Positions 1 through 64,000 of a DNA stretch of 64,000 nucleotides are shown here, piece by piece. Every line of letters starts with the position of its first letter. Positions within the stretch are counted from its first letter, which is position 1. The notes under the pieces were generated by a model. It worked only from the letters and a program-made list of their open reading frames with translations. It was not told the origin of the DNA and searched no databases. The translations under genes were made by a program, and so were the position numbers. This DNA comes from Liolophura sinensis (taxonomy: Eukaryota; Mollusca; Polyplacophora; Chitonida; Chitonidae): positions 23,102,955 through 23,166,954 of the forward strand of contig NC_088305.1 of NCBI RefSeq assembly GCF_032854445.1, written 5' to 3'.

Positions 1-5
1 GCAGT

Positions 6-2808
6 TCTTTAGAAGCAAAATTTGTTAACGAATGTAATACCACTAGCTTTTGTCCAAAAGAAGGGGATGTGATATTGTCATAGTTTGCCACGAGCATTTG
101 TTTACATCATAACACATGTGTATGTTTACATCACATGATCAGCTTCCCTATATATATATTCATGAACGTTGCAGCAGGACACAGACCCCCAATTAGAACT
201 TCCATTCGGTACGAATGTAATTCTGTGTATTTTAGGGTGTAAAGTCTTTTCTTGCTGCCAGCCTGCCGTTTTTGGAGTACAGGTGCATCCTTGGTATCAA
301 AGTGGTGGAAATTGTCTAAGGTTTGGGCAGGTATGAGTTTTAATAATGAAAGTTTGAAATTCTGGGCGAGAGGACACAAGGAGACAGGTGGTGAAGAGGC
401 TGTGAGTGACGTCCCTTGGCATTGATAGGCACCCCTCCCGGCTGCCGGCATAGAAAGGTCCAGATTTTCACGGCCAACCTATGTCAAGATTTTTATGGCT
501 TCTTTCTCACAGGCTGGGCCAGATATGTACCAAAGCTCATTGGCTACGGAATGTTTGGGACTGAGCTACAGCGCTGAACGTTAACATTGTCGCTTATGGA
601 AAACTAATGGGGGTCTGTGGTCAGCATAGCGATTGGCTAATATTACCGAAGTAATATACCTGCGGGACTGCTCAAGGTCATATGGTCAGTTGAATAACGT
701 GACTGTCTGAATGGAGACGCTGCTTCGAGCCTTTTATTTTTTACACTTTCTTACGTCAAAAGGACGTTAACATTACACAAAATTCTCTGCGTTTATTGTT
801 TATCAGATAACTTGAGCGGTATGTACCCATGATTCATTTGCTCAGTGTCCGCCATTTTTTATCATCTGAATTATGTAAGTGTCAGTTATTCATACAAAGA
901 TTAACAGGTGTGTAAGTTTGAATTATGTCCTAAGTTTTCACCGAGCTTGGTAACATAAACAAAGGTAGTTTTAGCGTGTGTAATTTGAGCAGTTATGAAA
1001 TGTTTACGTGTACTCGAACAGCTGATCGATTGTGTGGAAACGCACACGGCTGTAATGGTTTCCTCTCAGTAAGCAAAACCACATATTGTAGCTCCAATTG
1101 GATGTTTAACTCTGTCTCATCCTATACATAAATTGTAAGATAGCGGGACAGTGTTAACAGTTCTTAGGTAGTTAAATACTGTACTGAGTAGGTTGTACAT
1201 TGCTAACAGGGTTTGTAACCTTGGCAATTTGATGTCTAGAGTGTTTGAACTGTATAAGTTACTTCCCTTGACTTGAAATTGCATTCTTTACAATGATTTG
1301 CTAGTTTGGTCATATGAGTATATGTATAATGTAAAACAAGAAAACTGTAAATTACTATGGTTTAGTGTGTTGGCCATTAATTCTGATTACTGTCAGTGTA
1401 ATGCAGACCCATGTATTTTGATAAATAATGAATGTAACATAATGTTTGACTTTCTTACATGTGACACCTGTTGTAAGTTATGCTAATGGGACAAACATAG
1501 GAGACATCCCAGCGGAGTCCTGTCAGCAACTATAGACAACATTTGGTGTAAGATAGTCGAATTGTCTGATTGTAGTCATAAACCATCATGGTTTATTGGC
1601 ACCTGCATGTGGTAGTGCTTGTCTTGCAAGTTGCAAGTTGTTATGATGCTGTATAATAAAACGGTACCTTGACCGCCCCATTAGATAATGGTGATATAGC
1701 TAAGACAGCATAGCTGTTCATGTAAGTACTTCTATTCAGTTAAACGCGTTACATTGAGCAAAGTATTGTTTCAGAATAATTGATGTTTTGCTATTCACAT
1801 GTAATTTCTAATAGCAGCACCTTACTTATATTACATGTATATTGCTGTCAAGTTCGCTACTTCAATTCTTTGGAAAGTTTATTGTTTTAAGTTAAAAGCA
1901 TAAGGACCAGGGTTACCCCCACTGATAGTACACAGAACCAGCTTCAGAGATTTGTGATCATACACTGTAAAAAGTATAGGAGTCATACGTAAGAGAAGTA
2001 CCAAATACAGCTAGCAATGTGTAATACATATATCACCATTTTACTTAATAACACTGTAAAAGTACTAAGTGTCGTTCTGATATGCTTGTTTTCTCGGTTT
2101 TTTCTGTCTTTGTACCACCTGTATGCAGTGACCATCTCCGTGAGTATAAAAAAGAAAGTCAGTCCGAATGAGCTTTTCAGTCTTTCTTATTCCATGTGCT
2201 TTACATATACACCTAACACAGTCCTTGCGTCTTCTAAAACATCACTGGGAACTGCTTATTGCTTCTCTTTTCAAGTCATTAGTTATACACCTTTTACATC
2301 TCTTGTGTCTTCCAACACGTCACGGGGAACTGCTTGCTGCTTCTCTGTACAAGTTACTAGCTGTACACCTAGCACAGTCCTTGCGTTTTCCAGCACATCA
2401 ATGAAATCAGCTGACTGCTTCTCCTTGCAAATCTTTAGTTATACGCCTTTCACATCTCTTGTGTCTTCCAGCACGTCACGGGGAACTGCTTACTGCTTCT
2501 CTGTACAAGTTATTAGCAGTACACCTAGCACAGTCTTTGCGTCTTCCAGCACATCACTGAGATTGCTGACTGCTTCTCTTTGCAATTCATTAGTTATACA
2601 CCTTTCACATCTCTTGTGTGTTCCAGTACGTCACGGGGAACTGCTTACTGCTTTTCTGTACAGCACATCACTGGGATCTGCTGACTGTTTCTCTTTGCAA
2701 GTCATTAGTTATACACCTTTCACATCTTATGCGTCTTCCAGCACATTACTACTGGGGTTTTACTTATGTGTCCCGCATTCTGGAAATTGGCTGTAAGCCT
2801 CACGTATT
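6..2808 (+). repeat. Local duplication, copy 1 (partner 3711-5756)
   Basis: The sequence from TCTTTAGAAGCAAAATTTG onward recurs at 3711 in the same orientation with few mismatches, ending near the GTAAGCCTCACGTATTT block. Copy 1 holds about 450 bases (roughly 172-623) that copy 2 lacks, and a longer 78-bp minisatellite. Short reading frames such as the one at 1298-1486 are conserved between copies only as DNA, so I see no gene in it. It could be the body of an unclassified mobile element; no terminal repeats or target duplication were recognised. Confidence 0.85.
2190..2750 (+). repeat. 78-bp minisatellite, array 1
   Basis: Units of the type CTTCCAGCACATCACTGGGA plus a TTACTAG...ACACCTAGCACAG part repeat every 78 bases (for example at 2305, 2383 and 2461). 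Because 78 is 26 codons, the array stays open by chance and produces Ser/Thr-rich frames. The same family recurs at 5486-5690 and 24340-25640. Confidence 0.85.
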
Positions 2809-2849
2809 TTCATTTTCAGCAACCAGCGGATGGTTGTGGGTATGACATT

Positions 2850-2965
2850 TGCTTGGTTCGGTTTCCTCCCATCATACTGCTGCCTGGGAGCTGTCGTAAA
2901 TAATAAATGAAATACTCCTCAGTACGGGCTAAATCACCAATCAAACAAATAAATGAATACATTCA
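2850..2965 (-). mobile_element. SINE tail fragment
   Basis: GGTTTCCTCCCATCATACTG, then AATGAAATACTCCTCAGTAC and CACCAATCAAACAAATAAAT, resemble the 3' tail of a tRNA-derived SINE with an AAAT-rich end. The paralogous sequence at 26270-26640 is interrupted by a younger SINE. No tRNA-like head is visible here. Confidence 0.5.
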
Positions 2966-3710
2966 ATCGGGTGACACTTCAAACTAACCACCGCTAGAAA
3001 CTCCAAACTCATCCTATTACTCCAAAACCGCCTCACACATCACCAACCTCACAGTCCTCACCTTTTGGTTGACATATTAAGGCCAGATTTTGGCTGATTA
3101 TATAAATGGATCAAGTGGAAGTGTTTGTGTGTGTTTTATGAGCATAGTTTGTGTTGCTCTCAGTTACAGATCTCAGTCAGAATGAAAATTCCAGCTCCAA
3201 CAGTGAATTTGTGAATCAAATGATCAATGTGTGCATTCTATTCAGTTCAATGGATTCCATCATTCCTCGGCGTCTCAGTGAGTGATGCATTTGCAGATAT
3301 GTTCAGATTTTCCATCACTCAGATTCGTTGATTTGAATGATTCAAAGTGCTATGATTGATTTTATTTGCTATATTAAATTGTTCCAAATTGTGTGATCTT
3401 GACATTGTTTTAAAAGAAACTGACAATGCACTGTAATTTTATTTGACAAATTTATTGACATTATTGCCATCTGACCGACAAGGATTGAAGTATGGACATG
3501 AATATTAATTTCAACACTGGTATGAAAGTTTAATGGATGGACAAATTTGTGTTTAGCTTTAAAACCCGGTGAACCCCGGAAATCATTTGACACTGACTCC
3601 AATTCAAGTTTTAAGTATCAAACCGACTCTACAAATAATTACAGTTTGTAATGTGTTCTATTTTGTTTTCAACTGAAATTGGTTGCATTTGAAATATATA
3701 CTTGGGCAGA
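2966..3710. other. Spacer between the two local duplicates
   Basis: AT-rich unique sequence with no splice-supported exon, RNA gene or recognised repeat. The minus-strand open frame at 3369-3602 has no recognisable domain. Confidence 0.5.
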
Positions 3711-5756
3711 TCTTTAGAAGCAAAATTTGTTAACGAATGTAATACCACTAGCTTTTGTCCAAAAGAAGGGGAATGTGATATTGTCATAGTTTTCCACGTG
3801 CATTTGTTTACATCATAGCACCTGTGTATGTTTACATCACATGATCAGCTTCCCTATATTAATATTCACGAACGTTGCAGCACAGCGATGGCTTAATATT
3901 ACGTAAGTAACATACTGCGGGACTGCTCAAGGTGATTAAGTGAGTGGAATAGTGTGATTGATTGAATGGAGACCCTGTTTCGTGTCCTTTATTTATTTAT
4001 ACTTTCTTACGTCAAAAGATGTTAACATAAAACTATTACACAAACTTCTTTGCGGTTTACTTTTTCTCTGATACCTTGAGTGATATGTACCCATGATTCA
4101 CTTGCTCAGTGTCCGCCATTTTTTTAATAGCTTGACAAGGAGCTCACCTGACAAATTATATAAGTGTCAATTGTTCATACATACAAAGATTACCAGGTGT
4201 GTAAGTTTAAATCATGTTATAAGTTTAAGCAAGCTTGGTAACATGAACAAAGATAGTTTTAGCGTGTGTAATCTGAGCAGTTATGAAATGTTTACGTGTA
4301 CTCGAACAGCTGATCGATTGTGTTGTAACGCACACGGCTGTAATGGTTTCCTCTCAGTAAGCAAAACCACATATTGTAGCTCCAATTGGATGTTTAACTC
4401 TGTCTCATCCTATACATAAATTGTAAGATACCGGGACAGTGTTAACAGTTCTTATGAAGTTACATACTGTACTGAGTAGGTTGTACAGTGCTAACAGGGT
4501 TTGTAATCTTGGCAATTTGATGTCTAGAGTGTTTGCACTGTATAAGTTAGCTCCCTTGACTTAAACTTGCATTCTTTACAATGATTTACCAGTTTGGTCA
4601 TATGAGTATATGTATAATGTAAAACAGGAAAACTGTAAATTACTATGGTTTAGTGTGTTGGCCATTAATACTGATTACTGCCAGTGTAATGCAGACCCAT
4701 GTATTTTGATAAATAATGAATGTAACATTATGTTTGACTTTCTTACATGTGACACCTGTAGTAAGTTATGCCATTTGGACAAACATAGGAGACATCCCAG
4801 TGGGGTCCTGTCAGGAACTATAGGCAGCATTTGGTGTAAGATGGTCAAATTGTCTGACTGTAGTCATGAAACATCATTGTTTATTGGCACCTGCGTGTAA
4901 TAGTGCATGTCCTGCAAGTTGCAAGTTGTTATGATGCTGTATAATAAAATGGTACTTCGACCGCCCCATTAGATAATGGTGATATAGCTAAGACAGCATA
5001 GCTGTTCATGTAAATACTTCTAGTTAGGTAAACGTGTTACACTGAGCAAAGTATTGTTTCAGAATAATTGATGTTTTGCTATTCACATGTAATTTCTAAT
5101 AGCAGCACCTTACTTATATTACATGTATATTGCTTTCAAGTTCCCAACTTCATTTCTTTGGAAAGTTTATTGTTTTAAGTTAAAAACATAAGGGCCAGGG
5201 TTACCCCCACTGATAGTACACAGAACCAGTTTCAGAGATTTATGATCATACACTGTAAAAAGTATAGGAGTCATACGTAAGAGAAGTACCAAATACAGGT
5301 AGCAATGTGTAATACACATATCACCACTTTACTTAATAATACTGTAAAAGTACTAAATGTCGTTCTGATATGCTTGTTTTCTCGGGTATTTCTGTCTCTT
5401 TGTACCACCTGTATGCAGTGACCATCTCCATGGATATATAAAAGAACGTCAATCCGAATGAGTTTTGCAGTCTTTTTTTTTATTCCATGTGCTTTACATA
5501 TACACCTAACACAGTCCTTGCGTCTTCCAACACATCACTGGGAACTGCTTATTGCTTCCCTGTACAAGTTACTAGCTCTACACCTAGCACAGTGTTTGCG
5601 TCTTCCAGCACATCACTGAGATCAACTAGCTGCTTCTCTTTGCATGTTATTAGTTATACACCTTTCACATTTCTTGCGTCATCCTGCACATCCCAGCTGG
5701 GGTTTCACCCATGTGTCCTGCATTCTGGAAATTGGGTGTAGGCCTCACGTATTTAT
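3711..5756 (+). repeat. Local duplication, copy 2 (partner 6-2808)
   Basis: Second copy of the 6-2808 segment, shorter by about 450 bases near its 5' side and with a shorter 78-bp minisatellite. Its 3' end (GGGGTTTCACCCATGTGTCC onward) is also found at 26792, which ties this copy to duplication block B. Confidence 0.85.
5486..5690 (+). repeat. 78-bp minisatellite, array 2 (short)
   Basis: About two and a half units of the same 78-bp repeat as at 2190-2750 and 24340-25640, in the same orientation. The copy-number difference between otherwise similar duplicates shows the array has expanded or contracted since duplication. Confidence 0.8.
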
Positions 5757-7275
5757 ATGTGCCTAACTACCTTCCCACTTCGTACTAATACTTTTGTTGA
5801 TGTATAACTGGGTCCTCTATAGTTCTGTAATCTTCAGTGTGACTGCTTAATACTACTGACAAATAATTGTAAAACATGAATATTTCAAAACACCTTTGAA
5901 TGAAATATTGACCTTTTTGGTCAACTTTTCATTTTTGTTCTATTTTTCAACATTGTTGACTATCTAGAAATAAATTCCATTTGAACAGACTTAGTCTGTT
6001 CAATTCTTTGTTATAGTCTCTTCCTATTAGTCATTCACCTATATTCAGCTATTCGAAAAATCAATCAAACTCGCTATTAAAATTCACTTTAGTCATTGAC
6101 AGTAACAACACAAGCTCTACACGTGGATATGTTGTAAATTCGTATTCTTGCACAGAAGATATAGCTTGAACACTTCTTTTCTTATTCATAATACTACACC
6201 CCATAGGCTCAGTTTCGACGGCTAGAACGCGTTGCCTCGCGTGACGTCATAATTATTAAAAAAACTGGTGAAATGCAGTGGATTTTTCTGTTAAGGAAAA
6301 CTTAGCACATTAAATGATAATATTTCATGAAAGGCAAGCTTGCACTTTTAAGGTCTATTATATGTGAAAAAAATCATTTCCGATAGGGTGCTACATTGCA
6401 TGTAATGTCTCTACGACAGGCCCCTTTAACCTCATGGTTTCAGGCTATGTCAAAAGAAACCGGTTTTTCTGGTATAAGTCGTGACTACAAGGCTACGGCT
6501 TCTGCCTAAGGAGAGAACATTAAATCTGTCACTTGGTCTAACAGACCACGAGCACACAGAGAGGAAACTATGTATGTTGTTTTTGTATGTATGTTGTTTT
6601 TGTATGTTTTTGTGGCTTATCTGATGAACATTTGTATTCTCACAGGTTTGTCTAGGCTAATTGAGCTGTTAGGGTTCATCAGGTTGGAGTGATGGCGGGT
6701 GCACTGTATTTAAATCGGGTGAGTAGCGTTAGGTGAAAGAGCTCCACTTATGTTTTAAACGGCCGAGATGGCGGAATACTTCGTCTTCCTTGCGTTTGAT
6801 GGCATAGCCTTTGGCGTCGTGGATTCAACCCTAGCGTTTTCTTCGGCGTATGTGTGTGTACGCTTTCGTTTTACGTCGGACTTAACATTTTTAGTCATAG
6901 GAGGACGACGAGGAGTGAATAGGCGTGTGAACATGTAGTCTCTTCTTGTGGCAGAGCGAGTCCAAGCCACCATAGTGCTGCCACCACTAAAACATCATGC
7001 CAAAGACACCAGTCATTACACCCCACCCAGTCACATTCCACTGACACTGAGTCAACCAGCCATGTTTCTTGCTCTAATCTCCTAGTGCTGAGTGCACTGA
7101 TATAAGAACGAATGAACTTATTTCTACATTGTAAATCTTTGTTTTTTTCTCGTAAGGGGATTATCTATGACTGGTTTCGAACGTGTTGTTCTTATCAAGA
7201 ATAAACAATTCCTTAACACGAAGAACACGTTTGGAACTACAGTCTGAGTAGACAGATGTGGAAAGACGAGAGGTT
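5697..7275. repeat. Block A part of a segmental duplication (partner about 26790-28510)
   Basis: Stretch after stretch recurs in the same order: the ACTGGGTCCT block (5811 and 26904), the CTACACGTGGATATGTTG block (6117 and 27212), the GGTTCATCAGGTTGGAGTGA block (6670 and 27906) and the GATGGCGGAATACTTCGTCT block (6767 and 27999). Block B additionally carries a SINE at 27403-27660. Confidence 0.85.
6770..7105 (-). mobile_element. Second SINE-like family (block A copy)
   Basis: Contains TTACGTCGGACTTAACATTT, a GTGGCAGAGCGAGTCCAAGC motif and the GACACCAGTCATTACACC region, features shared with 27998-28335, 43548-43855, 43945-44292 and 51447-51520. The two block copies are probably the same insertion, duplicated with the block. 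Confidence 0.55.
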
Positions 7276-8125
7276 CATTTCTCCAATATACCAAAAGAAT
7301 AAAATCCTTCTAGGCAAAGAGGATATCATATTGAATATGACACAGTATTTTTTTATAACAGAATATATTCTAGCATCACTGAGGAAACAGGACTACCTGT
7401 TAAAACTAAAAGGATTAATTTTTAGAGTGTAGCTGTGTGTCGTTTGTGAGGAAGTTGTTTTTTGTGCACATTATTATTTCAGATGAATGGAAATTGCACC
7501 CTCGGCAAACTTCAAGTTGCATAAATGACGTAGCGTGACATGTAGTGGTATGGTTATACAACAGTACTGACACAGCTTTACGGCATTTTCAGGCTCACCC
7601 AAAAAACAAATACAAACTTTCCTCCTAAAAGACCGCAGAGCTTGCAAATTGAACCCGCACGATGTTAAGATTTGTGTCAGATTTGCCTTTTGGGCAGAGG
7701 CTCACGCTACATGAGTCAGTTATCAAGCATTTTACTGTGAAAAAGATTTACGTGACATGTTCATATATTTTTATAAGGCTATCTCTGTAACGTACGATGA
7801 GCTCAATGCTTGTGTTGAACCCCACGCTACACCCCCACCCCCCACCCCCACCCCACTCATCAGCCACCCAGGCCCTTGTGGGGCGCGCTCAATGAAGGCA
7901 CGCATTAAGATGATTTAACTGAATCGACCTAAAAAGTTAGAACAGGGCCCTTAATAAGGTAAATTTAAGAAGAGGTCCCATTTCACCGGTTACGTGGGAC
8001 CATTTGCTAACTAGCACACTGTCATCGCTGCTCTGGTTTTACTCTTTATGCTATAAGTCTGTATTATACCCATTATCCCATAGACAGCCTATGCCTTGCC
8101 ACTGTGCTTATAGTCGAGTGAACTG
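7276..8125. other. Block A region without a gene
   Basis: Contains a CCCCCACCCC-rich tract at 7829-7857 and AT-rich spacer. Sequence at 7309-7348 aligns with 31677-31717 of block B, so about 3.1 kb present in B (28540-31676) is absent here. No exon recognised. Confidence 0.5.
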
Positions 8126-8149
8126 GATGGTGTTTTATATCGCATGTTT

Positions 8150-8848
8150 CTGTGATGTTTCAGCTCACTCCACAGAGGATGGTATACATCTGTATCACAT
8201 TGATCACCGGACTCATTCTAGTTTATATTTACCAAGGCACTTTTTCATTCACCGCCATCTGTGACGACTCCATTCCAGCCCTTCGATCAGCACAATTGTT
8301 CCAACAGCTGAACCAAGCTATTCGTCCATGACACGTCCGACAACCCAACCTACAGGCAAATGTTCGAGTTTGTCTCCGAGTTTTTCCTGCGCCGTTTTGT
8401 GATGGTCGTAAACGCCGACAATTATCTGGGCGACGGTTTCGAGAGCCTCGATCTGGACTACCTTAGAGAGAATAAAGTTATGTATGCTCTGACCCGAAGG
8501 TACCCCGTCCCGATGCCAAAAGGATGTCATTACCCCATTGCGTCTTACTGCGAAGAGAAAAGCTGGTACCAGGACTCTCACGACGCATTTCTGTTCTTTG
8601 TACACTCGGCTATTTCCAAAGACTTCCTCAAAGAGGTAGACTTCGCCAGCAACGCGTACGGTTCGGAAAATGTGATCATTTGGGCGTTTAAATCCATCCT
8701 AAACTTTGCTGTGTTAAACCCCTGCAAACTGCTCCAGATCCATCATTTCCACTGTTCACAGGTGAGATCCTGGGACAGACCTTGGGTGGACAGACCGGAA
8801 ACACACGGGCAGGCCAATTTCACTGATTCCCTCTATACCCAGCCCTAA
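8150..8848 (+). pseudogene. Broken copy of the glycosyltransferase-like gene (intact copy 32563-33555)
   Basis: The first 165 bases match the start of the intact gene, including the transmembrane segment. The sequence then jumps from the AACCAA of the intact copy near 32722 directly to TATTCGTCCATGAC near 33027, a deletion of about 300 bases that removes roughly residues 55-155. From there to the stop the copy is nearly identical to the intact one (for example the NADNYLGDGFESLDL segment). The N-terminal part also has changes that put it out of register. A Harbinger transposon begins ten bases after the stop codon. The deletion removes the stem and first part of the putative catalytic region, so I call it a pseudogene. 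Confidence 0.85.
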
Positions 8849-8854
8849 AACAGT

Positions 8855-8857
8855 CTG
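8855..8857. repeat. Left 3-bp target-site duplication of the Harbinger element
   Basis: CTG directly before GGCCCGT; the matching CTG is at 21347-21349. Confidence 0.85.
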
Positions 8858-8884
8858 GGCCCGTATTCATCAAGATTCTTAAGT
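8858..8884 (+). repeat. Harbinger left terminal inverted repeat
   Basis: Pairs with 21320-21346 with about three mismatches. Confidence 0.9.
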
Positions 8885-9510
8885 ATTTCTTAACGCTAAA
8901 AAATTCTTAAATTGTTAAAAATACTTAAGTCCCATTCATAAAAAACTTCACTGTTAAGAAATTCTTAAATTCTAAGTGTGCCCATGACCACTTTAATCTT
9001 TTTCTTAAATTCTTAATTATTTCTTAAACAACAACATGGCGGCCGCTCAACCAAATCGACGCCACTTTAAGGAAAGAAGAGATTGTTTGAACGAATATAA
9101 TGATAGGGAGCTATTAGAAAGGTTTCGTTTGGATGTTGCAGGAATTCGGTATATCGAATCACTAGTTAGGGATGACGTTGTAAGTGGATAGAATTGAAAC
9201 TGTGCACTTACTCCTGTGCAGGAAGTGTTGATTACTCTTCGTTTTTTGGCAACTGGGAAAATGCAGCTATGCAATGGTGATGACATAGGGGTCTCACAGC
9301 CTACTGTATCTAGGGCTATCATAGCTACCGTAAGAAGTCTATCTTCAAACCAGCAAATTGCTCAGTTCATTCGTTTTCCACTGACAGCTCGCGAAATGCG
9401 TGACAAACAGGAAACGTTCTACGCTGCTGCCCAATTTCCAGGCATTGTTGGGGCTATTGATGGGACACACGTACAAATCACCGCTCCTAGCACATATGAA
9501 AACGAATTGG

Positions 9511-9516
9511 TTAATC
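9511..9516. repeat. Left 6-bp target-site duplication of the Polinton
   Basis: TTAATC, repeated at 17489-17494. Six bases is the known Polinton/Maverick duplication length, and removing one copy puts the Harbinger transposase back in frame. Confidence 0.88.
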
Positions 9517-9610
9517 GGAGTAGTATACGGTCTACTCTGGAACTCTTATGATTATGCAACGTATTATGCAATATATGACATAATTTATTACATAAGAACA
9601 TGAAGCAAGG
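9517..9610 (+). repeat. Polinton left terminal inverted repeat
   Basis: The segment around TACTCTGGAACTCTTATGAT through GAAGCAAGG is repeated inverted at 17399-17488 with a few mismatches. The outermost bases differ: the left end has a few extra bases before AGTATA. Confidence 0.88.
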
Positions 9611-9732
9611 GATCACGTGCTACCTACTAAGACCAATCGCAGACCTCTTATATGGAAACAATCACGTGACATTTTGCTGTATAATGCGCGCCAAAAATCA
9701 TATCAGCATCCAGTTCCAACAGATCACAGCAG

Positions 9733-10408
9733 ATGCAACAACAACAACAACGCTTGCCTTTACAAGACAACGCCAGTCTTAGCGACAACAACATCTGTCT
9801 CTACAACAACAACACTCGTCTTTACCACAACAACACGAGTTTTAGCGACATTATGAATTACGAAGTCTGTGGAGATCTCGTCGCTAGAGTCTTCCAGGAG
9901 AGGACAACTATTTACGTGGAGCTGAGCAAGAAGGGTGATACAACTGGCAGGGAGAGTGTCAAAGCCATCACCGTGACCCAGAGGACGTGGGAACGTTTCA
10001 TCTTTTACATGTCAACCACTGACATGCAGATCGAGTCATGGCAAACCCACTCCTCAACCTCTGTTGTTGGGGGAAGACATACACATGTCGTACAGAGACT
10101 AAAAGGGGGTGTCACTAGTACATATCAGAAAGCGGGAGAGGAGTAGGAGGGGACTGCTGTATCCTACTATGAAAGGCGTGGCCTTCTCCGTGCAAGCCTG
10201 GGTTGCCCTCAAGAAAGTGTCGGAAGACATCATCAATGTGCTGAGAGACTATATGAAGAGTGACGGTATGTTCCAGGGGACACCACTCTTGCCTATGGAG
10301 ATGAATGCACCCGTCCCGAATGCTCCGGCTAGAAAGAAAATAAAGAAAGGTGATATAGACAATGATGATATGGACTTTTTCGTAAGTGGTGGGGGCCTTC
10401 GCAGCTAA
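9733..10408 (+). pseudogene. Polinton protein with two PC4-like segments, frameshifted
   Basis: A CAA-rich leader encoding Q/N-rich sequence is followed at about 9855 by a segment of the pattern TIYVELSKK...AITVTQRTWERF. After a frame change near 10110-10140 comes a second segment, MKGVAFSVQAWVALKKVSED. Both resemble the C-terminal ssDNA-binding fold of transcriptional coactivator PC4 (beta strands, then x-Q-x-W-x-x-L/F). The end is acidic with a KKIKKGD basic patch. An ssDNA-binding role in element replication is inference from the pattern; I could not run a profile search. The product may originally have continued into 10421-10774. Confidence 0.5.
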
Positions 10409-10420
10409 AGTCCCCAATTC

Positions 10421-10774
10421 TTGCGACAAACTGTAAATGGTGTATACAAGGACGCGGTTGTGAAAGCCATCTGCCTGAAGAGAGACGAAGGCATTGATGT
10501 CTTAGCAGCATTTGATGAACAGTTTCAAAATGCATTTGCCTCTCTGGATGAAGATGCCCTCATCGAGGAGGTGAAATGCCTCCTCTACAAATCGACGGAT
10601 GTGTACGTGCGTCCTGTATTCTTGATCAGTTATGAAGATAAAGTGTGGCGTGATTGTTACCTGAAGACGAGATGCTTCATGAACAATTTAAAGTCTGAAG
10701 TTATGAACATTTTGGTTACAGATGAAGATGACATGAATGATCACTTGGAAGACGAGGGTATAGACTGTGCCTAA
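10421..10774 (+). CDS. Polinton ORF of unknown function
   Basis: An open frame of about 117 codons, rich in acidic residues (DEDALIEEV, DEDDMNDHLEDEG). It begins without a good ATG context, directly after the stop of the PC4-like gene, so it is probably the C-terminal part of that product or of a neighbour truncated by mutation. No domain recognised. Confidence 0.4.
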   Translation: MRQTVNGVYKDAVVKAICLKRDEGIDVLAAFDEQFQNAFASLDEDALIEEVKCLLYKSTDVYVRPVFLISYEDKVWRDCYLKTRCFMNNLKSEVMNILVTDEDDMNDHLEDEGIDCA

Positions 10775-10911
10775 TGTTTATGTATGATTATTATCATGTG
10801 TCTATATTCACAGAATACAGTTTGAAAATGTACTTACTGTCGTTTGTTATTTATACGATGCGTTTCACTAGTTCCCCACCATTCGTTCCGAAGTAAGCTG
10901 GAAAGATAGTC

Positions 10912-11985
10912 ATGGATCCGTCACGATCTGAGGTTGATAAGATCTTACAGAAACTGTATTATACCCCCGCAAGCCAATCATCATACGGTGGTAAACAGGC
11001 CTTGTACCGGGCAGTCAGGAAGAACGGGTATACCATATCTAAAAAAGAAATCAAGGAGTGGTTAAAGACACAAGATGCGTATACATTGCATAAACCGGCT
11101 GCAAAGAGGTATAAGCGAAACAGAGTTAAGGTTGATAAGATAAGATCAATGGCAAGCTGTTCTGGTGGACATATGTCATATGGCCAAATCTAACAGAGGG
11201 CATAAGTATTTATTGACCTGTATAGATGTATTTTCGAATATCAGCTGGGCTATGCCCATGAAAGATAAGACCGGTGGAACAATGGTGAAGGCATTCGGCA
11301 AAATACTCAAACAAGGCAGAAAGCCTGTGTATCTCCAAACCGATAGTGGATCTGAATTTTTTAACAGAAAATTTTAACAATTTTTCAAATCCAATGAGGT
11401 TTACCACTTTAATACACACAATGAAACGCACGCCAGTACTGTAGAGCGTTTCAATAGGACTTTAAAGTCAAAAATGTATAAATGCTTCACAGCTAAGAAC
11501 AACGATATGTGGATGTCTTACCCGCCTTCATATCCAGCTATAACAAATCACTTCACAGAAGGATTAAAATGGCTCCCGAACAAGTGAATAAACTTGCAGA
11601 AAACATGGTACGCAAGAACTTGTATCCCGCCGAAAAGACTAAATCCAAATTTAAATTTAATGTGGGTGATAGCGTTAGGCTAAGTAAGGTGAAAGCCATT
11701 TTCTATAAAGGCTATATACCGTCGTGGACTGATCAAAATTCACAGTCGACATACCAGAATACCCCCTGTGTATTAGTTACGTGATTTAAATGGCGAAGTA
11801 TTACGTGGTACCTTTTACGAACAAGAGCTACAGCAAATTATTAAAAAGGATAATGAGTATTATAAAATAGAAAAAATCCTAGAATGAAAACGCCGAAGGG
11901 GGGGGGGGCGGGGCTTATTATAAAGTCAGATGGAAAGGCTGGCCTTCCACTTTTAATTCATATGTTTCAATTTTAAAGAAATGTT
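10912..11985 (+). pseudogene. Polinton retroviral-type integrase with C-terminal chromodomain, broken
   Basis: It begins MDPSRSEVDKILQKLYY with the N-terminal helical region and WLKTQDAYTLHK motif. The rve core follows after a frame change near 11150, with YLLTCIDVFS (first Asp, near 11223) and LQTDSGSEF (second Asp, near 11340). A stop at 11375 (TAA) interrupts the frame, and the VERFNRTLKSKM segment (catalytic Glu, near 11440) continues beyond it. Another frame change lies near 11509. The C-terminal FNVGDSVRLSKVK region and a chromodomain-like tail (GTFYEQELQQI, then a WKGWP-type motif near 11930) are scattered over further frames, and a G-run at 11897-11907 sits in the tail. It would have joined the Polinton ends to the target; it is not functional now. 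Confidence 0.88.
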
Positions 11986-12102
11986 GAAAACATTATAAAA
12001 AAAGTGATATACTATTAAGCAGCCATTCATACAGGCGGCATGGCAGGTATCAACACCAACGTGGAGGCTAGGCATCGATAAAAATAAGCAGCTGGTGGTT
12101 TA

Positions 12103-12429
12103 TTGATCAGTCTGTCATTGGTTATTGTCATAGCTACAACCATAACACTGAGTGTTAATCACATTTGTGGTTGTAGTAGTATGCCACCGCCTCGAAATAC
12201 TACCTTAAATCCTTTTAACATAACTACGTGCGCTAAAGCCGTAGGTTTGCCCATTGGAAAGAATGTGAGACTAACAGCGAGCATGTATAGAGATAGCCCA
12301 CGTATTGACATCAGAAAGTTTGTGAGCGACAAACCTACTAGGATAGGTATAGGACTGGGAATTAACCAATGGATAGCTCTGAAAGAACACGTGAGAATCA
12401 TAGACAAGGCCTTAAAAATACATGACTAG
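12103..12429 (+). CDS. Polinton small protein with PC4-like C-terminal half
   Basis: 108 codons. Residues 1-25 are hydrophobic, but the true start may be the methionine at 12181 (MPPPRNTT). The C-terminal half (NVRLTASMYRDSPRIDIRKF then GINQWIALKEHVRIID) follows the PC4 pattern of strands followed by x-Q-W-x-x-L-K-E-H. It lies just after the integrase. A replication or transcription accessory role is inferred from the fold pattern only. Confidence 0.45.
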   Translation: MISLSLVIVIATTITLSVNHICGCSSMPPPRNTTLNPFNITTCAKAVGLPIGKNVRLTASMYRDSPRIDIRKFVSDKPTRIGIGLGINQWIALKEHVRIIDKALKIHD

Positions 12430-12432
12430 TTA

Positions 12433-12750
12433 TCCTAGTCACAGTTGACGGCTGGGCTCACGTGCGACATGCTGGTGACCTTCCCTTTATTCCGTCAGTT
12501 ATTTGTGAGGAGGCCTAGAAAACATGACTGGCTGGACATGGTGTCCATGGTCACATCCCTTCAATCGTACAAGGCAGTATTGTTATGTGAACAACTGCCG
12601 TTAGCTTCTAAATTTAGCTTGCCACTGTTTACATATGCTGAGTTGAGGGCTTGCTGTCTGCCTCTGCCTTAGAATGTTCCAGAATACGCTCAGTTCGGGG
12701 CCAGTTTGTTTACAAGTGTTCAAGAATTTTCTTATTCTAGAAAATTCCAC
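12433..12750. other. Unassigned Polinton or retrotransposon flank
   Basis: An open frame at 12445-12672 has no recognisable domain. The region ends where the Gmr1-like integrase sequence starts, so it may include the deleted 5' part of that retrotransposon. Confidence 0.4.
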
Positions 12751-12756
12751 AAGTAT

Positions 12757-13737
12757 GTGTTAACTATTATGGGTACAGCAACCAGATTTCCCTAGGCTGT
12801 TCCTTTAAGGAATATAAACACCAAGTCTGTTGTCAAAGCTTTAACAAACTTTTTTACTCTCTTTGGTTTACCCAAATCCATACAGTCTGATCAAGGTTCA
12901 AACATTATGTCTGGTGTTTTTCAGCAAGTTATGTACCAGTTAGGCATTAAACAATTAAACAAGTCTTCTGCCTACCACCCAGAAAGTCAAGGTGCAATTG
13001 AAAGATTTCACCGAACATTAAAGAACATGATTAAGACTTATTGTTATGACACAGAGAAAGACTGGGATGAAGGTATTCCATTTCTTATGTTTGCTGTTCC
13101 AGAGTCAGTACAAGAATCATTGGGTTTCAGTCCATTTGATTTAGTATTTGGACATACTGTTAGAGGACCATTGTTAATTTACAAGGAACAGTCTCTCAAT
13201 GATGACATAAGTAATGTAAATCTTTTAGATTATGTATCTGGTTTTCGTGCTGACCTTGTCAGAGCATCTGAATTGGCTAAAGTCAATCTTGAATGTACTC
13301 AGAAGAATATGAAACGTAGATATGATGAGAAATCTGTTGTTCGGCCATTTTAACCTGGTCAGAAAGTTTTAGTATTGTTACCTGTACCTGGTAAATGCTT
13401 TGATGTCAGATATTTTGGTCCATATGTTGTTGACAACTTGATCCTAAACTGCAACATCTGGAGTCCATTCAGCAACAGCAACTGTCTGAACTTGTTTATG
13501 AGTTTTCACATTTGTTTCCGGATGTACCATCAAGAGCTGATGACATTTTTCACGATGTTGCTGTAGGTGCTGTTTTGCTCCAGGAAGACAATCTTGGTGT
13601 TGATCATCCAATTTGTTTCTTTTCCAATAAACTTAATAAGGTTCAGAGAATTTATTCAACTGTTGAAAAGGAATGTTTGTCTGTTATTTTAGCTCTGCAA
13701 CACTTTGAAGTTTATGTAACAGCTTCGAGTATGTATG
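12757..13737 (+). mobile_element. Gmr1-like Ty3/gypsy retrotransposon remnant, integrase before RT/RNase H
   Basis: Integrase sequence comes first: TATRFP, IQSDQGSNIMSG (second catalytic Asp, near 12890) and SAYHPESQGAIERFHRTLKN (Glu near 13000). The C-terminal PGQKVLVLLPVPGK...YFGPYVV part ends near 13430, after a stop at about 13351. It is followed by the linker that normally precedes reverse transcriptase (LFPDVPSRADD...HDV, near 13512). After a large deletion comes the RNase H region, AVGAVLLQED...EKECLSVILALQHFEVY, ending near 13720. Integrase upstream of reverse transcriptase is the hallmark of the Gmr1 group; ordinary Ty3/gypsy elements have the opposite order. Confidence 0.8.
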
Positions 13738-13740
13738 TAT

Positions 13741-14290
13741 TGTTTAACATACATTGTAAGTAGAAAAAAGTTAGGAAAATTATATAAGACCTATGAAAAC
13801 AGGTCAAAGGAGGAGAAAGTAGAGTTATTGAGAGCCTTTAATGCTTTCGCTGTGTGTTACTTTAGTAGGCCTTTTGTGCTGAATTTTGATGTCTTTATAG
13901 CCTCTGGCTTTGTTGTATCCTATCTCCACCGAGCACGTTTCAGTCTGAACTTGTACATTTAATTTGTGCTCTTGTGTACACAGTGCTTATTAGTACACGG
14001 GCCCTGTCCGTGGAATTTTGTGTATATTTCGTCATACACTCAGTTATACTGTGGATTTCCCCTCTTGTGAATATTGCCTCTGTGCATTTATGCCTGTGTG
14101 GTTTTCTGTTTGTGGAATTGTGGAATATATGCGTCCGTTTGGACTTGACACCGTTGTACATGTAAGTACTTTAGTATTTGTATAGATATTGCTATCCTTT
14201 CTTGTTAAACTTAAGTGCTTTAGTATTTGTATAAGTCCTGTTATCTGTTCTTGTTAAAACTAATAAATTGTTGAAAAATAAAATCTGCTG
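13741..14290 (+). mobile_element. Possible 3' LTR/UTR of the Gmr1-like remnant
   Basis: Non-coding sequence directly after the RNase H region, ending with AATAAA at 14276-14281. It contains an imperfect tandem repeat of about 50 bases (AGTRCTTTAGTATTTGTATA at about 14165 and 14213). No second LTR copy is present in the window, so the LTR boundaries cannot be set. Confidence 0.4.
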
Positions 14291-14543
14291 GTTTTGGTTA
14301 CTTTTTTGTGCGGCTAAACTGTCGTGTATTTTGAACAAGCCATCTCTTTATAATACAGACAGTTTGGGTCGTAGCAGTATTGAACGAGACGTTTAGTGAT
14401 GATGTTGTCAACCACAGGAGATTAGTCGTACTACATGCGTATACACTGGCTGTATGCAATAATTCGCCAGATGAGGGATGCGAACAGATCTGGAGATATT
14501 ATATAAACCTGCAGAACGGTACTAAACCTATCAGTAGGTAACG

Positions 14544-15158
14544 ATGGACGTTACGTTAAGACATCCCTTTACATCTATCATATCTGGACCTAGTGCATGT
14601 GGAAAATCATAATTCGTCAGGAGACTTATCCGTGACGCGTCTATTATAATCCAGCCACCCCCGGACAAAGTGATATGGTGCTATGGTGTATGGCAAAAAG
14701 GATATGCGGAGTGCAAAAACGTGGATTTTAGGGAAGGATTTAATTGCCTACAGGACATCGAAGCACCTGGCAACAAGCTATTGGTCATAGACGATTTGAT
14801 GATGGAGACTGACAGGATAGTGTCACAGCTTTTCACAAAACAATCCCATCACTGCTCCTGAAGTGTTATATACATAACACAAAACCTGTTCAGTAAAAAC
14901 AAAGAACAGAGAACTATCAATCTAAACACACATTACCTCGTGTTGTTTAAAAATCCAAGAGACGCCTCGCAGATCATGCATCTCGCCAAACAGATGTACC
15001 CTGGACACACACAGTTTATACAGGAAGCTTATAGGGACGCCACCTAGCAGCCTCACGGTTATCTTCTGGTGGACTTTAAACAGGACACACGTGAACATTT
15101 GAGGCTTCGAACAAACATTTATCCAGGTCAAATTCAGTATGTGTATCTGAAAATATAA
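14544..15158 (+). pseudogene. Polinton packaging ATPase (A32/FtsK-HerA type), broken
   Basis: Starts MDVTLRHPFTSIISGPSACG with a Walker A motif GPSACGKS at about 14586-14609, immediately followed by an in-frame TAA (14610-14612). The same frame continues through QPPPDKVIWCYG and a Walker B motif LLVIDDLM near 14785. A frame change near 14845 is followed by YITQNLFSKN, FKNPRDASQIMHLAKQMYPG and a stop-interrupted GYLLVDF segment, ending at 15158. In Polintons and related viruses this ATPase pumps DNA into capsids. Its presence alongside a capsid gene shows the parent element was virion-competent; this copy is not expressed as one protein. Confidence 0.88.
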
Positions 15159-15207
15159 TAAAAAGAAATGTTCACAAGATATTATCATCACTTTGTTATG
15201 AGTCATC

Positions 15208-15538
15208 ATGTCCAAGACTGCGTAAGCACTCTGTTACTTTAAAGGCACTTTCTAAGGCTAATCCGAAACTCGTGAAAACAATACTAAGAGGGGCTGACAA
15301 GGAATTGATCTATAGTTTGTGCCAGTGCGCCTCGAATATCTTAAAAGGCAATGTACCGTTGAATAAGGCTCACAAATCGAAACTACAGCGACACAAGACG
15401 GGCTTGCGAAACCTGGCCAAGAAAAATACGAGCATTAAGAGAAGGAAACGCATACTGAAGAAAGGCAGATTTTTAGGAGCGCTGTTAGCACCCCTAGCCT
15501 TCATACTAGCACTTATCGTTTCTAAGGTATTAAATTGA
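15208..15538 (+). pseudogene. Polinton small basic protein with hydrophobic C-terminus (pX-like)
   Basis: After a short MSKT start and a probable one-base frame change, a frame of about 100 codons runs KHSVTLKALSKA..., LIYSLCQCASNILKGNVPLN, a strongly basic middle (RRKRILKKGR) and a hydrophobic tail (FLGALLAPLAFILALIVSKV). Such proteins recur in Polintons and adintovirus-like elements and have been compared to adenovirus core peptide pX. I rely on the pattern and position (after the ATPase, before the structural genes), not on a search. From 15272 on the frame is open. Confidence 0.6.
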
Positions 15539-15540
15539 CC

Positions 15541-16142
15541 ATGGAGCACGTGAAAAAGATGGCTTTAATAGAGCCCAAGTTGTTGCAGGCGTTACAACAA
15601 CAACAAATACCTATCAATAGCACTCTATCGATGATGCAGAGCCTAGACAGAGACATGGGGCCTGTGCTTCGACGGAATAATATAACGGAGCGTGAAAAAG
15701 TTAGAATGTACAATGATGCGTTACAGAAATACCTCACATTTGAAAACCAGAGAACATCGTCAATTAACCCCCTACCCGTTAAAGTCGTACAAGACAGGTC
15801 AACTGACAACGCCGTGAATGAACTGTGCGGAGTAATATCGAGCGTGAAATAGTCGAGAGTGTACCAAAAACCATGCATAAAAAGGCCAGACAACTTATTG
15901 AGAGAATAAAGTCCAAGCCTTTGATGTCATGGAATGACAAAGTCGAGCTTATATATAAAGATAATACAATGCCTGACACTAACATTTCGGATTTGGTTAA
16001 TGACGTGCTGAGACATAGACGCCAGTTTACTCCCAGCCCCTCTAAAATACCGGTTTTCACACCTAGTCCCACGGGTACAGCGCGGTCTACTAGATCGGTC
16101 GAGACCACTCCCAGAACTAGATCTGGCAGACCAAACGCCTGA
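15541..16142 (+). pseudogene. Polinton conserved structural-region protein, frameshifted
   Basis: ATG at 15541 gives EHVKKMALIEPKLLQALQQ... with SLDRDM...EKVRMYNDALQKYL. An apparent one-base insertion near 15828 shifts the frame, and SNIEREIVESVPKTMHKKAR, LMSWNDKVEL, ISDLVNDVLRHRR and a Ser/Thr/Pro/Arg tail follow to 16142. A protein of this pattern regularly lies between the pX-like and penton genes in animal Polintons. Its function is not established to my knowledge. Confidence 0.65.
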
Positions 16143-16240
16143 AGTAGTCGAAATTCTAAGTTTTCTATTTTTTTGTTTACATTAAAGATAACCAATACCC
16201 ACAATCGCAGAGGTGTGCTCTAATACAGTTATAATTCGAT

Positions 16241-17262
16241 ATGTTCTACCTGACTCTACCGTCGAACAGCTCATTATTTTTTTTTTTTTTTTTTGATTGG
16301 TGTTTTACGCCGTACTCAAGAATATTTCACTTATACGACGGCGGCCAGCATTATGGTGGGTGGAAACCGGGCAGAGCCCGGGGGAAACCCACGACCATCC
16401 GCAGGTTGCTGACAGACCTTCTCACGTACGGCCGCCAGCATGAGCTGGACTTGAACTCACAGCGGCCGCATTGGTGAGAGACTCCTGGGTCATTACGCTG
16501 CGCTAGCGCTTTAACCGACTGAGCCATGGAGGCCCCAACAGCTCATTAGATTATGTTCCGAATAATACACTCACGAATTACATCACTAGATTACCCCGTC
16601 CACTAGAGCTTTACGGGCAGTGGGAAGTAGGAATAGTGAAGTTTCATTACCCATTTTCATGGTACAATGTACAATCCGACGAGTTATCGCTTATTTGTAT
16701 TTCGAAAACTGACGACGATGTCAAATCAGTGAAAATCACAGTGAGAGAGGGATATTATAATTGGGGCATAGCCTTCGTAGATGCACTCAATAATGAAATT
16801 CGAACAGCCCATCAAGACAGTATAAATCTGCGCTACGACAAGTTTAATCAGAAAGCCGTGTTGATATTTAATGATAATGCGAAGGTAGTGCTCAGCGATG
16901 CTTTGCAAGAAATACTGAGATTTACGGATAGCAAGTGCGCACCGGGGATACACATGAGCTCTGCTACATTAGACGTTAATAGGGGTATGGATTCTCTTTA
17001 CATATATCCCGATATGGTTCAGCCACACATAGTCGGAGATAAGCTCATGCCCCTGATGAGAAACGTACCTGTCCAGGGTAAACCGGGGCAGTCCATAGCC
17101 CACACATTCGAACATGTCAAGTATTTTCCCCTCCAAAATAACTCATTTTTCACAGTAGAAGTGGATATAAGAGACGATTCAGGGAAGAAAATACCATTGG
17201 AACGTGGGAAAGTGGTGGTGTCGTTACATTTCAGAAAACGCAGATCAACAAATTTTATATGA
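16241..17262 (+). pseudogene. Polinton penton-type minor capsid protein, interrupted by a SINE
   Basis: The first 12 codons are at 16241-16276; a 260-base SINE plus one copy of a 12-base target duplication follows; the frame resumes at 16549 and runs without a stop to 17262, about 249 codons in all. Features of the family often annotated in animal genomes as F54H12.2-like are visible: a TLPSNSS start, GQWEVGIVKFHYPFSW near 16618, YIYPDMVQPHIVGD near 17003 and HFRKRRS at the end. It is the penton-like single-jelly-roll capsid subunit. Apart from the SINE it shows no inactivating change, in contrast to its neighbours. Confidence 0.88.
16277..16536 (-). mobile_element. tRNA-derived SINE inserted in the Polinton penton gene
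   Basis: Minus orientation: head GGGGCCTCCATGGCTCAGTC (A-box-like) at 16536 downward, B-box-like GTGAGTTCAAGTCC, a conserved central region and a tail ending TACGGCGTAAAACACCAATC plus poly-A (poly-T on the plus strand). It is flanked by AACAGCTCATTA at 16265-16276 and 16537-16548. Confidence 0.92.
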
Positions 17263-17398
17263 GAATGTCACCCTATTCAGATGCTGAATTTTACCAACGT
17301 TATCTCCCCTTGCAGTATGCGATTGGAACTTATTGCGCGATCATAACATTCATATATTTACATATCGCGATATTGACGTTCTAATATGTTGCGTCATG

Positions 17399-17488
17399 CC
17401 TTGCTTCATCTTCCTATGTAATAAATTATGTCATATATTGCGTAATACGTTGCATAATCATAAGAGTTCCAGAGTAGCCCCTATACTA
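17399..17488 (-). repeat. Polinton right terminal inverted repeat
   Basis: Inverted partner of 9517-9610; followed by the TTAATC duplication at 17489-17494. Confidence 0.88.
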
Positions 17489-17747
17489 TTAATCTGCACC
17501 ATTACCACAGTGTTAACGTTCAAATTGTTGTGGATGGGAAGTATAACATTCTCGACATTGTCACAAAATGGCCAGGGTCAACACATGACGCTCGAATTCT
17601 GGCTGAAAGTGGACTGAGACAGCTTTTTGAAAACCACCACACACCCATCGACAATCATCTGATCGGAGATAGCGGGTACCAATCTAAACGCTGGCTTCTT
17701 ACCTCTTTCCTCAGGCCACAACCCGGCCCTCAAACAAATTACAACAG

Positions 17748-18142
17748 GTATTAAAATATCACCTAACTGAGCTTTGTATCGCGAACATTGAGTTGTTTCC
17801 CTTGACATTCATTAGCGGCGCGCACTTTTCTGTACTTGGTAATTGATAGGAAATGTTGTTTTTTTTTGGAAAAAAATATATCTTCATTTCAAACACATGA
17901 GTTTTTATAAAGATGCATAATTACTGAAATGTAAACATTATAAGAGTTCATCGCAAAAAAATTGATGAAGAAGACATAAATCATTCCTCACAACAGGGGG
18001 GATAACTGGTATAGTGGTTAAGTTGGACCTTCTCATAATCTTGATATTCTGAGATCGAATCTCATTTGTGGGAAGTTATATTTTTTGCAACTTTTTTTTT
18101 AAACTCTGGATAAAATTATTTGTTCGTTTTGTTACAGTTTAG
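17748..18142 (+). other. Intron of the Harbinger transposase with a tRNA-like segment
   Basis: GT at 17748 and AG at 18141-18142. At about 18001-18078 lies a tRNA-like stretch with a TGGTATAGTGGTTAA A-box-like and a GATCGAATCTC B-box-like motif, possibly the head of a different old SINE. No cloverleaf complete enough to call a tRNA gene. Confidence 0.5.
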
Positions 18143-18705
18143 GTCCAAAAACCGGACATGTAGTGTACTTGAAAGAGGTATAGGCCTGTTGAAGAGAAGA
18201 TTTCATGTATTGCATGGAGAAATAAGGATGTCACCGAACAAAGCCTGCCAAATAATTTTGGTATGCGCCGTTCTGCATAATATCTGCGAATTGAGACAAA
18301 TACCTCTTCCAGGTAATGAAGAGGAGGGTGAAAATTATGGAGTCGATCAACAAGGGGATGGTGACATTGCCCCAGATGCCAATGTTGAAGGCGTTCGATA
18401 CAGACAGCAATTTGCCGAAACTCATTTTTGAATTTATTATTGACTGATCGGCCTGTTGACAGTGACTTCTCCCTCTTTCACTCAGTCTCATGCTGCATGT
18501 GTTTTCTCAAAAAACATTGTGTTCAAAATAAGCCTCTGTTTTTGTTTAGCCCACCTACCCCATTATCTCATACTAGTGATATATTAAACTGTTATTCCTG
18601 TACACATCCAGTCGAATGAATATGTAAGTGCTAAATGCCCTTATCACAAACATCAAGGATCTGAGGAAGAAATGCAGTAAAGGTGGCACAATATTTTCAA
18701 TGAAT

Positions 18706-21083
18706 TTATTTTTCCTGATTTCTTTTTTGCAATTTCATTTCATAAAGCTGAATCTGAAGTTTGAGTTTTTTGATCTTAAGGTCCTGAATAATCTCGGCCT
18801 TGCTTGGGTTTGGAAGTGTTTCATGATGAACCACTGGTGCGACAGGTGAAGGTACCTCCACTAGATCCTGTAGATGGGTGATGTCCTCTGCCTGACTGGC
18901 ACTAGGGCGAGCATCCAAATATGTGATGGGCAAAGGCGCTGGTGGAAAGCATGGCATGTCAGTTGTGCCAAAATGTAGACATATACATTTATACAACTAT
19001 ACAAAACATACATACTATATCAAAAATACAGTTATACAACTATAGCTGACCCTTTAAAGAAACTTAAGTTGGTGGGACTTTTAAACAACAGATATAACCC
19101 AAGTCGAATAAAACGTAGCAATTGTTTTAAGAAAAACAAAAATTGGATTTTTGCTTAAACTTGCTTAACACAACATGTATCTGAAGCTCTGTGATAAATA
19201 CCACATTTTCCTCATTCATTTTAATTTATCACTGCACATTGCATTTTGAGAAAAATTACTTACTGAGATTCATTAAGTTGAATTAAGGTGAAATCTATGC
19301 CATCGCCAACTCTCCCAAGACAAACAGTGTTCTCCCCTAGAATGAACATCACCACCTCCGCGATAGCACTTAATGGCTTTAGTGATGGTCCTCCACCTGT
19401 AAAATAAAATTGTATATGTCCAAATAATAAGATCTTTCATCGTATTTGATCTCAAATCATTTTACACTTAGAGCTGATGATGAAATCAATAATCTTGACA
19501 ATAGGTTGTGTTATAAATAAAGATTATTTTTGAAAGTAAACGAATATGTACTACTAGTCAACTTGGGAAAAAAATTAATATGAAAAATCCTTTGAACTTT
19601 CGATTCAGTAAAAGATGACATTGAGTTGTTTAGAATTAAAACAAAATAATACAAATAGGCCAATGGGGTACAGATGGTCTCTTGGTCAAAGTTTGAAACA
19701 TGAACACATGAGAAGATAAAAGGTATGCAAGTGTTGGGACAGGTTAAATGGTCTGTTTGCTAGGAGAATATGATGCATAAATCACTTTTTATGTAACACA
19801 CAGAAAGTGATTTGTTTTGATTTATTTCATTCATTTGATTGGTGTTTTACGCCCTACTCAAGAATCTTTCACTTATACGACGGCGGCCAGCATTATAGTG
19901 GGAAGAAACCGGGCAGAGCCCGGGGGAAACCCATGGCCAACCGCAGGTTGCTGACAGACCTTCCCACGTACGGCCGGAAAGGAAGCCAGCATGAGCTGGA
20001 CTTGAACTCACAGCGACCGCATTGGTGAGAGGCTCCCAGGTCATTACGCAGCGCTAGCGCGATAACCAACTGTGCCACGGCGGCCTCGTGATTTGTTTTA
20101 TGCCATACTTCACAACATCTTGCTTATTGGATTAATCCTCACATATTCTAAAATTTCATTTATACACGTAATTCATTATGACATGAATCAGAATATAGGT
20201 CTGTTTCAATGAGTCTTTGTCTGTGGTAGTGCTCAGTATAAAACTGCTACTTGACTCAATGATAATTTTACATCTAGCATCCACAGTGTGGAAGTCTACA
20301 TATATTAGAGAAGTACCTAAATTTCCATTTTAAATTCAATAAATCAGTTTCCCTCGTACATAAATATTCTTAAGCTTAATAAATGAACTGCTTTCACTTA
20401 CTTTACAAAAATTTAGTCAATAAGGTTCATCATCCTAATTTAATGTGTCCTTCACTTTGATCATTTGCAATATTATTTTATCCAGTGCACTGCACTTCAT
20501 ACACCCTCAACTTCAAGTAAGAACTATGGTTTTAATTATACTCTGTGCCATTTTTGTTTTACTACAATGTTTAAATCCTAGTCAATGTTTAGCTGCATTT
20601 ATGAGAGATAATCGAGCCGACAGCTTTCCGGGTACAAACAGTTGAATTGGATTAGTTTTCAAAGGCAGTTCCGACGGTTGATTATTTCCAAAATAACTAC
20701 CGAAACTACAGTTTAGCTAGACTTGGTCTAATCTTACAAATATTAAATACCGTTACACTATTCCAATTAAATATTTTACATAAAATAATTTAAGTTTACA
20801 TACCCGTCGCACACTGCACTTTCTTGTAGGCCGAGATTTCCGATTTGGTTTGGGAGAAAATATTGTGCCACTTTTTCTCCACTTCTTCTTGTGACCGCTT
20901 GACGGCTGTGAAGGAGGCATTCAACCTGTCCGTCACCAACTTCCATGTAGTTTTTTTCTTTTCTGAGGTCAATCCTGGATCCAGCTTGCCCCTCAGTATG
21001 TCCTTGTATTGTGCCATGTAATTGGCCAGGCTCAAACACTCGTCGTTTGACAAGTTCGGCTTTCTTTTCCTTTTTTTCTCCAT
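18706..21083 (-). CDS. Harbinger Myb/SANT-like DNA-binding protein, three exons
   Basis: Exon 1 (21083-20804) encodes MEKKRKRKPNLSNDECLSLA..., with conserved tryptophans in TTWKLVTDRLNASF and EVEKKWHNIFSQTK, a Myb/SANT-like fold. Donor CGG|GTATGT and acceptor TACAG|GTGGAGG join it in frame to exon 2 (19396-19264), creating the GGGP-x-LKPLS motif typical of Harbinger Myb proteins and then ILGENTVCLGRVGDG; donor CTCA|GTAAGT. Exon 3 (about 18938-18706) is LPITYLDARPSASQ... ending in a basic coiled-coil-like helix (KIKKLKLQIQLYEMKLQKRN). The exon 2/3 join is off by one base with the only AG I see, so the third exon boundary is uncertain or mutated. In this superfamily the protein binds the transposon ends and helps the transposase enter the nucleus. 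It is transcribed convergently with the transposase. Confidence 0.8.
19819..20087 (-). mobile_element. tRNA-derived SINE inside the Harbinger element
   Basis: Same family as 16277-16536, full length, with target duplication GTGATTTGTTTT at 19807-19818 and 20088-20099. It lies in the second intron-to-5' side region between Myb-like exons 1 and 2. Confidence 0.92.
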
Positions 21084-21319
21084 TTCAGATTGTGTTTACA
21101 TCGAAATGTCGTCTGCTGCTTACGTGACATTATGATGTACCAAAATTATCTTTATTATTAGAGACCTCTCTCGTTGCTACGGGACACGCGTTTGAGAAAA
21201 ACTTATCTTTTAAGTATTTTCTTCTCTAAGAATCGTGTTAAGAAATTTTATGATTACATTCTTAAATATTTTCTTAGCTAAGGGTAACTTCTATACTTAA
21301 GTGTAAATTCTTGGCTAAA

Positions 21320-21346
21320 TCTTAAGAATCTTTATTAATACGGGCC
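21320..21346 (-). repeat. Harbinger right terminal inverted repeat
   Basis: Inverted partner of 8858-8884. Confidence 0.9.
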
Positions 21347-22860
21347 CTGGTAGTTATCACAACAACTGAAATCGACATTGTGATTCGTAACTGCTAAGCA
21401 ATAGATAAGACGCGAAGCTATATAGTTGGTAGGCTTATAGAGATTGTTATGCGGCCAACGGAAAAGATTGAAAAGGGTGGTTAGCAGAAAAAAGGCCTTT
21501 ATGTACTTCAGGGCTACAATCACAACGGCCGGCTTTTGCATCATCCGCCTGACCTACATGAACCTCCTTGGTCTGCACTCAGACTTATTCTAGACAGACT
21601 GGTGGCATACAATTTTTGTGAACAAACACATATTTCTACACTAATGCTAAGATTTCTGCTGCTATGAATTTGCAACGGGGCAACTCGTTTATATTGCAAT
21701 CTGCGTCTATTGAATCCAGTAAATATCGCCTAACACCAGTCAAAGGGAAATAATCGGCCTCTCCTACATCGACAATTGCAATGACAGTGTCGATAGCTTG
21801 TGCACTATTAATTTTGAGCCCTGCGGTTTCAGCGGGGTTCACGTCGTTTGTTGTTGTAGTTATTCAACGCCATCAAATACAAGACAGCATAGCTGTATGT
21901 CATCGTACAGCCGTTTTGGGAAATCATGGACAGTGCACAGAAAGCATTAAGTCAAATACCATACACCCAGTCCAGTTTCCATCTAACTCCATGTAAAGAA
22001 ATAGCATTAACATCTATTTCTAAACGAAAAAACGGTGTTGTCATTTAAATGCTTCTAACGAGAAAACCATTGATCGTAGCTCAAATCCGCTGCACATTGC
22101 AGAAATTGCCTAACAAAACTTTAGTTTTTTGACTATATCTCAAAAAGTTACAAAGATATGCAAAAAGTAAAAGTAGATTCAGAATCAGCGGCTCAGCGGG
22201 AGCCATAGCGGGAATACACCAGAATACGTTAAAAAAATTGAAATTTCAAAACTATTTGTGACGTCACAACTTCGCCCAACGGCGAGCTTCCAAAGTTTTT
22301 ACCGGAAGGCAACGATTTTCTCAAACTTATTGTAACTACCAACGGTCTACCTGCATATCAAATTTCAAAACAGTGATTCTTAAGAAGAAGATGTTTAAAC
22401 GATTTCATATAAAATTACATATGGCCGCCAAAACGTATGACTTCGTCTCCGCGGTGCACAACTTCAGCCATCAGGGAATAACACTGCAAAATTTCAAGTC
22501 AATCGGTAGAGTGATCGAGGCTGTAGGCTGCACACAAAATTTAAGAAATAATAATAATAATAATCCGAACGATTCCAATAGGTGTCCCGCAGGACTACCT
22601 AGCCGGACCCCTAATTACCATTTGGATTTTGAAGTCGTGCCAATAAAGTGGCCTTGGTTCATTCATCAGACCATTAACGACACCACAATATTTCTTACAT
22701 TTTTTTAAACATAAATGACGGACACCGGCAATGCCAAAGCAAACTTCTAAAAACAAAGCCACATTGGACGATTGTAAATATTTACACTTGAAGAAATGCT
22801 TTCTGAATTATTTTCGCAAAGAAAACCTTCAAAATCTTATACAGTCTCTTTATTCAGCTT
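21347..22860. repeat. Block A continuation to the right of the Harbinger element
   Basis: Homology to block B resumes clearly at about 22610 (TTTGGATTTTGAAGTCGTG; partner 33934) and lasts to about 22840 (partner 34156). Between 21350 and 22600 I see no gene; there is an (AAT)n tract at 22547-22563. Confidence 0.7.
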
Positions 22861-23690
22861 TTACAGCCACTACTAACATTTCTGTACATTCAGGTTAAGT
22901 GGTTTTTTTTATATTTTTGGTCCATGCACTACTTGACGAAAACCATAGTTAAGTTAAGTTTAAAAAGTTTGGAAGCGTCATGCCCCTGCTTCTTGAAGCT
23001 GACATTTGACTTAGCACACCCTTAGTCTTAGGTTCTGAGTTGATAGCCGTGTCAACTTTGTTATTGACCGTTACAGAGTGACGCCAAGAGCATACACATC
23101 TAGATGCAAAGTGTCAAAACAAACATAAAGATCTGTGCTTAGAGCCAAATCCAAGACCAGAAAAGTACATTTTTGTAACTCACGCGGAGAACGAAGTTAG
23201 CTACTACAACAAAGCTAACGACCTAACGACAATGGGCCTATTATAAGGTAGTAGCTCGGCCATATCAAAATCTGTCGACAATGGGCCTATTATACGGTAG
23301 TAGCTCGGCCATCTGAAAACGTAACGACGATGGGCCTATGTTGAATATTAACTCTAAATAGTTATGGTTACTTCAACAAAAGATAACTTCCGGTGGCGAC
23401 TGTTATGTGAAAGTATATCACATCGTGTGATTGCTTGATTATTGGTGTTGAACGAATAACCTGCAGGAAGAATAACGGAATAAAAACTGATGTATCCAAT
23501 GGGCTAACTTCAGTGAGTACCTTTTCACGTTAGACTGAAATTTGTCTTCTGACCCACATGCTCAGAAAACAGTAACAGTAAGCCCAAGTAATAGAAGACC
23601 GATTGTAAAGCATAAAACGAGTGCACGCAGTTTGGGTAATCTCATCAAATCAGGGATAATACAGCACCAAGTAAAAAAGTGTACATGAAC
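22861..23690. other. Spacer with a short tandem repeat
   Basis: A unit of about 59 bases with ATGGGCCTATTATA and GGTAGTAGCTCGGCCAT occurs twice, with a third partial copy, at 23225-23338. No gene recognised. Confidence 0.5.
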
Positions 23691-23692
23691 AC

Positions 23693-24230
23693 TATGACTA
23701 TGCTTCCCATGTAATAAGTGTGCGTGTAGACTATGACTATGCTTCCCATGTAATAAGTGTACGTGTAGACTATGACTATGCTTCCCATGTAATAAGTGTA
23801 CGTGTAGACTATGACTATGCTTCCTACGTAATAAGTGTATGTGTACACTATGACTATGCTTCCTATGTAATAAGTGTATGTATACACTATGACAATGTTT
23901 CCTATGTAATAAATGTACGTGTACACTATGGCTATGCTTCCTATGTAATGAGTGTACGTGTACACTACGACTATGCTTCCCATGTTATAAGTGTACGTGT
24001 ATACTATGACAATGTTTCCTATGTAATAAATGTACGTGTACACTATGACTATGCTTCCCATGTAATAAGTGTACGTGTAGACTATAACTATGCTTCCTAC
24101 ATAATAAGTGTATGTGTACACTATGACTATGCTTCCTATGAAATAAGTGTATGTATACACTATGACAATGCTTCCTATGTAATAAATGCACTTGTGCACT
24201 ATGACAATGCTTCCTATGTAATAAGCACAA
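23693..24230. repeat. 39-bp minisatellite, about 14 units
   Basis: Units of the type ACTATGACTATGCTTCCCAT plus GTAATAAGTGTACGTGTAC repeat every 39 bases. Because 39 is 13 codons and the unit lacks a stop in one frame on each strand, both strands show about 184-codon open frames; I regard these as artefacts of the repeat. Confidence 0.9.
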
Positions 24231-24339
24231 TGCTAACACACAGAAAAATAATAGTTCAGAGTACACACGTATAGAGTACATACAGAGGCCTAAACTGTAT
24301 GTACCTCCAGGAAGGTACAAACTGTTCAAGTGCAAGTTA

Positions 24340-25640
24340 CTAATTATACACCTGGGACATTCACAACTGCTTCTGTTTACAAGTTACTAGTTTTACACCT
24401 AGCACGGTCCGTGTGTCTTCCAGCACATCACTGGCAACCGCTTACTGCTTCTGTTTACATGCTACTAGTTTTACACCTAGCACAGTCCGTGTGTCTTCCA
24501 GCACATCATTGGGAACTGCTGACTGCTTCTGTTTACAAATTACTAGTTACACACCTAGCACAGTCCGTGTGTCTGCTAGCACATCACTGGCAATTGCTTA
24601 CTGCTTCTATTTATAAGTTACTAGTTACACACCTAGCACAGTCCGTGTGTCTCCCAGCACATCACTGGCAACTGCTTACTGCTTCTGTTTACAAGTCACT
24701 AGTTTTACACCTAGCACAGTCGGTGTGTCTTCCAGCACATCACTGGCAACTGCTTACTGCTTCTGTTTACAAGTTACTAGTTTTACACCTAGCACAGTCC
24801 GTGTGTCTTCCAGCACATCACTGGCAACTGCTTACTGCTTCTGTTTACAAGTTACTAGTTTTACACCTAGAACATTCCGTGTCTTCCAGCACATCACTGG
24901 GAACCACTGGTTGCTTCTGTTTACAACTTACTAGTTATACGCCTAGAACAGTCCGTGTGTCTTCCAGCACATCACTGGCAACTGCTTACTGCTTCTGTTT
25001 ACAAGTTACTAGTTACACACCTACCACAGTCCGTGTGTCTTCCAGCACATCACTGTGAACTGCTTACTGCTTCTATTTATAAGTTACTAGCTACACACCT
25101 AGCACAGTCCGTGTGTCTTCCAGCACATCACTGTGAACTGCTTACTGCTTCTATTTATAAGTTACTAGTTACACACCTAGCACAGTCCGTGTGTCTTCCA
25201 GCACATCACTGGCAACTGCTGACTGCTTCTCTTTGCAAGTCACTAGTTATACACCTAGCACAGTCCGTGTGTCTGCCAGCACATCACTGGGAACTGCTTA
25301 CTGCTTCTGTTTACAAGTTACTAGTTATACACCTAGCACAGTCCGTGTGTCTTTCAGCACATCACTGGGAGCTGCTTACTGCTTCTGTTTACAAGTTACT
25401 AGTTACACACCTAGCACAGTCCGTGTGTCTTTCAGCACATCACTGGCGACTGCTGACTGCTTCTATTTGATAGTTACTAGTTGCACACCTAGCACAGTCT
25501 GTGTGTCTTTCAGCACATCACTGGCAACTGCTGACTACTTCTGTTTGCAAGTCACTAGTTATACACCTAGCAGAGTCCGTGAGTCTGCCAGCACACCACT
25601 GGGAGCTGCTTCTGTTTGCAAGTTATTAGTTATATATCTT
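24340..25640 (+). repeat. 78-bp minisatellite, array 3, about 17 units
   Basis: The same 78-bp family as at 2190 and 5486 (GTGTCTTCCAGCACATCACT plus an ACTGCTTACTGCTTCTGTTT part). Period confirmed by GTGTCTTCC at 24413 and 24491. It begins about 110 bases after the 39-bp array, and 78 is twice 39, although the two units share no obvious sequence. Confidence 0.92.
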
Positions 25641-26338
25641 TTACATTTCTTGCGTCTTCCCGCACATTACTGCATTGGATGTGCTGACTGCTTCTCTTTG
25701 GAAGAAGCCCCCGTCGTAACTTTAGTGTTACTTTATATACTTTTTTAGGTCTTTGTTGGATTGTGTTGAACGTTGTTTTTGGAAATTGATGTAATGATTA
25801 TTGACCCGCAAACGTCCATTTTGCTTCACTTTTTACCTGCATACATGTACCATGACAGTGTTATAGGTGAAGGAAACCACAATGAAGAAACCCTCATAAA
25901 CCCTGCGTACTGGTATGCCGTTAAGCAAAGTAATAAGTTAATAAATAAGTAAATAAATAAATTAAAATAAATAAGTGTGGAGGATATATGACGAGTTCTA
26001 AACAGACATTGTCTAATGCCATACGTCTAGCTGGGGGGCTTCAGAGTAGTGTTCCACGCATCTTGAGTACGTAGTTGTATGAGCACTGTTGACAGCGTTG
26101 ACATAAGCTGCTGTAATCAATAACATCGTTCTAAAAAAAATCGTTATTCGTGTCACGTCTGAATATAATGACCCAGAGAGGAGCAGGTGTGCTAAGGCTC
26201 ATTCAAAGAACAGCGTATCTGTACGCCGACTTATCTTGCTACAGACGTCGCTGACAGAGCGGGTAAGTTCGGTTTCCTCCCATCATACTGCTGTCTGTCT
26301 GTCGTAAATGATAAATGAAATACTCTTCAGTACGGGCT

Positions 26339-26603
26339 CGGGGCCTCCGTGGCTCAGTCGGTTAGCGCGCTAGCGCAGCGTAATGACCCAGGAGCGTCTC
26401 ACCAATGCGGTCGCTGTGAGTTCAAGTCCAGCTCATGCTGGCTTCCTCTCCGGCCGTACGTGAGAAGGTCTGTCAGCAACCTGCGGATGGTCGTGGGTTT
26501 CCCTCGGGCTCTGCCCGGTTTCCACCCACCATAATGCTGGCCGCCGTCGTATAAGTGAAAGATTCTTGAGTACGGCGTAAAACACCAATCAAAAAAAAAG
26601 AAA
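26339..26603 (+). mobile_element. tRNA-derived SINE, full length
   Basis: Head GGGCCTCCGTGGCTCAGTCG, B-box-like GTGAGTTCAAGTCC, tail TACGGCGTAAAACACCAATC plus A-run. Target duplication TCAGTACGGGCT at 26327-26338 and 26604-26615. It inserted into an older SINE tail (compare 2850-2965). Confidence 0.92.
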
Positions 26604-27402
26604 TCAGTACGGGCTTAATCACCAATCAAACAAATAAATACATTAATTAAATCGGGTGACGCCTAAAACTAACCGTTGAGAAAAAATTCAACATATGTAA
26701 TTAAAGGATGTTGCAATAATGCGTCCTTCCGTATATTTTCGGCCTCTTTATTCGCTGTCAGTTTGTCACCCGCTCTTCACCTGAACAACGTGTGGGGTTT
26801 CACCCATGTATCCTGCATTCTGGAAAATGGCTGTAAGCCTCACGTTTTTATATGTGCCTAACTACCTTCCCACCTCATACTAATATCTTTGTTCATGTAT
26901 AACTGGGTCCTGTATAGTTCTGTAATCTTCAGTGTGACTGCTTAATACTACTAACAAATAAGTGTAAAACAAATCTTCATGGACTCTTAAAAAGAAAAGA
27001 TTGGCCTGTTTTGTAAACTTTTCATTTTTGCTCTACTTTTCAACATTGTTAACTATTTACCCACGAATTCTATTTAAATAGGCTTTGCGTGATCAATCTT
27101 TTTTTGTAGTCTATTCTTTTTAGCCAGTAACCTATATTCAGCCATGAGTAAAATCAGTCATACTCGCTACTAAAATTTCCTTTCGTCAGTGACACGTAAC
27201 AACACAAGCTCTACACGTGGATATGTTGGAAGTTCGTATTCTTGCACAGAAGATAAAACTTGAACACTTTTTTCTAATTCATAATGCTAAATTGCATAAG
27301 CTCGGTTTCGACGGCTAAAACTCATTACCTCGCGTGACGTCATATTTATTCAAAAACTGGTGGAATGCAGTGGATCATTTTCCTATTAGGGAAGAATTAT
27401 TT

Positions 27403-27660
27403 ATTTATTTGATTGGTGTTTTACGCCGTACTCAAGAATATTTCACTTATATGACGCTGGCCAGCATTATGGTGGGAGGAAACCGGGCAGTGCCCGAGGC
27501 AAAACAACGATCATCCACAGGCTGCTGGCAGACCTTCCTACGTACGGCCGGAGAGGAAGCCAGCATGAGCTGGATTTGAACTCACAGCGACCGCATTGGT
27601 GAGAGGCTCCTGGGTCAATACACTGCGCTAGAGCGCTCACCAACTGAGACATGGGGGCCC
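27403..27660 (-). mobile_element. tRNA-derived SINE, full length
   Basis: Same family, minus orientation, TTATTTATTTATTTGATTGG tail at the left and GGGGGCCCC head at 27660. The equivalent site in block A (near 6275) is empty. Target duplication not resolved. Confidence 0.85.
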
Positions 27661-27997
27661 CCTGTTATACAAGTGGTGACTGCAAGGCTACGGCTTCTGC
27701 CTAAGGAGAGAAAATGAAATCTGTCACTTGGTCTAACAGACCACGAGCACACAGAGAGAAAACAAAACAGCTAAGAAGGAATTTGCAATAGTTGTTCGGT
27801 TCAGACGGATTTAGTTATAAGCCATTGCACATGTATGTTTTTGTGGCCTATCTAATGAACATTTGTATTCTCACAGGTTTCTCTAGACTAATTGAGCTAT
27901 TAGGGTTCATCAGGTTGGAGTGATGGCGGGTGCACTGTATTTAAATCGGGTGAGTAGCGTTAGGTGAAAGAGCTCCACTTATGTTTTAAACGGCCGA

Positions 27998-28335
27998 GAT
28001 GGCGGAATACTTCGTCTTCCTTGCGTTTGATGGCATGGGCTTTATTAGTGGCGTCTTGGGTTCAACCCAAGTCTTTTCTTCGGCGTATGAGTGTGTATGC
28101 TTTGGGTTTTACGTCGTACTTAACAATGTTTTAGGATTGATAAGGTGTGTGAACATATACTGCCTCTTCTTATGGCAGAGCGAGTCCAAGCCACCATACT
28201 GCTGCCTCCAATACCAGTCCAATACCAGGCACAAGTAATTACACCCCACTCAGTCACATTGTACCAACACTGGTTCAATCAGCCATGTTTTCCTGCTCTA
28301 ATCTCCAAGTGCTGAGTGCACTAATATAAGAACAA
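27998..28335 (-). mobile_element. Second SINE-like family (block B copy)
   Basis: Partner of 6770-7105, sharing GATGGCGGAATACTTCGTCT and GGCAGAGCGAGTCCAAGCCA. Confidence 0.55.
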
Positions 28336-28539
28336 ACGAACCTGTTCTACCTTCTAAATCTTTGTTTTCCACCAGTAATTCTGACTGTTGTTTTTGTTAA
28401 GGGATTATCTAGTCCTGGTTTCCAACGTGTTGTTCTTATCAAGAGTGAACAATTCCTTGATACTAACACGTTGGAAACTACAGTCGGAGTAGACAGATGC
28501 GGAAAGACAAGAGAGGTTCATTTCTCCAATACATCAAAA

Positions 28540-31500
28540 GAAAAAAATCTTTCTTTCATACATGGATATATATACAAACACTGTCTGATTTCTAGGCAGA
28601 AATCTCATAAATGAACTTTGCGGTTACTGGATCACTGCTTGTCTTGTTAACCCGGACATGCGGTTTGCTACACCCCCCACTCTGACGCAGTCTCTCAGAC
28701 CCGGCACGTAAGAATGATGGCCTGGGCTAGTTCGGGACGACAAGTAGTGTACGGCGGGAGATATAAAGATTACGCCCAGAGATGCAAGATGATATACCGA
28801 TAATGTCTGAACCATAGTAGATTGAATAAGCCTTGTCCTATTGTATTCATCATGCAGGGTCTTGAATTTATCTCGCAAATGTTAAATATTCACCTGCTAC
28901 AGGTAAATAGGCAGTCGAGCGGCACAGCAACAACTACAGTATACCTGATCCACCCTATAAAAAGGATTTTCATCTTAACTTTTACTGTCACTTGACCATA
29001 TATTCTGCTGTGTGGCTTGATTTCCCTTTGCATTTATATGATTTGTAATAAAATTTGATTTGCACCAAATAAAGTGCCGAAAGACGTTTGAGGAAGTCAC
29101 TGCCCCAGTATTGTGTGAAGAAATCGGGCATAATTACAGACATTGCAGTCTTTTAAATTTGGCTAAATCAATGATAAGTAATTCACCTTAGGGTGAATTC
29201 TTAAGCAGCGGCCTTCACTATCAAGAAAACAGATGATATGGCTAAAAAGGTAACCTTCCTAGAAACAATATTTTCCCTATAAACATGAAGTCATTGGACT
29301 TGTAACTTACAGATATGTTAAAATATTCATTTCAACTGGTTCAAGTTATCCTCAAGTACAAAGTTTTCTACTACATGTAGTCTAGTTAACAAATTCTATC
29401 TCCATTCCATTCGCCATCTACAGCAACAGATTATTACAACTAGGCCATCTCATTACTCAAGGCACATGTGAGAAAAAAAAAACAGTTTCTGGTAGCCTAC
29501 AATGCTGGCCAACAAGGGCCCGTCCTTCGATGAATTCCGTGCGCAGTGAATAAGACTCTGTTCTCGGCAATTGCAGGTAGCATAACATCCATTTAGATAA
29601 GAAAATAATTTACACTCGCACAGACAGACGTGAACGGCTCGGTCAACCAAAATACGGTTTGTAGGCCAGGTACAATTTTAACCCGGCGGGCAAGCAGGTC
29701 TGCCAAAGACTTTTTACTGATGCTCGACCCGTACTACCTTGTTGTTCATTAGAAATCATGTTGTCATTGTTACACTGTTCAGTACATACTTTTAATTTAA
29801 GTGCGGTAATATTTCCGTTCAAGGTGATTCTATAATCCTTGCGATATAAACGCAAGTGTCAGAATATCAACACTCTCTATAAGTGTTAAGCTGATAAATC
29901 GTGCTAAATACTGTAAAATGTGATTGCCCACACCTTAAAACTGTTAAATCGAGTAATGACTGTAATCTAAGGTACATAATGTTAGATCAAAAGACTTTAA
30001 CATAAAATGCCTTAGGCTACATACACAAAACAAGTGTTGTTTGACGTAAGATAATGGTACATTACTGCACTGTCTCTTTACATAAAATGTTAAATTTCTT
30101 AAACCGCAGAGGGCTTAACCTAGCATTCTAAATGTTGTGATACCTCCACCACTGTCAGCATGTTGGAATTAGCATGACTAAATTTGTATACAGCATTTCA
30201 ATTTCAAAAAACCTTATTATCTTAAAACCAGATCAGTGTATTAGGGGGACAGCAGGTTTGAATATTTTTTTTATAATGTAGTGCAGTATTCAACATGAAA
30301 CTCCTATCTCACAACAACAGAAGCGAGCAGATGTGACACGACTCAGCCACATGTAGTACTGCGTGGTTCTAGACTGAACTGCACCATGCCACGTCTACAA
30401 AGTGCTGACATGAAACAGCCCACACGGCAAAGAACACCACCGTACAGATCCCAACATTCTGAACCAAAGATGTCCTGCCATCGCTGTGTAGTTGATATTA
30501 TCTTCTGTGGTTGATATTCTAGGCCGTGAGGAGAATGCAAATGTCTGAATCTCTATGCAGAATGATGGTGATGATGGCTGTAGTTTTATGGCGATGTACT
30601 CCATTCTTTTCAAAGTAATGGAATTCTACTGAATTGAATTCCACTGAATTCTAATAAATGCAAATCATTACGCTGACTCCACAATTCACCTGATGGATTA
30701 TAATGATACATAGTGCATCCCCATATACTATAACTACACTGATTGTGACCTATACCAAATTAGACTAAACTGTTCAAAAGCAAACAAGAAAAAAAATCAC
30801 CCATAACCATGAAAATATCCGTCATTATGAATCTACAAAAGACACGTACATGGGCAGGGTATATAACTAGACCTAAGTAAAACATAATCAATGTCTCCCA
30901 TGCGAATAGGTGTACGCTATGTGTATACTGGTATACCTTAATAAAGAGGTACAACACTCATGCGCTGTTAACCACATTTAATAGGGCCTACCGGTACGTT
31001 ATCTATTAGAGGAATATAGCTAATCATGCCTATGTTAGATTAATCTCATATACACATACATGACATGACCGGATTTGAACTTGGTTAGAACCTAATTTTG
31101 GCCTCCCATATAAGACGTTCCAACGTTTAGATTGTTTCAGCACATTGATAAATTAGTATGGACCCATGGTACTAAAATTTCTGGCACCTAGTTAGAACGA
31201 AGGCCAGAACTTGGAAACTATTTTGACGGATTGATCCTCTATAGAGAAACACAAACCTTACAGAAAAGTGTCCATAATGCAGTTTACAGAACAAAACATT
31301 AGCACGGAAACGAGGCCAGAATGACAGACTGGCCAAGTATATAGACAGGATTACTAAGGAGTCGGCAACAAGGGACGGGTAAACTGAACCATGTTACATA
31401 CACGTTCATCAAAAACTACTGCAAGGACACTCAAGAACACTTACTAAAAAAATCACGTCTCAAACTACTCAGAAATGATAATGTTTTGACATTATTGGTT

Positions 31501-31676
31501 ATATATAGCTAAGTCAACACAATTAAGGTCGTCATGTTTGTCGTTTATACACTCCAAAATTAATCCGTTAATTTTAACAGAAAGTCTGACTGATGCTAGA
31601 CTGTGTTCTGCTACTGCAACAGGTTATTCCGTTAAATATAACACACACATTCTATTAATACAACAGAAAAACTCAA
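28540..31676. other. 3.1-kb segment of block B absent from block A
   Basis: In block A the two flanks lie side by side near 7305. No transposon ends, conserved domain or splice-supported exon recognised; open frames are short and AT-biased. Either an insertion of an unclassified element into B or a deletion from A. Confidence 0.5.
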
Positions 31677-31734
31677 TTAGGCAAAGAGGATATTATGTTG
31701 AATATGACACAGTATTATGTTAATAACATAATAC

Positions 31735-32520
31735 TGTAACCCGCTGCTAGTTCAAATAACTAATTTCAAATAACTAACCCGCTGCTGGTTTATTCGAATA
31801 AATGATTTTGAATAACTACACCGTTGCTGGGTTAGATACTGATTATTTGAATAACTAGCCCGTTGCTTATGAGGTACTAGTTATTCAAATAACTGAGTTG
31901 AAATAACTAATCAGCAGCAAATTTGTTATTTGTTATTCGATTACCTAACTCACTGCTTGTTAGTTATTAGTTTATCGAATAACTAACCCGCTGCTGGTTA
32001 GTTATTAGTCATTCAAATAACTAACCCGGCGCTGGTTAGTTATTAGTTATTCAAATAACTCACCAGGTGCTGGTTTAGTTATTGGTTATTCGAATAACTA
32101 ACCCCCTGCTGGTTAGTTATTAGTTATTCAAATAACTAACCAGGTGCTGGTTTAGTTATTGATTATTCGAATAACTAACCCGCTGCTGGTTAGTTATTAG
32201 TTATTCAAATAACTAACCCATTGCTTGTTAGTTACTAGTTATTCAAATAACTGAGTTGAAATAACTAATCAGCAGCAAATTTGTTATTTGTTATTCGATT
32301 ACCTAACTCACTGCTTGTTAGTTATTGGTTATTCGAATAACTAACCCGGTGCTGGTTAGTTATTAGTTATTCAAATAACTAACCAGGTGCTGGTTTAGTT
32401 ACTGGTTATTCGAATAACTAACCCGCTGCTGGTTAGTTATTAGTTATTCCAATAACTAACCCGTTGCTGAGTTAGTTATTAGTTATTCGAATAATTAATA
32501 ACTAATAACTAACCTGCTGC
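31735..32520. repeat. 38-39-bp palindromic minisatellite, about 20 units
   Basis: Units of the type AACCCGCTGCTGGTTAGTTA plus TTAGTTATTCRAATAACT. Many units contain the perfect 20-base palindrome TTAGTTATTCGAATAACTAA, so the array can fold into a series of hairpins or cruciforms. It ends about 40 bases before the glycosyltransferase-like gene and replaces the unrelated spacer found in block A. Confidence 0.9.
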
Positions 32521-32562
32521 TAACTTCAGTGTACTGGTGTTTTTATATCGCATGTTTCTGTG

Positions 32563-33555
32563 ATGTTTCAGCTCACTTCACAGAGGATGGTATACATCTG
32601 TATCACAATGATCACCGGACTCATTCTAGTTTATATTTACCACGGAACTTTTTCATGCACCGTCATCTGTGATGAACCCATTCCAGCCCTTCGATCAGCA
32701 CAATTGTTCCAACAGTTGAACCAAACGGCACCGCCGATGTTTCAGCACAACCAATCGACGCAGTCGTTCTATCAGCACAGTCTTTTGCTAAAACCGTTCC
32801 TTGACATAATTTGCGTTTTTCCTCTCATGGAAAGTGGAGAAATTGCCGGTTCTCTTTACCCTCATGTTTCTCGGCCCAATCTCCTGAGAAGACAGCGTGA
32901 ATACGTCTACAGTTTACTTCGAAACGTACATAACCCTCTAGTGGCGTCGGTCCACTTGTTGAGTCATAGACCTCATCAACTGTACGACAAACTGAGACAA
33001 GACTACGGCGTCGACATGACAAAAGTATTCGTCCATGACACGTCCGACAACCCAACCTACAGGCAAATGTTCGAGTTTGTCTCCGAGTTTTTCCTACGCC
33101 GTTTCGTGATGGTCGTAAACGCCGACAATTATCTGGGCGACGGTTTCGAGAGCCTCGATCTGGACTACCTTAGAGAGAATAAAGTTATGTATTCTCTGAC
33201 CCGACGGTACCCTGTCCCGATGCCAAAAGGATGTCATTACCCCATTGCGTCTTACTGCGAAGAGAAAAGCTGGTACCAGGACTCTCACGACGCATTTCTG
33301 TTCTTTGTACACTCGGCTATTTCCAAAGACTTCCTCAAAGAGGTAGACTTCGCCAGCAACGCGTACGGTTCGGAAAATGTGATTATTTGGGCGTTTAAAT
33401 CCATCCTAAACTTTGCTGTGTTAAACCCCTGCAAACTGCTCAAGATCCATCATTTCCACTGTTCACAGGTGAGATCCCGGGGCAGACATTGGGTGGACAG
33501 ACCGGAAACACACGGGCAGGCAAATTTCACCGATTCCCTATATACCCAGCCTTAA
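32563..33555 (+). CDS. Putative type II membrane glycosyltransferase-like protein
   Basis: 330 codons from ATG 32563 to TAA 33553-33555. Residues about 9-28 (MVYICITMITGLILVYIYHG) form a single membrane segment after a short cytosolic end, the layout of Golgi glycosyltransferases. A stem with QNxS/T-type sites follows (HNQSTQSF). The catalytic-looking part has FVMVVNADNYLGDGF near residue 185, a metal-site-like Asp after a hydrophobic strand, then MYSLTRRYPVP, CEEKSWYQDSHDAFLFF and NPCKLLKIHHFHCSQ. This order (NAD-x-Y, L-x-R, QD-x-x-AF, NPC...H-x-H) resembles GT-A-type proteins annotated as putative glycosyltransferases, but I cannot name the family or substrate. TTTCTGTGATGTTTCAG at 32555-32571 looks like a splice acceptor, so an upstream exon is possible and the ATG may be internal to an intron end; the next methionine is at 32587. 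A broken paralogue lies at 8150-8848. Confidence 0.7.
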   Translation: MFQLTSQRMVYICITMITGLILVYIYHGTFSCTVICDEPIPALRSAQLFQQLNQTAPPMFQHNQSTQSFYQHSLLLKPFLDIICVFPLMESGEIAGSLYPHVSRPNLLRRQREYVYSLLRNVHNPLVASVHLLSHRPHQLYDKLRQDYGVDMTKVFVHDTSDNPTYRQMFEFVSEFFLRRFVMVVNADNYLGDGFESLDLDYLRENKVMYSLTRRYPVPMPKGCHYPIASYCEEKSWYQDSHDAFLFFVHSAISKDFLKEVDFASNAYGSENVIIWAFKSILNFAVLNPCKLLKIHHFHCSQVRSRGRHWVDRPETHGQANFTDSLYTQP

Positions 33556-33572
33556 AACAGTCTGGTTCTCAA

Positions 33573-33697
33573 GGACCCGTTCTACAAGCCTTCACAAGCT
33601 GGGTGAAGCGCATTTTCCATGGTGACGTATCTTTTCACTTAATATTGTCATGGAAATTCTGCCAGACGCAGCTTGCGAACGCTTCTTAGAACGGGCC
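33573..33697. mobile_element. Small MITE-like element with inverted ends
   Basis: GGACCCGTTCTACAAGCC at the left pairs with the inverted GGCCCGTTCTAAGAAGCG at the right, about 30 bases of imperfect inverted repeat over a 125-base element. The GGNCCCGT ends recall the Harbinger ends at 8858. No clear target duplication. Confidence 0.55.
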
Positions 33698-34159
33698 CGT
33701 GGTGTATTCTGCGTGCTTTGTAAGTGACGGCTGAATAAATGGATACCATTTGACGTCAGGGTGAGGGAACCTGCCAAGCACCTCAACATGATCTGCAACG
33801 TTCGTTAACCAAAAATTAATATTTATCACAGTAAAACACTGTTGATGATTGTGTTGATGATTTTTCATAATTTTTGACATGTAGCTTATCTAAGGCCAGA
33901 AATAAACTGAACTAAACAGTTTATAATTAGCATTTGGATTTTGAAGTCGTGTCGATAAAGTGGCCGTGGTTCATTCATCATACCATCAACGACATCACAA
34001 ACTTTCTTACATGTTTTCAAACATAAATGACGTACACCGGCTATGACAAAGCGAACTTCTAAAAACAAAGCCACATTGGTCGATTGTAAACATTTATATT
34101 TAAAGAAAATCATACTGAATTATTTTCGCAAAGAAAACTTTCAAAATCTTATACAATAA

Positions 34160-36870
34160 CCGACGCAATCCTGTTGGAAATATTTTATGTGTGGAAACTG
34201 AAATCTTTGCGGATCGCTTTTAATACGTCAGAGTTCATTAATGTGTTTATTTGGCAGACATACTTTATATATAATATATATATATATCCACTGGTGAGGA
34301 GAATTTACATAGGAAAATTAATAAAACGCTTTGTCAAGTTTCTATATTCTGTTATATTCCAACTGCAGTTTCAAACTTCCACAGAGGTCTTTATATAGGA
34401 TATCTGTTACCAGTAACTAAGGAACATGTTACGTGCATGTCAAAACAGGCAGTGGTTTAGTTATATGGTATAATACAAGGAAAAATTGTTGCTGGGAACA
34501 AGGTCGTACATGTATAAAGCTGTTAAGTAGCGAACAACAACTTAAGTGAAACTGTCAAGAAAGAACTGCCTCCGCTATCGAACAACAATATATCATAATT
34601 CGCAGCTGTTTCATGAAAACGCCCAAACAAAGTGTAATGAACAGAAATCAATTAAAGCTTTATCAACAAAGTCATCATGCTATGTAGGATAGTGGGAAAT
34701 TAACCCGTCAGCTGTAGCGAGAATACAAATAAAAGCAGACAAGCTCTTCAAATATACCCGATAAGGGCTTACTTTGTAAATGATAAGGCAGCTATACCAG
34801 AACCAGAAAGTTTTCGTGGACCTATTAAGCCAATGAATAATGTGACATATCAGAGTAAAAACAAACATCAAACACTCCAGGTTTGCAGGCACATGAAGCT
34901 TCCTATAAGATCGACACGTAGCTTTATTTTAAGAAGGTATTGGTAATTATACTACTAGCTGAACCTTCTGTTTACGCAGGTCAAATTACGATAGGAAAGG
35001 AATATTTATTTATTTATTTATTTATTTGACTGGTGGTTTACGCAATACTCAAGAACATTTCAATTATACGACGGCGGCCAGCATTATGGTGGGAGGAAAC
35101 CGGAAATCCACGATAATCCGCAGGTTGCTGGAAGACCTTACCACTTATGGACAGTGAGGAAGCAGGCATGAGCTGGACTTGGACTCACAGAGACTGCATT
35201 GGCGAGAGGCTCCTAGAACATTGCGCGGCTTTGGCAGGCTACCCATCTCGGCCACAGAGGTCACCCAAGGCATGGAATACAACACTTGTGCAATATTTGT
35301 CATGCAATCCTCATGTCCTTCATGCAATGTACAGATTCTACACAGTTATTAAGGATACTGATATTATTGAACACAGAAAAAAAAGAATGTTTAAGAAGGT
35401 ATAGACAAAAAAAACCCTGTAAAAACAAAATATATCTCGAGACTTTTTATGTTTTACCTAGGAAGATAAGTTAGTAACAGTTTGTCTCTGAAATATATGT
35501 ACAAGTTTGAACAAGAATATTTCTTCCTTATCCTCTGATATATACAAAACACAAAGCTGTATGTCGGCCACAATGTCTTCTTAAAGAGCCACATTTCCCA
35601 AGCCCACTGAAATCAGAATAGGCACTTCAACCCATTATAGTAACCTTCCTACACATTCACAGATTTTTGGGCGATCTATTTAATTTTTCTCTCCCTCGCC
35701 CCCCCCACCCCCACCCCCCACCCCCTTATTTCACTGTTCACTGATTTTAATATCGTCGTTTTCTGGTTTTCTGTTCCAAAAAACGATTCTGTTCAATAAC
35801 TTTTTCGTTGTAAATTATAAATTGGTATGAATACTCAAATGTGTTGCCTTAACTTTCCTCAGCATTTCTCTCATCTCTATTAGCATGCAAGAACACATAT
35901 ATTTTATTGTCATGCATGATAAATGTATTTCTGCGAGCCTAATTTAAATCACAATAATTATGTTCCTGTTTCAAAAATCCGACCAGAGCTGTGATTTATT
36001 TAATTTAACAAAATTACCACATATGCCTTAGTATCCATATCAGATGGACTGATTACCTCCTTTGCCAGATTTGAACTTTTTTCTTAAAATCTTAAAACTT
36101 CTAAGTTTCCTGTAAGACTTCACAGCCACCTCTTAAATACTGATTATGGATTCGGATGTGCAAATAATTTTTATACCTGTAATGTACTGTCAAAATTATG
36201 CGAAATAAATAACAAAATCCAAATGGAAAATTAGTCTGAAAATCTTACAGTAATAATGTTTACTTGGACCGGCTTTGAAAAATGTGTAATGTGATAAGAC
36301 TTGCATATTGAGTGCAACATTAAGTACACTTAACAATTCCTTTCACCCTCCCAACAACATAGCTGAAATCTTGCTGACAAGGAAGTAAATCTTAGTCATT
36401 CATTCTTTTCACCCTCAGTTTCAACCGAAGTAATGTGACCAAATATACTGCCCCAAATAAGATCGAAGCTCTAAATTTTAACTGAAGGTGAATCAAACCC
36501 ATAACTTATATTTCCATTTAACAACTGACAAAACAGGTATAGTTTGATCTGTTTTCGTCTGACATGATACCCTGGATGAGAAGATATGACATGTCACATG
36601 ATGTGAATAAGGCTTTTTGAGCACTCTTGGAATGAAAAAGGGCTTCAAGTGTTACAAGTCAAAAGCTTACGGTGAAAAAAATGAACTTGCTTCTGATTTT
36701 TCCAAAAAGCAAATATTTTCACAAATACATACATTCAGCCAAATGTCTATCACATTATAAAAATGTGTTGAGAATTTCAGGATTGACATGTAATTCCTGT
36801 ATTGCACCATATTTACTTGTATTCCCAGGTACTATTTTCATGTGTTTAGCACCTGTATATGTAATTAACC
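34160..36870. other. Intergenic region downstream of the acid phosphatase gene
   Basis: AT-rich. Holds a degenerate SINE (35008-35240) and a C-rich tract at 35698-35726 (GCCCCCCCCACCCCCACCCC type). The 3' untranslated part of the acid phosphatase gene must lie at its right end; no polyadenylation signal could be chosen with confidence. Confidence 0.5.
35008..35240 (-). mobile_element. Degenerate tRNA-derived SINE
   Basis: (TTTA)n followed by TTTGACTGGTGGTTTACGCA, ACGACGGCGGCCAGCATTAT and CATGAGCTGGACTTGGACTC; the head is partly lost. Confidence 0.75.
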
Positions 36871-36871
36871 A

Positions 36872-37005
36872 TTAATTAATATCCTCCTGAGCCACTAAAG
36901 AGTATTTTGTCCTCGGAGATTTCCTTGTACACTTGATGGCTATGATGACAAAGAGTACTGTTATGATCACGAAACCTCCAACAAGTATCCCAAACATTAG
37001 CAGAC
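36872..37005 (-). CDS. ACP2: Acid phosphatase exon 11 (membrane anchor and tail)
   Basis: Acceptor GTTGCAG|GTCTGC, then [20 protein letters not shown] (membrane helix), the basic stop-transfer [14 protein letters not shown] and stop TAA at 36874-36872. Confidence 0.93.
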
Positions 37006-40000
37006 CTGCAACAAACCACATCAGAAACACACAATGAGCACCGGTATAGGTTATCCCAAACATCAGCAGACCTGCAACAAACCACATCAGAAACACACAA
37101 TGAGCACCGGTATAGGTTATCCCAAACATCAGCAGACCTGCAACAAATCACATCAGAAACACACAATGAGCACCGGTATAGGTTATCCCAAACATCAGCA
37201 GACCTGCAACAAACCACATCAGAAACACACAATAAGCGCTGGTATAGGTTATCCCAAACATCAGCAGACCTGCTACAAACCACATCAGAAACACACAATT
37301 AGTACCACCATAGGTTATCCTAAACATCAGCAGACCTGCAACAAACCACATCAGAAACACACAATGAGCACCGGTATAGGTTATCCCAAACATCAGCAGA
37401 CCTGCAACAAACCACATCAGAAACACACAATGAGCACCGGTATAGGTTATCCCAAACATCAGCAGACCTGAAACAACCACATCAAAGACACACACTGAGC
37501 ATACAAAACATCGGTAGACCTGAAACAAACCACATCAAAGACACACAATGAGTACAGGTAGAGGTCATCAAAAACAACATCAGACCTGAAATAACCACAT
37601 CAAAAATACTCCCTGAGTATCTCAAATATCAGCAAACCTGAAACAAACCAAATCATAAACAATCCATAAACACAGGTTATCCCAAACATCAGCAGATCTG
37701 TACTCCACACAAGGGAAATACTCACTAAAATGATGGATGACTGCATCTGCGTCCTCTACACCACACAAGGGAAATACTCAGTAAACTGAAGGATGACTGT
37801 AGCTGCATCCTCTACACCACACAAGGGAAATTCTTACTAAACTGAAGGTGACCGCAGCTGCGTCCTATACACCACACAAGGGAAATACTCACTGAACTGA
37901 AGGATGACCACAGCTGCGTCCTATACACCACACAAGGGAAATACTCACTAAACTGAAGGATGACTGCAGCTGCATCCTCTACACCACACAAGGGAAATAC
38001 TCACTAAACTGAAGGATGACTGCAGCTGTGTCCTCTACACCACACAAGGGAAATACTCACTAACCTGAAGGATGACCACAGCTGCATCTTGTACACCACA
38101 CAAGGGAAATACTCACTAAACTGAAGGATGACTGCAGCTGCATCCTCTACACCAAACAAGGGAAATACTCACTGAACTGAAGGATGACCACAGCTGCGTC
38201 CTATACACCACACAAGGGAAATACTCACTAAACTGAAGGATGACTGCAGCTGCATCTTGTACACCACACTCTTTCGCCCAGTTGTCAGGTATCACATTGG
38301 ATGTCAGCTGCACAAACTTCTCAAAGGGACACTTTTCTGAACAGCCTGAAATAAAATGTTGCTTTTTATTCCTGTGTTGTTTGTTTATTATTTCAGTAGA
38401 AAATGCAAAGTTAATGAATAATTTTTTGAGTCCATGCTATAACAAGTGTCATCAACAATTGGGTGTACAGGCTGTGAAAAGTCCAACAGCTCACAAAAAT
38501 GGGCAATGGGAAATACATTCATCAGTAACCTTAACATGGTCCAACAGCTCACAAAAATGGGCAATGGGAAATACATTCATCAGTAACCTTAACATGGTTA
38601 ACCTCTACATGTATGTCAAATAATTTATTTATTTATTTGGTTGGTGTTTTACGCCGTACTCAAGAATATTTCACTTATACGATGGCAGTCAGCATCATGG
38701 TGGGCGGAAACCGGGCAGGGCCCGGGGGAAACCCGAGACCATCCGCAAGATGCTGGCAGACCTTCCCACGTACGGCCGGAGAGGAAGCCACCATGAGCTG
38801 GACTTGAACTCACTGCGACCGCATTGGTGAGAGACTCCTGGGTCATTACGCTGCGCTAGCGCGCTAACCAACTGAGCCACGAGGCCCCTGTATGTCAAAT
38901 AAGGTAATCTGAAGTCAAATCCTCACTTACGAATTCCAGTTATACAGACCCAGAGGCAACACTGTCCTCTGTCCTACTTGTATTTGTCAAGGGACAGGTA
39001 AAAAATCATTGACAGAAAAATTGACAAAAATTTTCTGAATCGGTATCTTGATCCCAAAAGCGAATGGACTGGTGTTTTATAAACTCTTATCAGGCCAAGG
39101 TCAACATGTGAACAAAATTTCTTAGAAATCCCCCAATAAGTTGCTAACAGATGCACTGATAGCCAGAAATATAAATAAACACCAACAAAAACGTAGCCAA
39201 AAAATCATATGAAAAAAATCGTATGAAAAAAGAAAGCTTGGTATCACCGACAGTAACTGGCTTTTAGTATAATCAAAATGGGACTACTTTCACATAGATT
39301 CATACATTGTACACCATTCTTTGGAACTATTCTTATAAATCTCCGTAGCTTCACCTAGTGAATAACCCATTTTTTTTAAGAGCACACTTATTTTATTTTA
39401 CCAGAACAATGGCAAAATAAAATGCTAAAATATTTTATATTATAAACTTACCTGGTACTGTTAAAAGCATTGGCTGAGAACCATTGTTGTAAAACACTTT
39501 GACGTAGTACGTATTGGCCGGATCTTCATGAAGCTCCAGAATCACTGAGGCAGCATATGGTGGGCTGATATCATTAAACACACCCAGGGCACTCAGCAAG
39601 GCAGCTACTGTTGTGTCATGCTAGATGGAAACAGTACATGTACAGTACACTTATTCACCATTACAGGGAAAGACGTCAACACATTTCATTGGACCTTGTG
39701 ATTCTAAAAGTCACTTAGAATGATTTACTTAATTTTCCAAAGCTTGACAGAGGACTGGCAGAGCCAAAAGGAAACCTGGCAGAGCCAAGAGGAAACCTGA
39801 CAGAGCCAAGAAGTAATCAGAGTGCATGGAGGAACCTCACAGGACATAAACGAAACATACACAGAGCATAGAGGAAAAATGATCGAGCATAGAGAAAACA
39901 TGATACAGTCTAGAAGACACCTGGTAGAGTACAGAGTGAAAATGACAGTATAGAGGAAACTTCAGGGCCTGAAGGAACCTTCACAGAACATAAAAGAAAC

Positions 40001-43000
40001 ATACACTGAGAATAGAGGAAACCTGACACAGACTAGAAGAATCATGACAAAACATACTCTGCTTGAGTATAGAGGAAATCTTGTTGAGTACAGAAGAAAC
40101 CTGGTTGAACATAGAGTAAACCTGATACAGCCTAGAGGAAACCTGGAAGAGCATAGAGGAAAACTGACATAGTATAGAGGAAACATGCTTACAGCAAACC
40201 TGGTAAAGTATAGAGGAAACCAGAAACAGCGAAGGGAAATCCTGCCATAGGCCTAGAGGAAAAGGCTCGGAGTAAAAACCTGAAATAATCTATAAAGGAA
40301 ACATGACACGGTCCACAAAAAAAAACCAGAGTAACTCAGTTGTGGATGAAATTTGGGATTAAATACAGTAATTCAAAATAAAATACAGTAATTGCAAAAC
40401 ACATTTTCCATTTGTTCTACAGCTGTAAGCTGTTAAATGATTCCACTGACTTACTGCTGAATACATATACATTCTGGCTCTCTCGGCATCTAACGTCCCA
40501 TTTATTCTATTGATCTTGTTGTTCATATTTTCCAGCATTACTTTTAAAAGTGGGCCTGTAAATAAGAAAAAAAGGTCAATTTTGTGAATAGTTTGCATTG
40601 TTGGTTCACCCTTAAATTTATTTATTTCTGTAAAGTTTCAATTCAATAAGCAAATTATAATGAAGTTGTAGCAGAGTGTTATTGTACGTCACAGATTTAC
40701 TTTACATGTAGAACACTTGTGGTTATAGACTTTAGTGTAGGTCTGCTTACATGTAGGTCTGCTTTGAGCCACTGTAGCAGAGTGCTGTTGTAAGTCACAC
40801 TGTTAGTTCCATGTCATACTTGTAGCAGACTTTTGACGATATACATACATGTACACACACAGAACTACTCAGGTCTGCTTTCAGCCACTGTAGCAGAGCG
40901 CTGTTGTATGATACACTTTTAGTTCCATGTCATACATGCAGCAGACTTGTGGTTATATGTAGCAGACTTTTGATGATATACATACATGTACACACACACA
41001 ACTACTCAAGTCTGCTTTCAGCCACTGTAGCACAGTGCTGTTGTATGGTACACTTTTAGTTCCACGTCATACATGCAGCAGACTTGTGATTATATGTAGC
41101 AGACTTTTGATGATATACATACATGTACACACACAGAACTACTCAGGTCTGCTTTCAGCCACTGTAGCACAGTGCTGTTGTATGGTACACTTTTAGTTCC
41201 ACGTCATACATGCAGCAGACTTGTGGTTATATGTAGCAGACTTTTGATGATATACATACATGTACACACACAGAACTACTCAGGTCTGCTTTCAGCCACT
41301 GTAGCACAGTGCTGTTGTATGGTACACTTTTAGTTCCACGTCATACATGCAGCAGACTTGTGGTTATATGTAGCAGACTTTTGATGATATACATACATGT
41401 ACACACACAGAACTACTCAGGTCTGCTTTTAGCAATTTGATTGGTGTCTTGGCAAGAACATTTCACTGCAGCCTGCATTATGGTGGGAAGACACCAGGCA
41501 GAACACGGGAGAAACCCATGATGCATAACCATCCTCATTGTGCCATGGTCATGGAGGACCCCGCATACTCACTGTTACATGTGACACATTTGTGTTTATA
41601 GATGTACATTTACTTGTGTGTACCAGATTTTTGTTGATATCCACACACAGAGCTACCCACCTCCTTTGAGCCTCTGAAGGAGAGTAGTGTTGTACATGAG
41701 GGTGAAGGAGAAAGACTCCAGGGTTCTCAGCTTGTTGATGATAGAGCTGTTCACCCAGGAGGGAAGTGAGAAGTTGTGACGACTCTAAAACCAAAAACAA
41801 CAATACTAAAGACATCTACATAAAAAAACCAAAATTAAATATTAAAATTCTGCATTTACAAATACTTGCTTTGTGTCAATGCAATATTCAAAAATATTTC
41901 ATCATTTACCCTCAACTTTGCCAACAAAAGTAAACCTTTAGAAAGGACTTACATTTAGTAGCACAGCTGACAGACACATGCTTGCAAAACTTCAGCTCAT
42001 ACATAAAGCACTAAAATCTAGAATTTGGTAATTTACAGTAAGTAATATGTACACAGAGCATCATCGTTGAAACAACCTGCTTGTGTCATTATGCTTTATA
42101 TGCATGTGAAACTTCAGAAATGTAGTAATTTACAGTATTTAATATGTACACACCACATCAACAATGGAATATCCCCCTCGTGCTATTGTGCTCTGCACAT
42201 GTGCAAACTCTGAGCTCAATACATGCAGTACTTTTTGAGATACCAACCCCAACACTGAGTATAATAAACAATACACTAAAGTCAGGAATTCAGTAATTTA
42301 CGGTATTTAATATGTACACACCATATCAACAATGGAATATCTCCCTTGTGCGATGGCGCTCTGCACATGTGCAAACTCTGAGCTCAATACATGCAGTACT
42401 TTTTGGGATACCAACTCCCAACACTGAGTCTAATACACAATACACTAAAGTCAGGAATTCAGTAATTTACGGTATTTAATATGTACACACCATATCAACA
42501 ATGGAATATTCCTCTCGTGCTATTGTGTTTTACATGTGTTCAAACCTTGATATGAACACCTGGAGTACTTTCTAAGATACAACCCCTAACATTTTGTTCC
42601 ACATGTTTTCCCTGTTATTGGACACAGGAGTTCATTGTATGACCTAAGCTATGCCTATACTTTGTAAAGGTGAGCTAAAAAAAAATGCGTCATTTTCCCA
42701 GTATCTCAGAACCAGACATGCACAGGTGTATCATGAAACTTTATGTTTATACCCAAAAAATCATCTCATAGTAGAGTGTGTCAATCACTTATCACATGTA
42801 ACAGACATTACCAACAAACTCACCTCACAGTAGAGTGTATCAGCTACTGGTCATATGTTAAAGACATTGCCAACAAACTCACCTCACAGTAGAGTGTATC
42901 AGCCACTGGTCATATGTTAAAGACATTGCCAACAAACTCACCTCACAGTAGAGTGTATCAGCCACTGGTCATATGTTAGAGACATTGCCAACAAACTCAC

Positions 43001-46000
43001 CTCACAGTAGAGTGTATCAGCCACTGGCCATATGTTAGAGACATTACCAACAAACTCACCTCACAGTAGAGTGTATCAGCTACTCGCCATATGTTAAAGA
43101 CATTGCCAACAAACTCACCTCACAGTAGAATGTATCAGCCACTGGTCATATGTTAAAAACATTGCCAACAAACTCACCTCACAGTAGAGTGTATCAGCCA
43201 CTGGTCACATGTTAGAGACATTGCCAACAAACTCACCTCACAGTAGAGTGTATCAGCCACTGGCCATATGTTAAAGACATTGCCAACAAACTCACCTCAC
43301 AGTAGAGTGTATCAGCCACTGGTCATATGTTAAAGACATTGTCAACAAACTCACCTCACAGTAGAGTGTATCAGCCACTGGTCATATGTTAGAGACATTG
43401 CCAACAAACTCACCTCACAGTAGAGTGTATCAGCCACTGGCCAAATGTTAGAGATATTTTCATGACCTAACCCTGTCTTCTCTCCAACAAAAATGTAGAA
43501 ATCCTGAAGACAGTAAAAGATTCTATTATCTGTTATGGTGAATGCCTGTGAACCCTTCAGTAGAATGAATGAACGAATGCTTGGAGTTTAATGTAGTGCT
43601 TAACAATTTTTCAGCCATATGACGATGAGGAGTCATTAAGTGTGTGTACATACATGTACATACATATTGTGTTTTCTTGCGGCAGGACGAGTCCATGCTG
43701 CCAAAGTGCTGCTGCCACTGAAGTACATGTATCATGCGGAAGACACCAGATATGACACCTTACCCAATAACCAGTCACCAGTCATCTTTCCTTACTCCAA
43801 CTTCACAGTGTTGAGCGCTAAGCGAGGCAGTAACAAGTACCATTTTTAAACTCTTTGATCTGACCCGACCCAGTTTTGATCCTGAGTCCCACGACTTCAA
43901 GGCGGGTGCTCTATCCATTAGGCAATTGAAGCGGTCCCCTTATACAGAGTGAGTGCTGAGGGTTTAACGTTGTACTTAACAATTTTTCAGTCACATGGCA
44001 ACAAAGGAGACCTTAGAGTGCATGTAATGTGCCTCCTTGTTGCAGGGTCCGATTTCCACTGCTCTTTTATCTAGTGCTGCTTCACTGAGATGATTTACCA
44101 AAGGCAAGCAAGCCGCCCCACCTGAGCCATTTTACTGATACGGGTCAACCAGTCTTTGCACTATCCCCTTAACACTGAAGGTCAAGCGAGGAAGCTACAA
44201 CTTCATCTTTTAAGGTCTTAGGTGTGACCCAATCAAGGGCTGACCCTGGATCTACCGTCCAACGCTCTACCAATTGAGCTATCGCGGCCAGTCTCTTAAG
44301 CTGAACAACATAGACAATCTACATGTCCACTGTGTAATGCCTGTATAATGAGACTACTTTTTTCACTCATTACTGTTACTGGTGATTTAACACAGGTCTT
44401 AAGAGCGTTTCACTTTGTAAAGTGATTATACAGGAGATAGCTTCAGCAGAAAATCCATCAGTGCAAATCCATTCCAATTTTTGCTATTAATTTAACAAGC
44501 ACCCCAATAATTACTTTTTACAAAATACCAGCCTCTTCTATGCACATATTACTGTTCAAAATTGTTAATTAAGTTCTTAAATAACATCTTCAAAGTTTTG
44601 AATCATTTTCACACTGTAATATCTAGTACAGGTATTAATATTTACTGCAAAGCAATATTTTGAGCTATTCTTGGTACATACACACGTCACTGGTCTAAAG
44701 CCTATCAGCTGCTGCGAGATACAGCAATACTAATAAATACCCTTTTAAATACTAATAAAGAATTCGTTGAGTGTCCAAACTTTATCTTCTCAAAATATTA
44801 AATTTTCAGGTTAGGGATTAAAAGGACTATTTGATGTCAATCCGTGATCACATTTGATAAAGCCATGATAATTATTTCAAATACATACAAACAAATACGC
44901 ATGTATCATTCATTCAGATAATAATTCAACCCGATTAGTCCTCAAAACACAAAGAATACCTCCAAATATTCAGGTGTATTCACTTGTCCTAATGAATACA
45001 TGTATATCCCTACAGAGGTAAACTGATATACCAAAATTCTTCTACCTGTGTGCAAGTTGCAACGGGTTTATTCCAGCCTATTCTGAAGACAATATTCTGT
45101 GTTGACTGATAAAATTGTACCTCTTGTGAATCTCTGAAGCTGACCTATCCAACCAATGCAGTTTTGTCTCCAGTCCAAAATCTAATTAAAATATGCATAA
45201 ACTGCCCTGAAAGTTGCTCTTTAATATGTGATAGGTCAAGGAATTAGAGTAGAGGTTGTAAATGCAGGCATCTGCATAAGGATTTCATATAAGTCATAAA
45301 ACACTTGTAGTTGTTGTGTGCTTGTAAACACAAGTTATTAATTTTATAGGTTTATAAATTATATAGGCAAATTATTACTAACCTTTTCATTACAAATTTT
45401 GGGATCAGTTCCAAAGGAAAATTTTGCAAGTCACAATACTGCAATATTATTAACACTGCAACAGTTACATGTATATATGCATTACACACTTTTTGTGATT
45501 GGCAAGATTTATCACTTTAAAAATTTTATTTGCTTCTGAAAGTACATTTTTTTTACAAACCAAACTATATGTGTAAAACAATAATTGAATAACTTAATAT
45601 CAGTAGACCTTCCACAAACTGCATGTTGATATGTGACATGCCAAAATGGTATTATATGATCCTACATTGATTTACTCTGAAGTTATCCCTGTAACTGTAC
45701 ATCAAGGGGCATAACTCTACAAATTATCATTTTAAAACTTGGATAGATCACTTCTAGAATTGACAACCATTATTTTCTCTATCAGACAATTTTATTTGAA
45801 TTTGTAATAAGGGATTTGATGTTGATTTTGATAACAAAACACCAACCTTATTACGTTTTTCTTCCTCCTTAACAATGTCAGAATGTAAAATGTCATCATA
45901 GGCTTTGTCATAAGCTGGGCAAGGAGCTTGGAGAGCTAGCACCTAAAACAAACAGGAAATTAAACAATGGATAATTACACTGGTATTACATGGGCAATTA

Positions 46001-49000
46001 TAGTTTAAAATAATCATACCTATATAATTACGACACATTACACACATTACTGCCAGCTTTAGATATCTTACAAAGATCTACATGTACATGGTACATGTTC
46101 CATACATCAGAATGTCACGAATGGCTTTTTTTGGTGCAGGACACAGGGCTTCACGCTGTGCTCAAGAATATTTCACTTATATGACGGTGGTCAGCATTAT
46201 GGTGGAGGAAACCCATGACCTTCATAAGAGGGATAGCTCTAAGAACACGCTGTATCTCGGACATTACAAAAAATTATTGCAATAATTATTTGACATATCA
46301 AAAAAATGTAATCATTTGACATCAATCGTAACTATCAACTTGCATATACATTGTAGTCTTTCGTTGCCTACTACATTTATCAAGTGGAAAAAGATTAATA
46401 ATGGTTTTACCACATGTATAAAAAAATATTTACATGTTAGTAACAAGTTAGCTCATTTTTCTAATTTTTTTTTTAAAGATATATTAGAGAGTGGCCTCAG
46501 GGATACGGAGAATATTTAGAGAATATTTATTCAAGAATTTCCATGTGAAAGTCTGATTTAATGGTCAAAGTAAATGATACAGATTAAATTTTGTTGAATA
46601 ACTTCCCAATACCAGAATATTTCAAAAGAAAAACTGTAAAAAAAGATGTACCTTTTTTAAAAGTAATTATTGTGTAGGGAAGTGTAGGGAATGCTCCAAA
46701 CAATAAACTTCTTATTTTACGGTAAATTACCTAAATTTTGGCCAATGACAATCTGCCTGATTGTGTGAGTTCTATTGATCTTACAAAGATGTTTTAAAGT
46801 TTGTTTGGAAGGTTTGATGGAGAAATATAATATTCAGTCCCAGAAGAAACACTTTATGCCATAACGTGTACCTGTACCTAAAAAATGACATATCTAAAAA
46901 TGTAATTTTGGGGGCAAAATTTTAGGTTATTTAATGTATGCCTGAAGTACTGTTACATATGTAAGCTGATGCCAAAACTTACACTGTCATTTTTCTCCGG
47001 AACTGTATGAATAGGAACGGGCTGCCAGGTAACATTAGGTAGGAATGTATCAGTGGGTGGGTACAGTCCTGCAAGGTGGCACTCAGCACTGAGAAGACAC
47101 CGATCCAGGTTAGAGCTACGGACTGATATCTGAAACAGGTGACACAGTTGATGATAGGGAGAAAAGTATCACAGTCCTGCGTCACGGCGGAGACACCTGC
47201 CCAGAATAGAGGTGTGTCCTGATATCTGAAACAGGTGACACAGTTGTACAGCAAAGAATGGTATTACAGTCCTGCTTCTCTCTTTTCCCTTTTATGAGAT
47301 TATATATCAGGTGGGCATAATAAAATGGGCCGTCCTTTGACATTCAATATTTCAGAAACCATCTTATTTCAAGTTCTAAAAATTTACACACTTAAAAGCC
47401 TTTACGTCCTAAATATATAGACCAAATTTCAATTTCATCCTTTCAGATTTCTGTTCATGGGACCAAAGTCAAAAATGCATGTTGCAGACATTTGAAAATA
47501 ATGTTCTACCTTGTTTTACTTGAAAAGGTGATCAATTCCTTGTCCGCCGCAGAGAAAACCATCTTGATTCAGCAAAACTTGTGCCTACCTGGCAGAAAGG
47601 TTTCTCTAACACTAGAGTCAGACAATTTTTTTCACACAACACCTCACTGACGTGTGTCACACAGGAGCAGCCCGCGCTCTACTCATGACACCTGACAGGT
47701 GATGCAATGTGGGTCACCAGACCATGCGATTTTGAGGCTATGTTTTCATTTTAACTCTGTGCGCAAACTACTCAAGTTATGATCTAGAAAATTGGTCAGC
47801 ATATTAACAAGATCATGCCATTTGAATGTCTAAAGTTTGAAAGGGTTTAAACAAAGGATAATGGAGCAATGCAGCATCAAAGTACGACCCATTATATATA
47901 TGATGTCACAGAAAAATTCTGCTCACGTCTCCTGTTGAAAAGGTTAAGGACAATATCAAGTTAGGAAACAGGTTAAATTTGACAAGATTTCACCAATCTC
48001 TACATGTATTACGATTAAGACATTATTTCAGCTATCACTGTTAGCCTATTACAATTCAGAAATCATTTTCATGCCTACTGCTAGCATGTTACAACCATGA
48101 CATTATTTTAACACTCACTGTTTTATAGCCTACACGTACATGTAAATCAACACAGAGAAAGCTCACTTTTATTTTTATTTATTTGATTGGTGTTTTATGC
48201 CATACTCAAGAATATTTCACTTATACGACGGCGGCCAGCATTATGGTGCGAGGAAACTGGGCAGAGCCCGGTGGAAACCCACGACTATTTGCAGGTTGCT
48301 GACAGACCTTCCCATGTATGGGAAAACTCACTTTTAAACTATTAGCCTTTTACAACTCAAGACATCATTTCAAAACTCACCTGGAATCTGTCATAGGAAG
48401 CATTAAGAAAAGTTTTGTAATATTCTCTGTAGAATTGACCAAGTTGGTAATGTTCCCTCATCCCCTCCTGCAAAATAAAAGGAGCATGCTGATCATTTAT
48501 TTGATTGGTTTTTTACGCTGTACTCAAGAATATTTCACTTATACGACGGCGGTCAGCATTATGGTGGGTGGAAATCAGGCAGAGCCCGGGGGAAACCCAC
48601 GACCATCCGCAGATTGCTGACATGCCCGATCATTGTAATACCAGTACATTAACACATGGAACTGCTGCCATTTGGAATAAATACACATTCAGGTTTCAAT
48701 GTAAGAGCCAAGAATAAAAAATTAAAAACAAAAACAAACTTATATCATACACAATGAATAGGAGAATATCAGAGCAGACTTCACAAATGTGTTTTATTGT
48801 GTTGTAATAAAATACACATTCAAGATTAAAATTAAAACTTTATGGACAGCAAAACAATAAAAAAATCAAAAACAAAAGTATACTTCAGTTTTTACAATGC
48901 AATTGACAGTGAAATAGTTTGAACTTTATGTCACAGTTGTATACAATGTATGGTACAAAAATCTGAGTAGATTTGACAAATGTGATTTGATATGTAGTAC

Positions 49001-51270
49001 ATGTACCTTGGTCAGTTGGCCATATCCCTGAGGCCAGTCATTCTCTGTGATCGGATTGGTTGGATAACTTTCCACAGGGCTTCTGTCTCCATGACGATAA
49101 AGCTATATTAAAGGCACAGTGCATGTTAAGTGAGTTAAAATATTAAAGCTTCTTGATGAAACAGGAAAAAAACAAAACATCTAATAATGCAAAGACCATT
49201 TTATTACCCATTGCAAGCTATGAATTTCATGGTTGGTGTTATCAGTGCAGGAATCCAGAGTGCCAAAAGGTAAACCAATGACCCTCAGCAACTTACTGAC
49301 AAACTTTCCAACTTCTAGGACTTGTTTACATGCTTTTACGTCATATTCATTATACTGGTGAAAGACAAGTTCTATTGATTTAAGACAGACTACATGAAAG
49401 CTTCCTGAAATCTCACTGTCCTCTTCCATGCCTTCTCGTAAATGCTGAATGCAGAAAAATCTACAAATTCTCTAAATTAAAGGTTGGGGTTGAACCAGCA
49501 ATTTAAGACAGACTGCATGAAAGCTTCCTGAAATCTCACTGTCCTCTTCCATGCCTTCTCGTAAATACAGAATGCAGAAAAATCTACAAATTCTCTAAAT
49601 TAAAGGTTGGGGTTGAACCAGCAATTTAAGACAGACTACATGAAAGCTTCCTGAAATCTCACTGTCCTCTTCCATGCCTTCTCGTAAATACAGAATGCAG
49701 AAAAATCTACAAATTCTCTAAATTAAAGGCCGGGTTTGAACCAGCAATTTAAGACAGACTACATGAAAGCTTCCTGAAATCTCACTGTCCTCTTCCATGC
49801 CTTCTCGTAAATACAGAATGCAGAAAAATCTACAAATTCTCTAAATTAAAGGCCGGGTTTGAACCAGCAATTTAAGACAGACTACATGAAAGCTTCCTGA
49901 AATCTCACTGCCCTCTTCCATGCCTTCTCGTAAATACAGAATGCAGAAAAATCTACAAATTCTCTAAATTAAAGGCCGGAATTGAACCAGCAATTTAAGA
50001 CAGACTACATGAAAGCTATCTGAAATCTCACTGCCCTCTTCCATGCCTTCTCGTAAATACAGAATGCAGAAAAATCTACAAATTCTCTAAATTAAAGGCC
50101 GGGTTTGAACCAGCAATTTAAGACAGACTACATGAAAGCTTCCTGAAATCTCACTGCCCTCTTCCATGCCTTCTCGTAAATACAGAATGCAGAAAAATCT
50201 ACAAATTCTCTAAATTAAAGGCTGGGATTGAACCAGTGTTTTTAAGACAGACTACATGAAAGCTTCCTGAAATCTCACTGTCCTCTTCCATGCCTTCTCG
50301 TAAATACAGAATGCAGAAAAATCTACAAATTCTCTAAATTAAAGGCTGGGATTGAACCAGTGTTTTTAAGACAGACTACATGAAAGCTTCCTGAAATCTC
50401 ACTGTCCTCTTCCATGCCTTCTCGTAAATGCTGAATGCAGAAAAATCTACAAATTCTCTAAATTAAAGGTCGGAATTGAACCAGCACCTTGTGTGCCTTA
50501 ATACTCAGTACTGCACATCCTGATCCATTATTTGTAATGCAGAAACATTTCCACAAATATGCCAACTAGGCTTAAGTTATCCATTTATACTAAATTATCC
50601 CTTAAAGGATAGGAATATGAAGAATAGGAGCCCTAAAACAATGATTATGGTTTAAAGGGGAATAAAGAAAATTATTCCCCCAAAACACTGAAAATTTTTG
50701 TAGCCGTTTTCATATTCCCTCTTTTTTATGCAGACTTTCCATCAAAAGACAGAAATTTGGAAAAAATGACATCTTTAAATCATCATGCCTGGAATGCATA
50801 ACCAGCTTAACATTCCCAATTCCGATTTTTTCCCCCAGAGAGAGGGGCGTCGTTTTGACAGGTACTACCATTAGCTTCACCTATGCAGGCTACTTAATTC
50901 CCACTCGGGCCTCTTCATTTTCAGCATCCTCTCCATTTTAGCCAGCCAGATCATTTTACACACCATGTTCATTTAATGCAGCAGGATAATTTTGAGCCCT
51001 AGCTCTCTTCATTTTTATGTAATATGCAACCAGATCACTTTGGTCACTGTCTTCATTTAAAATGCAGCTTGATCATTTTGGGTACACTTTTTATTTTAGA
51101 CACCCTGTTGATTTTGGACACACTCGTTGTTTGGGAAACTGTAGTCATTTAGGATGAAATGGTAATTTGGGTCATCCTGGTGGTTTTAAAAGTTGATGTC
51201 ATTTTTCTTCTGCACATACTAAGAAATACAAACAAATGTTTGATGTGCCTTTCAAACAGGGAGGATGTGT

Positions 51271-51301
<31 letters not shown>

Positions 51302-52439
51302 GGGAGAGGGGGTGTTAATGAACAGAGGGAAGAGAAGAGCCCTCAATCCCCAGGACATGCTGACCTCATAACCTTAGCATACATTCAGGTGCTTGTGCCT
51401 CTCTTCTGGGATATAACTTTTTAGATAAATACACATGTTCTTTAGACTGTAGTGAGTGAGTGCTTGGGGTTTAACGTCGTACTTAACAATTTTTCAGTCA
51501 TATGACGACGACTTCAGACTGTACGTAACAAATAAATTGCACGAAGCATGCTAATTTGTAATTCAGTGTGCTAAATAACCTTCCTTATTTAACATTCTGA
51601 CATTTATATAATTATGTTGTCCGTGTCTACCTACTGAATGAGTGTCAGAAATATAAAATATGAAAGTTGTAGGCCTACATATAATGTTATTGAATTAATT
51701 AGTTTGTACAGCTGTAAGTCTTGCCATCTGTCTGTTCAAAAATATTTTATGTGTTACCAGCAAATGGGGCTCTATATACAGCACAGGATGAACATATAAA
51801 TAAACCAGCACTGTAGCTGTCTCTGTCAGCTGGTCACGCCTCTAACAGCTATAGATCCCAAAACCGCAATTTCTCACTACAACATAAACTTGGGAAAAAA
51901 AGAGAGGTTTAATATGAAAACTATTCACCTATAAGTTGAATTTGTCTTATGTGACCCCTAGACCTAGCCTTTAGTGTGTTATTTTAAAATTCTCTGTCAT
52001 ACGTTGTACCGGGATATTAAAAATTAATCGACGAAGAATGTCGATGGATTTAATGGGGCTAAATTTGACCTTGTGCTCACCTGAACTATGCAGTATTCAG
52101 ATACGGTATTTCGTAAGTGTCAAGTTTTTCAGCAGAAAAGTGTGCGGTACATGTTTTCGGCTGTTGCACTTAATAGTACTAGCGAGAGTAGGTCTACTAT
52201 TATTGTACCAGTCTGTAGTCAGTTTCAGTTTCACGTCACATGCGTCTATCGAACACCAAATATTTCGAAAAAATGACACTCAGACTCGGTATATAAATAA
52301 AGTTTTCATTCAGAACACTGAAGAGTCTTACCAGGTTGACTAATCGCAGAGATGGAAGGTCCTGTGAGGCACAAACACCGATGAAATATAGAATCGTCAA
52401 TAAAAACATCGCCGCCGGGTAATTCGCGGCTACCGCCAT
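36872..52439 (-). CDS. ACP2: Histidine acid phosphatase, lysosomal/prostatic type, 11 exons, complete
   Basis: Exons: 52439-52332, 49102-49007, 48467-48381, 47129-46983, 45942-45847, 43503-43414, 41784-41661, 40555-40455, 39620-39452, 38345-38229, 37005-36872. All introns are GT-AG, phases agree, and the sum is 1,269 bases (422 residues plus stop), close to vertebrate ACP2 (about 423). In order: a signal peptide (residues about 10-25, [16 protein letters not shown]), [15 protein letters not shown] with the catalytic His of RHGxRx[50 protein letters not shown], the HDTTVAAL motif with the proton-donor Asp, a Cys-rich GCSEKCPF segment, one membrane helix ([19 protein letters not shown]) and a short tail with YSLV, a tyrosine-type lysosomal sorting motif. 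About nine N-x-S/T sites fit a lumenal glycoprotein. It hydrolyses phosphomonoesters at acid pH. Orthology to ACP2 rather than ACPP is inferred from the membrane tail. Confidence 0.95.
37006..37500 (-). repeat. 66-bp array copied from the exon 11 acceptor junction
   Basis: About seven to eight units; each ends TGTGGTTTGTTGCAG and continues with GTCTGCTGATGTTTGGGATA, the first 20 bases of exon 11, plus 46 intron bases. It decays towards 37700. 66 bases is 22 codons and the exon frame stays open across the two units nearest the exon. Confidence 0.9.
37720..38228 (-). repeat. 56-bp array copied from the exon 10 donor junction
   Basis: About nine units, each with the last 40 bases of exon 10 (GCAGCTGCAGTCATCCTTCA...TTTA) followed by GTGAGTATTTCCCTTG. 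Period measured between CTGAAGGATGA at 38177 and 38233. Confidence 0.9.
38229..38345 (-). CDS. ACP2: Acid phosphatase exon 10
   Basis: [20 protein letters not shown] and [18 protein letters not shown], phase 1 donor TTTA|GTGAGT. Its last 40 bases plus 16 intron bases form the 56-bp array unit downstream. Confidence 0.92.
38482..38598. repeat. 58-bp direct duplication in intron 9
   Basis: GTCCAACAGCTCACAAAAAT through CCTTAACATG occurs twice in direct succession. Confidence 0.85.
38624..38888 (-). mobile_element. tRNA-derived SINE in acid phosphatase intron 9
   Basis: Full length, same family, with target duplication TGTATGTCAAATAA at 38610-38623 and 38889-38902. Confidence 0.93.
39452..39620 (-). 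CDS. ACP2: Acid phosphatase exon 9 (catalytic HD)
   Basis: [20 protein letters not shown] carries the second catalytic motif (HD); [15 protein letters not shown] and [10 protein letters not shown] follow. Acceptor ATCTAG|CATGAC, donor CCAG|GTAAGT. Confidence 0.95.
39745..40320. repeat. Degenerate short tandem repeat in intron 8
   Basis: Variants of AGAGGAAACCTGRCAGAGCA recur every 20-35 bases throughout; too diverged to fix a period. Confidence 0.6.
40455..40555 (-). CDS. ACP2: Acid phosphatase exon 8
   Basis: [20 protein letters not shown]... ending YMYSA, acceptor TTTACAG|GCCCAC, donor AGCA|GTAAGT. Confidence 0.93.
40700..41430 (-). repeat. 137-bp array in intron 7, related to the exon 7 donor junction
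   Basis: CACTTTTAGTTCC occurs at 40914, 41051, 41188 and 41325, a strict 137-base period, about five copies. On the minus strand each unit contains CTCTGCTACAGTGGCTGAAA and GTAGTTCTGTGTGTG, matching the end of exon 7 (CTCTCCTTCAGAGGCTCAAA) and the following intron start (GTAGCTCTGTGTGTG). The GT donor itself is lost in the units. Confidence 0.8.
41432..41565 (-). mobile_element. Degenerate SINE fragment in intron 7
   Basis: TTTGATTGGTGTCTTGGCAA, TGCATTATGGTGGGAAGACA and GGGAGAAACCCATGA match the SINE tail with gaps. Confidence 0.65.
41661..41784 (-). CDS. ACP2: Acid phosphatase exon 7
   Basis: 41 codons plus one base, [20 protein letters not shown] to LLQRLKG, donor GGAG|GTGGGT. A decayed copy of this donor region is the unit of the 137-bp array in the next intron. 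Confidence 0.93.
42040..42540. repeat. About 170-bp tandem repeat in intron 6, three copies
   Basis: TTTAATATGTACACACC plus ATCAACAATGGAATAT recur at about 42137, 42303 and 42473. No resemblance to an exon seen. Confidence 0.8.
42780..43413 (-). repeat. 59-bp array copied from the exon 6 donor junction
   Basis: About 11 units. On the minus strand each reads CAGTGGCTGATACACTCTAC TGTGAG|GTGAGT plus TTGTTGGCAATGTC, that is 41 exon bases and 18 intron bases. Nearly all units keep an intact GTGAGT donor. Confidence 0.93.
43414..43503 (-). CDS. ACP2: Acid phosphatase exon 6
   Basis: 30 codons, [20 protein letters not shown] then [10 protein letters not shown]. Donor TGTGAG|GTGAGT. The last 41 bases plus the first 18 intron bases form the unit of the 59-bp array at 42780-43413. 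Confidence 0.93.
43548..43855 (-). mobile_element. Second SINE-like family copy in intron 5
   Basis: GAGTTTAATGTAGTGCTTAA, CAATTTTTCAGCCATATGAC, then GGCAGGACGAGTCCATGCTG and AGACACCAGATATGACACC, shared with 43945-44292 and with 6770-7105. Confidence 0.65.
43945..44292 (-). mobile_element. Second SINE-like family copy with tRNA-like head
   Basis: GGGTTTAACGTTGTACTTAA and CAATTTTTCAGTCACATGGC at the left. On the minus strand the right end starts CTGGCCGCGATAGCTCAATT with GGTAGAGCGTTGGACGGTAG, a tRNA-like head with an A box (TAGCTCAATTGG). Confidence 0.75.
45847..45942 (-). CDS. ACP2: Acid phosphatase exon 5
   Basis: 32 codons, [20 protein letters not shown]..., phase 0-0, acceptor GTTTTAG|GTGCTAG, donor ATAAG|GTTGGT. 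Confidence 0.92.
46128..46225 (-). mobile_element. Degenerate SINE fragment in intron 4
   Basis: GTGCTCAAGAATATTTCACT, TATGACGGTGGTCAGCATTA and GGAGGAAACCCATGACC only. Confidence 0.7.
46983..47129 (-). CDS. ACP2: Acid phosphatase exon 4
   Basis: 49 codons, [20 protein letters not shown] through [15 protein letters not shown]; the Arg of VRSS is a conserved phosphate-binding residue in the family. Its acceptor region and first bases are duplicated at about 47130-47225. Confidence 0.93.
47130..47225 (-). repeat. 96-bp duplication of the exon 4 acceptor junction
   Basis: CTGTGTCACCTGTTTCAG|ATATCAG occurs at the real exon 4 start (47129) and again 96 bases upstream (exon-like start 47225). The duplicate continues with an eroded copy of the first part of exon 4 (CTATTCTGGGCAGGTGTCTC against CTAACCTGGATCGGTGTCTT). 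Read in the exon frame the extra unit hits TGA after 18 codons. Confidence 0.85.
48172..48326 (-). mobile_element. 5'-truncated SINE in intron 3
   Basis: Tail and central region only, flanked by CTCACTTTTA at 48162-48171 and 48327-48336, so the truncation occurred at insertion. Confidence 0.88.
48381..48467 (-). CDS. ACP2: Acid phosphatase exon 3
   Basis: 29 codons, [20 protein letters not shown] and an NAS glycosylation site. Acceptor TTTTGCAG|GAGGGG, donor CCAG|GTGAGT. Confidence 0.93.
48498..48627 (-). mobile_element. 5'-truncated SINE in intron 2
   Basis: Tail and central region only, flanked by GATCATT at 48491-48497 and 48628-48634. Confidence 0.82.
49007..49102 (-). CDS. ACP2: Acid phosphatase exon 2 (catalytic RHGDRSP)
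   Basis: 32 codons, phase 0-0. Carries the active-site His in [17 protein letters not shown] and [10 protein letters not shown]. Acceptor ATATAG|CTTTAT, donor CAAG|GTACAT. Confidence 0.95.
49297..49444 (-). other. Candidate cryptic or foreign exon in intron 1
   Basis: Acceptor TGCATTCAG|CATTTACG and donor GTCA|GTAAGT bound 148 bases with an open frame ([43 protein letters not shown]). It does not belong to the acid phosphatase fold, and its length would shift the frame between exons 1 and 2. It could be an exon of a nested gene or a captured fragment. Unrecognised. Confidence 0.4.
49382..50490 (-). repeat. 123-bp array in intron 1, nine units
   Basis: AAGACAGACTACATGAAAGC recurs at 49382, 49505, 49628 and 49751 and onward, a strict 123-base period. 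Each unit contains about 67 bases of the candidate exon start plus upstream intron. Only the first and last units keep the TTCAG acceptor; the middle ones read TTCTG. Internal units are almost identical to each other. Confidence 0.92.
50491..52331. other. Rest of intron 1, no gene seen
   Basis: Holds a (GT)n(G)n tract at 51267-51304 and a SINE-like fragment at 51447-51520 (TGGGGTTTAACGTCGTACTT). Open frames here are repeat-driven. Confidence 0.5.
52332..52439 (-). CDS. ACP2: Acid phosphatase exon 1 (signal peptide)
   Basis: 36 codons, [20 protein letters not shown]..., ending LRLVNL at donor CCTG|GTAAGA. The start ATG sits in CCAAGATGGCGG, both a good initiation context and a YY1-like element. 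Confidence 0.93.
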
Positions 52440-52455
52440 CTTGGCCAAGCTGGAG

Positions 52456-52465
52456 ATCACATGAC
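52456..52465 (-). promoter_or_regulatory. E-box (TFEB/MITF-type) just upstream of the acid phosphatase start
   Basis: TCACATGA with flanks, on the minus strand GTCATGTGAT, about 17 bases before the ATG. TCATGTGA is the MITF/TFE M-box core, and lysosomal genes are commonly controlled by TFEB through related E-boxes. A second, closer match to the CLEAR palindrome, TCACGTGAC, lies at 53388-53396. Function is inferred from motif and gene type. Confidence 0.45.
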
Positions 52466-53112
52466 CTGAAATAGATCGACCGCGAGAGGGCGCGTCTGAT
52501 TTTAGCAGTGCAGAAATTGACAATTTCACCTGTCCCAGTATTGCTACTTTGACAGGAAATGTAAAAGTAAAAGTAAAATATTTCACATCTGGCATTTATC
52601 TGAAGGAGCGCAGACCAACACCGAACTGGTATTAAAATGCTTATAAGCCTACCTGTAGACCTACAGCTGGTGTACAGGTAGGCTGGGCCTAGGGTTCCTC
52701 TGGAATCCTGCTGTCAGTCAGAATGATTGTCAGGAAACCTTATTCCCCCCAACATTCCCTTTAAGAATTGCCCTGTAAACAGAATGTTGGGTGGAACAAA
52801 AAAAACCAAAAAAAAACATGACAGTCGTTGATTTAAGTTGTCCGATGCGAAAGTTTAAAAGGTTGGATTACTGTTGAAAGATGGTTTACCAATGCTGGGT
52901 TTGACATATTACATTTCGAGGGTTACAGGGAAACGGTGGATATTAAAATAAGGTAGGGTTCGAGCATGTTTTTTTTTGTGAAATTGTCGGCGCGGAAGTT
53001 TACAGTATACGGAATCTGGGCGCTATAGATAAACCTCGTGAACAATGCACGCATGTACACACACAGATATATCACAGCTGCGGCTCAGTGACCGTCCAAC
53101 GTTGTCTCATCG

Positions 53113-53290
53113 ATTTATTTATTTATTTTATTGTTGTTTTACGCCTTAGTCAAGAATATTTAACTTACACGACGGTGGCCAGCAATATGGTGAAACAAAA
53201 CCGGGCAGAGCCCTGGGGAAACCCACAGCCATCAACAGGTTGCTGGCATATCTACCCACGTGTATACAAGGGGAGAGGAAGTTTATCCAT
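53113..53290 (-). mobile_element. Degenerate SINE upstream of the acid phosphatase gene
   Basis: TTATTGTTGTTTTACGCCTT, ACGACGGTGGCCAGCAATAT, ACCGGGCAGAGCCCTGGGGA; head missing. Confidence 0.8.
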
Positions 53291-54140
53291 TTCACGAGTA
53301 TAGTGCTAGGTTTAAGACTGTCCCAAACAAACATATGTCAATTACTTTCAGCGGGCTGCGCCCCAGATTACTACTATTGATCTGCCTTCACGTGACCTAC
53401 ATCACATGGTCGCGGCCCGCTGCACGAGGATGGAGCAAATCACGCAAATGGTGACCGTCCTCATTCGGCTTCCGTAACATGCTGTGATCTCTTGTGACAA
53501 GTGCTGTCGCTACACCAGACGTGACACCTCTCCCAGTCACATTATTAGTATTGACACCAGGTCATCCAGTCCTGCTTCCTTGCTCTAACCTCTCTATGTG
53601 GATTAAACTGTAGACCAAATGCACCTATAACTTCGCGATACATTAATATCTGGTCAAAATTAAGGATGGGGAACCTTGACAGAGGTTTGCGGAAACTTGT
53701 AGAAGCTACGTGTAGCTGGGGGAATCTGGACAGAGGATGAAGGCACCTTGGCAGTGGCAGGAATGCAGGAAGGCAGGAAGAACATGGCCAGGTACTGTAG
53801 ACCGAGGCTGGAGGGACCTCGACAAGGTCTGAAGAACCCTGCACAGACGCTGGAGACCTTGACTACCTTAATTAAACAAATCTGTTGTCAATTCACTCTG
53901 TTATACTCTTTGGCTATTGCGAGCTATTATTCAGGCGGCTTAATTCGGTACCGGTAGAAATCAACGCGCAATACAGGACATCGTATAGCCTAGCGCATTC
54001 ACATTTCTTTCCAACATGCTTGCTATCTACATCATCTTATTTCACTTTATGAACATTCTGCTCTCAATCTGCTCGATAGATATAGAAAAAATACAGCTTT
54101 GGGGTATCATCTTTACTTGAGCTCATTTTGCATTTGAGGT
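53291..54140. other. Intergenic spacer
   Basis: No exon seen. 53480-53600 resembles the middle of the second SINE-like family (GACACCAGGTCATCCAGTCC). 53660-53860 has a weak GARGGAACCTTGACAG-type short repeat. Confidence 0.4.
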
Positions 54141-54145
54141 ATACC

Positions 54146-54230
54146 TGTTGAAGACAACTTCAGACGTGACGGCACGAATGACACTACTAGTGCGATCTAT
54201 CGATTATTGCCACCAGGTCCTCGAGGACAG
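54146..54230 (+). repeat. Left flank copy of the 50-bp satellite
   Basis: GAAGACAACTTCAGACGTG, then GCGATCTATCGATTATTGCC, matched at 60484-60550 on the other side of the array. Confidence 0.85.
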
Positions 54231-57200
54231 AGGAATCATGGGAATATGGAGAATTTCCGCCACAAAGTCCTCGAGGACACAGGTATCATGGGAATATGGA
54301 GAATTACCGCCACCAAGTCCTCGAGGACACAGGTATCATGGGAATATGGAGAATTACCGCCACCAAGTCCTGGAGGACACAGGTATCATGGGAATATGGA
54401 GAATTACCGCCACCAAGTCCTCGAGGACACAGGTATCATGGGAATATGGAGAATTACCGCCACCAAGTCCTCGAGGACACACGAATCATGGAAATATGGA
54501 GAATTACCGCCACCAAGTCCTCGAGGACACAGGTATCATGGGAATATGGAGAATTACCGCCACCAAGTCCTCGAGGACACAGGTATCATGGGAATATGGA
54601 GAATTACCGCCACCAAGTCCTGGAGGACACAGGAATCATGGAAATATGGAGAATTACCGCCAACAAGTCCTCGAGGACACAGGTATCATGGGAATATGAA
54701 GAATTTCCGCCACCAAGTCCTCGAGGACACAGGAATCATGGAAATATGGAGAATTTCCGTCACCAAGTCCTCGAGGACACAGGTATCATGGGAATATGGA
54801 GAATTACCGCCACCAAGTCCTGGAGGACACAGGAATCATGGAAATATGGAGAATTACCGCCACCAAGTCCTGGAGGACACAGGAATCATGGAAATATGGA
54901 GAATTTCCGTCACCAAGTCCTCGAGGACACAGGTATCATGGGAATATGGAGAATTACCGCCACCAAGTCCTGGAGGACACAGGAATCATGGGAATATGGA
55001 GAATTACCGCCACCAAGTCCTCGAGGACACAGGTATCATGGGAATATGGAGAATTACCGCCACCAAGTCCTCGAGGACACAGGTATCATGGGAATATGGA
55101 GAATTACCGCCACCAAGTCCTGGAGGACACAGGAATCATGGAAATATGGAGAATTACCGCCACCAAGTCCTGAAGGACACAGGAATCATGGGAATATGGA
55201 GAATTACCGTCACCAAGTCCTCGAGGACACAGGAATCATGGGAATATGGAGAATTACCGCCACCAAGTCCTGGAGGACACAGGAATCATGGAAATATGGA
55301 GAATTACCGCCACCAAGTCCCCGAGGACACAGGTATCATGGGAATATGGAGAATTACCACCACCAAGTCCTCGAGGACACAGGTATCATGGGAGTATGGA
55401 GAATTACCGCCACCAAGTCCTCGAGGACACAGGTATCATGGGAATATGGAGAATTACCACCACCAAGTCCTGGAGGACACAGGTATCATGGGAATATGGA
55501 GAATTACCGCCACCAAGTCCTCGAGGACACAGGTATCATGGGAGTATGGAGAATTACCGCCACCAAGTCCTGGAGGACACAGGTATCATGGGAGTATGGA
55601 GAATTACCGCCACCAAGTCCTGGAGGACACAGAAATCATGGGAATATGGAAAATTACCGCCACTAAGTCCTCGAGGACACAGGAATCATGGAAATATGGA
55701 GAATTTCCGCCACCAAGTCCTCGAGGACACAGGTATCATGGAAATATGGAGAATTACCGCCACCAAGTCCTAGAGGACACAGGTATCATGGGAATATGGA
55801 GAATTACCGCCACCAAGTCCTGGAGGACACAGGAATCATGGAAATATGGAGAATTACCGCCACCAAGTCCTGGAGGACACAGGAATTTTGGGAATATGGA
55901 GAATTACCGCCACCAAGTCCTCGAGGACACAGGTATCATGGGAATATGGAGAATTACCGCCACCAAGTCCTGGAGGACACAGGTATCATGGGAATATGGA
56001 GAATTACCGCCACCAAGTCCTCGAGGACACAGGTATCATGGGAATATGGAGAATTACCACCACCAAGTCCTCGAGGACACAGGTATCATGGGAATATGGA
56101 GAATTACCGCCACCAAGTCCTCGAGGACACAGGAATCATGGGAATATGGAGAATTACCGCCACCAAGTCCTCGAGGACACAGGTATCATGGGAATATGGA
56201 GAATTACCGCCACCAAGTCCTCGAGGACACAGGTATCATGGGAATATGGAGAATTACCGCCACCAAGTCCTCGAGGACACAGGAATCATGGGAATATGGA
56301 GAATTACCGCCACCAAGTCCTCGAGGACACAGGTATCATGGGAATATGGAGGATTGCTGTCATCAAGTCTTCCATAACACAAGAATCATGGGAATATGGA
56401 TGATTGCTGTCACCAAGTCTTCCAGGACACAGGAATCATGGGAATATGGAGGATTACTGTCACCAAGTCTTCCAGAACACAAGAATCATGGGAATATGGA
56501 GGATTGCTGTCACCAAGTCCTCGAGGACACAGGTATCATGGGAATATGGAGAATTACCGCCACCAAGTCCTGGAGGACACAGGAATCATGGAAATATAGA
56601 GAATTACCGCCACCAAGTCCTGGAGGACACAGGAATCATGGAAATATGGAGAATTTCCGTCACCAAGTCCCCGAGGACACAGGTATCATGGGAATATGGA
56701 GAATTACCGCCACCAAGTCCTGGAGGACACAGGAATCATGGGAATATGGAGAATTACCGCCACCAAGTCCTCGAGGACACAGGTATCATGGGAATATGGA
56801 GAATTACCGCCACCAAGTCCTGGAGGACACAGGAATCATGGAAATATGGAGAATTACCGCCACCAAGTCCCCGAGGACACAGGTATCATGGGAATATGGA
56901 GAATTACCACCACCAAGTCCTCGAGGACACAGGTATCATGGGAGTATGGAGAATTACCGCCACCAAGTCCTCGAGGACACAGGTATCATGGGAATATGGA
57001 GAATTACCACCACCAAGTCCTCGAGGACACGGGTATCATGGGAATATGGAGAATTACCGCCACCAAGTCCTCGAGGACACAGGTATCATGGGAGTATGGA
57101 GAATTACCGCCACCAAGTCCTGGAGGACACAGGTATCATGGGAGTATGGAGAATTACCGCCACCAAGTCCTGGAGGACACAGGAATCATGGGAATATGGA

Positions 57201-60200
57201 AAATTACCGCCACTAAGTCCTCGAGGACACAGGAATCATGGAAATATGGAGAATTTCCGCCACCAAGTCCTCGAGGACACAGGTATCATGGAAATATGGA
57301 GAATTACCGCCACCAAGTCCTAGAGGACACAGGTATCATGGGAATATGGAGAATTACCGCCACCAAGTCCTGGAGGACACAGGAATCATGGAAATATGGA
57401 GAATTACCGCCACCAAGTCCTGGAGGACACAGGAATTTTGGGAATATGGAGAATTACCGCCACCAAGTCCTCGAGGACACAGGTATCATGGGAATATGGA
57501 GAATTACCGCCACCAAGTCCTGGAGGACACAGGTATCATGGGAATATGGAGAATTACCGCCACCAAGTCCTCGAGGACACAGGTATCATGGGAATATGGA
57601 GAATTACCACCACCAAGTCCTCGAGGACACAGGTATCATGGGAATATGGAGAATTACCGCCACCAAGTCCTAGAGAAGACAGGAATTTTGGGAATATGGA
57701 GAATTACCGCCACCAAGTCCTCGAGGACACAGGTATCATGGGAATATGGAGAATTACCGCCACCAAGTCCTCGAGGACACAGGTATCATGGGAATATGGA
57801 GAATTACCGCCACCAAGTCCTCGAGGACACAGGAATCATGGGAATATGGAGAATTACCGCCACCAAGTCCTCGAGGACACAGGTATCATGGGAATATGGA
57901 GGATTGCTGTCATCAAGTCTTCCATAACACAAGAATCATGGGAATATGGATGATTGCTGTCACCAAGTCTTCCAGGACACAGGAATCATGGGAATATGGA
58001 GGATTACTGTCACCAAGTCTTCCAGAACACAAGAATCATGGGAATATGGAGGATTGCTGTCACCAAGTCTTCCAGAACACAAGAATCATGGGAATGTAGA
58101 GGATTAATGTCACCAATTCTTCCATAACACAAGAATCATGGGAATATGGAGGATTACTGTCACCAAGTCTTCCATAACACAAGAATCATGGGAATATGGA
58201 GGATTGCTGTCACTAAATCTTCCATAACACAAGAATCATGGGAATGTGGAGGATTGCTGTCACCAAGTCTTCCAGAACACAGGAATCATGGGAATGTAGA
58301 GGATTACTGTCACCAATTCTTCCATAACACAAGAATCATGGGAATATGGAGGATTACTGTCACCAAGTCTTCCATAACACAAGAATCATGGGAATATGGA
58401 GGATTGCTGTCACCAAATTTTCCATAACACACGAATCATGGGAATGTGGAGGATTACTGTCACCAAGTCTTCCATAACACAGGAATTATGGGAATGTGGA
58501 GGATTACTGTCACCAAGTCTTCCATAACACAAGAATCATGGGAATATGGAGGATTGCTGTCACCAAGTCTTCCAGAACACAAGAATCATGGGAATATGGA
58601 GGATTGCTGTCATCAAGTCTTCCATAACACAAGAATCATGGGAATGTGGAGGATTACTGTCACCAAGTCTTCCATAACACAAGAATCATGGGAATATGGA
58701 GGATTGCTGTCACCAAGTCTTCCATAACACAGGAATCATGGGAATGTAGAGGATTACTGTCACCAAGTCTTCCATAACACAAGAATCATGGGAATATGGA
58801 GGATTACTGTCACCAAGTCTTCCATAACACAAGAATCATGGGAATATGGAGGATTACTGTCACCAAGTCTTCCATAACACAAGAATCATGGGAATGTGGA
58901 GGATTACTGTTACCAAGTCTTCCATAACACAGGAATCATGGGAATGTGGAGGATTACTGTCACCAAGTCTTCCATAACACAAGAATCATGGGAATATGGA
59001 GGATTGCTGTCACCAAGTCTTCCATAACACAAGAATCATGGGAATGTGGAGGATTACTGTCACCAAGTCTTCCATAACACAAGAATCATGGGAATATGGA
59101 GGATTGCTGTCACCAAGTCTTCCATAACACAGGAATCATGGGAATGTAGAGGATTACTGTCACCAAGTCTTCCATAACACAAGAATCATGGGAATATGGA
59201 GGATTACTGTCACCAAGTCTTCCATAACATAAGAATCATGGGAATATGGAGGATTACTGTCACCAAGTCTTCCATAACACAGGAATCATGGGAATGTGGA
59301 GGATTACTGTCACCAAGTCTTCCATAACACAGGAATCATGGGAATGTGGAGGATTACTGTCACCAAGTCTTCCATAACACAAGAATCATGGGAATATGGA
59401 GGATTACTGTCACCAAGTCTTCCATAACACAAGAATAATGGGAATGTGGAGGATCACTGTCACCAAGTCTTCCATAACACAGGAATCATGGGAATGTGGA
59501 GGATTACTGTCACCAAGTCTTCCATAACACAAGAATCATGGGAATATGGAGGATTACTGCCACCAAGTCTTCCAGAACACAAGAATCATGGGAATATGGA
59601 GGATTGCTGTCACCAAGTCTTCCATAACACAAGAATCATGGGAATATGGATGATTGCTGTCACCAAGTCTTCCATAACACAAGAATCATGGAAATATGGA
59701 GGATTGCTGTCACCAAGTCTTCCAGAACACAAGAATCATGGGAATGTGGAGGATTGCTGTCACCAAGTCCTTCAGGACACAGGAATCATGGGAATGTGGA
59801 GGATTACTGTCACCAAGCCTTCCATAACACAAGAATCATGGGAACATGGAGGATTACTGTCACCAAGTCTTCCAGAACACAAGAATCATGGGAATATGGA
59901 GGATTGCTGTCACCAAGTCCTTCAGGACACAGGAATCATGGGAATGTGGAGGATTACTGTCACCAAGTCTTCCATAACACAAGAATCATGGGAATATGGA
60001 GGATTGCTGTCACCAAGTCCTTCAGGACACAAGAATCATGGGAATATGGAGGATTACTGTCACCTAGTCTTCCAGAACACAGGAATCATGGGAATATGGA
60101 GGATTACTGCCACCAAGTCTTCCAGAACACAAGAATCATGGGAATATGGAGGATTGCTGTCACCAAGTCCTTCAGGACACAGGATTTATGGGAATATGGA

Positions 60201-60460
60201 GGATTGCTGTCACCAAGTCTTCCAGAACACAGGAATTATGGGAATATGGAGGATTGCTGTCCCCAAGTCTGCCAGAACACAGGAATCATGGGAATCTGGA
60301 GGATTACTGTCACCAAGTCTTCCATAACACAAGAATCATGGGAATATGGAGGATTACTGTCACCAAGTCTCCCAGAACACAAGAATCATGGGAATATGGA
60401 GGATTACTGTCACCGTCTACGAGAACACAGGAATCATGGGAATATGGAGGATTCCAGTGC
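54207..60460 (+). repeat. 50-bp satellite array, about 124 units, two subfamilies
   Basis: Type A (GAATTACCGCCACCAAGTCC, then TCGAGGACACAGGTATCATG and GGAATATGGA) fills 54231-56345 and 56516-57895. Type B (GGATTACTGTCACCAAGTCT, then TCCATAACACAAGAATCATG and GGAATATGGA) fills 56346-56515 and 57896-60420. The unit length is constant at 50. Because 50 is not a multiple of three, translation cycles through all frames every 150 bases, and type A lacks stops in all three plus-strand frames. This is why a 1,038-codon open frame (54207-57323) exists; I treat it as a by-product. Confidence 0.95.
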
Positions 60461-60477
60461 CGAAGTTGTCAGGTGTG

Positions 60478-60570
60478 TCCTGTGGAAGACAACTTCAGAC
60501 GTGTCAGCAAGAATGATCCCATAAAATGCGATCCATCGATTATTGCCACAAGTTCTCCAGAACATAGGAA
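60478..60570 (+). repeat. Right flank copy of the 50-bp satellite
   Basis: GAAGACAACTTCAGACGTG and GCGATCCATCGATTATTGCC as at 54150; two more diverged satellite units follow to about 60650, and CCGAAGTTGTCAGGTGTGTC occurs at 60459 and 60648. Confidence 0.85.
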
Positions 60571-60754
60571 TCATGGGAATGTGGGGGATTACTGCCAGAA
60601 AGTCCCTGAGAACACAGGAACCATAGGAACACGGAGGATTCCATAGCCGAAGTTGTCAGGTGTGTCGCAGATACTAATGGACAATTCAGCTTCATAACGG
60701 TTTTATTATTAACCGCCTCATACATCTCACCAGATAGCCTGTTATTTAATACTT

Positions 60755-60895
60755 ATTAATTTGTTTGATTGATGTTCTACGCCGTACTCAAGAATGTTTC
60801 ATTTAAACGAAGGCGGCCAGCATTATGGTGGGTGGAAACCGGACAGAGTCCGGGACAAACCCCTCGACCCTAAGCAGGTTGCTATCTTTTAATTA
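60755..60895 (-). mobile_element. 5'-truncated SINE
   Basis: TTTGATTGATGTTCTACGCC, GGCGGCCAGCATTATGGTGG and AAACCGGACAGAGTCCGGGA, ending at GCAGGTTGCT. Confidence 0.82.
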
Positions 60896-61561
60896 CATCG
60901 TGGAATAAATAAATTTAAAAAAAAAGAAAAAAAAAACATACGTTCGTTTATGTCAATTTCTAAAAACTTTATTTGTACAAGTTAAAAGAATAACTTTGTA
61001 GATATGATAAGAGTAGAGTATACAGGGCATTACACAGTTCCTCTTCAGAGGTAAGAAATGGTACATGTACGTCGCGAGAGGTAGGCCTATATCTTACAGC
61101 GTACATTCTTAGTTCCCAGGAAAGACACATTCGTATTTAAAATATAAGTGTGCTTTTACGTTCACATTCGAATATACCGGCGATGAAACTGAGACGTAAT
61201 CAATCATTTATAATACTACTGAAATTATGGTATATGTTTTAATGCCTTACACATGGGCTAACATATACTTCCATGTTGCATCTTGTTAAATTACTCAAAA
61301 GCACCGGTAATGTTTACGAGCAGTGAATTTGTATTCAGCCCTTAGTGCCGAAATGCATCTTTCGTATTTCCGTATAGGTTAGCGGATAAACACTTTATAA
61401 TACATAGTTTAATTGATACATTGCTTAAGAACTCATAAAGTTGTTCTTTTTAATTGTAGAACAGTGTTTCACTTAGGACGCGGAAAAACAAAAGCAACAA
61501 AAGAACAAGTTAACAATTTTCAGTCACGGAAGGCACTTCAATGGCGCCATCTTGGATTTGC
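60896..61561. other. 3' flank/UTR of the laminin-G gene
   Basis: AT-rich, with an A-run at 60918-60936. It lies downstream of the stop codon on the minus strand, so part of it should be 3' UTR. No clear polyadenylation signal chosen. Confidence 0.45.
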
Positions 61562-61684
61562 TCAACATGGTGGTTCCCTATAATGCTTCACGTTCATTGG
61601 CTGAGATGTCTCGTGGAAAATGAAGTTATTTCTGACTTCTTCGAAATCTTTGATAATACCTTGGAATCCTTCGTGCACCGGACT
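61562..61684 (-). CDS. LamG exon C, terminal
   Basis: 40 codons plus TGA (61564-61562), SPVHEGFQGIIKDFEEVRNN... EPPC. Confidence 0.83.
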   Translation of the reverse strand, partial: SPVHEGFQGIIKDFEEVRNNFIFHETSQPMNVKHYREPPC

Positions 61685-63847
61685 CTGAAAAAAAAGGTTG
61701 CGAATGTGAATATATGAATCTCACTTCGTTATGCGGCTTGAGGAACGACAATGAGGAAATTCATTGAAACAAAAAGCACAAAAGGTGAGTTAACTACGGT
61801 GGCCTGTTAGGGTCATTCAAAAATATCTTAACATTTTCTCCTGAGCTGATTGACAAAAATTTACTATTAATGTTTTACTCTTGTACAGAATAGAAACTAT
61901 ATTCAAAAGCAAATTAACGCATACACTGCGCTGGAAAAGCTTTCTTTGCAGTGTAAAGGCTTTCTCAGCGTAGAAACTTGTCTGCAGGCTACATAAATTG
62001 ACACATTTTGTCGTGAGTTAGCTAGTATCCAAATGGTCCGAATTTATTAGTTCAGATTGGACCCGATGAAGAATAAAGCTACGACTGAGGGTATCCATAT
62101 GTGACTTCTGCGAAGAAATGCAAGTGTGTAACAGACACTGTCTTTGTGCCTATTTTGCAGAACACCACAACAAACCATTATACAAGCTCTCAGAACACAT
62201 CAGATCGATATGCAGAATACATCTGGATTACACACCGATCAAATCCTTTCTAATGCTATATTACTAACTTGTATGACGTTGACATGGAATAAAATCGAAA
62301 TATTTAATTTTAATATTTATTTAAAAGGACACATAATGACTTCTTTATCATAACTGATAAATATAAAACCAGAAGGGGATTAATACGCTTTAGCCCAATT
62401 TCACTGTCTGTCGTTGTCATACAATTAGGACAGGCTTAATTTCTAATCGGTTTGTATATGTTCATCTTTCCCATTTTATAAGGATTATTTTGAGCTTTTC
62501 ATTGCTATACTATGACTATATAAACAAATATATCGCAGAATACAAAAGTGTACATGTAGATATCTGACATTAAGAGACGCTTCCATACGTTGATTCTACT
62601 TCCTAGGTGACAATTGCACGCCTTTAAAACGCACACTCACTCTACTGTGATTTGAACTTATCAACCTGCCCATCAAGGCTATGGTTGTAATACTGTGTCA
62701 GCACCAATATGCGGTCGTGGCGTCTGCTGCGCAGGGTGAAATTATTTTCTCTGGAGTATAAAATACGGATAGACCTATTTCACCAAAATAAAAATGCGTC
62801 GTTAAGCGTCGTATGAATTTCCTCCATGAATGCCCATTCATATACTGACCCCTCCGATGTAAAATGGCGGTTTTATGGCCACATTTTTCCTGGGTCTGCT
62901 GTCCACGTTTTTGTGGTCGTCCAGAACGAGTCCAGAAGATGTGCGATTCATTCCAGGTAACCTTGTGTTCCGGAAAAATTCCACCTGTTCAGACGAAAGA
63001 AGTACACTAACAACATTTTGTTTTTGCTGGAGTGCATGGCATAACATCGCCTTATGGCAGTATAACCCAGACAACGTCCTTTAAGAAAAATGTTACCAGA
63101 AATGATTTACAAAGTTTTGTGAAAGTGGCCCCAGAATGGTAAGGGAAAATCTTTCTCGCCTTAAAAAAAATTAGGACTAAAATTGTGTTGAGTTACTGCT
63201 TTTGTTCATTTATTTATTTATTTTATTGGTGTTTTACGTTCATGAATACTTTCCTTATACGACCGCCGGCAGCATTACAAGGAGAGGAAACCGGGCAAAG
63301 CCCAAGGGAAGCCCCTTACCAGCTGCAGGTTGCTGCAGGCTTTCTCAGGTACGGCCAGACAGGAAACCAGCCTAACCTGGACTTGAACTCACAGCTAACA
63401 CATTGGAAAGAGGATCCTTGCTTGGGTCACTTCCCCGCACTGGATCGCTATCCACCTGGATCACGGAGGTGTCTCCCCCTCTTAATTTTGTAATGACAAT
63501 TTATGCGCATACTGCTAATGTACATGTCGTACGCATGTATTACATGCGGCTTTGCTAACATTGCAACATCGCAAGAAAGGCGCTAACAGGTGAAGGTTTC
63601 TGCACTTACCGTGTGCCACCTGTCATCTGCTATACTGATCGGCCCCAGGCTGCCGTTAGCCAGAACTCCCTGACCCTCAACATGGATGCCGTACGTTCCG
63701 CCTATCCCGTATCGGGTCGGATTGAAGAGGAAATAATGAAGGATCCCGTTCTCTATGTACAGCCTCTCAAAGTCATAGTAGGTGCCACGCGCATAGAAAA
63801 TGTTTCCGTATGTGGCGGTGGTTTTGATGCTGAGTTTGTAGTGAGCA
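61562..63847 (-). CDS. Laminin-G-domain protein, last three exons (5' end outside window)
   Basis: Exons 63847-63610, 62984-62850 and 61684-61562; acceptors CGGCAG|TGCTCA, GAACAG|GTGGAA and TTTCAG|AGTCCG; donors ACACG|GTAAGT and AGGG|GTCAGT; the two internal joins are phase 0 and the first exon starts in phase 2. Together they encode one LamG domain: AHYKLSIKTTATYGNIFYAR (first strands), DFERLYIENGILHYFLFNPT, SLGPISIADDRWHT joined to VEFFRNTRLPG, then KPPFYIGG and SPVHEGFQGIIKDF, ending EPPC with a final Cys as in LamG folds. Such domains bind glycans and extracellular ligands in laminin alpha, agrin, perlecan and neurexins. The C-terminal position and lack of a membrane segment suggest a secreted matrix protein such as a laminin alpha chain, but the parent cannot be decided from one domain. 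Confidence 0.85.
62850..62984 (-). CDS. LamG exon B
   Basis: 45 codons, VEFFRNTRLPGMNRTSSGLV... to FYIGG, phase 0-0. Confidence 0.83.
63206..63480 (-). mobile_element. Diverged tRNA-derived SINE in a LamG intron
   Basis: TTTATTGGTGTTTTACG tail, GGCAGCATTACAAGG centre, GGACTTGAACTCACAGC B-box-like, head near 63470 diverged. Lies between LamG exons A and B. Confidence 0.8.
63610..63847 (-). CDS. LamG exon A
   Basis: 79 codons plus one base; ends ADDRWHT, the conserved D-x-x-W-H position of LamG domains. Confidence 0.85.
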
Positions 63848-64000
63848 CTGCCGAGGGAAAACAGTGGAGGTAAAAAGTTGCTTACAGAAAAAAGTCAGAA
63901 ATATTGGTAGAACAACACCTTAGGCCCTTTGAAAATGTCGAAACCTCGAGCTGCATTGCTATCACGGAAACAAACACTGCATCTAAACATTCGAACACTT

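Follow-up and report, generated by a model that had tools for sequence, protein, structure and literature searches.

Minisatellites copied from five exon-intron junctions of one acid phosphatase gene in the chiton Liolophura sinensis

Introduction

Tandem repeats that run across exon-intron boundaries were found in the globin genes of amphioxus, where they were named mirages and where Adh3 and other loci were cited as further cases (PMC3087553). PGBD5 was added as a mirage locus in another report, which also cited troponin C (PMC3902484), and the Adh paper cited by these two is PMC117041. Among the matches listed for the open-licence literature, mirages go by that name in lancelet genes only, and no title or abstract opening announces a junction minisatellite from a mollusc. 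In abalone a 27-bp intronic minisatellite has been reported, whose overlap with a junction is not stated in the excerpt at hand (PMC6905558). Earthworms, too, have intronic minisatellites, and the corresponding excerpt does not present them as copies of junctions (PMC12783039).

Repeats of a related kind have been connected with splicing and with new introns. A VNTR in intron 18 of human ABCA7 contains the exon 18 donor, and its length goes with skipping of exon 19 (PMC5954066). Intron gain by tandem genomic duplication (AGGT) has been reviewed (PMC3443670), and in human duplicated genes repeats occur at exon-intron boundaries and may form novel introns (PMC2812944).

Here we describe the repeat arrays of an acid phosphatase gene in a window of 64,000 nucleotides from Liolophura sinensis. 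An initial annotation had taken them for something without a described class. That was wrong, since the same structures are the mirages of amphioxus (PMC3087553, PMC3902484). The arrays of the acid phosphatase gene belong to this known class, but a single gene with five of them, and with an intron composed throughout of arrays, is an unusually dense case.

Results and Discussion

The acid phosphatase gene

As shown in Table 1, the window contains a histidine acid phosphatase gene of the lysosomal/prostatic type. Spliced translation of the minus strand gave 11 coding exons, GT-AG introns and a CDS of 1269 nt, with internal stops absent. The closest database match was lysosomal acid phosphatase-like isoform X2 of L. 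sinensis itself (P0001, an NCBI model of 373 aa). In the alignment P0001 equals the window translation, save that its first residue is the second Met and that exon 10 is missing (422 - 10 - 39 = 373). The skipping of exon 10 in isoform X2 is in frame, and exon 10 precedes the intron that holds two arrays (36872-38345).

A PacBio HiFi assembly of L. sinensis has been published with a mean HiFi read of 8.3 kb (PMC11068029); the species name in that paper has since been corrected (PMC12441733). If the window comes from this assembly, collapse or false expansion of the arrays is unlikely, because reads of that length exceed the arrays.

Table 1. Repeat arrays and other features of the acid phosphatase gene (positions in the window)
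Feature	Position	Strand	Evidence
Acid phosphatase gene (histidine acid phosphatase, lysosomal/prostatic type)	36872..52439	-	Spliced translation; P0001 and PF00328 matches
E11 acceptor array, 66-bp units (46 intron + 20 exon nt)	36986..37708	-	TRF, junction register
Intron 10	37006..38228	-	1223/1223 nt inside alignments to its two junction units, at least 75% identity
E10 donor array, 56-bp units (40 exon + 16 intron nt), ~10 copies	37709..38268	-	TRF, junction register
58-bp two-copy repeat, intron 9, no junction	38481..38598	-	TRF only
21-bp array, intron 8, no junction	39755..40263	-	TRF, self-BLAST
Remainder of 137-bp array, intron 7	40755..41433	-	TRF, self-BLAST
E7 donor-spanning unit, junction-proximal copy of 137-bp family	41572..41694	-	Junction search
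168-bp array, intron 6, no junction	42124..42591	-	TRF, self-BLAST
E6 donor array, 59-bp units (41 exon + 18 intron nt)	42747..43454	-	TRF, units in junction register
E4 acceptor duplication, two copies, 95-96 bp	47087..47278	-	Junction search, self-BLAST
123-bp array, intron 1, not junction-derived by these tests	49378..50486	-	TRF, junction search, self-BLAST

Five junctions are spanned by arrays

Each of the 20 junctions was searched singly against its own introns, with shuffles as the null. Fourteen had no match above shuffles, five were spanned by an array, and one, the E3 donor, gave a marginal and purely intronic match (26 vs 24 in shuffles) that was dropped. At the five spanned junctions, three donors and two acceptors, exon and intron sequence both aligned to the units. 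When the units were laid on the junctions, the lengths and the exon and intron shares given by the initial annotation for the E6, E10 and E11 arrays turned out to be exact.

The E4 duplication and the decayed E7 array, both of which had been claimed as well, are also real. The two copies of the E4 acceptor lie at an offset of 95-96 and share 75% identity over 98 nt, with a local score of 63, where shuffles reached at most 22. At the E7 donor a 55-nt match spans the junction with a score of 43 (shuffle maximum 22); with looser scoring it reaches 89 nt into the intron and ~123 nt in total, with a score of 46.5 against a null maximum of 24. The E7 donor site is absent from the array copy aligned to it. 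Self-BLAST placed an interspersed repeat (41453-41521) in the stretch between the proximal unit and the remaining 137-bp units, an arrangement suggesting that this repeat was inserted after the array had formed.

The array in intron 1 had been read as copies of the acceptor of a cryptic exon. This is unsupported: against the array, the scores of the E2 acceptor and of the E1 donor did not exceed those of shuffles. The adjoining ORF had no Pfam match at E 0.01 and P0001 contains no such exon, so the cryptic exon was rejected. The end of the whole feature had also been set too short at 49444, as this array runs to 50486 and the gene to 52439. An interspersed repeat, SINE-like by eye, has several copies in the gene's introns and elsewhere in the window (38623-38891, 48167-48321, 48493-48622).

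The E6 array is made up of the exon copy, 10 intact decoys in register and one decayed end copy. Copies 2 and 9 are identical though they are not adjacent, and copy 11 differs from the other copies at 16-19 of 59 positions, compared with 0-6 among the others. Exon 6 keeps Trp199, which is invariant across six aligned proteins, whereas in 7/10 register copies (counted by eye) a TGA stands at this position in the exon's frame. This identifies the exon as the source of the array, and the array as free of coding constraint.

The whole of intron 10 (1223 bp) is built from copies of its two ends. Reduced to one copy of each unit it would measure ~62 nt. In the donor array, copies 1 and 6 are identical though non-adjacent, as are copies -1 and -6 in the facing acceptor array. 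The latter has eight copies (0 to -7) with the splice site in register, at 36986-37513, the most upstream of which has a degenerate intron part, and decayed copies continue to 37708. In both arrays the far-end copies are decayed. With ~nine donors opposite ~eight acceptors, intron 10 is a dense natural case.

Comparison with mirages and other junction repeats

Like the mirages of amphioxus Adh3, BflGb6, BflGb9, TnC and PGBD5, as the excerpts of PMC3087553 and PMC3902484 present them, the arrays have a tandem unit that spans the exon-intron boundary, here at five junctions, and both donors (E6, E7, E10) and acceptors (E4, E11) are affected. Like mirages, they keep the splice dinucleotide in many, not all, copies: GT in 10/11 E6 decoys, the donor dinucleotide in 7/8 E10 decoys counted (copy 7, which carries a 1-nt deletion, was excluded), and AG in 7/7 E11 register decoys. 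A concerted interior with an excluded end copy is also common to both, being found here in E6, with far-end decay in E10 and E11 too. Regular splicing is reported for the amphioxus genes, whereas here the witness is a database protein in which E4, E6, E7 and E11 are joined at exon-proximal sites and E10 is skipped. Unlike the amphioxus cases, the present arrays occur in a mollusc, at five junctions of a single gene, with one intron composed of two facing arrays, and they are known from the DNA of one haplotype.

Like the ABCA7 VNTR, the arrays carry a splice donor in the repeat unit and extend into the intron (PMC5954066). That unit differs in being 25 bp long, with the donor GT as its first two bases and no exon part mentioned in the excerpt, and the effect on skipping was measured there and not here. 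Like intron gain by AGGT, the process multiplied splice sites by tandem duplication (PMC3443670). In AGGT, however, a duplicated exon segment gives rise to a new intron, whereas the copies described here lie inside introns and need no new one.

Splice sites in the arrays

P0001 joins E3-E4, E6-E7, E7-E8 and E9-E11 at exon-proximal sites, and thus uses the exon-proximal site at four array junctions (E4 acceptor, E6 donor, E7 donor, E11 acceptor). As a database protein model that skips exon 10, it is uninformative on the true E10 donor. The nine bases from -3 to +6 at a donor are the stretch that pairs with U1, and over these bases the decoy donors equal the true donor in 10/10 E6 register copies and in 4/6 of E10. 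If used, an E6 decoy donor would lead to a premature stop in 10/10 register copies, an E10 decoy donor would do so in 6/6 and in a seventh lying one base off register, and the E4 decoy acceptor would also give a stop. Among the seven E11 decoy acceptors, the first two would leave the reading frame open, lengthening the protein by 22 or 44 residues, and the other five would not. These two (-1/-2, 36986-37183) are in frame, and the residues added are mostly hydrophobic and lie ahead of a membrane segment.

The initial annotation held that amplification always went into the intron. This direction needs no mechanism of its own. While splicing keeps to the exon-proximal site, any additional copy counts as intron by definition, and use of a donor decoy gives a stop, so that survival accounts for it.

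Origin of the arrays

We consider it probable that these mirages are ordinary tandem duplications which straddled a junction, were tolerated there and were then multiplied by unequal exchange. Duplications of 56-137 bp would have come from ordinary slippage or repair, five of them happening to straddle a junction. Each would have placed a duplicate splice site of the same quality inside the intron, while the original stayed beside its exon. Exon definition may then favour the exon-proximal site, in which case the mRNA would be unchanged and the allele, presumably neutral, would survive. Copies would be multiplied and homogenised by unequal exchange, and the one farthest from the exon would drop out of the exchange and decay. 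Unequal exchange is indicated by the identical non-adjacent copies together with the decayed far-end copy, as in the globin mirages of amphioxus. The observations from which this account starts are the unit anatomy, the exon-proximal sites of the NCBI model, the homogenised middle and decayed far end of the arrays, and the stops behind donor decoys. Against it, an excess of events in this gene hints that births were possibly non-random.

This excess bears on a second explanation, in which tandem duplications arise preferentially at splice junctions (e.g. through co-transcriptional R-loops, stalled polymerase or replication conflict there) and mirages are over-produced. Families were taken from two mechanical scans, TRF and self-BLAST. 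Nine local families were kept, five of which span a junction, and 5/20 junctions lie inside arrays. Dropped from the count were the interspersed pair 48177/48495, flagged as occurring elsewhere in the window; the pair 43575/43997, unflagged by the filter and by eye like the repeat at 51453-51497; and three intronic TRF rows with units of 14-20 bp (39199-39231, 40361-40399, 45335-45367). As all five dropped rows are non-spanning, the spanning share rose from 5/14 to 5/9. When each family was supposed to be born once at a random position with no exon destroyed, 0.7-1.25 spanning families were expected under six settings, and the probability of five or more was 0.0002-0.0035. TRF families alone gave a weaker result, with 3/8 spanning against 0.85 expected (P = 0.04). 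Arrays cover 36% of the intron bases, and when the junctions were slid along the gene a mean of 6.8/20 fell inside arrays, with five or more in 88% of rotations, a count in which the E7 family takes in 138 non-array nt (41434-41571). An excess, and with it a hint of a mechanism aimed at junctions, is thus seen when birth events are counted and not when coverage is. Since arrays gain their length after they are born, we give preference to the birth-based null.

Recurrence of the same class across several amphioxus genes, as cited in PMC3087553 and PMC3902484, would also fit preferred birth at junctions. However, the junction pattern was noticed before the statistics were made, in one gene only, and at birth-null rates 6-97 of 28,010 genes would be expected to match if each had nine families, a generous assumption. 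Preferred birth at junctions is unlikely in our view. A bolder combination, in which junctions are hotspots of minisatellite birth in chitons (and lancelets), intron 10 grew entirely in this way from ~60 to 1223 nt and array lengths set the skipping of exon 10, seems about as unlikely. Were the hotspot part true, intron growth would proceed partly by the copying of an intron's own ends.

It is quite improbable that the decoys are functional and that the arrays tune splicing, for example the skipping of exon 10, as the length of the ABCA7 VNTR does. The NCBI model does skip exon 10, whose donor and next acceptor are both arrays, and a longer ABCA7 VNTR is tied to more skipping of exon 19 (PMC5954066). 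But most E6 array copies have a stop in their exon-derived part, and the decoy sites show no greater conservation than the other positions of their units. We compared column variability over all rotations of the unit, and the splice window was not less variable than the remainder: 13/59 (E6), 23/56 (E10) and 39/66 (E11) rotations were equal or lower. Variable columns made up 0/16 of the intron-derived and 9/40 of the exon-derived part in E10, a pattern repeated neither in E6 (2/18 vs 7/41) nor in E11 (9/46 vs 1/20). By this measure selection on the decoy sites is unsupported, and we rejected it.

That intron 10 was itself born by a mirage or an AGGT-type tandem duplication is very improbable: its complete alignment to two junction units and its collapsed length would suit such an intron gain, but its donor and acceptor lie in units of different sequence, unlike a simple duplication in which one exon segment supplies both sites, and vertebrate ACP2/ACP3 genes have an intron near the same position, which would make intron 10 old.

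With the acid phosphatase gene, mirages are placed in a mollusc. They make two old questions testable with existing long-read data, namely whether repeats arise more often at junctions than in other intron DNA, and how the spliceosome chooses among ten identical donors.

Other repeats and ORFs of the window

A 50-bp minisatellite of ~125 copies (54209-60453) begins ~1.8 kb upstream of the acid phosphatase start codon. Three arrays (2206-2662, 5499-5692 and 24366-25611) have a similar 78-bp unit in common and perhaps lie within copies of one interspersed element. An array of 38/77-bp units (31925-32498) is rich in palindromic GTTATTCGAATAAC-like motifs. Two ORFs resemble the integrase core (rve; 11144-11374 and 12796-13350), of which one passes the Pfam cut-off and the other falls short of it, and the stretch looks rich in mobile elements. 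On the minus strand, 63586-63894 has a weak laminin G match below the Pfam cut-off and may represent an exon of the neighbouring gene.
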